Source: Myxococcales bacterium (lineage in GTDB: Bacteria; Myxococcota; UBA727; GCA-2721815). From it: a DNA stretch of 34,317 nucleotides. The DNA lies in assembly GCA_002721815.1 (NCBI GenBank), contig PBLQ01000026.1, positions 1-34,317 on the forward strand, read 5' to 3'. Every line of letters starts with the position of its first letter. The stretch's first letter is position 1. The translations under genes were made by a program, and so were the position numbers. The notes below the pieces were generated by a model. The model was not told the origin of the DNA. It ran no database searches and saw nothing but the letters and a program-made list of their open reading frames with translations. Below are positions 1 through 34,317 of the stretch, piece by piece.

Positions 1-3000
1 ATCAACGCTGTCGATATCAGTGGCCCGCAAAGTGGCGGTGACGCCGATTCCCGTATTCCCACTACCTGTTCCATCTTGCGCCACAGGGGCGTCGTTCACC
101 GCGGTCACATCAATTGTTAAGGTACACGGCGATGCTGAATACGCAGTGCCATCGTGGACTTTATACTCAAATGTAGCGTACGCAGCCCCATTAGCATTAG
201 CAACTGGGGCAAAGGTGAGGTTGGCCAAATCTGAAACGCTGACCTCAAGGTCTATGGTCACATCAGTGCCATCGTATTCTAAGTCACCGGCTGACTCCAA
301 TGCGGTGATTTGGATTTTATCAAATAAATCACCATCATCATCATTCATCTCAAAGTCGGTTTCATCAAACAAATATGTCCCATCTTCGTTCATGGTGATG
401 GTGTTACCTGTGCAGCTTGGGACGGAGTTGCCGATGGTCACCCCGGCAGATATCACGGTAGCGCTGTCAGCCAACCCATCGTTCAACGTGACTGCTACGG
501 TGTAGGTTTCATCTTTGCTGGTTTCATCTGAAGCAATCGTCGTTTGCCCGTTCACCATATAAACAACCTGGTTTTCTGAAAGCGCAAAATCGAATATTTC
601 AATCTGATCTAACTTTCCGATAAAAGGGTCACCCGCATGAGCACCAGCCGCAGTATCTTTGCCGATAAACAAATTCGCATCACTGGATGACACAAAGGGG
701 TTATCTGTCCCAGATTGAAGCGTCCCATCGAGATACAAACTTAAATCCCCACCGTCGTTCACCCCCACCACATGAGTCCACACATTGCGACCAATTTCAC
801 CTGACGCACCGGTCCAGCTCGAACCGTTATAATACCCGATGCTCAAGACATCATCAGTTCCAATCGACATGCCATTTCGGTCTGTTGGTCCTTGCGAGTT
901 TTGGAAAATGGTACTGCTGACACTGGTGCTTTCGGTAGGAATACCTTCAAAATAGACCCACGCTGCAAAAGAATAGGTGCCGTTTCTGGTGATGGACGGA
1001 ACGTTCGTCGCTACGATAACATCATTGACCCCGTCAAATTGATACGCACCACCTTGATACCCGTCGTTAGTCCAGACAGGCGCGCTGTTCGCCGTGCCAT
1101 CGCCCAAAGTGCCGTGGTTGGAATGGGTCGAATAATCAATGACCGCATCTGCAGTGGTGCCATTCACCGGAAGATCAAAAGACATGTTCACCACTGCCAA
1201 TGACGTTCCATCCTTGCGCCAGTCGTAGTTGATGGTCACTGGATCATTCTCAAGATCAATGCCAGAACCGGAGGTCGCCAAATCGTCGATGGTGACCGGG
1301 TTGGTTGGAGAAATAACCGGCTGGGTGGCAGTGGGTGCGTCGTTCACAGGTGTGATCGTTACATTATAAGTCCCTTCCACAAGGTAAACCCCGTCTGAAA
1401 CAGATAATTTGAACGTATCACTGCCATTTTCGTTCGCAGAAGGCGTATAGGTGAAGGCACCGGTTTCAGCGTTGGTGACCGTCACAGTGCCTTTGGCGCC
1501 AGTATGCCCCGCTACCACCGAGTAAGTGAGCGTGTCTCCATCAATGTCAGAGGCATTCACCGTGCTGGATACAGCCCCATCCTCTTCAACGGTCAAATCC
1601 TCTGGGGTAAGGGTAGGTTCATCTCCCGCATCTAAGATGCGAATGGTAAATACTTTGGTGTCGCTCAATGCGCCGTCGGTAACGGTGATGGTGAAACTGT
1701 CAGTCCCCACAGCGTCGGCATTGGGGGTGTAAGTGAAAGAAGCTGATTTGCTGGGGTCGGTATTGGAAAGGGTAACCGTTCCCAAAGTGGCCGCCTGAAC
1801 GCCTTCGCCCGTGGCCACTGCAAAAGTGAGGTTATCGCTATCGATATCAGTCGCTACAAAGGTGCCGTTATAGGCCACATCTTCTGAGGTGGTATAAGAT
1901 ATCGCGGGCACTGTGGTACCACCCACATCATCTCCGCAAACGCCATTGCTGCTGCACTCCACAGTTGGTCCAAAACAAGAAACCGCCAGGCAGGCATTCG
2001 GTGGGTTTTCATTGCAATAGTCGGTGCTGCCTTCGGGGTGGTGCGTTCTAAAGTCATCCACTTGCGATTGGTTTACAATGGCGGTGCCCATACAGTCGCA
2101 ACACCCCAAGCTCAAGGCGGTGCAGTCGGCATCAGCAGAGCATTGATACCAAGCATGAACGGGCACTTGAAGCACGGGCGCATCGTTCACGTTGGTGACC
2201 GTTACATTATAGGTGCCAATGGATTTGTTGGTGCCTCCATTGTCGCTCACCCACAGGCTAAATGAGTCTGAACCCGTAAAATCAACATCTGAGGTGTAAA
2301 AGAACTCCTCGCCAGATACGGTCACGGTGCCATTATTAGCATCAGTTTGAACCCCGTAGGTCAGGCTGTCCCCATCCTCGTCGAAAGCGCTAATGGTATC
2401 GCTGTAGAGTGTTTCTTCAGCGACCGTAAATGTAGTTCCGGTGATGGTAGGTGCGGTATTGGAGACTGTCGCTGTGGCCGACGTGGCAGGTGCGCCATCT
2501 GCCAAAGCGTCTGTTGGCGTAACCACCACGGTCCATTCATCGCCCTTAGTGGTCTCTTGGGCCATCAAGTTCGTGTTGTTGGGTGTCCCAGCGTTATAAA
2601 GTGCTTGTACTTGCTCTGAAGACAGGACCCGGTCAAAGATTAATATCTCATCCATCATGCCTTGGAAAGAACCGGATCCGCTGTACCTTTGGCCAATACG
2701 CACACTGTCTTGGGTCGCCAAGGAAAAGCCGTTTCCTTCATCTTTTAAGATGCCATCAAGGTATATTTGAGTTGCCGAAGTATCCACAGTTGCCACAACG
2801 TGGTGCCACGTGTTCTCTGATAAATCTGTAGAGACGATCTGTACCTTGTTGTAGAAACAAATATTTCCTTCGGTGTCATTGCAAGGACAGACATCCGTTG
2901 AATAAGGTGGCTCACCTGAAGCGGGTACACAAGAACTCGGAACGTAATCTTGCAACAACCATCCGTTTCCGTAACTGCCATCTCCTGACCCTGCAGCACT

Positions 3001-6000
3001 TCGCCCTTCAAACAGGTATTGCCCCCCATCGTTGGTCTCTGGCGTATTAAACCACAACGATATGGTTCTGGCAGAATGATTTCCCAAATCACTTTGAATA
3101 TCAATATAGTCACCGCTGCCATCAAAAGAAAAGGCACCGCCTTTGAGTCCATTGCTCACCCACGTGGGTACCTTCGAGTTCGTACCACCGCCTAACGTGC
3201 CATGATTGCCATGGGATGAATAATCCTTGAGCGCATTGGCATCGGCAGAGGTGACACGGGTATCAAAAGGCATATTCAAAACGGCGATAGACGCACCATT
3301 ATTTCGCCAATCGAAAATTCCGGTCACGGTATCCCCCACGTCAATATCGGCAAGGCCGTTGGCAGTGGCCGCTAGATCATTTGCCGTGGCCGGTGAGCTT
3401 GGGGTGATGGTGGGCGCTGCAGTGGTTGGTGCATCGTTCTCAGCGGTAATCGTCACATTATAAGTCCCCTCAGCCGAATAGGGCCCATCACTCACCGACA
3501 ACTTGAAGGTGTCGCTGCCATTTTCGTTGGCATTGGGCGTGTAAGTAAATTCTCCGGTTTCAGCATCGGTAATTACCACTGTGCCTTTCGTACCCGAATG
3601 TCCAGCGACAACCTCATACTGCAACGGATCCCCGTCGGGGTCAGAGGCCACCACTGTTCCCGAAACAGTACTGTCTTCTGCCACGATAAGGTCTGCCGGT
3701 GTGATGGTGGGTGGTTCTCCAGACTCAACGATTCGAATGTAGAAGGTTTCGGTATCGGTGGCCGTTCCATCGCTGACTGTGATACTAAAACTACCAGTGC
3801 CTGCCGCATCCGCCGTGGGCGTGAAAGTAAACGATGCAGACTTGCTTGGGTCGTCATTCGTTACAGTTACTGTTCCCAAAACGGCAGAATTCGCAACCAC
3901 TGAAAAAGTAAGATTGCTGTTATCCGAATCTGTGGCATTTAAGGTTCCGGTGTATGCAACATCTTCGGTGGTCACAAACGCGATGGCGGGTGTGCTACTC
4001 CCCACTTCACCACACGCACCGTTAGCACTGCACTCTATCGCGGGAGGCGAACAAAACCCATCAAAACAAAGCCCATTAAAATTATTTGGATCGTCACACC
4101 ACTCGGAGGTGCCTTCTGGGTAACTGCTGCGAAAACTAGCCACTTGATTGCTATTGACAACTTCACTGCCCATACATGCATCGCAGCAGCTCAACACAAC
4201 CCGCGTACATTGACTGTTGTTTGCGCATTGATACCAAGCATGGATTGGCACAACGAGTTCGGGGTCATCATTAACTGGCGTGATCGTAAGTGAAACGGTC
4301 ACCGTATTGCTGTCTTCTGTACCGTCATTCGCTTTGTAGGTAAAACTGTCCGTCGTGGTCTCACCACCATTGTGGGCATAAGTAAAGGTTCCGTCATCAT
4401 TAAGTGTTAAAGAACCATTGGAGACACTCGATACCAAAACGGCCTCCAATGTATCTGATTCAGCATCCGTATCGTTATCTAGAACGCTAGTGGTTTCGTT
4501 GTTCGTGCTGCCTTCGTTGTAGGTATAGCTATCGGTAACTGCGACGGGCGCATCGTTGATCGCAGTCACGCTGATATGATGAATCTGGCTATCGGTTCCC
4601 ACCCCGTCACTCACACGAATGGTATATGTGTCAAGCCCGTTATAATCAGCGTTCGGGGTGTAAGTAAACACACCATCAGCAGATGTTGTGGGGTCACCAA
4701 CGGTGGGGGTCACCCACTCAATTGAACCAAAAACGGCATTCGTTTCGATCGTATAAGTAAAAACAGTACTGTCGACATCTGTGACCTGAATGGTTTTATT
4801 TTCTGACGTGGTGTCTTCATTCACAGCAAAGCTAAAAGCATTGATGACCGGGTCGTCATTTACTGCCGTCACATCCACGGTTAAGGTACACGATGAAAGC
4901 GAATCCGCGTTACCATCGTTGACTTTAAAGCCAAGTGTTGCATATCCGGTCCCATTCTCATTAAGCGCCGGTGTAAACGTCAAGTTCGTAATATCTGCTA
5001 GAGCTATTGTGTCCCCGACAGATACAGCCAATTCATTATTGGAAAAATCCCCTGAGCCACCGATAGAAGTAACTGTAATTCGAGTGAGGGTGTCACCGTC
5101 AAGATCGCTGAATGGAAAATCAGCGCTCTCCAATGAGACCGCAGTATCCTCATCGGTTGTTTTGGTAGAATCGCTACAAGTTGGCAGGTAACCCGTAACC
5201 GGGTTCATGATAAATACTTTTCCCGTATTACTGGTATCTCTGGGCTGTCCAAAAACCAAAGTCGTTCCGAACAGGCCATGCATTCTTTGATATCCAATGT
5301 TGGAAGAAATGTCTGACGCGATACCTGCCCCGATGGTTGATTCATGTGAAAATGTTGTCCCCCTGCCTATAAAGATTTCGCCCATCCCAACGGCGGGTGA
5401 GCCAGCTCGGTTTGATACGATTAATCTGTCATTCTCTAATGCTACGGTGGTACCAAAATACCCGTAGTTGACAGGGTCATTAGCAATTAGTTGTGTGAAG
5501 GAACTCCAAGATGCGCTGCTAGAATAATCAGAGTCTTCCCGTGTGTGTATATAAACGCAGCCTTGCGATGAAGACGAAGCACTGTCGCACCCGGGCGCGC
5601 CGATAGCAAGGCGCTCACCGGATATGGAAAGAGAACGCCCGAACATATCACCACTCGCGCCATAAGCGGGGTCCAATGTATCATCAAGACTCCATACACC
5701 GGAGCCATCGCGGTAGTAAATGTAGACACGGCCTTTTTGATAATTGTAGTTGGGCGCCGCGACCGCAATTAAGTTACCCTCGATGGCAACCGCTCCTCCC
5801 CCTGAGGAACCACTGGGAGGATCACTGAACTTTTGCTTGTAGGTCCAAGACTCACCACAGGCGCTATTGAAACCGCATGGATCTTCATAACGAAAACGAT
5901 AAGCTGCATTTTCTCCACTAGAGCCTATCACCATATTAATGCCGTCCATGGCTATGGAATAGCCCAAGCCATCACCGGCACCCACGTCGGTAGGGGTAAT

Positions 6001-7044
6001 ATCGGACCCACTGCTCCAGGTCGAACCAGTCCGTGTGAACGCAAAAGCGGCGCCAGCATTCGCACCTTTGGTGTCATCACTGGGTGAGCTAACAACGATA
6101 TGGTTTCCTGAAATCGCAACCGACGTCCCAAAATAATCATTGTCGTCTGGTGACGGATGGACCAGTTTCGCTTGTTGGGTGAAGGTGTTACCACTTCTAA
6201 CAAAAACATAGGCCGCACCTTGGTTGTTACCATGGGTTGGCGCACCGACCACCAGCGTATCGCCACTCATATCGACAGTTCTTCCAAAATAATCGTTGGT
6301 GCTCGAATCATCACCAACTACCTGAGTGATATTGGTCCACTCCAAGCCCCAGTAGTCTGTGGTGGTGTTTTGATTTGAGGTGTTCATACTTACCAAAGTG
6401 CCATCCCGACCCGACACCCCGGTCGCATTGTCTAACTTCGATCCCGAGATCACTTCCATATTGTAAACAGCATTCAGACCAGTCACCTCATAATTGCTCA
6501 ACGAGATATCTTTAAACATCATGATCTGTTCTGCCGTACGCGTAACACTCCACAAACGTACCTCATCCATCAAGCCATTAAATTTATTGTCCGTTGAACG
6601 TCGACCAAGCCTTAAAGTTGAAGAAGTGGTCAAATTTGGGATGGTTCCGGTGTTTTCTAACACGCCGTTGACGTAAAGTTTGGTTTGATCGGTCCCGCTT
6701 CCCTCAAAAACGACGGCCACGTGGTTCCACTGGTCGGCCGGTACCGCATTGGCGTAAGACGAAACAGTCTTCCAGCCGTTGCTGCTGTCCGTCTGGAATT
6801 TGATGCGACCCTGTTGGCAGAAAAACATGTTGTAGCCCGCACCGTAAATGGTCATGGGGGTATACCCGTCAAAATGGGGTTTAACCCAAGCTTCAATGGT
6901 TTTGATTTTGTTGAGCCCTAAGTCCTGACCGGTTGGCAGCGTAACGTAATCGCTGGCTCCATCGAAATCTAAAGCTTGATTGGCCCCCGCCGTAGAGGCG
7001 GTTACCGAAAGGGATAAAAACACCGAAAATAAAAATGCACGCAT
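1..7044 (-). CDS. Giant secreted LamG / FG-GAP / cadherin-like repeat protein, C-terminus beyond window
   Basis: The frame is open from ATG 7044 to base 1 (2,348 codons) and stays in phase at several points checked along it. GGGAG lies about 8 nt before the ATG. Residues 1-20 form a signal peptide (MRAFLFSVFLSLSVTASTAGA). Next come a LamG/concanavalin-like domain (about 21-180, with ALDFDG and VNGVL), FG-GAP/integrin-type beta-propeller repeats (about 235-605, with DYFGRTVDMSGDTLVVGAP-type units), and then many Ig/cadherin-like repeats with NDAPV and NGSDTFKLSVSDG signatures. Two further LamG domains lie at DNA about 3260-2630 and 1190-590. Two Cys-rich inserts begin HAWYQC at about 4240 and 2155. 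Such architectures usually belong to surface or secreted adhesins or calcium-binding matrix proteins. The substrate is unknown. The C-terminal anchor or secretion signal would lie to the left of the window. Confidence 0.93.
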   Translation of the reverse strand, partial: MRAFLFSVFLSLSVTASTAGANQALDFDGASDYVTLPTGQDLGLNKIKTIEAWVKPHFDGYTPMTIYGAGYNMFFCQQGRIKFQTDSSNGWKTVSSYANAVPADQWNHVAVVFEGSGTDQTKLYVNGVLENTGTIPNLTTSSTLRLGRRSTDNKFNGLMDEVRLWSVTRTAEQIMMFKDISLSNYEVTGLNAVYNMEVISGSKLDNATGVSGRDGTLVSMNTSNQNTTTDYWGLEWTNITQVVGDDSSTNDYFGRTVDMSGDTLVVGAPTHGNNQGAAYVFVRSGNTFTQQAKLVHPSPDDNDYFGTSVAISGNHIVVSSPSDDTKGANAGAAFAFTRTGSTWSSGSDITPTDVGAGDGLGYSIAMDGINMVIGSSGENAAYRFRYEDPCGFNSACGESWTYKQKFSDPPSGSSGGGAVAIEGNLIAVAAPNYNYQKGRVYIYYRDGSGVWSLDDTLDPAYGASGDMFGRSLSISGERLAIGAPGCDSASSSSQGCVYIHTREDSDYSSSASWSSFTQLIANDPVNYGYFGTTVALENDRLIVSNRAGSPAVGMGEIFIGRGTTFSHESTIGAGIASDISSNIGYQRMHGLFGTTLVFGQPRDTSNTGKVFIMNPVTGYLPTCSDSTKTTDEDTAVSLESADFPFSDLDGDTLTRITVTSIGGSGDFSNNELAVSVGDTIALADITNLTFTPALNENGTGYATLGFKVNDGNADSLSSCTLTVDVTAVNDDPVINAFSFAVNEDTTSENKTIQVTDVDSTVFTYTIETNAVFGSIEWVTPTVGDPTTSADGVFTYTPNADYNGLDTYTIRVSDGVGTDSQIHHISVTAINDAPVAVTDSYTYNEGSTNNETTSVLDNDTDAESDTLEAVLVSSVSNGSLTLNDDGTFTYAHNGGETTTDSFTYKANDGTEDSNTVTVSLTITPVNDDPELVVPIHAWYQCANNSQCTRVVLSCCDACMGSEVVNSNQVASFRSSYPEGTSEWCDDPNNFNGLCFDGFCSPPAIECSANGACGEVGSSTPAIAFVTTEDVAYTGTLNATDSDNSNLTFSVVANSAVLGTVTVTNDDPSKSASFTFTPTADAAGTGSFSITVSDGTATDTETFYIRIVESGEPPTITPADLIVAEDSTVSGTVVASDPDGDPLQYEVVAGHSGTKGTVVITDAETGEFTYTPNANENGSDTFKLSVSDGPYSAEGTYNVTITAENDAPTTAAPTITPSSPATANDLAATANGLADIDVGDTVTGIFDWRNNGASIAVLNMPFDTRVTSADANALKDYSSHGNHGTLGGGTNSKVPTWVSNGLKGGAFSFDGSGDYIDIQSDLGNHSARTISLWFNTPETNDGGQYLFEGRSAAGSGDGSYGNGWLLQDYVPSSCVPASGEPPYSTDVCPCNDTEGNICFYNKVQIVSTDLSENTWHHVVATVDTSATQIYLDGILKDEGNGFSLATQDSVRIGQRYSGSGSFQGMMDEILIFDRVLSSEQVQALYNAGTPNNTNLMAQETTKGDEWTVVVTPTDALADGAPATSATATVSNTAPTITGTTFTVAEETLYSDTISAFDEDGDSLTYGVQTDANNGTVTVSGEEFFYTSDVDFTGSDSFSLWVSDNGGTNKSIGTYNVTVTNVNDAPVLQVPVHAWYQCSADADCTALSLGCCDCMGTAIVNQSQVDDFRTHHPEGSTDYCNENPPNACLAVSCFGPTVECSSNGVCGDDVGGTTVPAISYTTSEDVAYNGTFVATDIDSDNLTFAVATGEGVQAATLGTVTLSNTDPSKSASFTYTPNADAVGTDSFTITVTDGALSDTKVFTIRILDAGDEPTLTPEDLTVEEDGAVSSTVNASDIDGDTLTYSVVAGHTGAKGTVTVTNAETGAFTYTPSANENGSDTFKLSVSDGVYLVEGTYNVTITPVNDAPTATQPVISPTNPVTIDDLATSGSGIDLENDPVTINYDWRKDGTSLAVVNMSFDLPVNGTTADAVIDYSTHSNHGTLGDGTANSAPVWTNDGYQGGAYQFDGVNDVIVATNVPSITRNGTYSFAAWVYFEGIPTESTSVSSTIFQNSQGPTDRNGMSIGTDDVLSIGYYNGSSWTGASGEIGRNVWTHVVGVNDGGDLSLYLDGTLQSGTDNPFVSSSDANLFIGKDTAAGAHAGDPFIGKLDQIEIFDFALSENQVVYMVNGQTTIASDETSKDETYTVAVTLNDGLADSATVISAGVTIGNSVPSCTGNTITMNEDGTYLFDETDFEMNDDDGDLFDKIQITALESAGDLEYDGTDVTIDLEVSVSDLANLTFAPVANANGAAYATFEYKVHDGTAYSASPCTLTIDVTAVNDAPVAQDGTGSGNTGIGVTATLRATDIDSVD
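81..4250. repeat. In-frame tandem duplication (about 2.09 kb x2) inside the giant adhesin gene
   Basis: Two copies lie head to tail, roughly 2166-4250 and 81-2165. Each encodes, in order, a Cys-rich HAWYQC insert, several Ig/cadherin-like repeats and a LamG domain. The 18-mer gcattgataccaagcatg occurs at 4225-4242 and again at 2140-2157, an offset of 2085 bp (695 codons). The LamG landmark LKDYSSHGNHGTLG near 3197 recurs as DYSTHSNHGTLG near 1109, an offset of 2088 bp (696 codons). The copies have diverged, so the duplication is not recent. Edges are approximate. Confidence 0.85.
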
Positions 7045-7257
7045 AAACCAGCTCCCGTAACATCTTGAACCCGTCCAAAGTGACGATTCCCGATGCACCA
7101 AAAACTGTAGCATGCCTCTGATTTTACTCGCCAATTTGGTGGTGTATAAAAAGCAAAACCCCAACGTCAGATGGTTCCAAAACGAGGGTTTTGCACTTGG
7201 TTTTTGAAACAGGTATCCCCCCTAAAGTCAGGCCGGCCGAATGAGGTCCGCCGTTTT
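7045..7257. other. Intergenic region upstream of the giant gene
   Basis: This non-coding stretch should hold the promoter of the minus-strand giant gene. On the minus strand a weak TTGGCG and a TACAGT element can be found near 7135 and 7105, but their spacing (about 19) is poor and I do not call a promoter. No convincing terminator hairpin is visible. No gene is supported here. Confidence 0.4.
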
Positions 7258-7551
7258 ATGAGGATGTTTTGTGCCCACCACTTCCAACCTGCTAAAAACA
7301 ATAGTTTTTTTTCTTTAACCCTGCTCTTAAACCCCGCGTTGGGGTGCAACGGTTCCCTAAAAGACGAGAATAGCGCCTCTGTACCGAGTTATCCCACCTT
7401 GTTGAGCCCGCAAATCAGCGCCTGCATTTCAGAGCCTCTTTGCACCCGGCCCATGGTGGTGTCGCACCGGGGCGAAGGCGGAAATGATCCGGAAAACGCC
7501 ATCGCAGGCATTAAAGATGATTGGGTCAATCTGAACGCTGCTTCAAACTAA
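7258..7551 (+). pseudogene. N-terminal remnant of a secreted glycerophosphodiester phosphodiesterase-like lipoprotein
   Basis: The 97-codon plus-strand ORF starts with a hydrophobic stretch ending in a lipobox-like site (SLTLLLNPALGC). A spacer follows, then RPMVVSHRGEGGNDPENAIAG. The HRG...PEN pattern is the hallmark of the N-terminus of glycerophosphodiester phosphodiesterases (usually HRG...PENT), where His, Arg and Glu belong to the active site. The ORF stops about 12 residues later, its stop overlapping the stop of the convergent pirin gene. A working GDPD needs roughly 200 more residues, so this is most likely a 3'-truncated remnant. The start is uncertain: ATG 7258 or 7264 are possible, and the frame is open back to 7171. 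It could also be a chance resemblance in an intergenic region. Confidence 0.45.
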
Positions 7552-8693
7552 ACCGGTTTTTCTTCTCTGCCGTCAGCGTGCCGGGCAAACCGTTCTTTCT
7601 TACCGCCATGGACAGGGTCACTGCCCTTCCAGGGCCACCCGCCAAACTCAGTACGCCGATAGTCACGAAACGCTTCTTGGATTTCGGCCTGAGTGTTCAT
7701 GACAAAAGGACCATAGCGCGCAATAGGCTCGCCGATGGGCTTAGCTTGAAGCAATAGCAGTTCGGTTTCTTGGGAACCATTGGTGATTTCTACAGCGACT
7801 TCATTTTTGAAAATCACTTGATAGCGATTGCTCACATTTTGATTCGCCACGACGATGCCATCACCGGTCACCGTGTAAAGGGTTCGTGTTGTGCCTGCTC
7901 TCGACGCAGGCAGCGTCCACTGGGCATGAGGTGCCATTTTCACCGTAAAAATAGCGACATCACTTTCTGAAGTAGATGCCCAGGAATTGGGCGGCGGCGA
8001 CAGCGCTGTTGCTTGGTCGTATTGACCTGCAATCACCGTCACCACTGTGGCACGACCAGCCGCATCTTTCGTTGATACAACGGGAATTTGTTTATCCCAA
8101 AACATGGTAAAATGCGGTGGCACGCGTTTTTGGGCCGCGGGTAAGTTCAGCCATATCTGAAAAAAGTTGGTTTCATTTGTTTTTTCTTTGTCGAGCAATG
8201 GGAACATTTCGGCATGATTAATGCCGTCCCCCGCAGTGAGCCATTGCACATCTCCTTCACCATAGCGGGCCGCTGCACCCAGTGAGTCGGCATGATCGAT
8301 CAAGCCTTCACGAACCACTGTAATGGTTTCAAAGCCGCGGTGGGGATGTCGCGGAAACCCGGGAACCACATCGCCATGATACATTCGCCAACCATCTTTT
8401 CCTTCAAAGTCTTGCCCGATTCGGCGCCCTTCCAAAGACGCGGCTGGACCATGCTGTTCGTTGCCAGCGGGGTATTTATCGTTGTGGTGCACACAAAACA
8501 AAAAGGGTTCTTGCGTGGGCCAAGGTGTGGCGCCCTGAGGGAGGGCAACCGTTTGGAATTCAGGCTGGGTCATGGTGGGCTCTTTTTTTTCAACGGCGCG
8601 TGCTTTGGTGGACGGTTTCAGGCACCCCAAAGAAGCGGCGGCACCAGTGGCTCCCAATCCTTTTAAAGCATCTCTGCGTGTAATGTCTTTCAT
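7548..8693 (-). CDS. Tat-exported pirin family protein
   Basis: This 381-aa bicupin of the pirin family starts with a twin-arginine signal (ITRRDALKGLG, Arg6-Arg7) and a hydrophobic stretch ending ASLGC (Cys24), so it is probably exported folded and perhaps lipid-anchored. The pirin metal ligands are all present: His116 and His118 in RHPHRGFET, and His160 and Glu162 in NHAEMF. The C-terminal cupin carries the usual pirin ending (GPFVMNTQAEIQEAF...RTEFGGWPW). Most pirins are cytoplasmic or nuclear, and some have quercetinase activity, so export is the unusual point. The physiological substrate is not predictable. No clear ribosome-binding site precedes ATG 8693, but the Tat motif supports this start. 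Confidence 0.9.
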   Translation of the reverse strand: MKDITRRDALKGLGATGAAASLGCLKPSTKARAVEKKEPTMTQPEFQTVALPQGATPWPTQEPFLFCVHHNDKYPAGNEQHGPAASLEGRRIGQDFEGKDGWRMYHGDVVPGFPRHPHRGFETITVVREGLIDHADSLGAAARYGEGDVQWLTAGDGINHAEMFPLLDKEKTNETNFFQIWLNLPAAQKRVPPHFTMFWDKQIPVVSTKDAAGRATVVTVIAGQYDQATALSPPPNSWASTSESDVAIFTVKMAPHAQWTLPASRAGTTRTLYTVTGDGIVVANQNVSNRYQVIFKNEVAVEITNGSQETELLLLQAKPIGEPIARYGPFVMNTQAEIQEAFRDYRRTEFGGWPWKGSDPVHGGKKERFARHADGREEKPV

Positions 8694-8796
8694 GAGCGAA
8701 ATGATAACAACCGACCGGTTTTAAACCAACCGCTTTACGTTAAAAATCAGTCTGAAGATTTCAGGGGTTAAATATCAGCCAGCCAACCGATTAGGT

Positions 8797-9327
8797 CTAG
8801 GGCTGCCGAGACAAACGAACACCCGACCAGTCTGCGGTGACGCTGCAAGATTCTTGGATATCATAGCTGTTCGCCATAGCATCGCACTTTGTACTGCCGT
8901 CATGATAGTAGTGTGCCGCGTACAAACCCTCAGCATAACGACCGTTCATCTGTTTGATGGTCATGGTGATTTCTTCAGAAACAAGGCACCCGTCGATCTC
9001 AACGGTAGATTGTCGTGTTAAGGTCTGACCGTCTTGCACTTGTAAAACCAGTTCTTGCGTGTTTTCACCCAAGGCCATCATTTTGAGTTCACCAGTCTCT
9101 GTGTCCCACCGACTTTCTCCCATGAAAGGGGATTGGCCCAAAGATTGCGGGCAAAAACCCAGCACCAAATGTTGCAATCGCCAACGACCGTGAAGACTAC
9201 TGAGCAAGCTTTGACTTTCTTCAGACAACTCTGTGGAGGATGTGGCGGTAGGTTCGCCACGATGCTCACCGCATCCAAGAGAGCTCACAGACAATAAGAT
9301 GAAGATAAAACCGATTGATAATTTCAT
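8797..9327 (-). CDS. Predicted lipoprotein of unknown function
   Basis: The frame is open upstream to 9420, but ATG 9327 is the likely start. It follows AAAGGAAAA at good spacing and begins a clear signal peptide (MKLSIGFIFILLSVSSLGC) with a lipobox-like LGC. The mature part of about 157 residues has a Ser/Thr/Glu linker, then GRWRLQHLVLGFCPQ and four more cysteines, suggesting disulfides in the periplasm or on the surface. The beta-rich pattern resembles small lipocalin-like lipoproteins, but I do not recognise the family. It starts 10 nt after the stop of the next gene upstream, so the two probably form an operon. Confidence 0.78.
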   Translation of the reverse strand: MKLSIGFIFILLSVSSLGCGEHRGEPTATSSTELSEESQSLLSSLHGRWRLQHLVLGFCPQSLGQSPFMGESRWDTETGELKMMALGENTQELVLQVQDGQTLTRQSTVEIDGCLVSEEITMTIKQMNGRYAEGLYAAHYYHDGSTKCDAMANSYDIQESCSVTADWSGVRLSRQP

Positions 9328-9337
9328 GGGTTTTCCT

Positions 9338-10279
9338 TTATTCCGAGCAACCAAATGTTTGACCGTCCGCATCTGAACTCGCAGGGCCAATGTCAAACCA
9401 CCCACCGTGGCCAATCTCAATCGATTGCCCTTGGGCGTTCACATAGGAGCTGCTGGTGGCGGGATACAAGCAATCAAATTTCATGTCTTCTCGCCACGAC
9501 GTTTCGCCATTCACCGTATAAACCCAGCCCTTGGTCATATCTGATTGAAACGCGCCAAAGCCGATCATGAAACTTTCATCATCCAACCATGCCATGGGCA
9601 AGAGGTTCACCAACATGGCCGGCTGCGCTACCCCCGTGGGGACCAGCGCATTCAAATCAACCTCAATGGTTTCGCCTTCGTGCTCTAAAGTGTGAGCATC
9701 GAGAAAAGAAATGGTTTGGGAAACGCTCTCGCAAGAACTCTCGCCTTTGAGCACCGCAAATCGTTTACCATCAGGGCTGGGAAATACCACCACCGGTGGC
9801 AAGCCACTAAAAGCGCTTTGCCCCCCATCACAGGAAACCATGGTCAAACCGGTCACCCGGGCCACCTGGGTTTGGGTGCCATCCAGCTCCATTTTATCAA
9901 AGGTGATGGTTCGTTCTTCGTTAGGGTTTTGTCCATTGCTCACTTCGGTCTTTTTCGACTCTCGTCCCACCAGGACGTACCCTTCACTTTTCATGTAATA
10001 GAGCGAAGTCATTCTTCCTGGCATGGCAGAACCCAATTGAGTTCCGGCATAATCGCCTTCAAAGGTATCTGACACATTGACCCGCGTGTAGTAATCCTTC
10101 TTTTGGGTGTGCCCGAAGGTTTTACGCGCCATGTAGCTGTGGGATACAAAGGCGACGGCCTCCCCATCGTCAGACCACACGGCACCTTCGAAGTGGCTGT
10201 TTTCGAACCAAAAACACCCACTGAAAAGAGGTAAAAACAAAAACGAGACGGCTAAAAGCTGAAAAGTAGAGCGAAGCAT
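9338..10279 (-). CDS. Predicted lipoprotein with a possible WD40/TolB-like beta-propeller
   Basis: The 313-aa protein begins with a signal peptide and lipobox-like site (FLFLPLFSGC). GGAG lies about 9 nt before ATG 10279. Two stretches resemble PD40/TolB-type blades (AVWSDDGEAVAFVSH near residue 35 and VVFPSPDGKRFAVLKG near residue 170), where a Ser/Pro-Asp-Gly-hydrophobic pattern recurs. Several Cys residues lie in the mature part. It is the first gene of a two-gene unit with the lipoprotein at 8797-9327. The role is unknown. A periplasmic or surface propeller scaffold is the best guess. Confidence 0.75.
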   Translation of the reverse strand: MLRSTFQLLAVSFLFLPLFSGCFWFENSHFEGAVWSDDGEAVAFVSHSYMARKTFGHTQKKDYYTRVNVSDTFEGDYAGTQLGSAMPGRMTSLYYMKSEGYVLVGRESKKTEVSNGQNPNEERTITFDKMELDGTQTQVARVTGLTMVSCDGGQSAFSGLPPVVVFPSPDGKRFAVLKGESSCESVSQTISFLDAHTLEHEGETIEVDLNALVPTGVAQPAMLVNLLPMAWLDDESFMIGFGAFQSDMTKGWVYTVNGETSWREDMKFDCLYPATSSSYVNAQGQSIEIGHGGWFDIGPASSDADGQTFGCSE

Positions 10280-10546
10280 ACGAAGTCTCCGTGGGGCTGG
10301 ACTGAAAAGGGTGGGTTATTATCGTACAGTGTAAGTATCGGTCCTACCCTGCAGAAGTTGCTTGGGCTCAGATCTGCTATTTGCCTATAAGAATTAATAA
10401 CTTGGGGGTACATCGGGTGCTTTTCAGCCCCCCGCAATTACCCACTCGACGAATCAGATTTTTTTCCTTAGCTTCCGCTGGCTTATGGAGCGATCCGGGG
10501 CTGCCGAATGAGTCCGCCACCCCATCGCCCGTTTTTGGGAGTCATC
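10280..10546. promoter_or_regulatory. Divergent intergenic region with candidate promoter for the MFS gene
   Basis: This region separates the minus-strand lipoprotein operon from the plus-strand transporter. A candidate sigma-70-like promoter for the transporter is TTGGGC (10362-10367), 18 nt, TATAAG (10386-10391). Downstream, GGGGG near 10403 can pair with CCCCC near 10430 in the leader, but there is no U-tract and no known riboswitch was recognised. Confidence 0.3.
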
Positions 10547-13033
10547 ATGAACTTTTCTCGCACCGCCCGCATGGCCTTGGTCTTTGCCATCACCTATTGC
10601 ATGGCCTTTACGACTTACAGCCAAGACAACACAGCGCCAGCCCAACCTGCGGCCAAAGCCGCCGCGCAAGATGCCGGCCCTGCCGCCAATACTGTTCCTG
10701 CCCAAGTGACCGAAAATTCTGACGCCGGTCCTGGCGCGGCTCAAGCTGAACCCGCAGCAGCCCCCGCCAAAGAAGAAGCCAAAGCCGACAAGAAAAAAGA
10801 AGGCAAGAAAGAGAAGTTCGATTGGAAAAAGTCTCACATCGTCGATGTGGCGAATGCTTTCGTCAAAGAAATCACTGCGAGCAACTATGAGGCTGCCTAC
10901 AAAATGGGGGGAACGATTCTCCGGGAGAAGCGCACCCTCGAGGAATTCACTGCGGACATGAAGAAATGGGCATTTGACCGCCCAGGTAAAGTGGAATGGG
11001 ATAACGGCAACAATGCGCTACCGGTGAACAATGGCTTTAAGCTCATGGGCAAATATACCCCGAAAGAAGGGGTGGCATTTCCCGTTTACATGCATCTCGA
11101 AGGTGATGCACACGTGGACGGTAAGACCCGAAATAGGGAATGGTCAGCAAAGACAAAGTGGACGGTCATGGATTATCGCTCAGCGAAATCAATGATGAGC
11201 CGCGTTAGCGACGGAAGCTCTACCATCCTCGATAAGATTCTCTTGGTATGCGCCATCGGTCTTCTGATCGCGCTGTTGGGTCTGATCATCGGTTACATGC
11301 GGGGGCTTAAAGGCCATCCGCGTGAGCTTTGGTTGATGTTTTTCACCAAGCTGACCGAATACAGTGCGTACGGTGCGGCATCATCTATCTTCGTGATATT
11401 TTTACAGCAAGACGTCATTATGGGGGGGGAACCCCTGGGTGATACCAACGGCTATATGTATTATATGATCTGGGGTATGGTGGCCACCATCATCACAATG
11501 ATGGTCGGTGCCGTTTGCGACACCATCGGGGTCAAACAATGCCTCCTCATTGGTGCCGTCATGCTCTTGATTTCCCGGTTTTGTACGCCGCTCAGTCAAG
11601 ACATCTGGGTTGTCACCTTCCTTGGCTTTTTACCTCTCGCATTCGGTTTTGCCATCACAGGGCCTGTGCTTAAAGTCGGCATCAAGTGGTTCACGACACT
11701 GAAGACAGCGACGCTCGGATTTGGACTCTTTTATACCCTGATGAATGTTGGCTTCACCGTCGGTGCAGAGATTGCCGACTACTTCCGCAAGCACCACGCG
11801 GACGGCATGGAAATTTTCGGCATTGAAATGACCACCTACCAAGCCATTATTGGGGTTGGTTTCCTCATCAATATCCCGGATTTTATCGCCATCTTGATCA
11901 TGCGTGAAGGCGCTGAAATGACCGAAAACGGTGTGGTTATCCGCAAAAAAGACGGTTTATCTGGCGAGGCGTTATCCACTGAACTGAAATCCAACGTCGC
12001 TGAGCGCCGCCAGAAAATGATTCGCGAGTTTATCCGAAGCGTGATCGCTACGGTCATTGTGGGCTTGGTTGCGGTGGCATTTATCTATGCCGAAGTACAC
12101 ACGTGGAAAGTGGGCGTGGTCAAGTCCGGCATTTACTTTTGGTCCTTCGTCATCACGGCGGGCATCCTGGCAGTAGGTGGAATCATCTACGCCATCATGT
12201 CCCTGCTCGGTAGTCTCAATACCGGGGCCTCATTGGATAGAGTTATGAAATCTGTGCGTGATGCCACAGAGGAAACCATTAGACAGCTCAAGGAAAACTT
12301 TAGCCAGAAACCATTCTGGATTTACATGGCCATGCTGGGCATTTTGACCTTCGTCAAACTGGCGTTCTACATTTTCCATGTCATGTTCCCAAGCTATGCC
12401 ACGCGGGTTTTTGGCTACGATTTTCCCGTGGTCAGTCTCTTCGGCACCTTGAATCCTGCGATGATTGTATTCTTGGTACCCCTCGTCTCTGTGCTCACCA
12501 TACGGATTCGTTCCTACTCGATGCTGATTTTTGGTACCTTTCTTTCGGCCCTTTCGGTGTTTATTTGTTTTATTCCCGATGGACTTGCCCTCGCCATCGG
12601 CGATACCTGGTTTGGCACATGGCTCTTTGATTATTGGGTTGAAGCCCCCGTGGGCAACCAAGATCCTTTCGTCATCTCCTTGGTGCTCTTCATTATTGTC
12701 TTTACAATTGGTGAAGCGATTTGGTCGCCCCGACTGATGCAATTCAGTGCGGAGATTGCGCCAAAAGGTAAGGAAGGGGCGTATATTTCTCTCGCTGTTC
12801 TCCCCTATTTCCTCGGAAAAATTGGCGCCACGGTCATGGCGGATATTTTAACCGAAAAATACTTTGCCAGTGGCATGACGGAGTTTCCAGACCATGAAAT
12901 GGCATGGCTGTGGATCGCCATCATGTGCCTCATTTCGCCCATCGGGATGGTGGTCTTTAAAGGTACGTTTACCGCCAGTGAACAAATGGCAGAAGACGAA
13001 GCCAACGCGGTCAGAAAAGCTGAGACGGCCTGA
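10547..13033 (+). CDS. POT/PTR2-like MFS transporter with N-terminal extracytoplasmic domain
   Basis: The start is ATG 10547, preceded by GGGAG at 6 nt. The frame is open from 10508, but the internal start gives a clean signal sequence (ARMALVFAITYCMAFTTYSQ). The 828-aa product has an Ala/Pro then Lys/Glu-rich linker to about residue 90, a soluble domain at about 95-215, and about twelve membrane segments from residue 226 on. POT-family features are visible: LTEYSAYG (compare the usual E-x-x-x-Y-G), VGAVCDTIGVKQ in the first cytoplasmic loop, and FTIGEAIWSPRL (compare IGE...SP) near the C-terminal half. POT proteins are proton-coupled peptide importers. The substrate here is unknown. The secreted-domain fusion is unusual for the family. 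Confidence 0.85.
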   Translation: MNFSRTARMALVFAITYCMAFTTYSQDNTAPAQPAAKAAAQDAGPAANTVPAQVTENSDAGPGAAQAEPAAAPAKEEAKADKKKEGKKEKFDWKKSHIVDVANAFVKEITASNYEAAYKMGGTILREKRTLEEFTADMKKWAFDRPGKVEWDNGNNALPVNNGFKLMGKYTPKEGVAFPVYMHLEGDAHVDGKTRNREWSAKTKWTVMDYRSAKSMMSRVSDGSSTILDKILLVCAIGLLIALLGLIIGYMRGLKGHPRELWLMFFTKLTEYSAYGAASSIFVIFLQQDVIMGGEPLGDTNGYMYYMIWGMVATIITMMVGAVCDTIGVKQCLLIGAVMLLISRFCTPLSQDIWVVTFLGFLPLAFGFAITGPVLKVGIKWFTTLKTATLGFGLFYTLMNVGFTVGAEIADYFRKHHADGMEIFGIEMTTYQAIIGVGFLINIPDFIAILIMREGAEMTENGVVIRKKDGLSGEALSTELKSNVAERRQKMIREFIRSVIATVIVGLVAVAFIYAEVHTWKVGVVKSGIYFWSFVITAGILAVGGIIYAIMSLLGSLNTGASLDRVMKSVRDATEETIRQLKENFSQKPFWIYMAMLGILTFVKLAFYIFHVMFPSYATRVFGYDFPVVSLFGTLNPAMIVFLVPLVSVLTIRIRSYSMLIFGTFLSALSVFICFIPDGLALAIGDTWFGTWLFDYWVEAPVGNQDPFVISLVLFIIVFTIGEAIWSPRLMQFSAEIAPKGKEGAYISLAVLPYFLGKIGATVMADILTEKYFASGMTEFPDHEMAWLWIAIMCLISPIGMVVFKGTFTASEQMAEDEANAVRKAETA

Positions 13034-13065
13034 TCCTGTTTACCCATTCGCCTGATGCGGAATTA

Positions 13066-13093
13066 AAAAGAGGCCTTAAGGGCCTCTTTTTTT
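13066..13093. terminator. Rho-independent terminator between convergent genes
   Basis: A perfect stem AGAGGCC (13069-13075) / GGCCTCT (13081-13087) with a 5-nt loop is followed by a T-run. The A-run before the stem makes it usable on both strands. It serves the transporter and the convergent sulfotransferase gene. Confidence 0.9.
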
Positions 13094-13123
13094 GGGTAAC
13101 CAGTCTGAATCTAACCATTCATT

Positions 13124-13939
13124 TTAAATCGCGACCTGTCCTTCACTCTGAACCTCATCCACATCATCGTTTACAGAGCCCATGGTGGCACCTTCTGCCT
13201 TCGAGTAACGATAGTTCAACAAAGTGGTCAGCTCGTTCCAGTTTGTCGACAAGTGTATTTCTTCAGCCAATTCTGGTGGAACTTCTTTAGCAGGCGGAAG
13301 GGAAATCGTACTGTTGCGTCGACCGGAATCCCCAGTTAAAACGATATTGGCAAACGTATCCATAAAATCGGGGTTGTACCGTAACTCTAATTCTGCACAA
13401 ATCATTTGCATGACCTGTTGTGGATATAAGCAGAATTCTTCGTAATAGTAGAGACTACAACCATTATAACAGTTGAGAAACTGAATGTATCTTTTGCAAT
13501 ACTCGTCGAAAGAATCTTGGATGCATTTGGTCCAGCCTTGTTTTTTCGCACTTAAAAAAGATTCCACAGGATGACGCACGGTCACCAGCGACTTCACTTG
13601 ATGCTTTTCTGCCGAGTAGTCTTTGACAGGGGTTCCCACATAGTCTCTGAAAAAGAAGTCTACGTGTGTATGGTCTCTCAGCACTAAATCCAAATCGTTT
13701 CGTTTACACAGGTCTGCCATCACCTCAAGCTGCACTTGAAACATCAACTTGCAATGATCGACAGAAAGAAGATTGGTATGTGCATGAAACTGCTGAACCA
13801 TGGCGGTTGGATCGTATTTAACCCCTGTAAAAACATCTGGGTGTACTTCACTCAATAAAACCACGTTTTGTTGCGCAGCAATACATTTACTCATTAAGGT
13901 ACCGCCCGTGGCAGCAAAATGATGGATGGTTCTAATCAT
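13124..13939 (-). CDS. PAPS-dependent sulfotransferase family protein
   Basis: The 271-aa protein shows the two PAPS-binding elements of cytosolic/Golgi-type sulfotransferases. A 5'-phosphosulfate loop lies at residues 6-18 (HHFAATGGTLMSK). A 3'-phosphate-binding segment lies at about 120-131 (TVRHPVESFLSA), with Arg122 and Ser130 at the usual spacing of eight. LVLRDHTHVDFF (86-97) is typical of bacterial members. The C-terminal 30 residues are acidic and variable. It is transcribed away from cysD and cysNC, which make its cofactor PAPS. The acceptor may be a glycan, lipid or protein and cannot be told from sequence. Start ATG 13939 has only a weak ribosome-binding site. Confidence 0.85.
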   Translation of the reverse strand: MIRTIHHFAATGGTLMSKCIAAQQNVVLLSEVHPDVFTGVKYDPTAMVQQFHAHTNLLSVDHCKLMFQVQLEVMADLCKRNDLDLVLRDHTHVDFFFRDYVGTPVKDYSAEKHQVKSLVTVRHPVESFLSAKKQGWTKCIQDSFDEYCKRYIQFLNCYNGCSLYYYEEFCLYPQQVMQMICAELELRYNPDFMDTFANIVLTGDSGRRNSTISLPPAKEVPPELAEEIHLSTNWNELTTLLNYRYSKAEGATMGSVNDDVDEVQSEGQVAI

Positions 13940-14050
13940 CTTTGGGTTCCGTTCTTTCTGAGAGAGCTCCGATTATCAGGAGGGATTGCTCTTTATTGCC
14001 ATCGAAAGACAGAATCCGAAACTTTAGACCTAACAGAAGAAGTCGGGTAC

Positions 14051-14076
14051 GAAGAGCCTAAGGCTCTGTTTTTTAT
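14051..14076 (+). terminator. Terminator-like hairpin in the cysD leader
   Basis: AGAGCC (14053-14058), loop TAA, GGCTCT (14062-14067), then GTTTTTT. It lies about 80 nt before cysD, in a region where the preceding plus-strand gene already has its own terminator. It may therefore attenuate cysD transcription, or end a short leader transcript. No known sulfur or SAM riboswitch was recognised upstream. Confidence 0.5.
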
Positions 14077-14156
14077 AGATAATACTGGTTTTCCCTTCCT
14101 GTAATAAAAAACCAAGATCGGGCTCAAGCTAACCCGGCTGATGGCCGATTAGTGGC

Positions 14157-15101
14157 ATGAACCCCCATTTCACGGCGCAAACTATGATACCAGCAACCGA
14201 AACCTACGAAATGAACCATTTGGACCAACTCGAAGCCGAGGCCATCTACATTTTTAGAGAAGTGATGGCGCAAGCCCGCAAACCCGTAATGCTTTATTCG
14301 GTGGGCAAAGACTCTTCCGTTTTAGTTCATTTAGCCCGTAAAGCTTTTGCACCGGCCAAGCTCCCCTTTCCTTTATTACATATAGATACGGGATTTAAAT
14401 TCCCCGAAATGTACGAATTCCGCGATAAGTTCGTCAAAGAAATAGGGGCCGAACTCATTGTTCATCAGGGAGAAGAAGGTTTTAAAGTCAAAGCCAACCC
14501 TTGGGATTTAGGCACTGTGGCGTGTTGTGGCCTTCTTAAAACTGGTGCGTTGCTCGAAAGTCTTAAGCAAGGTGGATACGATGCAGCCTTTGGCGGTGCT
14601 CGGCGCGATGAAGAAAAATCCCGAGCTAAAGAACGGGTATTTTCATTCCGAGACACCAACGGGCAATGGGACCCACAGGCACAGCGACCTGAACTTTGGG
14701 ATTTGTACAATGGCCACGTTCGTAAAGACGAAAGTATAAGAGTCTTTCCATTATCGAATTGGACCGAAATGGACATCTGGAATTATATTGATAGAGAATC
14801 AATCCCCATCGTTCCGATGTACTACGCGGAACAGCGCGACATGGTGGTTCGCGGGGACCAGCTCATTCCTTTTTATCCTGGAACACGGTTGCTTCCCAAT
14901 GAAGTCCCGGAAAAGGTGATGTCACGCTTCAGAACGCTGGGCTGCTCTCCTTGCACGGGTGCCGTACATTCAAACGCCACTACCGTTAAAGAAATCATTC
15001 AAGAAGTGAGTACCGCGCGACAATCGGAGCGTATCACACGGATTATCGATCACGACCAAGAAGGGTCCATGGAGCAGAAAAAACGTGAAGGCTACTTTTA
15101 A
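14157..15101 (+). CDS. cysD: Sulfate adenylyltransferase subunit 2 (CysD)
   Basis: CysD is the catalytic subunit of ATP sulfurylase, which makes adenosine 5'-phosphosulfate (APS) from sulfate and ATP. The 314-aa sequence matches CysD throughout. It has the PP-loop SVGKDSS at residues 48-54 and [22 protein letters not shown], and it ends with the RxGYF-type tail (REGYF). Escherichia coli CysD has 302 residues. ATG 14157 gives a slightly long N-terminus. ATG 14184 or 14211 would match the family length better, and none has a strong ribosome-binding site. It overlaps cysNC by 17 nt (GTG start), which indicates translational coupling in one operon. Confidence 0.96.
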
Positions 15102-17034
15102 AGATATCGAACACCCCATGGCCCATGAAGACGCAACGCCCACTGTTCGTCCCAATGAGCAACACGACCTTTTGCGGATTTCCACTGCCGGCAGTGTGGA
15201 TGATGGCAAATCAACCTTAATTGGACGTTTGCTCCATGAATGCAAAAGTATTTACGACGATCATTACAAGAGTATGATCAACGACTCCAAAAAGTGGAAC
15301 CGTGATGGCATGGACTATGCGTTGCTCTTAGACGGACTAAAAGCCGAGCGAGAACAAGGCATCACCATCGATGTGGCCTACCGGTTCTTCTCCACGCCTA
15401 ATCGTCATTTTATTGTGGCTGATACGCCCGGTCACGAACAATACACTCGGAATATGGCAACGGGCGCCTCTACCGCTGACTTGGCCATCATCCTCGTTGA
15501 CGCCAGTAAGGGGCTGTTGCCTCAATCGCGTTTGCACGCATCTATTGCTTCATTGCTGGGTATTAAACGTGCCGTGGTGGCCGTAAACAAAATGGACTTG
15601 GTGGGTTATAAGCAAAAGTATTTTAGAGATATTGAACAAAGCTTTCGGTCCTTTGCAGAAAAGCTAAATTTCACGGATGTTCGCTTTATTCCCATGAGCG
15701 CTTTAAAAGGGGATAACGTGGTCAAAAAAAGCAAGGCCATGCCATGGTACGAAGGGACCGCGCTCTTACCCTACTTAGAATCCCTTTATATCGGCAGTGA
15801 TCGGAACCTCATCGACCTCAGGTTTCCAGTCCAGTATGTGAACAGACCCACTGCTGATTTTCGCGGGTATTGTGGAACCGTTGAGTCAGGCGTCATTCGT
15901 CGTGGCGATGCTATCATGGTTTTGCCCAGCGGAAAGGAAACAAAAGTTAAATCACTGGTCACCATGGATGGTGAACTCGATTACGCTTACCCGCATCAAG
16001 CAATTACAGTATGCCTAGAGGACGAAATTGATATTTCCAGAGGGAATATTCTTGTACATCCCGGCAATGTACCCAAGATTGATCGCCAAGTTGAAGCCAA
16101 TGTGGTTTGGATGAGCGAAGAGCCATTAGATATAACGAAGAAATACCTGCTCCGCCAAAACACCAATGAAGTCAGAGCAGTGGTTTCAAATGTGAAATAT
16201 CAAATCGACACCAACACGCTACATCGAAAAGAATCCGACACCCTCCAACTAAATCAGGTGGGGCAACTGTCTATCGAGTGTTTTAAACCTTTGGCCTATG
16301 ATGCGTACGAGCAAAACCGCAAGACAGGCGCATTTATTTTGATCGACCCTGTCACTTACAACACCGTGGCTGCAGGTATGCTTTTAGATAAACAAAATGC
16401 GACCTCGCTCTTTAGTGATGATGGCACTCAAGAACCCGTTGCCAACAACATCTACCGTTACAACGGAGCGGTCACTTCTTCCGATCGGCAAGGCGCTCTG
16501 GGGCAAAAAGCCTCTTGCCTGTGGCTCACCGGGCTTTCCGGCGCAGGTAAATCTACAGTGGCCTACGCCCTTGAAGAAGAACTGCTCCGTCAACACGTGC
16601 ATCCGTACGTCTTGGACGGAGATAACGTCCGCCACGGCCTAAATCGTGACTTGGGTTTTTCGCCTGAAGAACGTCGGGAAAACATTCGTCGTGTGGCTGA
16701 AACAGCCCGCCTAATGATGGATGCTGGCCTGGTTGTTATTTGTTCGTTTATTTCTCCCTTCAAAGAAGATCGAGAAATGGCCCGAAAGATTATTGGCGAT
16801 CGTTTCTTTGAGGTTCACGTAGACGCTTCCTTGGAAACCTGTGAATCCCGGGATCCGAAAGGTCTTTATCAGAAAGCCCGCAACGGAGAAATTGCCAACT
16901 TCACGGGTGTCAGCGCTCCCTACGAAGCCCCTTCCAATCCGGACCTCGTTTTGAACAACGATCGTGATGCGACTTTGGATGGAGCAGTCAGTCGCCTGAT
17001 GGACTTTTTGAAACAACATAAAATCCAGGTTTAA
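15085..17034 (+). CDS. cysNC: Bifunctional sulfate adenylyltransferase subunit 1 / APS kinase (CysNC)
   Basis: This fusion couples the GTPase that drives APS synthesis to the kinase that makes PAPS. The CysN part (about 28-440) has the G1 loop GSVDDGKST (36-44), G3 DTPGHEQY and G4 NKMD. The CysC part (about 475-649) has the P-loop GLSGAGKST (483-491), [11 protein letters not shown], and the FISPF and KGLYQKAR segments of APS kinase. Start GTG 15085 has GGAG 10 nt upstream inside cysD. ATG 15118 is an alternative without such a site. The fused kinase and adjacent sulfotransferase point to PAPS production for sulfation. No APS/PAPS reductase or sulfite reductase gene is in the window. Confidence 0.96.
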
Positions 17035-17048
17035 ACCGGCTCGGTACT

Positions 17049-18488
17049 TTAAAGGTTGTCCGATCGAAGCACCAACTGCTTTTCCACCTGCATGTCCCGC
17101 AAGGTGTAGGGAATCCCGCCAATCCCTAACCCTGATGTTTTCGCACCTGCGAAGGGCATCCAGTCTACGCGAAAAGCGGTGTGGTCATTCACCATGACGG
17201 TGGCCGCATGAAATCGGCTGTAACAACGCATGGCCGTATCAATGTTTTGTGTAAACACTGAATTCTGGAAAGCAAAGGGTAAACTGTTCGCCCGTTCAAT
17301 GGCCTCATCCAAATCCGAATAGGCATACACACAGACCACAGGGCCAAAAATCTCTTGCGTGCTCACTTTGGCATTCATAGCGGGCTCAAAAAGAACGGTA
17401 GGCGTGTAACAAGAATCACCAATGGATTCACCGCCGCACAATAATTCGGCCCCACCGCTCACCGCGTCTTTGACCCAAGCATCCACCCGCTGGACCTCGC
17501 CATGACGAATCAGTGGGCCCACTTCGGTGGTCGCCTCTTTGGGATCGCCCACCAATAATTCTTTCGCACCTTGGGCGAGGCGTTCTGCAACCTCTCTCGC
17601 AATACTTTCATGGACAAAAATCCGTTGAACCGAAACACAAACCTGACCGGCGTGGTAAAAACCGCCCTTCAATAAACGAGGAAGCGCATCTTCGAGATAT
17701 GCATCTTCCGCCACAACAACAGGCCCGGCGCCCCCATGCTCTAAAGCACAACGTGTTCCAGGTGCCAATTGACCACGCAGCATCCAGCCGACCTTTCCCG
17801 ACCCAATAAACGAAAAGAAGGCGACGCGTTCATCCCTGACCAATCGACCCGCAACTTCAAAATTCTCAGTGTGAATGACCTGACACCACTCTTCGGGCAA
17901 CCCTGCCTCACGTAATATTTCAACAAACCGGATGCAGGACAGCGGCGTCGCTTCAGCTGGCTTCACAATCACAGGACATCCGGCGGCAATGGCTGGGCCC
18001 ACTTGGTGCACGATTAAATTAAAAGGGTGGTTAAAAGCAGAAAAAGCGAGCACCACCCCAATGGGCTCTTTCGAAGTGACGGCCAAGCGACCAGAAGAGG
18101 CTACATTTAAACCCATGGGTGTTTCCGCGCCCTGTGACGTACGGATGGCCTCCACACAACCTTTAACCCCATCAATGGCACGCATCATCTCAACCCGCGA
18201 GTCCATCAATGGCTTTCCGCCTTCAGCCGAAGCGGCCAGGGCTAATTCTTCGGCACGCGTTTCAATAATCGCCGCAGCTTTCTCCAAAACATGAATGCGT
18301 TCTTGGGTGGGCAGCCACGCCTCTCGCTCCATGTAGAGACGATGGGCCGTGGCCAACGCTTTATCGACCCCCTGGGCACCCACCGTGGGAACGGTGGCAA
18401 GGTGCGCCCCATTATAGGGCGCATATATCTCTAGAGGGGTTTCAGTTGGCTTCGCGCCTGGAACCATCAAAGGCATTTTTTGAGCCAT
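17049..18488 (-). CDS. NAD(P)-dependent aldehyde dehydrogenase
   Basis: This 479-aa ALDH-superfamily enzyme has its catalytic Cys284 in GQVCVSVQ and general base Glu250 in LEHGGAGPVVV, at the canonical spacing of 34. FSAFNHPFNL and GCPVIVKPAEATPLS form the cofactor-binding region, and EIFGPVV is conserved. The FNHPFNL motif and overall pattern resemble the GapN / lactaldehyde / phosphonoacetaldehyde dehydrogenase branch. The substrate is unknown. Two ATGs are in tandem. The second (18488) lies 5 nt from AAGGAG and the first only 2 nt, so 18488 is preferred. It is convergent with cysNC (14 nt apart) and downstream of the GH16 gene on the same strand. Confidence 0.92.
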   Translation of the reverse strand: MAQKMPLMVPGAKPTETPLEIYAPYNGAHLATVPTVGAQGVDKALATAHRLYMEREAWLPTQERIHVLEKAAAIIETRAEELALAASAEGGKPLMDSRVEMMRAIDGVKGCVEAIRTSQGAETPMGLNVASSGRLAVTSKEPIGVVLAFSAFNHPFNLIVHQVGPAIAAGCPVIVKPAEATPLSCIRFVEILREAGLPEEWCQVIHTENFEVAGRLVRDERVAFFSFIGSGKVGWMLRGQLAPGTRCALEHGGAGPVVVAEDAYLEDALPRLLKGGFYHAGQVCVSVQRIFVHESIAREVAERLAQGAKELLVGDPKEATTEVGPLIRHGEVQRVDAWVKDAVSGGAELLCGGESIGDSCYTPTVLFEPAMNAKVSTQEIFGPVVCVYAYSDLDEAIERANSLPFAFQNSVFTQNIDTAMRCYSRFHAATVMVNDHTAFRVDWMPFAGAKTSGLGIGGIPYTLRDMQVEKQLVLRSDNL

Positions 18489-18560
18489 CATCTCTCCTTA
18501 TTGGTCATCATTTCCTAGGCGAGCCATAGCCTCTCGCATGCAACCGCTGTTGAGTCATCT

Positions 18561-21194
18561 CTAATAACCTGTGCCCGCCTCATAGGGAATACGTTCACAA
18601 GAGGGGTTGATGATGAAATCATCGCCTTCCAACCGGCCCGAATGGCCTGCAGGCATCTCATAAATTTTACAGTTCGCACCATCAAAAAGCCCACCATAAG
18701 GACAAGGATCAGCATCCGTGTTTTTGGAAAGATAAAAGTTATCGTCATAGATAAATCCGTTAGCGCCATCAGGTACTTTCATCAAAAAGCACTCGCCATA
18801 TTTATACCGCCCCCCTACCGGACAAGGGTTGGCACAATTTGAAAGATGGTCAAAGGGTTCACAGAGTGGCTCAAGATAAAAACTTTCCAAACTTAATCGT
18901 GCGCCCTCATTGGTTTTATTGACAAAGCCATCACGATTTTCCGGAATCGCGGCAAACAAACACCCATCGTCATCCTCTGGATGCGTTTCAAAACAATCGT
19001 TATCACCGCCCCAAAAATCATCCCAACCGGTGATGCGATAATAAAAACTGCCATTTTCAATGCGTGCGACGTGACCGTCAGGCGCGCTCCCGACATAGCA
19101 ACCATAACCGTCATATACCCCATGACCCTCACACGGATGACGACAGCCATGGGTCAAGGTACTTTCTTCGTTGCCCGCGCCCACGTAAAATTTATCCGAC
19201 CATATAAAGGTCGGTGCCCCTGATGCCATTTGGACATGTAAGCATTCCCCATCGATATGGGTGCCACCTTGCGGACAATAAGGCGCACTGTTGGCTGCAA
19301 TAGAATATAAACTGCTGTCCTTGATGTAAACAGCCACACCGCTGGGCAATGAGGCCACAGAACAATTGGCACCGTCGTAAGAACCACCCCACGGACAAGC
19401 GATGGACATCTCTGGGTTGTGTTTTTCGTACACACGAACGTAGTCTATTAGCATTTCTCGCGGTTGAAAATCATCGAGATCGGGTCGGTAATTGTAAATC
19501 ACATTGCCGGCCCAAGTACCGATATCTGCAGTCATCGTATAGTTCAATAAAATATAGTTCGCTAAAGTCGGTACCTCCATAGCAAAATCATCGCCCATCT
19601 CGCCCATATCACCGTTACGAATGGTCCCGACGTACCATTTATCTACAAAAAATCTAAGTTCATTCTCATCCCACTCTACGGCGTACACATGAAAATCGTC
19701 GTCAAAGGTGTCATCCCTGCCAGACTGAGGGTAAAACCTTGACCTGGCTTTGTGCTCCATACCAGCTGCCGTTTTGATGCCCTGATCCTCGATGCCGTCG
19801 TGATAGGTGTGGTATACTTTTGCGCGCCGATGGGCCCAAGCCTCCATGATGTCTATTTCACCGCCATCCGGCCAACCGCCCCCTTGAGGCAGCATCCAAA
19901 TGGCTGGCCAAGCGCCCGGGCCTCCTGGTAAGCGTGCTCTCACTTCAAAACGACCATGTTTTTGTAAAAATCCTTCAACAGAAACATTACCGCCCCACGA
20001 ATAATGACGGCTGTGAACACCGCCTGATAACAGAGGACAATCCACCGTATAGTTCCCGTAACCGTCCGTGCGCTCATCGTCATACCATTGACCACAATCG
20101 TCATGAGAGGATCCTTGCGTGCGCGCGGATAACACAAGATTACCATTTTCGACTTTCACCTCTGAAGCAGAAAAAGCATTTTTCATCGCAGAAGCCTCTT
20201 CAAAGCCATTCATGTAGTTGTAAAAGTCGTAGACGGACCAAACACATTTGTTCAAATCAGCCATTTGCGCCGCCACATCTTCAGGGCAATCAATAGGCCC
20301 CCAAGCATTGTGAAACAAGCACTGAGGCGTGCGGGAATAACATGACAAATCATCACCCGGTTGAGGTCCATTAAATTCATCTTGGAAAGTTAATGACCAA
20401 AGCGGGGTGGCAGCAAAAGAAGCTGTGCTTTGAACGTCGTTCGCACCATTATCATCGCCATTATCGATGTCTTCATCATCGGTATGGGTGTTGTCATCAT
20501 CGCCATCAGGTGTTTCGTCAGAATCGTTGGGGTGGTAGGTATCGTCGACGACCCCTGAATCAATTTCTTTAACACAATCGCCGTTTTCATTTTCAACAAA
20601 ATTCGTTTGGCATTCACAAATACGGTTTTGAAAACTCTCACAGTTTTGCACTTCATAACTAAACGGGCCACAAGGTGGGGTACACGGAAGGCAATCTGTC
20701 CAATAGTTGTTATCGTGATCGTAAAATTCAGGGGCACAACGGTCGGAGGGCGGCATGCCCGCATCATGGGCCGTTTCGCTCCATTGGCCAGCGTCGAAGG
20801 AAATGTTCGCCTCTGGTTCCTCCCCTGAATCCAGCCTTTCAGTCTCAGGGTCATGCGCACCTGCATCCAACACTTCATTGGGCCCAACCGCACCACCATC
20901 CCAAGAAGACCAAGACCCAGGGACACTGGCATCTGCAGACGTGTGGGTTACGGGTGTTTCTTCGTTAATGCCTGCGTCTAAAACGGTGACAACCACCGAC
21001 CCACCATCCGAAGGGTCCCCATGCGCTGAGCCGGCATCAGCCGATTCATGGTCACGCACAAGATCATCGGGCTCGGTCGGCGCATCTTGGGGAGCGGGCT
21101 CCTCAGTGGGGGGCCGCTCAGGAAAACACCCCAAACCGGTGCTCATCAAAACCCCCAGCAAAAAAGGCCTCCAAACCAGCGACAAAATCCTCAT
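18561..21194 (-). CDS. Secreted GH16 family beta-glucanase with Cys-rich C-terminal module array
   Basis: The 877-aa product starts with a lipoprotein-like signal (LLGVLMSTGLGC), then an Asp/Glu/Pro/Ser-rich linker, a Cys-rich segment (about 165-215, CxxCTPPCGP) and an acidic linker. The GH16 domain (about 265-590) begins WSLTFQDEFNG and carries the catalytic motif EIDIME with nucleophile Glu446 and acid/base Glu451. It ends LIDYVRVYEK. GH16 enzymes of this type usually cleave beta-1,3-glucans such as laminarin. The C-terminal 285 residues are six related modules of about 45 residues with a CP-GG-YDGANC core. The frame is open to 21326, but the second of two tandem ATGs (21194), 5 nt after GGAG, gives the clean signal peptide. 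Confidence 0.9.
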   Translation of the reverse strand: MRILSLVWRPFLLGVLMSTGLGCFPERPPTEEPAPQDAPTEPDDLVRDHESADAGSAHGDPSDGGSVVVTVLDAGINEETPVTHTSADASVPGSWSSWDGGAVGPNEVLDAGAHDPETERLDSGEEPEANISFDAGQWSETAHDAGMPPSDRCAPEFYDHDNNYWTDCLPCTPPCGPFSYEVQNCESFQNRICECQTNFVENENGDCVKEIDSGVVDDTYHPNDSDETPDGDDDNTHTDDEDIDNGDDNGANDVQSTASFAATPLWSLTFQDEFNGPQPGDDLSCYSRTPQCLFHNAWGPIDCPEDVAAQMADLNKCVWSVYDFYNYMNGFEEASAMKNAFSASEVKVENGNLVLSARTQGSSHDDCGQWYDDERTDGYGNYTVDCPLLSGGVHSRHYSWGGNVSVEGFLQKHGRFEVRARLPGGPGAWPAIWMLPQGGGWPDGGEIDIMEAWAHRRAKVYHTYHDGIEDQGIKTAAGMEHKARSRFYPQSGRDDTFDDDFHVYAVEWDENELRFFVDKWYVGTIRNGDMGEMGDDFAMEVPTLANYILLNYTMTADIGTWAGNVIYNYRPDLDDFQPREMLIDYVRVYEKHNPEMSIACPWGGSYDGANCSVASLPSGVAVYIKDSSLYSIAANSAPYCPQGGTHIDGECLHVQMASGAPTFIWSDKFYVGAGNEESTLTHGCRHPCEGHGVYDGYGCYVGSAPDGHVARIENGSFYYRITGWDDFWGGDNDCFETHPEDDDGCLFAAIPENRDGFVNKTNEGARLSLESFYLEPLCEPFDHLSNCANPCPVGGRYKYGECFLMKVPDGANGFIYDDNFYLSKNTDADPCPYGGLFDGANCKIYEMPAGHSGRLEGDDFIINPSCERIPYEAGTGY

Positions 21195-21364
21195 CATTGC
21201 TCCATTTTCCAAACCTGATGACCCATGAAACCTACAGGGCCTGAACCGAACCCCACTTGGGGTGGCCGTTGTTTTTAAGCGTATCAAAAATACATCGCAC
21301 AGCTCAATGGTACCGCATTTCTTCATCAGGATACCGTTTTTATTATAGAATTCGAATTATTGAG

Positions 21365-21425
21365 GTAGCGCCAGAGGGCAAGGGAAAATTCGGCGGGCTC
21401 AAGCCACTCCCCCTTGGCGAACGGC
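21365..21425 (+). other. Possible structured leader in the divergent 21195-21475 intergenic region
   Basis: CGCCA (21369-21373) can pair with TGGCG (21415-21419). Inside it GGG (21376-21378) can pair with CCC (21410-21412), and a GGCT/AGCC step closes the inner part. It lies about 55 nt before the start of the Cys-rich lipoprotein gene. No known riboswitch class was recognised and no U-tract follows. The rest of the intergenic region is AT-rich near 21340-21365, with no firm promoter call. Confidence 0.25.
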
Positions 21426-21475
21426 TTAAAATCCCTTAAACAATGTCGACTTTTATCCCCCTTCAAGGAGCCACC

Positions 21476-23422
21476 ATGCAACAATTGAAAATGATCTCTA
21501 TGCTCGCTTTTTGCCTGTCCATCTCGGGCGCTTGCGTTCCGACCACCACTGGCACCACCGAACCCGAAGAAACGTTGGAAGAAGAAGAGCAAGAAGAGCA
21601 AGACGAGGAAGAAGAAGAGCCCACTTTAGGCGAAATTGGCGATTTCTGTAACTCTAACGCCGACTGCGAAATGGGCGACTGCCTCAACATCTTCAGTCAA
21701 TACGACATCAAAGGGTATTGCACCCAAACCTGCACCGCAGACACGGACTGCGAAGGCTACTCCGATGAAAACGCCACTTGGGCTTGCAAAAACCTCGGCA
21801 GCTCGGGCAGCCACTGCATGATGGAATGCAACAATGAAAACTGCCCCAATGATTACGTTTGTTTGCGCAATGTGAACATTGGCCAACCCACCGATCTGTG
21901 CTTGAGCTTTGGCGAAGCCTGTGACGATGGGGTGTGTCCAGAGGGCGAATACTGTACCATTGGCTCCACCGGTTATGAATTCTTCTCCCTTTGCTCTGAC
22001 GACCCTGTAGGTTTTATCAAGGGTGGCGAAACATGTGATGCCAATATTGAATACGGGATGCCCTGTACAGTGGCCAGTGACTGCCCCAGCGGCTACAACT
22101 GTCCTTCAGATGTGGAAGTGGCCGACCGCACCTGCCAACCCGATCAAGAAAACCGTTGCGCCGCTTACATTTGCTGGAACGATGGCACTTGCGCCAGTCC
22201 CTGTGAGGCTGACGGTGACTGCGCCTCGGGCGAAACTTGCCAAGGCTTCAATTTCAACGTGAACCGTTCTCCCGACACCACCGATGATGACGGCGTGGCG
22301 TTGGTGAAATTATGTCGCCCCGCCAAAGCCACCGGCGACAGCTGCACCAGCAATGCCGATTGCGACGGCACCGAGGTCTGTCAAATGGCCAGAGACACCA
22401 GTGGCAATTTGGTCATGGGCTGCCAAGAACCCGCATCCGGCGCACCAACTTTTGGGGAAGCTTGTGGAGACGACCCACGTACTCTAGATACCATCGAGCC
22501 CAGCATCGCCTGTGATACGGATGTGTGCATGGACGCCACCTGCTCGAAGTACTGTACAGCAGACACCGACTGCGGCGATGGCTACCAATGTGTGAGTAGC
22601 CTGACTTCGGCCATGGAAGGTGGTGCCGCGAAAACTTGTTTGAAGGGCGCATCCTGCAATGCCAGCGGTGATTGTGGCGCTGATGAAATCTGCCTGCCCA
22701 CCCGAACGGGCAATGGCTATGTCAAACGTTGTATCACCGGTTTTGGTGAAGTGGCCGCCGGCGAAGCCTGTGATGCCACTGCGGGCCTTAAAGACAATGT
22801 CTCCTGTATGGATGACAGTGCTTGTGACGGAACTTGGGTGTGCGATCGTGCGAACCACCAATGCCGCCCTCCCTTGTCAGAAACCTGTGAATTCAGTGGC
22901 GGCGCCTGCTTCGGCACCGGCTATTGCTCCACTTCCTGTGCTACCGACAGTGATTGTCCTGGCAGCGACTACCACTGCCAAGGCGTTCCAAGCACCTACA
23001 ATAACAACAACACGGGCGATGTGAGCGACGATATGGTGGGCCTGATGAACTATTGTGTGTATCTCCCAGGTAGCCGTACGGCATGTACCAAAGAGGCCGA
23101 TTGCACCACCGAGGGTGAGAGCTGCCTCATCAGTCGCGATGCCTCAGGCGTTGCCCAAACGGTTTGCTCTTCCAGCCATGCCAGTGCCACGGGCGCATCG
23201 GGCGATGCATGTGGCGCCACCGCAAATGGCCCCGTACAGTGTCAAACCGGCTTCTGCGACTACCTCAATGGCGACACCTTAGGGCCAGACAACACCGATG
23301 ATCCCATGCAAGGTAAATGCACGCATTTGTGTGCAACAGATGACGATTGCGATACGGGTCGCAGCTGCGAAGATTATGAATATGGGCCGACCAACAGCGA
23401 CAGTGTGAAGATCTGCCGCTAA
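21476..23422 (+). CDS. Cys-rich repeat lipoprotein (Dickkopf-like C-x4-D-C units)
   Basis: Start ATG 21476 follows AAGGAG at 6 nt. The frame is open from 21443, but only this start gives the signal peptide MQQLKMISMLAFCLSISGAC. The 648-aa protein then has a very acidic linker (about residues 26-50, nearly all Glu/Asp) and an array of about ten short disulfide-rich units such as CNSNADCEMGDC, CEADGDCASGETC and CATDDDCDTGRSC. Such C-x4-D-C-x(3-6)-C units are common in myxobacterial surface proteins and are often matched by Dickkopf-like Cys-rich models. It is likely outer-surface exposed. No catalytic domain is visible. It ends at a bidirectional terminator shared with the convergent lamin-tail protein gene. 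Confidence 0.85.
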   Translation: MQQLKMISMLAFCLSISGACVPTTTGTTEPEETLEEEEQEEQDEEEEEPTLGEIGDFCNSNADCEMGDCLNIFSQYDIKGYCTQTCTADTDCEGYSDENATWACKNLGSSGSHCMMECNNENCPNDYVCLRNVNIGQPTDLCLSFGEACDDGVCPEGEYCTIGSTGYEFFSLCSDDPVGFIKGGETCDANIEYGMPCTVASDCPSGYNCPSDVEVADRTCQPDQENRCAAYICWNDGTCASPCEADGDCASGETCQGFNFNVNRSPDTTDDDGVALVKLCRPAKATGDSCTSNADCDGTEVCQMARDTSGNLVMGCQEPASGAPTFGEACGDDPRTLDTIEPSIACDTDVCMDATCSKYCTADTDCGDGYQCVSSLTSAMEGGAAKTCLKGASCNASGDCGADEICLPTRTGNGYVKRCITGFGEVAAGEACDATAGLKDNVSCMDDSACDGTWVCDRANHQCRPPLSETCEFSGGACFGTGYCSTSCATDSDCPGSDYHCQGVPSTYNNNNTGDVSDDMVGLMNYCVYLPGSRTACTKEADCTTEGESCLISRDASGVAQTVCSSSHASATGASGDACGATANGPVQCQTGFCDYLNGDTLGPDNTDDPMQGKCTHLCATDDDCDTGRSCEDYEYGPTNSDSVKICR

Positions 23423-23441
23423 GTCCATCTTCAACACAAAC

Positions 23442-23482
23442 AAAAAATGCGTGTCCGGTTCACCCCGACACGCATTTTTTTT
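23442..23482. terminator. Strong bidirectional terminator
   Basis: A 14-bp perfect stem runs from 23442-23455 (A6 then TGCGTGTC) to 23467-23480 (GACACGCA then T6), with an 11-nt loop. The A-run on one side and T-run on the other let it work for both convergent genes. Confidence 0.92.
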
Positions 23483-23502
23483 GCCCGGTTTTACCCCATG
23501 GT

Positions 23503-25326
23503 TTAAGGCGAACTGTTCGCCACCCCTGGGGAGCCATGCATGGCGTCGCTGGCGTGCCAGTTTTCAGGCACGGCGTTGTCAGAAGAAGGATGACCCAACT
23601 CCAAGGACTTCCCACCGCCATTGGCCGCAGTGGGCCATCCCGCTGCAGCGCGAACGTCGTAAGTTACGGTATCCATGATTGCGCCCGTTCCATCGGTGAG
23701 GGTAAGCGTCTCTTCATCATTTTTGAGGTTACTGCCGTTCCATTCGATCACAGTGGCCGGTAAATTCTCATAGCTCTCTGGGCGGTTCACCAAAACCAAG
23801 AACGTGCCATTTTCGAAAGTGAAATCATCAAAGGTATGGACAATGCCGGAGGTGAAAGTCCAATTTTCAAGATTGATGGTCTGGCCAGCATTGTACAATT
23901 CTAAGAATTCATAATCGAGGTCGTCGCCTTGGGAAGTGGGCGGGTTGTAATAGATCTCGTTAATCACCACTTTGGTCTCAGTAATGGGCACACAAATTCC
24001 GCTCTCACAAAAGGCTGAAGTGCCACAGGCTTCGGTAGCAGAAGTGTATATACAATCCCCGTTGCTACAGGTTCCCGTTGCCCCGTAAGTGACGGCGGAA
24101 TTGCCGTCACAAAAATCCGCGGGTGGGGTTTCGCAGGTTTGCCCCTCACACGGGTCCACCGCCATACACATGCCCGTCACACAGGTCTCGGTGGTGGCGC
24201 AAGGCGTCTCGGTGGGTGAATAGGTACAATTGCCATCACTGCACACACCCACCTCGGGATAGGTGATGGCGGTGTTTTCATCACAGGTGTCCGCTGGCGG
24301 TGTGTTGCAATCTACCTCGGCACAAGGGTCCGTGTTCGCCACACAAACACCATTGCTGCAAGTCTCGCCCGTGCCACAGGGGACGGTCGTCGTCACTTCG
24401 TAGGCACATAGACCTTCGTCACAGGTCCCAGTTTCGGCATAAGAAACCACCGAATTGCCATCACAAATGTCAGCGGGTGGCGTATTGCACTCAACACCAT
24501 CGCACGGATCTGCATCGGGCACACAGACGCCTTCCACACACGTGGTCATTTCAACACATTCTGTTTCTGTGGACGGATAAGAGCACACGCCGCTGTTGCA
24601 AACCCCTACGTCGGGATAAGTAATCGCGGTGTTACCAAAACAAGCATTGGCGGGTGGCTCCACACAGTTGACCCCCGCGCATGGGTCACTGTTCTCTAAG
24701 CATACCCCGTTGCTGCAAGAGGTGTTTTCCTCACATGCCGTTTCGGTGGATTCATAAACGCACTCCCCCTCCACGCACGCTCCTGTGGCAGTGTAAGTCA
24801 CAGTGTTGTTGCCATTGCAGGTATCGGAAGGCGGCGCATCGCACACAACCCCAAGGCAAGGGTCAGAGCCATCATCCACCACACACACACCTTCGCTGCA
24901 GATCTCCCCATCTGCGCAAAGGGTTTCCGTGAAATCGTAGGAACAAAAACCGTTTTCGTTACAGGTGCCGGTGGACTCATACACCACCGCCGTGTTGCCA
25001 TTGCAGGTGTTCGCTGGTGGACTTTCACATACCACGTCCACACACAAGGCTTCTTCGTTGGAAAGGCACGCCCCTCCAACACAGGTTCGATCGCTCGCGG
25101 CACAGTTCAACCGGACTTCATTGAACAGACATTGGCCTTGGGCATCACACAGACTGGTGGGTTCGTAACTGATGGCCACCGCCCCTGCACACTTGGATTC
25201 TGGCACCTGCTCACAGGTGCTCGCATCGCACTGCCCTTGCCCCTCAGTCCCAGGGTCACAGGCCGATATGGCGCCCAAACACACGACTGCTAAAATTAAC
25301 GACTTAAATTTAAATAGATACGACAT
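23503..25326 (-). CDS. Seven-repeat Cys-rich lipoprotein with C-terminal lamin-tail domain
   Basis: ATG 25326 is preceded by AAGGTGG and starts a signal peptide with a good lipobox (LGAISAC). The frame is open to 25392. Residues about 25-445 are seven tandem units of about 58 residues with the pattern DPC-GV-C--PPAD-C-GN--V-Y--TG-C--G-C-Y--TET-C----CSNGVC. The C-terminus from about residue 450 is a lamin-tail domain (VVINEIYYNPP, DYEFLELYN, NLENWTF, LVLVNRPE, GKSLELGHPSSDN). Bacterial lamin-tail domains occur in secreted and surface proteins, often next to nucleases or adhesins, but no nuclease domain is present here. It is likely a surface stalk displaying the lamin-tail domain. Total length is 607 aa. 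Confidence 0.9.
   Translation of the reverse strand: MSYLFKFKSLILAVVCLGAISACDPGTEGQGQCDASTCEQVPESKCAGAVAISYEPTSLCDAQGQCLFNEVRLNCAASDRTCVGGACLSNEEALCVDVVCESPPANTCNGNTAVVYESTGTCNENGFCSYDFTETLCADGEICSEGVCVVDDGSDPCLGVVCDAPPSDTCNGNNTVTYTATGACVEGECVYESTETACEENTSCSNGVCLENSDPCAGVNCVEPPANACFGNTAITYPDVGVCNSGVCSYPSTETECVEMTTCVEGVCVPDADPCDGVECNTPPADICDGNSVVSYAETGTCDEGLCAYEVTTTVPCGTGETCSNGVCVANTDPCAEVDCNTPPADTCDENTAITYPEVGVCSDGNCTYSPTETPCATTETCVTGMCMAVDPCEGQTCETPPADFCDGNSAVTYGATGTCSNGDCIYTSATEACGTSAFCESGICVPITETKVVINEIYYNPPTSQGDDLDYEFLELYNAGQTINLENWTFTSGIVHTFDDFTFENGTFLVLVNRPESYENLPATVIEWNGSNLKNDEETLTLTDGTGAIMDTVTYDVRAAAGWPTAANGGGKSLELGHPSSDNAVPENWHASDAMHGSPGVANSSP
23985..25260 (-). repeat. Seven tandem about 58-codon Cys-rich repeats
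   Basis: In-frame repeats inside the lamin-tail protein gene. Six share the DPC or LC start, the PP[AS][DN]xC core and the final C-x(2,3)-G-x-C. The first unit is more diverged and lacks the DPC start. The DNA copies are visibly different from one another, so the array is old or under selection at the protein level. Confidence 0.85.
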
Positions 25327-25458
25327 TAAACCACCTTTTTGACGCTCTGAGCCCCGTCTGCTGACCCATGCTTCTTGGGAATGAGACCCCACATGAGTCC
25401 TTTAAAGGGTTTGCACCCTCCTGAAAAGCCCCCGAAGTACACTAAAAGCGCTTTCCAC

Positions 25459-27399
25459 TCACCCACCGCCCTGGGATGGCCCACACGTCAAACGTTCTTC
25501 AACCACACCCTCCTGCACCAGCTGACGGATTCGTTTCGGTTCATCCATCTGGCCCCAAAAATAGCCATAATCACCTTCCGCCCCATCAAAAACGTCCAAC
25601 TGGTCGAGGTAACCCCACAATAAAACACGATGTATCTGGGGATGGGTGAGCCGCAGCATGACATCACTGGCATGGACGAGCTCTTTGAATAAGATGTTGC
25701 CCGATTTCTCTACGGCGATCACCGCAATACGGTCGCGAGGCCAAGTCAACACGCCATGCCCGGGTGAAAAATAAGTTGGCCGCTCGTTATAGGTGAATCG
25801 GTTTTTTTTATGATGAAAAGAAACAGCTGCATCACAAGGCAGCCGATCCTGCCGCCGCGTTTCAAAAACACGTGACAACGCTTTCACCAAATCGGCCTTG
25901 GTGTGATGCGCACGCTCCTTTTCTGACAAAGGAGAAAAAGCCAAAGGATAGTAGGGCGCGTTCCCAACGCCGAGCACATCGAACAATATTTTGGGCACAT
26001 CATGGTGATAAATGGCCTGCGGGATGGTCCTCCCCTTTGTCATGTTGGGCTCGTGAATCAACAATAAATTCCGACGTCCTTCTACATTTTTGAGTCTTGT
26101 CATCGCTAAATGGTCCGAAAGAAAGACCACCAACGTATTGCCCAGCATTTGCTCGGCCTGAAGACGCCCAAACAAGCTTCTAAGATTTTGGTCTAAACAA
26201 TGAACAGCGTTTAAAATAGCATTATCACCCTCGCCATAGGGCGCACAGGATTTATCCGAATGGCCTGGGTCATGGGTGTCAAAATTAATACTTGCCACAT
26301 GATAAGGCGCACTGCTTTGGTGACGTTTTTGTATTTCGGTGAAGACACGATCATATAGCGGCTTATCTCTCAAAACAGCGTAAGGCTTTGCAGACCCCGT
26401 CAGTTCTTCTGAACCCATCACTTCTTTATAGCCGTGTGACTGAAAAAAATTTCGGGTCCCAGCAAAATCCAAGGAGGTGCCTTGGGCAAACATTTGCCGA
26501 TATCCCATCTGTGCCAATACATCCCCAAAGCATGTGAGATGTTGCGTGCCCCGGTAGAAGAGCGTTTTATTCATTTCCTGTTCGCTGCTAAAAATCTCGA
26601 ACGGATAGCCACATTGTGACGCAAAAAAACCGCTGATGGTAAAGGCACCTCTGTTTTGTCTGAAATCCGAAAAGAACAGCGAGATCTCGCGAAGCTCGGT
26701 CAGAAATGGCATCAAACCCGGGAAACGTTCTTCATTAAGGTATTGGGCCTCGACACTCTCCAAATAAAACATCAAAACATTGCGCTGTTTTTTCATGGTC
26801 ACATTTGAAATATCTTGAAACAATTGGCTTGTTGAAATTTCGTTTTTCTTAAGCGTCTTTCGGGCCTGCTCTAAAGATAACAACGCACGGCCTTCTTCCG
26901 GTGCCGCAAACATTTTCTCATAAAAATGAGGCATCGGTGAAAGCCACAAGGCCCCAACTAAAACAGCTGTAAAGCCCCACATGCGCTTTGGGGCGATACG
27001 CCACAATGCGGGCCCTTTGATGAATTGAATCTCTATGAACACATGCAGCACCAAAGTCGCAATGGTGACCCAGGCATGTTCGGGGTAAAATCCCATGAAA
27101 GTTACCGTGTTGAAATTGGCATGAACAAAGAAACCATCACCCAACACCACGCCTTCCACTCGGTAGCTCCACAAAGCCATGAGTAAAAAGAAAAGCAGAA
27201 GGGTTCTTAAGAGCGACAATAACCAGTGACGCCCCAAACCCATTGAGGCCATCTGAACGAAAATGAGCGGCCATAACACAACCGCGGTGAATCCATCGAA
27301 GATGCCTAAAAGCCCCACAAGCGCTGCGAGCACCATGAGACTTTTTATGATGGACACACGCGCTTGCATGACGTGCCTGAGCAAGGAAGATTGGGTCAT
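25459..27399 (-). CDS. Membrane phosphoglycerol transferase / LTA synthase-like sulfatase-fold protein
   Basis: About four to five N-terminal membrane segments (residues 15-160) are followed by an extracytoplasmic alkaline-phosphatase-fold domain of the LtaS/OpgB type. The likely nucleophile is Thr254 in GAFTISGFFASQCGYP, which resembles the ASQCG segment of OpgB-like enzymes. SDH at Asp429-His430 fits the distal metal site. OpgB/MdoB moves phosphoglycerol from phosphatidylglycerol to periplasmic glucans. Members in other contexts decorate other glycans, so the acceptor is uncertain. The frame is open to a TTG at 27411, but ATG 27399 is preferred. It starts 19 nt after the TauD-type gene, so it is the third gene of an operon. 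Confidence 0.82.
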   Translation of the reverse strand: MTQSSLLRHVMQARVSIIKSLMVLAALVGLLGIFDGFTAVVLWPLIFVQMASMGLGRHWLLSLLRTLLLFFLLMALWSYRVEGVVLGDGFFVHANFNTVTFMGFYPEHAWVTIATLVLHVFIEIQFIKGPALWRIAPKRMWGFTAVLVGALWLSPMPHFYEKMFAAPEEGRALLSLEQARKTLKKNEISTSQLFQDISNVTMKKQRNVLMFYLESVEAQYLNEERFPGLMPFLTELREISLFFSDFRQNRGAFTISGFFASQCGYPFEIFSSEQEMNKTLFYRGTQHLTCFGDVLAQMGYRQMFAQGTSLDFAGTRNFFQSHGYKEVMGSEELTGSAKPYAVLRDKPLYDRVFTEIQKRHQSSAPYHVASINFDTHDPGHSDKSCAPYGEGDNAILNAVHCLDQNLRSLFGRLQAEQMLGNTLVVFLSDHLAMTRLKNVEGRRNLLLIHEPNMTKGRTIPQAIYHHDVPKILFDVLGVGNAPYYPLAFSPLSEKERAHHTKADLVKALSRVFETRRQDRLPCDAAVSFHHKKNRFTYNERPTYFSPGHGVLTWPRDRIAVIAVEKSGNILFKELVHASDVMLRLTHPQIHRVLLWGYLDQLDVFDGAEGDYGYFWGQMDEPKRIRQLVQEGVVEERLTCGPSQGGG

Positions 27400-27418
27400 G
27401 GGATATCCCAAAAAACGG

Positions 27419-28267
27419 TCATGGGGTCTCCATCACATCCAGATCTTCGTACACCACTGATCGGTGCATTTCTCGACGAGTACCCCCATAATCGTTCACC
27501 GCACAATGTTGCGTGGTTTTATTGTCCCACATGACAACATCACCAGCTCGCCATTGGTGTCGATAGACCGTTTCTGGTTTGATGATGTGCATTGACAATT
27601 CATCGATCAGCGCATCGCTCTCCGCATCTGAAAAACCGATAATCTGCCGGGTAAACGCTGGGTTCACGTACAGATATTTCTTTTTTGAATGAGGGTGACA
27701 GCCCACCACGGGGTGTGAAACTGCGGTTCCAACCCCAGGGCTTTTGTGAGCAGCACCGGGGGAATACTTCGCGGGATCGGTGATGCCGTGCGCCCGATGA
27801 ATGCCCATCAAATCAGCAATTTTGCTTTGGGTGTCCTCAGACAAACGCTCATAAGCCAAAACACAATCAGCAAAAAGTGTATCCCCGCCGGCTTTCGGGA
27901 GGTCTATGGCTTGTAAAATCGTTGCCATGGGTGGGTGAGGTTGAAAACTCCCGTCTGCATGCCAAGACCCTCCAAAATTATATTCATCTTCTTCACGTTT
28001 AATCACCTGTTGCAAAAAGTTGGTAGATGCCACGCATTGACGACCTGGCGGTTTTCGCAAAGGACCAAACTGCATCGAAAATTGTTCATGGGCCAAAGGG
28101 GTCAAGGTTTGGTCGCGAAACACCAACATGCGGTGTTCGAAAAGCAGTTCTTTAATATAAGTGACCGCGACCTCCTCATTCACCGATTTGAGGTCTGCAC
28201 CCAGGACACAAGTCCCCAATGCGCCATCACCCTTGATGATTTCCCAATCATCCCAACGCATCATCAT
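27419..28267 (-). CDS. TauD/TfdA family Fe(II)/2-oxoglutarate dioxygenase
   Basis: The 282-aa protein has the facial triad of the family: His103 and Asp105 in GGSWHADGSF, and distal His254 in TTQHCAVNDYGG. Arg265 or Arg269 in RREMHRSVVYE is placed to bind the 2-oxoglutarate C5-carboxylate. Length and motifs match full-size TauD/TfdA enzymes, which hydroxylate substrates such as taurine or aryloxyacetates. The substrate here is unknown. Its start overlaps the end of the FAD oxidase gene by 20 nt. Three in-frame ATGs (28267, 28264, 28261) leave the exact start open. It is clearly different from the much smaller 2-oxoglutarate oxygenase at 31780. Confidence 0.92.
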   Translation of the reverse strand: MMMRWDDWEIIKGDGALGTCVLGADLKSVNEEVAVTYIKELLFEHRMLVFRDQTLTPLAHEQFSMQFGPLRKPPGRQCVASTNFLQQVIKREEDEYNFGGSWHADGSFQPHPPMATILQAIDLPKAGGDTLFADCVLAYERLSEDTQSKIADLMGIHRAHGITDPAKYSPGAAHKSPGVGTAVSHPVVGCHPHSKKKYLYVNPAFTRQIIGFSDAESDALIDELSMHIIKPETVYRHQWRAGDVVMWDNKTTQHCAVNDYGGTRREMHRSVVYEDLDVMETP

Positions 28268-29591
28268 CTCGTTTTTTGTTCAGTTGTCCCTCAGCAATAA
28301 TGCCCTTGGGGTCCCATTGTTTCTTTAGCTCCTCCAACGACTGGCTGGCCCGAGGATAAAAAGCATTGAGATGAGATTCATTAAAGTCGTGCCAGCATCC
28401 GAGATACGGTTTCCCACCTAAGGACACACAATGCAGCAAAGAAGCATCCAAAACTTTTTTCACAGCACGCCAAGCCGCCTCATTTTTCAATGGGACCGCC
28501 CAGTTAATTCCGAGTCCAAACAGCATGGACGGGCTTGCCTTTTGTCGGGGCGAGAAAGGGAAAAAGGGAGCGTTGTCTTGCTTGCGAATGGCGTAAAAGG
28601 GAATGCGCGTCACACAGGCCGACGCCTCTTTATCCCCTTTCAGCAAAGACAAGAGTAAGTGGGCATGCTCACAGAATTCATCGTAGGGGAAACAATAAGC
28701 CGAATATAAGACCCCTTTTTTTTGTCGAACCTCATTGGTGTTAAATGCAATCTCATAGTGATGTTTCAAACGGTGGTTTTTTTCCACGTATGTATGTGCA
28801 GGCACCCCTTGTTGTAACCAAGGAGCGCAGACCGGATCTGAACTTTCGGCAACATCTTCACCGTACATGGCAACATGTGGCTCTTCGAGGCCAATGGAAC
28901 CAACGAACTGTAAAGTTGCATCTCCGCGCCAAGATGAAATCCAGGACAGGCTTTTGAGAAACGCATTGAGGTCATCAAAAGTGTAGTGGGCAAAATGGGT
29001 ATAAGGTTTGTAAGGAACCAGTCCCATGGTCGCTTCTTCGATCACGCCCAGCTGGCCTTGACCACAGAGCACGTGACGAAAAAGTGTTTCATGACTGTCC
29101 GGTGAAACCAGCAATCGTTCACCTTTGGGGGTCATTAAAGTGAAACTCCGAACATGCTCCACCGTTTGCCCCTGGGTAATGGAATGAAACCCCAACCCAC
29201 CTGCGGACAAAACCCCGCCCAAACTCAAATTCAGGTAAACAGGAACCACCGGCAACGAAAGCCCATGTTCATTTAATGCCAATTCAAGTCTGCACAGGTT
29301 AGAGGAAGCGGCTGCCGTTGCCTGCGTCCCATCAAATCCTGACAGTCGCGCATCGCGCTGATAGCGCTCAATGAGCGTTCCGCCTTTGGACAGTGACTGC
29401 CCGGCACAGCCACGGCCAGCCCCACGTAAAGTGACCGAAAGTTGATCGTTCACGGCCTCTTCAATCAGTTGCTTTAGATCCGTATCTCTCCGAAATTGGA
29501 CCACCTTTTTGGGTTCACGGTGAACCATACCGCCATAATCGTGGCTGTAGACATCTTTTTCCCGGTCACTGAGTTGTTCAAACAAGGGCAT
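28248..29591 (-). CDS. FAD-binding PCMH-type oxidase/dehydrogenase
   Basis: This 447-aa flavoprotein has an N-terminal FAD_binding_4-type domain: LRGAGRGCAGQSLSKGG at residues 55-71 and a VYLNLSLGGVLSAGGLGF segment. GQGQLGVIEEATMGLVP follows. The C-terminus (QWDPKGIIAEGQ) is a typical end for this superfamily. The GGVLSAGG...GQ-GQLGVI pattern is closest to the cytokinin-dehydrogenase/sugar-oxidase branch. The position that is often a covalent-FAD His (RGxGHS) is Arg60 here, so FAD may be non-covalent. The substrate is unknown. It is the first gene of the three-gene minus-strand operon and is divergent from the RiPP precursor gene. Confidence 0.87.
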   Translation of the reverse strand: MPLFEQLSDREKDVYSHDYGGMVHREPKKVVQFRRDTDLKQLIEEAVNDQLSVTLRGAGRGCAGQSLSKGGTLIERYQRDARLSGFDGTQATAAASSNLCRLELALNEHGLSLPVVPVYLNLSLGGVLSAGGLGFHSITQGQTVEHVRSFTLMTPKGERLLVSPDSHETLFRHVLCGQGQLGVIEEATMGLVPYKPYTHFAHYTFDDLNAFLKSLSWISSWRGDATLQFVGSIGLEEPHVAMYGEDVAESSDPVCAPWLQQGVPAHTYVEKNHRLKHHYEIAFNTNEVRQKKGVLYSAYCFPYDEFCEHAHLLLSLLKGDKEASACVTRIPFYAIRKQDNAPFFPFSPRQKASPSMLFGLGINWAVPLKNEAAWRAVKKVLDASLLHCVSLGGKPYLGCWHDFNESHLNAFYPRASQSLEELKKQWDPKGIIAEGQLNKKRDDDALG

Positions 29592-29724
29592 GAAAATAGC
29601 CTACTGCTGGTTGAGATTTTTGAAAAATTCTTTGTCGTATGATTGCCCTCATAAAAAGGTGAATAAATCCAGACATTTGGGCTCTCTTTGTTTTGAGGAT
29701 CTCTGCATTATTTTTGAAACTTTT

Positions 29725-29753
29725 TTGTTTTTAAGTCCTCTAAAGAGTTAAGA
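29725..29753 (+). promoter_or_regulatory. Candidate promoter of the RiPP precursor gene
   Basis: TTGTTT (29725-29730), 17 nt, TTAAGA (29748-29753), inside the AT-rich divergent region 29592-29820. The spacer holds a short palindrome CTCT-AA-AGAG (29738-29747) flanked by direct TTAAG copies (29730-29734 and 29748-29752), which could bind a regulator. The call rests only on pattern. Confidence 0.3.
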
Positions 29754-29820
29754 ATGGTTTGTAGCTAAATTGTGCGGGGATACAGACGCCAATACCGCAT
29801 GAATAAAAAAGGAGATCCTC

Positions 29821-30171
29821 ATGTCAGAACGCAAAATTACCAAATTATACGAAAGCTTACGCGAGCTAGGCCAAGTTTCCCCCGATCAAGTCCCTCAAGA
29901 GGCAATTGAGACCATCGCGTCATCATTTGAGGTCTCCGGCGAGATTCAGTCCAACGCAGTGGCCTTGTTGGCCCGAATTGCCAACGAAACCACAGAGGCA
30001 GAGTTCGTCGACGCTCTCGAATCAGGCGATCTTCCCGCCATTGCCCTGTCCGAAGCCGAAATGGAAACCTTCAACGGAGGCCGAAAACGCGCTAGGCGCG
30101 ATAAAGGTGGTGCCAAAGGTGAAGAAACAAAAAAGAAAAAGAAAATCGACTGGTGCGGGCGCTGCTGGTAA
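29821..30171 (+). CDS. Putative RiPP precursor peptide with double-glycine leader and WCGRCW C-terminus
   Basis: AAGGAG 6 nt before ATG 29821 is a near-ideal ribosome-binding site. The 116-aa product has a helical, acidic leader (1-87) ending LSEAEMETFNGG. This matches the L-S-x-x-E-[LM]-E-x-x-x-G-G cleavage motif of leaders cut by C39/PCAT peptidases. The predicted 29-residue core (88-116) is extremely basic (about a dozen Arg/Lys, including KKKKK at 104-108). It ends IDWCGRCW, so its only two cysteines are Cys112 and Cys115. The leader shows no clear nitrile-hydratase or Nif11 domain by eye. It is followed by a hairpin terminator and then by an MNIO enzyme gene, a class that modifies Cys, Asp or Asn in precursor peptides. 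The function is inferred from motif and context. Confidence 0.85.
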   Translation: MSERKITKLYESLRELGQVSPDQVPQEAIETIASSFEVSGEIQSNAVALLARIANETTEAEFVDALESGDLPAIALSEAEMETFNGGRKRARRDKGGAKGEETKKKKKIDWCGRCW

Positions 30172-30195
30172 CCCGCGTTTTCTCCCATTCGAGTC

Positions 30196-30233
30196 AAAAA
30201 AGCCGTTATTCTTTTTGAATACGGCTTTTTTTA
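30196..30233 (+). terminator. Hairpin terminator/attenuator between precursor and maturation genes
   Basis: AAAAAGCCG-TTATTC pairs with GAATA-CGGCTTTTT across a short T-loop (30196-30230), followed by more Ts. Placed 25 nt after the precursor stop and about 37 nt before the MNIO gene, it would let the peptide be made in excess, with read-through supplying the enzymes. Confidence 0.88.
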
Positions 30234-30269
30234 TTGGTGCCCCTTATTCACAAAGGCTAGTTTCATTTC

Positions 30270-31094
30270 ATGACTTTAATCAGCATGACTTATTTGCCGC
30301 CTCTTCATGGCCTTATCGAAGATTTGAAGGCGGACGATCTGTTACAAGCCATTGAGTTGGTCCCCGATGAATTCTTTAGTGAAACATCTCCGCAGGGTTT
30401 AAGCGAGGCTTTGGGCGATACCTTGAGCCACTTCATGCTACCTTACTCATTCCATTTTGTGGGCAACTCACTGTGCAGTGCAGACTTCCTTACCAACCAC
30501 GACCCTGGCTTAAATGAATGGGATGCATACAAACCGATGTTGGTCTCAGACCACCTCACCTGCTCTCGCATTGGCGATATCGACGTCACCGGTAATCTGC
30601 CCACGCTTTATACCGAAGAAACCTTGGACATCACCGCTGAAAACATTCGGCATCACCAACAACGCCTGCCTCGCAACACTTCTTTCCTCCTAGAGCACAT
30701 TCCCATCCCTTTCGAATTGAAGCAAAGTACTTTGTCATGGGACGAATTTTATTTGGGATTGATCAAGCAAACCGATGCTGGTGTTCTTTTAGACTTGCAC
30801 AACCTGTATTGCGAAGAACAAAACAGTAACTTCAATGCAATTCAATTCATGGACCAGTTACCTCAAGACCAGGTTTTAGAGTTACACGTGGCCGGGGGGT
30901 ATCTCCGAAAGGAATGGAATTACTATGTTGACTGTCATTGCCAGCATGTCCCTGAACGGGTTTTTGAGCTTGTCGAGGCTGCCATGAGTCGGTTTTCTCC
31001 CAAACTGGTCAACTTGGAGCGAGAACACAATTTCGTCGAATTTGATCGCATACGAAAAGACATTGAAAGGTTGAATCGGCTGTGTCGCAACTAA
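30270..31094 (+). CDS. DUF692 / MNIO family peptide-modifying oxidative enzyme
   Basis: MNIO enzymes are TIM-barrel, multinuclear iron oxidases that modify RiPP precursors (MbnB in methanobactin, TglH in 3-thiaglutamate, bufferin maturases). The 274-aa sequence follows the family in order: FHFVGNSL (His62), VSDHLTCS (Asp94, His95), LLEHIPIPF (Glu142), LLDLHNLY (Asp175, His177, Asn178), LELHVAGG (His206), VDCHCQHVPERVFEL (Asp221, His223) and NLERE (Glu250). The N-terminus is short and lacks the usual G-x-G-L-R start, having IELVPDEFF where many members have an E-x-x-x-E-N/D-F/Y pattern. The gene overlaps the next by 13 nt. Start ATG 30270 has no strong ribosome-binding site; ATG 30285 is an alternative. 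Confidence 0.92.
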   Translation: MTLISMTYLPPLHGLIEDLKADDLLQAIELVPDEFFSETSPQGLSEALGDTLSHFMLPYSFHFVGNSLCSADFLTNHDPGLNEWDAYKPMLVSDHLTCSRIGDIDVTGNLPTLYTEETLDITAENIRHHQQRLPRNTSFLLEHIPIPFELKQSTLSWDEFYLGLIKQTDAGVLLDLHNLYCEEQNSNFNAIQFMDQLPQDQVLELHVAGGYLRKEWNYYVDCHCQHVPERVFELVEAAMSRFSPKLVNLEREHNFVEFDRIRKDIERLNRLCRN

Positions 31095-31753
31095 GGGATA
31101 AAATTGCAAAACGTCAAAAAGAAATCCTGCTTGGCTTGGTGCGTGGCGACGCAAAAAATAATGAATGGCTCGATCAAAACTTTAAATGGGCATACGAAGG
31201 CTTTATTCTAAACCGTATCGTCCCGGACAACATCGAACGCATCAAAGCAATACTGGCAGACTGTTTTCCCAATCATGCAGCCCACGCGCCCTTAGACCAA
31301 AACAGTATCGCCCTGTTCTGTAGCGCTATTAAAACCACCGGTTCGGAAGTGGAGTGCCTCGATCATTATTTTTCCGCCGTCCAAAATGCCATGCAAACGC
31401 AACCTGCAGACAGCGCTGCACGTGATGCATTATTTTTGGATTGGGCCCATGCGAGGGTGAAAGCCCAAGAGGCCATTACCCCAAAAGCTCTTTCTGATTT
31501 TATTCAAAATTTACCCCCAGACGCGATGAACGACGAGGCCTACATCGTGCACCCAGGCTTGGTGATCATTCAATGTCTCACCAATTTGATTCATTTCCTG
31601 GATGCACCTTTTTTCACCGTTGATATCGCCGTTGAGAACCCTGGCAACAAACCCTATGCCCTCATTTATAAGACCTCGGCACATACAGACAACAAGTGCA
31701 TTCGCTTCTCAAGCATTGCAGGACTCAAATTTCAAAATACTTTTGCCGATTAA
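31082..31753 (+). CDS. Unrecognised protein in the position of an MNIO partner
   Basis: The 223-aa product starts at GTG 31082, inside the end of the MNIO gene, which implies translational coupling. No family was recognised. The N-terminal half is helical (RDKIAKRQKEILLGLVRGD, then a LxxNFKWAYEGFILNRI segment). The C-terminal half is more beta-like and ends YALIYKTSAHTDNKCIRFSS. MNIO enzymes commonly act with a small partner encoded next door (MbnC, TglI, HvfC/BufC types) that binds the leader. Position, size and the helical start fit that role, but no direct motif match supports it. It could equally be a novel tailoring protein. Confidence 0.8.
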   Translation: MSQLRDKIAKRQKEILLGLVRGDAKNNEWLDQNFKWAYEGFILNRIVPDNIERIKAILADCFPNHAAHAPLDQNSIALFCSAIKTTGSEVECLDHYFSAVQNAMQTQPADSAARDALFLDWAHARVKAQEAITPKALSDFIQNLPPDAMNDEAYIVHPGLVIIQCLTNLIHFLDAPFFTVDIAVENPGNKPYALIYKTSAHTDNKCIRFSSIAGLKFQNTFAD

Positions 31754-31779
31754 TCTTAACCCCTTTCCACGGAGCCTGT

Positions 31780-32397
31780 GTGAGCAGCGATCATATCGAA
31801 GACATCAAACATGACCTCAAGGACAATGGCTGGTTTTTTGGTAAGTCATTATACACCCTCGAAGGATTTGAAGCACTGGGTCAGCGGTTGGGTGAAATCA
31901 TTGCGCGAACCGATATCAGTATTGATGAAACCCGCTCCGTGTACCAAGTACGCACCGCTGGAGGGCTCACCTTGCACATGGACGACCCACCGGCACGCTA
32001 TATTGCTTGGCTGGGGATGGTCACGCCCGAACAAGAAGAACCCACCAAATTTCTAGATACCCGTCCCATCTTGGAAATGCTTTCACCCGAAGAGCTGACG
32101 CGTATCAAATCCATCCAAGTAAAAGACGACAATGGTTTGATTCACCCCATGCTGGCGGATGATGGTGTTTTTCATTACGTGCCTTGGATGATCCAAATGC
32201 AAACGGTCACCGATAACGACACCTTTGAAGCGCTGGCGCACCTTCAAAGTCTCATTCGCAAAGCCACCCGGACCTGTCACACCATTAACATTCAAAAAGG
32301 CGAAATCCTTATCGTGGATAATACCCGAGTCATTCACGGTCGGGATCGCATTGCCGCGGATTCCCAACGACACCTCAAACGACTGTGGATCAAATGA
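31780..32397 (+). CDS. Compact TauD-like Fe(II)/2-oxoglutarate oxygenase
   Basis: The frame is open from 31696, but GTG 31780 lies 5 nt after GGAG and clears the previous gene, so it is the likely start. The 205-aa protein has the metal-binding HxD pair His66-Asp68 in GGLTLHMDDPP and distal His186 in DNTRVIHGRDRI. Arg197 and Arg201 in RHLKRLWI are placed to bind 2-oxoglutarate. The VIHGR...RHLKRLW ending is typical of the TauD/GBBH-like branch. It is shorter than usual (about 280-330 aa) and seems to keep only the core. Between MNIO-cluster genes it probably hydroxylates or desaturates the precursor peptide. Its stop overlaps the next start (ATGA). Confidence 0.87.
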   Translation: MSSDHIEDIKHDLKDNGWFFGKSLYTLEGFEALGQRLGEIIARTDISIDETRSVYQVRTAGGLTLHMDDPPARYIAWLGMVTPEQEEPTKFLDTRPILEMLSPEELTRIKSIQVKDDNGLIHPMLADDGVFHYVPWMIQMQTVTDNDTFEALAHLQSLIRKATRTCHTINIQKGEILIVDNTRVIHGRDRIAADSQRHLKRLWIK

Positions 32398-33692
32398 GCA
32401 ACCATCACGCACCAGTCCAGCATGAGCTCAAAACCGCTGACACACTGATGCAACTCTTACAGAAAGATCCATCCGGTGCCTATGACGCTATCTGGTCATG
32501 GATTTTTTGCGCGCCACCAGTGGCATCTTCACTCAGCGAAAAGCAACTGCGAGCACTGTCTGAATTACAACGTTCATGGTCTGCAGCTGCGATGCGCGAC
32601 ACAGGCCAAAGCAGCGATGGTTTCTTAGTGGAGCACTTGTACGGACCCACCCCAAAAACCTCACCGACCACTGTACCGCCCCCTTTTTCGATGACCACAT
32701 TTCCTGAAGTGTGCGAAGTCCAAATGTCACTTTTGAAAGCCAATATTTCTGCCATCCAACATCAATCGGAGTTTCAGCAGCGTCTTCAACAAACACCGGA
32801 CCTCTTTAGGTTGTCCTCTTGGGGGCTTGAAATACGACTTCACGAAAGCGAAGAAACCGATTGGGCATTCAATCTCGGCCCCTTGTTTAGAGATCACATG
32901 CCTCTTTGTACGGCATTCACAGCAGAAGACAGGCTGGAGCAACAAAAATGGCAGGCCAAATACGCACCACTCGACAGCCCAGACAGCATCATGCTGCCCT
33001 GCTGGATTGAAATCGATGCAAAGGATATCTCTTACCAAGGCCCTCAAGAAAATCTCTTTTTTAAAATTCATCCCAAGGCCACACCTGATGATATCAAAAA
33101 TTCGCTCAACACGCTTTATCCACAACATCACTGGGAAAAAGCATGGCCACCCATCGAAACGTTTGCGAATCACCTACCAGTCGCCGCTGACTTTTTCCAA
33201 CTGGGGGTGATGCAGCGACGCGATCACATCCTCAAAGCAGTGGCTTTTAATTTCGCCATAGAACATATGCTGGGCTTCCTAGATGCACTCCAGTGGCAAG
33301 GCAACAAATCACTATTGGTGGATGTTATTGACACCCTGAAAAAATATCCCGAGTTGAAAATTGCGCTCAGTTTGGATTTTGACTTTTCCGTTCGAGATTC
33401 CGTAGGGCTCGAAATTCATTATTTCCCTAGCGAAAGTCGTAACCTTTTTCACGAACCACGCCAATTTCAACAGTTGGTGCAAGATCAATTTTCATCCCTG
33501 ATGCGGTTCTTGGCAGAGCCGCTTTTCAAAGATGTCATCACCGCCGAAAAAAGATTGGCGCTGGAACAGTACCCTAAAATTTTGGTGGGCCGGCCCTTTT
33601 ATACGTACGCTTGTACCCTTAACCACGTGAAATTGAGTGTTGGGGAGCAATTAAAGGCAAAGGCTTACCTGTATCAAGAACTTCGCCTTTAG
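32394..33692 (+). CDS. Cluster-associated protein of unknown function, homologous to the convergent gene at the right edge
   Basis: Start ATG 32394 overlaps the preceding stop as ATGA. The 432-aa protein has no recognised catalytic motif. The middle region contains LPCWIEIDAKDIS and LFFKIHP. The C-terminal half has FFQLGVMQRRDHILKA, then LSLDFDFSVRDSVGLEIHYF, and it ends LNHVKLSV-x6-KAYLYQ. The same landmarks recur in the partial protein on the opposite strand (IGVSCAAGVEAFKAY, NLVLDVQ...LGIEL, LNHLKVS...KAYWVY), so the two are homologues. From memory, proteins with a similar GVM...LD...GLE...HxKL...KAYL layout occur near peptide-biosynthesis genes, but I cannot name a family. It may be a structural or substrate-handling factor. 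Confidence 0.8.
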   Translation: MSNHHAPVQHELKTADTLMQLLQKDPSGAYDAIWSWIFCAPPVASSLSEKQLRALSELQRSWSAAAMRDTGQSSDGFLVEHLYGPTPKTSPTTVPPPFSMTTFPEVCEVQMSLLKANISAIQHQSEFQQRLQQTPDLFRLSSWGLEIRLHESEETDWAFNLGPLFRDHMPLCTAFTAEDRLEQQKWQAKYAPLDSPDSIMLPCWIEIDAKDISYQGPQENLFFKIHPKATPDDIKNSLNTLYPQHHWEKAWPPIETFANHLPVAADFFQLGVMQRRDHILKAVAFNFAIEHMLGFLDALQWQGNKSLLVDVIDTLKKYPELKIALSLDFDFSVRDSVGLEIHYFPSESRNLFHEPRQFQQLVQDQFSSLMRFLAEPLFKDVITAEKRLALEQYPKILVGRPFYTYACTLNHVKLSVGEQLKAKAYLYQELRL

Positions 33693-33702
33693 TTACAAAA
33701 CG

Positions 33703-34317
33703 CTATAAATAAACCCAATATGCTTTCCACTGGATATCGCCGCCGGGCCGAAACGACACCTTAAGGTGGTTGAGCGCGATGGCCAAGTCGGAAGGGATAT
33801 TCCGCCGCTGTGGTTCAATGTATTTCTGAAGCTCAATTATGGCGTCTTCATGGAGGGATTCCTTCACGATGGTACTGTTGAAAATCGCCTCTATTTCTTT
33901 GGATGACCTTCTTTTTTTCTGGTGACGTAATTTCAACTCAATCCCCAGTCTTTGCAGCTGGTGCCCTTGGACATCTAAAACCAAATTCGTTTGGTGGGCA
34001 GACAAACTTTCCGCTAATTCAGAGACCGCATTAAGGTGCTCACCCATGAATTGCTCACGAACACCCGTTGGTAATTCATGAAACAGCGTTGACAAGTTCC
34101 CCATGGGATAAGCCTTAAAGGCTTCCACACCCGCCGCGCATGAAACACCAATATGTTCTAAATGATGGGTCCCGCAAAGTGCTGTTAAACAATCAAAGTC
34201 TTCGTTCGAAAAAATAAAATTATGAGGAGAGAGTTCAGAATATGCGCGAGCCAAAAATTCGAAACCGTCTTGAACTTTTGGTGATTGGCGAAATGTAGCG
34301 ACCAAGCCAGTTACAGC
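33703..34317 (-). CDS. Partial homologue of the 32394-33692 protein, N-terminus beyond window
   Basis: The frame is open from the window edge to a stop at 33703, giving the last 204 or so codons. The TTG at 34305 is probably internal and not the true start. The sequence aligns in order with the C-terminal half of the convergent neighbour: HIGVSCAAGVEAFKAY, LVLDVQGHQLQRLGIEL, ELQKYIEPQ, ALNHLKVSF and KAYWVYL. Identity looks low, so this is an old duplication. Its 3' end lies 10 nt from the neighbour's 3' end. An orientation opposite to the biosynthetic operon suggests a second transcription unit to the right, perhaps another part of the cluster. Confidence 0.8.
   Translation of the reverse strand, partial: AVTGLVATFRQSPKVQDGFEFLARAYSELSPHNFIFSNEDFDCLTALCGTHHLEHIGVSCAAGVEAFKAYPMGNLSTLFHELPTGVREQFMGEHLNAVSELAESLSAHQTNLVLDVQGHQLQRLGIELKLRHQKKRRSSKEIEAIFNSTIVKESLHEDAIIELQKYIEPQRRNIPSDLAIALNHLKVSFRPGGDIQWKAYWVYL

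Follow-up and report, generated by a model that had tools for sequence, protein, structure and literature searches.

A candidate RiPP gene cluster from a Myxococcales bacterium that pairs an MNIO enzyme with a predicted ABBA-fold prenyltransferase

Results

Near one end of a contig from a Myxococcales bacterium, we identified a group of tightly packed genes that, with a probability of roughly 0.6, forms a RiPP pathway to a peptide both oxidised and prenylated, the activities of its enzymes being predicted throughout. The window, meaning the whole stretch of DNA analysed, comprises 34,317 nucleotides. Within it, a precursor gene, a hairpin and genes for an MNIO enzyme, a 223-aa protein, a small 2OG oxygenase and a 432-aa protein follow one another on the plus strand from 29821 to 33692 (Table 1), all of them where the original prediction had located them. 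That prediction had seen the novelty of the locus in two oxidations, by the MNIO and 2OG enzymes, of one peptide. Both enzymes are indeed encoded, but the action of an MNIO and another alpha-ketoglutarate-dependent oxygenase on one peptide has already been published; the distinctive combination is instead that of MNIO and prenyltransferase, because the 432-aa protein is now placed, probably, as an ABBA-fold prenyltransferase. If correct, the pathway would unite Cys modification by an MNIO with the prenylation of Trp on a single RiPP, and our literature search found no description of this pair of enzymes in a RiPP pathway.

Table 1. Features of the proposed cluster and its flanks, with positions in the window
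Feature	Coordinates	Strand	Basis
TauD-family 2OG dioxygenase, 282 aa (possible member)	27419..28267	-	PF02668, 188 bits
FAD_binding_4 oxidase, 447 aa, divergent from precursor (probable member)	28248..29591	-	PF01565, 59 bits
Candidate RiPP precursor, 116 aa	29821..30171	+	Sequence; leader shared by four further ORFs of the genome
Proposed modified tail, I109-D110-W111-C112-G113-R114-C115-W116	30145..30168	+	Sequence; DWC also in CDWCSC precursors
Hairpin between precursor and enzymes, possible attenuator	about 30196..30232	+	Fold z -2.7
MNIO (DUF692) enzyme, 274 aa	30270..31094	+	PF05114, E 5.7e-42
Probable MNIO partner protein (PME-type-2-like), 223 aa	31082..31753	+	Directly behind MNIO; weak fold matches
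Short TauD-type Fe(II)/2OG oxygenase, 205 aa	31780..32397	+	PF02668, 52 bits
Probable ABBA-fold prenyltransferase, 432 aa	32394..33692	+	AlphaFold2 model, Foldseek, VIA, family profile
Second copy of the same prenyltransferase family, C-terminal 204 aa	33703..34317	-	Profile E 5.4e-44 at 33706-34197

The cluster appears to reach beyond this interval on both sides, with a further gene at 33703-34317 and an FAD oxidase/TauD pair at 27419-29591. The contig ends at 34317, inside another gene of the 432-aa family, and the cluster is therefore incomplete.

The precursor consists of a leader (residues 1-87) that ends in NGG, with the double glycine at residues 86-87, followed by a basic linker and the C-terminal tail IDWCGRCW. 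The leader is charged and lacks a hydrophobic signal segment, an L-P-A-I-A-L segment precedes the NGG, and Pfam returned no DUF2282 match in the precursor. The same leader recurs in four further ORFs of the genome (E 4.4e-6 for two, 1.6e-5 for a third and a weak 0.15 for the last), ending in GG in three of them and in a near variant in the fourth; on this evidence we consider the precursor a real gene rather than a chance ORF. Two of the same-leader ORFs, on contig C68, adjoin genes for a C39-ABC transporter and HlyD. The leader family and this transporter support the assignment of the gene as a GG-leader RiPP precursor. A lanthipeptide reading was set aside: the core contains a single Thr and no Ser, which makes lanthionines unlikely. 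Among the genes scanned with Pfam at 25459-34317, where the contig stops, there was no LanM.

The extreme C-terminal position of the proposed modification site, together with the MNIO and 2OG enzymes, recalls 3-thiaglutamate biosynthesis, in which the peptide serves as a scaffold whose C-terminal residue is modified and released as a small molecule while the leader-core peptide is recycled. Such a scheme is very improbable here: among the genes at 25459-34317, Pfam identified neither a PEARL nor a LanB-like one, a GG leader followed by a basic linker points to a peptide that is cleaved and exported, and the same leader precedes clearly different tails elsewhere in the genome (GSCHGE repeats on contig C37).

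When its region was shuffled 200 times, the hairpin behind the precursor had a better fold than 195 of the shuffled sequences. It is not among the entries of a simple terminator scan, which itself shows no terminator excess, and for this reason its role as an attenuator is only plausible.

The enzyme encoded next matches PF05114 over residues 25-271 with 144.2 bits against a gathering cut-off of 25. Its SDH, LLE, LDLHN, ELHVAG, VDCH and LERE segments align with the solved MNIOs 3bww, 8hci (TglH) and 7dz9 (MbnB), and contain the conserved His, Glu and Asp metal-ligand positions. The closest relative, from Hyalangium versicolor, is 45% identical over the whole length; a scan of a genome collection with a pair of MNIO patterns, both N-terminal and liable to miss relatives, returned this species only. 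Scores fell far under the NCBIfam equivalog cut-offs for BufB (125 of 310 bits), HvfB (94 of 360), ApyH (68 of 400), ChrH (41 of 600) and MbnB (39 of 325), in agreement with the expectation that the enzyme lies outside the named subfamilies.

As BufB is nevertheless the nearest of these models, we considered a copper-binding peptide of the bufferin or oxazolin kind, with MNIO-made thiooxazoles at the CxxC and an ABBA-fold protein that is non-catalytic or directed at a small molecule. EGKCG is the Cys motif of bufferins and oxazolins, and the Cys-Gly of the precursor resembles it. Bufferins (BufABC; for this and the name oxazolin see PMC12452194) likewise combine an MNIO, a DUF2063-type partner and a Cys-containing substrate, but they differ in their Sec signal peptides and DUF2282-type precursors (PMC12452194), neither of which occurs in this cluster, where the precursor has a GG leader. 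The distance of the score from the BufB cut-off also counts against this alternative, as does the retention of a core Trp in precursors beside the 432-aa family even where Cys is lacking (TQAWE/TQAWQ), and we judge it unlikely. Those plasmid-borne MNIO matches that we inspected were ordinary bufferin-type operons, with DUF2282, a DNA-binding-domain partner and DoxX.

The 223-aa ORF starts at a GTG at 31082 and overlaps the MNIO gene by 13 bases. The protein has no Pfam match above cut-off, and so no DUF2063 signature, and its sequence retrieved nothing useful from Pfam, NCBIfam, PHROGs or the PDB; relatives were not detectable in 195 genomes of the phylum or in plasmids. A candidate counterpart in Hyalangium may be a distant relative (pairwise E 0.007), and a search with it gave marginal matches only. 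The low-confidence model (pLDDT 52.4) is helical and then beta; its best Foldseek match, below significance, is MbnC (E 1.4), and TglI is tied first in VIA, also below significance (Z 6.2, 116 residues). Partners of PME type 2 are encoded directly behind the MNIO and lack a Pfam DUF2063 signature, as here; they are built of a helical DUF2063-like domain and then an RRE-like domain, with structural similarity to NGO1945 or TglI. Position and these weak fold matches suggest that the protein is probably the MNIO partner.

A small Fe/2OG oxygenase had been proposed for the gene that follows, and this holds: the PF02668 score exceeds its cut-off of 27 bits, and the HxD...H triad is present as HMD at 66-68 (H66, D68) and H186 within VIHGR at 184-188.

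The 432-aa protein alone had no Pfam match and gave nothing useful in NCBIfam, PHROGs or PDB sequences, and an alignment of 21 family members likewise found nothing in PDB sequences or Pfam. Its AlphaFold2 model comprises an extra helical N-terminus and a barrel at residues 100-432 with strands in five pairs; quality is uneven (mean pLDDT 65.6), with most of the barrel good and the N-terminus and residues 345-398 poor. The top Foldseek matches are all aromatic prenyltransferases (IptA, E 1.9e-6), VIA aligned some 250 to 285 residues with aromatic prenyltransferases at Z 13 to 15.5, and the modelled barrel has the ten strands, from five alpha-alpha-beta-beta units, expected of an ABBA (PT-barrel) prenyltransferase. 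Residues R148, E206, D208, D328, H411, K413, K423 and Y425 are conserved in the family; R148, K413, K423 and Y425, each present in 20 of 21 members, are candidates for the Lys/Arg/Tyr set that binds diphosphate inside ABBA barrels. The protein thus models as an ABBA-fold aromatic prenyltransferase, probably, through its predicted fold rather than its sequence. Both this protein and the 223-aa protein had originally been called unrecognised, which stands at the level of sequence matches, but each has now been given a probable place.

A profile of the 432-aa family detected it in 30 of 195 Myxococcota genomes, frequently beside LanM, C39 transporters, the FAD oxidase and GG precursors. Among 20 family regions examined, LanM homology was present in 10, C39-type ABC homology in 12 (8 strong), the FAD oxidase type of the window in seven and an MNIO in none. 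Precursors beside the family have one core Trp (CDWCSC, CGWDSCN, SCCWESC, CVCWSGC, CCWSSC, SCTWGANCGK). Seven of the ten best matches to the FAD oxidase in the phylum (G129, G130, G139, G138, G080, G117 and G116) have a gene of the prenyltransferase family no more than 6 kb away, and the oxidase therefore probably belongs to the cluster. The 282-aa TauD gene overlaps the oxidase gene by 20 bases, and on this basis is a possible member.

It may be that two clusters abut here, one with the precursor, MNIO, partner and 2OG genes, the other a neighbour past the contig end whose prenyltransferases act on another peptide. The lack of an MNIO in the other prenyltransferase regions, and the convergent orientation of the second prenyltransferase gene, cut off by the contig end, would fit such a division. 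The ATG of the 432-aa ORF, however, overlaps the stop codon of the 2OG gene (ATGA), the DWC of the precursor tail is shared with CDWCSC precursors adjoining the same prenyltransferase family, and the FAD oxidase on the far side of the precursor belongs to the kind linked to prenyltransferases; we find a division into two clusters improbable.

Conservation of gene order, proposed as a check, was obtained in part. Two sub-blocks recur: in Hyalangium, an MNIO adjoins a TauD gene, and in Myxococcaceae, the FAD oxidase and Trp/Cys precursors accompany a prenyltransferase. The full order had no second occurrence among the 195 Myxococcota genomes. The Hyalangium versicolor locus (L039/L046) resembles ours in its MNIO, the adjoining TauD oxygenase and the possible 223-aa relative, and differs in having TfuA, a YcaO-like gene and several other oxygenases and in lacking a nearby prenyltransferase; inspection of the gaps between its genes revealed no recognisable precursor. 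Six Myxococcaceae clusters (those listed above except G139) share the prenyltransferase and FAD oxidase families and a GG precursor with a Trp-Cys tail, containing DWC in four, whereas they have LanM where this locus has the MNIO, and another leader type. We found no characterisation of these prenyltransferase/LanM/FAD-oxidase/C39 clusters in the literature.

Discussion

In the oxidised and prenylated RiPP pathway that we favour, more precursor than enzyme would be made, with the hairpin downstream of the precursor gene dampening read-through. The enzymes would recognise the long GG leader, in which L-P-A-I-A-L agrees with L(X)4L, the motif that C39 peptidases bind and that is also bound by MppC, a prenyltransferase of lanthipeptides. 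The MNIO, whose class is evident from its sequence, and its 223-aa partner may carry out a two- or four-electron oxidation of one Cys in D-W-C-G-R-C-W, probably C112, which adjoins Gly. The 432-aa enzyme, given its modelled fold, would transfer an isoprenoid to Trp, W111 or W116, a target inferred from the core Trp in related precursors; the remaining Trp may be the substrate of the second copy, cut by the contig end. The 2OG oxygenase and divergent FAD oxidase may act by hydroxylation or oxidation, either on the peptide itself or on its prenyl group, and a C39 ABC transporter, such as the one encoded elsewhere in the genome beside same-leader precursor-like genes, would cut the leader after GG. 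That one peptide receives MNIO oxidation at Cys and ABBA prenylation at the adjacent Trp, with 2OG/FAD finishing, as the first MNIO-prenyltransferase hybrid, we rate at slightly below even odds; its product would perhaps be a lipid-anchored metal-binding or antibiotic peptide.

MppC, an ABBA prenyltransferase encoded by the mpp cluster in Moorena producens, requires the leader to geranylate Trp in a lanthipeptide made by a LanM enzyme (PMC12715784). In a comparison of gene content, leader and core, mpp and this locus share a soluble ABBA-type prenyltransferase, a long leader with an L(X)4L-like motif and a core Trp, whereas mpp uses a lanthionine synthetase in place of the MNIO, partner and 2OG enzymes. 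In the pfl/pos clusters of Pseudomonas, an MNIO-nitroreductase and an alpha-KG-dependent HEXXH enzyme act on one peptide; like ours, these RiPP clusters combine an MNIO with an oxygenase that depends on alpha-ketoglutarate, but the class of oxygenase differs, and the abstract mentions no prenyltransferase (PMC12636437).

The analysis also exposes, in those 30 of 195 genomes, a prenyltransferase family that is invisible to Pfam and NCBIfam and is associated with precursors containing a single core Trp. The family allows Trp prenylation to be predicted directly and cheaply in dozens of silent clusters, and thereby offers a new handle for mining lipidated peptides. A family copy in Pseudanabaena is fused to a 2OG oxygenase and lies beside Nif11 precursors and LanM.

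Architecture of the cluster

The window is an entire contig (C26, 34,317 bases) of a 4.6 Mb genome assembly, 98% complete in 74 contigs. The original prediction of a GG-leader RiPP cluster at 29821-33692 stood as to precursor, hairpin, MNIO and 2OG oxygenase; the two proteins it left unrecognised are now placed, as a putative MNIO partner (223 aa) and a probable prenyltransferase (432 aa). Adjacent enzyme genes on the plus strand overlap or almost do so, the ATG of the 432-aa ORF overlapping the preceding stop codon.

Features of the cluster region
Feature	Position	Strand	Remarks
TauD protein	27419-28267	-	transcribed away from precursor; overlaps FAD oxidase gene by 20 bases
FAD-binding oxidase	28248-29591	-	transcribed away from precursor
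Precursor gene	29821-30171	+	at right end of contig, as are the other + features
Hairpin			between precursor and MNIO genes, on + strand
MNIO gene	30270-31094	+	PF05114
223-aa ORF	31082-31753	+	no match in databases searched
205-aa TauD-type oxygenase	31780-32397	+	
432-aa ORF	32394-33692	+	ABBA prenyltransferase by predicted fold
Partial ORF	33703-34317	-	convergent, enters from contig end

Judged by sequence, the precursor ORF is a genuine gene, because four further ORFs elsewhere in this genome carry its leader (M1 to G87), two on contig C37 and two on C68. Aligned, the leaders have in common a conserved Glu, a Pro-x-x-x-Leu segment that follows a hydrophobic residue, and the double Gly (AG in one copy). 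The window precursor's version of the segment, L-P-A-I-A-L, forms an L(X)4L arrangement, and its tail reads RKRARRDKGGAKGEETKKKKKIDWCGRCW.

The C37 locus (4298-9554) is a second RiPP-like cluster, in which the GG of both precursors is followed by a basic linker and repeated GSCHGE. The cluster also encodes an oxygenase of the 2OG-FeII_Oxy_5 type, a protein matching DUF4135 (LanM-like) in part, and an acyltransferase-like protein similar to one from the Hyalangium MNIO cluster (E 5e-11). On C68 (6346-18087) the tails contain neither Cys nor Trp, a sigma-factor-like gene stands before or after each leader ORF, and the pair adjoins HlyD and C39-peptidase ABC transporters that also contain cyclic-nucleotide-binding and FHA domains.

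The MNIO and its candidate partner

MNIO genes are widespread in Myxococcota (123 of 195 genomes). The window MNIO matches PF05114 at 144 bits, and its usual metal-ligand segments align with those of solved MNIOs. Its scores fall far short of the cut-offs for all named MNIO subfamilies that it matches. Its closest relative, from Hyalangium versicolor, shares 45% identity, and the second-closest 36%, with two thirds of the length aligned. In Hyalangium, TauD oxygenase and TfuA genes precede the MNIO, with a YcaO-like gene (recognised by eye) ahead of them and several more oxygenase-like genes close by. That cluster also encodes a 259-aa possible MNIO partner and JmjC, small 2OG-like and lipid-A-acyltransferase-like proteins; no precursor gene was recognised in it.

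The 223-aa gene occupies the position typical of MNIO partners; many genes directly downstream of MNIOs are reported to have DUF2063-like products that lack the DUF2063 signature, termed PME-type 2 (PMC12452194). A two-sequence AlphaFold2 model, helices then strands, was poor (pLDDT 52.4). Its top Foldseek match among 350,542 chains was MbnC, not significant at E 1.4, and VIA-align 2 ranked TglI tied first (Z 6.2, 116 residues), weak taken alone. MbnC is the partner in the MbnABC complex. As both programs rank MNIO partners top, though each result is weak, we consider it quite likely that this protein is a PME-type-2-like MNIO partner.

A predicted ABBA-fold prenyltransferase family

A single-sequence search with the 432-aa protein picked up four Myxococcota genomes and a Pseudanabaena plasmid, each with a weak match to its C-terminal part; aligning these matches revealed a family with conserved segments reading as five beta pairs with helices between. 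The resulting profile matched 30 of the 195 phylum genomes (the window's own included), often in multiple copies, and also picked up the partial ORF where the contig stops (E 5.4e-44). A structural model based on 21 family members matched aromatic prenyltransferases of ABBA fold (IptA, Foldseek E 1.9e-6; AtaPT, CymD and FgaPT2, Z 14.8 to 15.5 across 273 to 284 residues), with the barrel at residues 100-432 and an additional helical part in the first 100. The 432-aa protein is thus probably an ABBA-fold prenyltransferase, an assignment that rests on predicted fold because no sequence profile ties the family to known prenyltransferases.

The FAD oxidase probably belongs to the cluster as well, because a prenyltransferase-family gene is found less than 6 kb away from seven of its ten best phylum matches (in G129, G130, G139, G138, G080, G117 and G116). 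We estimate chance proximity at well under 1% per match, for ~50 family genes in ~30 genomes of ~10 Mb each. The TauD gene overlapping it may also be included.

Tryptophan as the likely target

Of 20 regions around family members searched by tblastn, 10 showed homology to LanM and 12 to C39-type ABC transporters (strong in 8); 7 contained a relative of the FAD oxidase seen in the window, and none contained an MNIO. Both the prenyltransferase and the FAD oxidase families occur in association with Trp-bearing RiPP precursors. Precursors adjoining the prenyltransferase family have a single core Trp, in motifs with Cys (CDWCSC in four genomes, CGWDSCN, SCCWESC, CVCWSGC, CCWSSC, SCTWGANCGK) or without any (TQAWE, TQAWQ), so that by sequence the constant element is Trp rather than Cys. 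Not every family member fits this pattern, since a Trp-containing precursor was not recognised in several regions (L095 to L099). The pattern of core-Trp precursors matches the MppC system, in which MppC geranylates Trp of a LanM lanthipeptide and requires the leader (PMC12715784). By analogy, the window prenyltransferase would prenylate W111 or W116.

Proposed pathway and novelty

What the analysis shows is the gene content, the leader family and, from family membership or a predicted fold, the class of each enzyme; which reactions take place, in what order and on which residues, and what the product does, we infer. Guided by the leader, the MNIO and its partner would oxidise Cys, one or both ABBA enzymes would prenylate Trp, and the 2OG and FAD enzymes would carry out finishing oxidations. 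Leader removal after GG and export could then proceed via a C39 transporter encoded elsewhere in the genome.

Prenylated RiPPs (PMC12715784) and MNIO RiPPs (PMC12452194) have been described separately, as have clusters with an MNIO and an alpha-ketoglutarate oxygenase (PMC12636437). In literature coverage that largely excludes subscription titles, MNIO plus prenyl terms returned a general review as the sole relevant match. Given this, and the lack of an MNIO in the surveyed regions, we hold with moderate confidence that the MNIO-prenyltransferase pairing is a new combination of known modification types. The chief weaknesses of this reading are that the pair is known from the window alone and that the contig is cut within the second prenyltransferase-family ORF.

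Other settings of the family

Regions in G081, G108, G076, G112, G129 (contig C34) and G134 instead encode a squalene-hopene-cyclase-like protein, some with a JmjC protein too. In the first three (L083, L084 and L086), where the cyclase-like genes adjoin the family genes, LanM was not found; L083 and L084 also hold short GG-like peptides with the TQAW-type ends. These three loci possibly make RiPPs bearing a cyclised isoprenoid on Trp.

What looks like another RiPP cluster type (G137:C1:6383000-6398000) has the prenyltransferase domain joined to a preceding helical, cyclase-like part (699 aa); the adjoining genes appear to encode radical SAM/SPASM, HEXXH (HELQH) and metallo-beta-lactamase proteins. 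On the Pseudanabaena galeata plasmid (NZ_CP112877, 7434-9227), a family domain is fused to a 2OG-Fe(II) oxygenase, the fusion's sole annotation. It is flanked by a hypothetical protein on one side and another, small 2OG oxygenase on the other, with LanM and Nif11 precursors close by, and the Nif11 precursor beside it has a C-terminal IKW.

Follow-up and report, generated by a model that had tools for sequence, protein, structure and literature searches.

The window, a stretch of DNA of 34,317 nucleotides, contains a gene for a credible precursor of an MNIO-modified RiPP, which would be a new variant of such precursors. The sequence suggests that a member of the myxobacterial phylum encodes a small peptide that is freed after a double-glycine leader. 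The finding pairs an MNIO clade, distinct from the rest of the sampled Myxococcota MNIOs, with a small two-Cys candidate substrate. Since the two Cys residues are the only ones and both lie at the end of the peptide, the chemistry could be read from one co-expression and mass-spectrometry experiment. The cluster also exposes an undescribed domain, that of a 432-residue protein, which has links with RiPP oxygenases in both Myxococcota and Cyanobacteriota.

The precursor gene

The precursor ORF (29821-30171, plus strand) is translated into 116 residues, and a ribosome-binding site, AGGAGA (29810..29815, plus strand), is read in the sequence 5 nt 5' of the ATG. Translation and homologues define the leader as residues 1-87 (29821..30081, plus strand), ending in LSEAEMETFNGG with the GG at residues 86-87. 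In the 29-residue core after the GG, RKRARRDKGGAKGEETKKKKKIDWCGRCW, translation and composition distinguish a polybasic stretch, RKRARRDKGGAKGEETKKKKK (residues 88-108; 30082..30144, plus strand), and the C-terminal WCGRCW (residues 111-116; 30151..30168, plus strand), a candidate modification site. The core contains eight Lys, five Arg, two Asp, two Glu and two Cys residues, and its net charge is therefore +9 (13 basic against four acidic residues). Cys112 and Cys115, in IDWCGRCW, are the only Cys residues of the precursor, the leader having none. The translation thus bears out the original prediction of a core after GG with about a dozen Lys/Arg, a KKKKK run and the sole two Cys residues near its end.

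With background frequencies taken from 18 proteins of the window (K+R 8.4%, C 3.0%, W 1.5%), the binomial probability of at least 13 Lys/Arg in 29 residues is 1.9e-7 and the probability of the fixed pattern WCxxCW is about 2e-7; both tests were picked after the sequence had been seen, and the Cys frequency of 3.0% is inflated by Cys-rich proteins among the 18. A second GG at residues 96-97 makes an alternative core of 19 residues possible. The first GG is aligned in the precursor, two paralogues on contig C37 and one ORF on contig C68 of the same genome, all four having the conserved GG-ending leader of double-glycine peptides. Judged by eye, the N-terminus of the precursor, MSERKITKLYESLREL, has no hydrophobic stretch and no Sec signal. 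No Pfam, NCBIfam or PHROGs model matched the precursor above the cut-off.

A terminator-like hairpin between the precursor and the MNIO gene (30192..30236, plus strand) was found by folding against shuffles (-16.5 kcal/mol, z -6.3, equalled by none of 200 shuffles), and it ends in a U tract. Because this hairpin follows the stop codon of the precursor, the output of the precursor may exceed that of the downstream genes. A scan for sigma-70-like promoters gave fewer sites than in shuffles, and no Rfam family was found in 27000-34317.

The leader family

The precursor as the query matched three further places in its own genome, two on contig C37 and one on contig C68. A leader profile of six rows added a second ORF on C68, which is itself a row of the profile, and a weak ORF on C37 (3558-3887 of locus L007, minus strand). 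The latter was rejected as kin, since it reached a profile E value of 1.8e-4 but only z 1.3-1.5 against the precursor leader. The leader is homologous to four ORFs elsewhere in its own genome and to one in Hyalangium versicolor. In shuffle tests of the leader, both C37 paralogues reached z 12, the two C68 ORFs z 14 and z 7, and the Hyalangium ORF z 10 (0 of 5000 shuffles).

Among 195 genomes of the phylum, the single-sequence leader search matched the own genome, G069 and G101 (Hyalangium), and the profile search matched the own genome, G101 and G181. Since the Hyalangium row sits inside the profile, only the single-sequence search is independent for Hyalangium. Two matches were set aside: that in G181 lies inside an ORF that, judged by eye, encodes peptide chain release factor 2, and that in G069 (E 0.0027 in the single-sequence search) did not reappear in the profile search. 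The leader kin matched no Pfam or NCBIfam model above the cut-off, and a plasmid tblastn search with the precursor gave no match. The homology of the leader within its own genome, and in Hyalangium 5 kb from a related MNIO, indicates that the precursor gene is real. No MNIO adjoins the leader-family ORFs on C37 and C68, so that the leader is not tied to MNIOs.

Immediately after GG, the C37 precursors carry ARKKMKPKEGAR and RRRRKKAREGVS, with six and seven basic residues among the first 12, as compared with seven in the window precursor. They end in SGSCHGE-type modules, not in WCGRCW. From this comparison of sequences the basic stretch looks like a carrier or linker that is shared with the paralogues, which is the simpler reading. 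In the Hyalangium ortholog the basic stretch is absent. The C37 locus itself is a separate RiPP cluster. There, two leader-family precursors with repeated SGSCHGE-type modules stand in tandem (4298-4690, 4956-5348 and onward), next to a LanM-type (DUF4135) fragment, a 2OG oxygenase, an acyltransferase-like protein and a 455-residue protein of no named family.

Exactly two Peptidase_C39 domains are found in the genome, and C68 carries both, along with two members of the leader family. Of the two domains, the second matches weakly (E 3.7e-6), and the protein that holds the better-scoring one is similar to the NHLP bacteriocin exporter, under the cut-off. The part of the cluster in the window, which stops at the contig end, contains no C39 exporter. 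C68 is possibly an export hub for the GG precursors of the genome, and the window precursor may be processed in trans by a C68 exporter. The C68 locus (4347-7724, 7764-8327, 10387-10944 and 11673-14756) comprises two long leader-family ORFs, two C39 ABC exporters and sigma-factor-like ORFs.

The MNIO enzyme

The MNIO gene (30270..31094, plus strand) encodes 274 residues and was assigned from Pfam (PF05114, E 5.7e-42), the iron-site residues and a tree. PMC8888699 names the iron-site residues of VcMbnB. All nine iron-site residues of MbnB are kept in the window MNIO (H62, H95, E142, D175, N178, H206, D221, H223 and E250) and also in the Hyalangium MNIO. The general base, Asp240, is replaced by Glu252 in the window MNIO. 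The precursor therefore has, as in MNIO-modified RiPPs, an adjacent MNIO with an intact iron site.

In 123 of the 195 phylum genomes a match to the window MNIO was found at E 1e-8. The sole close relative beyond the own genome is in G101, Hyalangium versicolor H56D21 (Myxococcota), with E 9.3e-68 (the next is 2.7e-29) and 45% identity over the whole length. A tree of 33 MNIO rows joins the window and Hyalangium enzymes at 100/100 on a stem of 1.83 changes per column; the placement of the pair beyond this node is uncertain, and a long-branch warning was issued by the program. A contig scan with the single MNIO sequence gave no match, and one with the two-sequence alignment gave Hyalangium alone. 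Plasmid tblastn with the MNIO yielded 265 records, all below 60% identity. The own genome holds a second MNIO, on contig C47.

All NCBIfam subfamily scores of the MNIO are far under their cut-offs. The best is BufB (125 bits against a cut-off of 310); the MbnB model of methanobactin synthesis reaches 38.7 of 325 bits, and the ChrH model 41 of 600 bits, only over model positions 114-257 of 363. The rank of BufB bears on another interpretation, namely that the product is a metallophore for handling copper, with synthesis and use as in the case of bufferins or methanobactin. Two MNIO-type groups at the Cys residues could chelate Cu(I). The score of BufB, however, falls far short of its cut-off, the precursor carries no Sec signal, and neither a DUF2063 match nor a copper gene was found among the window proteins scanned. 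We consider this interpretation unlikely.

Neighbouring genes

The next gene (31082..31753, plus strand) overlaps the MNIO stop and encodes a 223-residue protein of no known family, which gave no family, PDB, profile or phylum match above the cut-off and showed no similarity to DUF2063-like partners. Its AlphaFold model (pLDDT 41) was unusable. According to PMC12452194, PME-type 2 partners occupy this gene position, and from its position the protein is a candidate MNIO partner. It is followed by a TauD-family 2-oxoglutarate oxygenase of 205 residues (31780..32397, plus strand; E 1.2e-13), with weak NCBIfam matches to basic amino-acid hydroxylases, and, through an ATGA overlap, by the 432-residue protein (32394..33692, plus strand). 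The TauD oxygenase and the 432-residue protein are likely to be partners of the MNIO.

A second protein with the C-terminal domain of the 432-residue type (33703..34317, minus strand) is cut by the contig end. AlphaFold of the 432-residue protein with this window relative was unusable (pLDDT 34). Elsewhere in Myxococcota the C-terminal half of the family is found again, in two cases following a cyclase-like region. On plasmid pPg_03 of Pseudanabaena galeata (7434-9227 of locus L059) the domain is fused to a 2OG oxygenase, and the fusion gene lies in a LanM/Nif11/MBL cluster. This fusion beside LanM/Nif11 precursors links the domain, in few cases, to RiPP oxygenases.

On the other side, an FAD_binding_4 oxidoreductase (28248..29591, minus strand; E 3.9e-16) is divergent from the precursor, and a TauD-family dioxygenase (27419..28267, minus strand; E 3.8e-55) overlaps the FAD gene. 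Both are possible cluster members, and in one case a relative of the FAD gene adjoins a 432-type protein (L054). The cluster is incomplete because the contig stops at 34317. Farther away, the window contains sulfate-activation genes (13124-17034), with a PAPS_reduct domain and a GTPase-APS kinase fusion, beside an ORF that is sulfotransferase-like by eye and has no Pfam match. It also contains large Cys-rich secreted-looking proteins (18561-25392), one with a GH16 and one with a lamin-tail domain.

Conservation of the Cys pair

The leader homologue of Hyalangium is located 5 kb from the MNIO, on the other strand (L040, NZ_JAHXBF010000022.1). Its core is DSCEGGCAATQT, with the C-terminus GAVDSCEGGCAATQT. 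Here the Cys pair takes the form CEGGC (Cx3C) and stops five residues short of the end, with an Asp just before the first Cys (DSCEGGC), and the core has no aromatic flanks or Trp and no basic stretch. What the two cores have in common is therefore just a Cys pair close to the C-terminus, together with Gly between the Cys residues and Asp before them. Hyalangium shares neither the spacing of two residues nor the flanking Trp residues, and it lacks the terminal position of the pair and the basic stretch. The original prediction had asked whether WCxxCW and the basic stretch are the only conserved core parts. In the alignment with one homologue the Cys pair near the C-terminus held, while the spacing and flanks of WCxxCW and the basic stretch did not. 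Non-conservation of the C-terminal CxxC among homologues had been named as evidence against the proposal, and CEGGC in Hyalangium (n = 1) amounts to such evidence in part.

The Hyalangium locus (L040, 4178-14712) is an oxidative RiPP cluster with YcaO (E 3.9e-74), TfuA (E 4.7e-47), TauD (E 1.7e-37), MNIO and the leader homologue; a further 2OG oxygenase and an LpxL-like acyltransferase are also present. YcaO/TfuA, rather than the MNIO, could act on the Hyalangium core. BLAST found no relative of the 432-residue protein in this locus. A 258-residue Hyalangium protein is 20% identical to the 223-residue window protein when aligned, with no BLAST match, and has no profile match to DUF2063-like partners.

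We also scanned 33 loci for ORFs with two Cys residues near the end, which were judged by eye. Two loci (L070 and L071, in genomes G061 and G062) have a precursor immediately 5' of the MNIO, with a DUF2063-like partner under the Pfam cut-off after it. The L070 precursor, also present in G064, has a GG leader and EECPTC, and the L071 precursor has GCLSC. Two further loci (L028 and L039) have bufferin-like precursors with signal peptides. The rest of the 33 loci showed no clear precursor, partly since most flanks are short. L042 (431-1041) holds a pair of small ORFs that contain SSDKCSCGGTM; they are possible precursors and lie about 4 kb from an MNIO fusion frame. The view of the aromatic-flanked terminal CxxC as an MNIO substrate thus gains from the GG-leader precursor adjoining an MNIO with an intact iron site and from CxxC in two other MNIO-adjacent precursors, but such a CxxC is absent in the sole ortholog found, that of Hyalangium.

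It is worth considering that the MNIO acts on Asp110 (by beta-hydroxylation or similar) or on another non-Cys residue, and that the Cys residues stay thiols or a disulfide. MNIOs act also on Asp, Asn, Phe and homocitrulline (PMC13174530), with hydroxylation of Asp and homocitrulline and bis-hydroxylation of Phe (PMC13174530, PMC13060819), which makes Asp110 another candidate site. Asp110 is two residues before the first Cys, and the Hyalangium core likewise has Asp just before its first Cys. Cys is, on the other hand, a common MNIO target, and the recurrence of MNIO-adjacent CxxC precursors in the phylum argues against this interpretation, to which we give only about one chance in five.

WCGxC is the thioredoxin-type active-site pattern. 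That the tail, WCGRC, is an unmodified redox or metal-binding CxxC of this pattern, and that the MNIO serves another peptide missing beyond the contig end at 34317, is very unlikely, since the MNIO gene comes straight after that of the precursor and the sole MNIO ortholog locus carries the same leader family.

Proposed pathway

The interpretation to which we lean, at somewhat better than even chances, is that of a GG-leader RiPP of which the adjacent MNIO oxidises the C-terminal Cys pair, with the TauD oxygenase and the 432-residue protein as partners and C39 export after GG. The 87-residue leader would be read by the MNIO, perhaps via the 223-residue neighbour protein. The MNIO would then oxidise one or both Cys residues of IDWCGRCW, most likely to a sulfur heterocycle or a thioamide-type group, and the TauD oxygenase and the 432-residue protein would carry out further oxidation. 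A C39-peptidase ABC exporter, probably either of those on C68, would then cleave the peptide behind GG and export it. The basic stretch would serve as a carrier or linker and not as the modified part. The sequence itself shows the precursor, the leader family, the intact iron site of the MNIO, the order of the genes and the exporters of the genome; the pairing of enzyme and substrate, the modified residue, the chemistry, the route of export and the activity are inferred. An antimicrobial or metal-binding activity of the peptide is a guess.

The modules of the leader family are WCGRCW, CEGGC and repeated GSCHGE, on basic or plain arms. It is conceivable, though rather doubtful, that these represent a new class of MNIO peptides, in which a lineage-restricted leader delivers interchangeable C-terminal modules to different oxidative enzymes, and in which the window MNIO clade, TauD and the undescribed domain convert a Cys pair with aromatic flanks to a novel oxidised group of two sites.

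Comparison with known systems

In a full-text collection that lacks most subscription journals, the string WCGRCW was not found, which is weak evidence of novelty. In the same collection, MNIO together with CxxC was found in PMC12452194 only. There the putative MNIO precursors of Adjamnio-7, associated with MNIO sequence cluster 7, have no signal peptide, contain CxxC and adjoin an MNIO. The window precursor shares these three properties.

The chryseobasins (ChrA/ChrH, and ArlAH from Archangium) likewise combine an MNIO with CxxC at or near the C-terminus (PMC12636315). Their MNIOs act on CPxCGxG, in contrast to the CGRCW end of the window precursor, and ChrH has an extra C-terminal helical domain that the 274-residue window MNIO lacks. 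The precursor also differs from bufferins in having no Sec signal. The Std cluster (PMC13174530) resembles the window in its MNIO and RiPP precursor, and the Hyalangium locus in YcaO-TfuA, but has an SNKEWQE core and a Lys-derived substrate. The Hyalangium locus differs in the presence of YcaO and TfuA and has no basic stretch, no Trp and, by BLAST, no relative of the 432-residue protein. It nevertheless resembles the window cluster in the closest MNIO, a homologous leader, a TauD oxygenase and two Cys residues near the C-terminus.

Follow-up and report, generated by a model that had tools for sequence, protein, structure and literature searches.

Two divergent members of a predicted ABBA-type family as probable tryptophan prenyltransferases in an MNIO peptide cluster of a Myxococcales bacterium

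The main finding of this work was the assignment of a probable function to two neighbouring proteins encoded at the end of contig PBLQ01000026.1 of a Myxococcales bacterium, which was analysed in its entirety as a window of 34,317 nucleotides. Both are likely to be aromatic prenyltransferases of the ABBA (PT-barrel) type that belong to a RiPP cluster and prenylate tryptophan in its precursor peptide. This reading builds on observed features, namely the homology of the two proteins, the predicted fold of their family, its RiPP context and the tryptophan-rich cores beside it, while the substrate, the prenyl donor, the sequence of the reactions and the way in which the copies share the work are what we infer. 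Since these two distantly related members of a predicted tryptophan prenyltransferase family adjoin a small peptide ending in Trp, the cluster probably makes a lipid-decorated peptide.

The gene for protein 1 lies on the forward strand and runs to 33692 from an ATG at 32394 (432 aa) or a GTG at 32385 (435 aa). Protein 2 is encoded on the reverse strand at 33703-34317 (stop codon 33703-33705), where the contig stops at 34317, so that its N-terminal half is missing and 204 C-terminal residues are visible; no match to the missing piece was found in the rest of the assembly. The two genes are convergent with 10 bp between their stops, in agreement with the tail-to-tail arrangement described in an earlier note on this DNA. 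Upstream, the ATG of protein 1 overlaps, as ATGA, the stop of a short TauD/2OG-Fe(II) oxygenase-like gene at 31780-32397 (forward; PF02668, E 1.9e-13), an overlap that couples the two genes. It is preceded on the same strand by a gene for a 223-aa protein (31082-31753), with no significant match in Pfam or NCBIfam, which from its position after the MNIO gene is a candidate partner of that enzyme and may be a new one, and by the MNIO (DUF692) gene itself at 30270-31094 (PF05114, E 5.7e-42), whose matches to the BufB, HvfB and ApyH models of NCBIfam all fell under the cut-off. The putative RiPP precursor, 116 aa long, is encoded at 29821-30171 (forward) and consists of a leader ending LSEAEMETFNGG and a basic core with two Trp residues and the end IDWCGRCW; its C-terminal stretch reads ...FNGG RKRARRDKGGAKGEETKKKKKIDWCGRCW. 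It thus places a Cys-containing core (WCGRCW) beside the PF05114 enzyme and a GG-type leader with a Trp core beside a prenyltransferase-like gene. Directed away from the precursor, on the reverse strand, are an FAD-linked oxidase (FAD_binding_4; 28248-29591; PF01565, 3.9e-16) and, overlapping it, a TauD-family 2OG dioxygenase (27419-28267; PF02668, 3.8e-55). No class II lanthionine synthetase (LanM) was found among the window genes scanned, on a contig that ends at 34317.

The homology of the two proteins, which the earlier note had proposed from shared landmarks, is visible to a family profile and not in pairwise comparison. BLASTP of one protein against the other returned nothing significant, and pairwise alignment gave about 19% identity with a shuffle z of 2.1-2.7, too weak to decide the matter. 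In contrast, a profile built from 48 relatives, with both window proteins left out, scored protein 1 at 70.7 bits and protein 2 at 26.9 bits, far over the best shuffled scores of 8.0 (1,870 scored shuffles of protein 1) and 4.7 (2,131 of protein 2). An earlier profile of four relatives, again without either window protein, had given 46.6 and 19.2 bits, and in a profile search of its own genome protein 2 scored 28.1 bits (E 2.8e-6). The landmarks are real as well: LSLDFD...GLEI in protein 1 corresponds to LVLDVQ...GIEL in protein 2, and LNHVKLS...KAYLY to LNHLKVS...KAYWV. As judged from the sequences, this homology is genuine but old. In the family tree, protein 1 groups with the second copy of the two-copy clusters of the Myxococcaceae type (support 0.82-0.88), and protein 2 is unplaced (support 0.37). 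Rather than stemming from a recent duplication, the two copies thus belong to different parts of the family tree.

The description of the family as uncharacterised also holds, as neither Pfam nor NCBIfam offers a clear model for it. Protein 1 had no match in either collection, the curated model for cyanobactin F-type prenyltransferases included, protein 2 had only sub-threshold chance matches, and a sequence search of the family against PDB chains gave no match, whether to a solved prenyltransferase or to any other chain. Relatives were collected from weak matches of protein 1 elsewhere in the phylum, which were made into a small alignment and used for a wider genome search. Members were found with the small alignment in 32 of 195 genomes of the phylum, a four-sequence alignment of closer relatives matched eight loci in a contig scan, and the relatives include contigs of Myxococcus, Archangium and Hyalangium. 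Beyond the Myxococcota, they occur in Cyanobacteria, Bacteroidota and one Azospirillum replicon. Locus L007 and the matches in G045, G067, G461, G563, G595 and G810 (E near 1e-3 to 1e-2) are probably due to chance and were left out; loci L043, L045, L053 and L060 were set aside from the reading of neighbourhoods. The N-terminal part of a Myxococcus fusion protein of about 680 aa looked terpene-cyclase-like by eye, a reading that we do not claim because no match was found.

Structure prediction points to the chemistry of the family. An AF2 model of an Anabaena relative, with protein 1 in the alignment, reached a pLDDT of 87.6 and a pTM of 0.88 and is composed of repeated helix-strand-strand-helix units. 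Its top Foldseek matches in the PDB were AmbP1 and the 5-DMATS of S. coelicolor (both 3.0e-6), PriB, IptA and AnaPT, and all matches with E < 0.001 were ABBA prenyltransferases, for the most part indole-acting. With VIA, the same model matched aromatic prenyltransferases at Z 16.8 to 14 over 252-297 residues, where chance best matches typically give Z 7-8. The model of protein 1 itself had a mean pLDDT of 66.7, with the N-terminal 95 residues or so poorly predicted and a C-terminal core mostly at 78-96; the C-terminal 340 residues or so form an ABBA domain, which (model residues ~94-432) reached Z 15.5 to the indole prenyltransferases MpnD and CymD and superposed on MpnD with an rmsd of 4.2 over 285 residues. 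The ABBA or PT-barrel fold is defined by alpha-beta-beta-alpha repeats that close a ten-stranded antiparallel barrel, and this repeat architecture is present in both predicted models. Protein 1 (numbered from the GTG at 32385) keeps the nearly invariant residues E149, D159, E209, D211, R279, D331, E343, K416, K426 and Y428, with conserved Glu, Arg/Lys, Lys, Lys and Tyr on predicted barrel strands. Protein 2 keeps D115, E127, H184, K186, K198 and Y200, and of the nearly invariant residues on its retained strands it lacks a single one: at the position of R279 it has A62 in place of the family Arg. The family is therefore predicted to consist of ABBA/PT-barrel prenyltransferases closest to the indole prenyltransferases.

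The neighbourhoods of the relatives are RiPP pathways across three phyla, so that the suggestion that the family works in the pathway is well founded; the survey turned up class II LanM, radical-SAM, YcaO/TfuA-like, lasso-type and MNIO contexts. Many of these clusters encode a class II lanthionine synthetase, and in L042, L046 and L055-L058 a member lies beside LanM, an ABC transporter and an FAD oxidase; homologues of the FAD oxidase of the window occur at eight of the relatives' loci (best 3.1e-45). Clusters with two family members are seen again in L038-L040, L105 and L115. Those of L038-L040 adjoin an MstE-like terpene cyclase (1.4e-56) and WelO5-like, PhyH and JmjC oxygenases, and those of the cyanobacterial L105 adjoin LanM, a squalene-cyclase-type protein and PhyH-like proteins. 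L038-L040 (Myxococcota) and L105 have in common a cluster with two of the predicted prenyltransferases, with similar cores, CTWGANCGK and CTWGVSCQSSSN, and with a squalene-cyclase-type protein and PhyH-like oxygenases in both, to which the myxobacterial version adds a WelO5-like halogenase. At L063 and L064, radical SAM and a Trp halogenase (PF04820, 1.6e-143) accompany the family in Anabaena, where a TfuA-like gene was recognized by eye, as were YcaO-like genes in Nodularia. An asparagine synthase homologue, a lasso-type feature, lies beside the member in L106; a further lasso-type observation is that in L110 the member lies beside a short precursor-like ORF that is rich in Trp and ends in ...LWGWKWKHGGGGHGVS. 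The family gene of L099 carries a fused 2OG-Fe(II) oxygenase domain, and that of L100 equals it in length and C-terminus. No homologue of the MNIO of the window was found in the relatives' regions examined, and an MNIO scan of the phylum gave, among the matches listed, none close to a family member except that of the window. A subgroup of the family (L047, L049, L050 and L052) adjoins a protein of about 160-210 aa, with a LigA-like start in L050, has no obvious precursor nearby and, in L047, L050 and L052, has a large protein-kinase-like protein in the vicinity; a different role for this subgroup is possible.

Tryptophan is the feature that these clusters have in common at the level of the peptide. 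It recurs in otherwise unrelated cores, such as CTWGANCGK, ASCDWCSC, SCCWESC, ...CSQW, ...PKPKW and ...NPNW, and the precursor of the window is similar to those near relatives in which a ELSDEALEAVAGG-type leader precedes a Trp core. Distinct small ORFs on the same strand and within 5 kb of a family gene had a terminal Trp in 20 of 60 cases as compared to 3 of 51 others (Fisher p 2.7e-4), a value that is optimistic because related tandem precursors (L099, L100) were counted separately. In the latter two loci, which are cyanobacterial, Nif11/GG-leader precursors stand in arrays, and their cores, though hypervariable, without exception have KW at the end. Halogenation of Trp in some clusters could explain part of this bias, and the candidate precursors near L096 and L101 have no Trp.

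Previous studies with comparable enzymes are in line with this reading. In Moorena producens, MppC geranylates Trp82 of a lanthipeptide at indole C5 in a leader-dependent manner (PMC12715784), and the mpp cluster encodes LanM, a terpene synthase and the core ACWRWSG (PMC12715784, PMC11791876). MppC resembles the family in being a soluble alpha-beta-beta-alpha prenyltransferase that acts on a short Trp core behind a long, GG-terminated leader, and the mpp terpene synthase recalls the squalene-cyclase-type (MstE-like) cyclase of L038-L040 and L105. However, mpp uses LanM, whereas in the window an MNIO and 2OG oxygenases were seen and LanM was not. The leader contact reported for MppC, W336/F340 (PMC12715784), is not evident in protein 1, which ends right after KAYLYQELRL, and no consistent place for such a W...F motif was found in the family. 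NctPC is described as a bifunctional Trp geranylgeranyltransferase-cyclase of ABBA fold, in which an MstE-like domain cyclises the chain (PMC13290415, citing Hubrich et al. 2024); it resembles the family in its fold, its low similarity to cyanobactin enzymes, its Trp acceptor, its RiPP cluster and its MstE-like partner, which relatives likewise have, but its cyclase is fused and the window has none in view. Compared through published descriptions, the family appears to be the same as that of these lanthipeptide enzymes. The small-molecule indole prenyltransferases AmbP1, PriB, IptA, CymD, MpnD and FgaPT2 have the predicted fold and indole chemistry in common with it, but their substrates are free Trp, indoles or small peptides, and they show about 6-15% structural identity without a sequence match. 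The cyanobactin enzymes PatF, PagF and KgpF also prenylate RiPPs by means of a PT-barrel, as proposed here, although PatF matches the family fold weakly (Foldseek E 2.8e-3) and the F-type enzymes act leader-free, after cleavage (PMC12715784). PalQ prenylates the C-terminal Trp of a RiPP, but ComQ/PalQ belong to the isoprenoid-synthase lineage, whose fold is unrelated to that predicted for the family (PMC10853753).

We hypothesize that the beta-barrel binds a prenyl diphosphate (DMAPP, GPP or longer) through inner Lys, Arg and Tyr residues, those of KL...KAYL on the last two strands together with the conserved Arg/Lys of the middle strands, and that the Glu of the first strand positions the indole. 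The prenyl group would be transferred to Trp in the basic core of the precursor. This core would also be modified, probably at its Cys residues, by the MNIO with its putative partner and by the 2OG and FAD oxidases. The copies may split the labour, for example with one Trp each. Going further, the cluster might define a new class of prenylated MNIO peptides, in which MNIO chemistry at Cys is combined with ABBA prenylation of the flanking Trp residues of ...WCGRCW by two anciently diverged enzymes, one per Trp, a proposal that we regard as tentative and somewhat short of an even chance.

A role for both copies has to be weighed against the idea that protein 1 alone is catalytic and that protein 2 is a degenerate paralogue, which would bind the leader or lend stability to protein 1 but have no transferase activity of its own. 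The great divergence of protein 2 (26.9 bits), the absence of the conserved Arg and the visibility of only its C-terminal half would fit, but the Lys, His, Tyr, Asp and Glu of its last strands are still in place, and two different members per cluster are also found in L038-L040 and L105, so that we consider this rather unlikely, if still the most serious competitor to catalysis by both. Prenylation of another residue or of the backbone (Tyr, Ser/Thr, Arg or Cys), in the manner of the cyanobactin prenyltransferases, is less probable again. Foldseek did match the fold to cyanobactin PatF and to the arginine bis-prenyltransferase DciF, and L096 and L101 have cores without Trp; nevertheless the cores next to family genes, unrelated in other respects, repeatedly contain Trp, indole prenyltransferases make up most of the best fold matches, and MppC (PMC12715784) and NctPC (PMC13290415) act on Trp.

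The earlier note had proposed duplicated substrate handling, and a non-catalytic family for recognition or carriage of the substrate would be in keeping with the lack of a domain annotation and the consistent position next to precursors. This proposal was not sustained and now seems very improbable: the models predict a PT-barrel in which Glu, Arg, Lys and Tyr are conserved, and the L099 gene is fused to a 2OG oxygenase. Since the family is predicted to fold like aromatic prenyltransferases, it is likely to be catalytic, with tryptophan as the acceptor.

With prenylation of Trp by both proteins as the preferred reading, two aspects of the cluster are new. Trp prenyltransferases are paired with an MNIO and 2OG oxygenases and not with a lanthionine synthetase, a combination unreported in the literature searched; a survey of MNIO clusters makes no mention of prenylation (PMC12452194), and no paper linking the two was found in a search confined to literature outside subscription. 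The other is the pair of very divergent prenyltransferases in one cluster, an arrangement of two different copies that recurs elsewhere. The analysis offers a probable chemistry for a family that has no Pfam or NCBIfam model and is spread over three phyla in many RiPP clusters with no other relationship to each other. The family can serve as a search hook for lipidated peptides, including those of lasso-type, radical-SAM and MNIO clusters, in which one would not otherwise expect prenylation. It also raises the testable question of whether MNIO processing of WCxxCW comes before or after prenylation of Trp, or is required for it. Elsewhere in the window, at 13124-17034, a sulfotransferase-like ORF adjoins cysD-like and cysNC-like genes (sulfate activation), as judged by eye.
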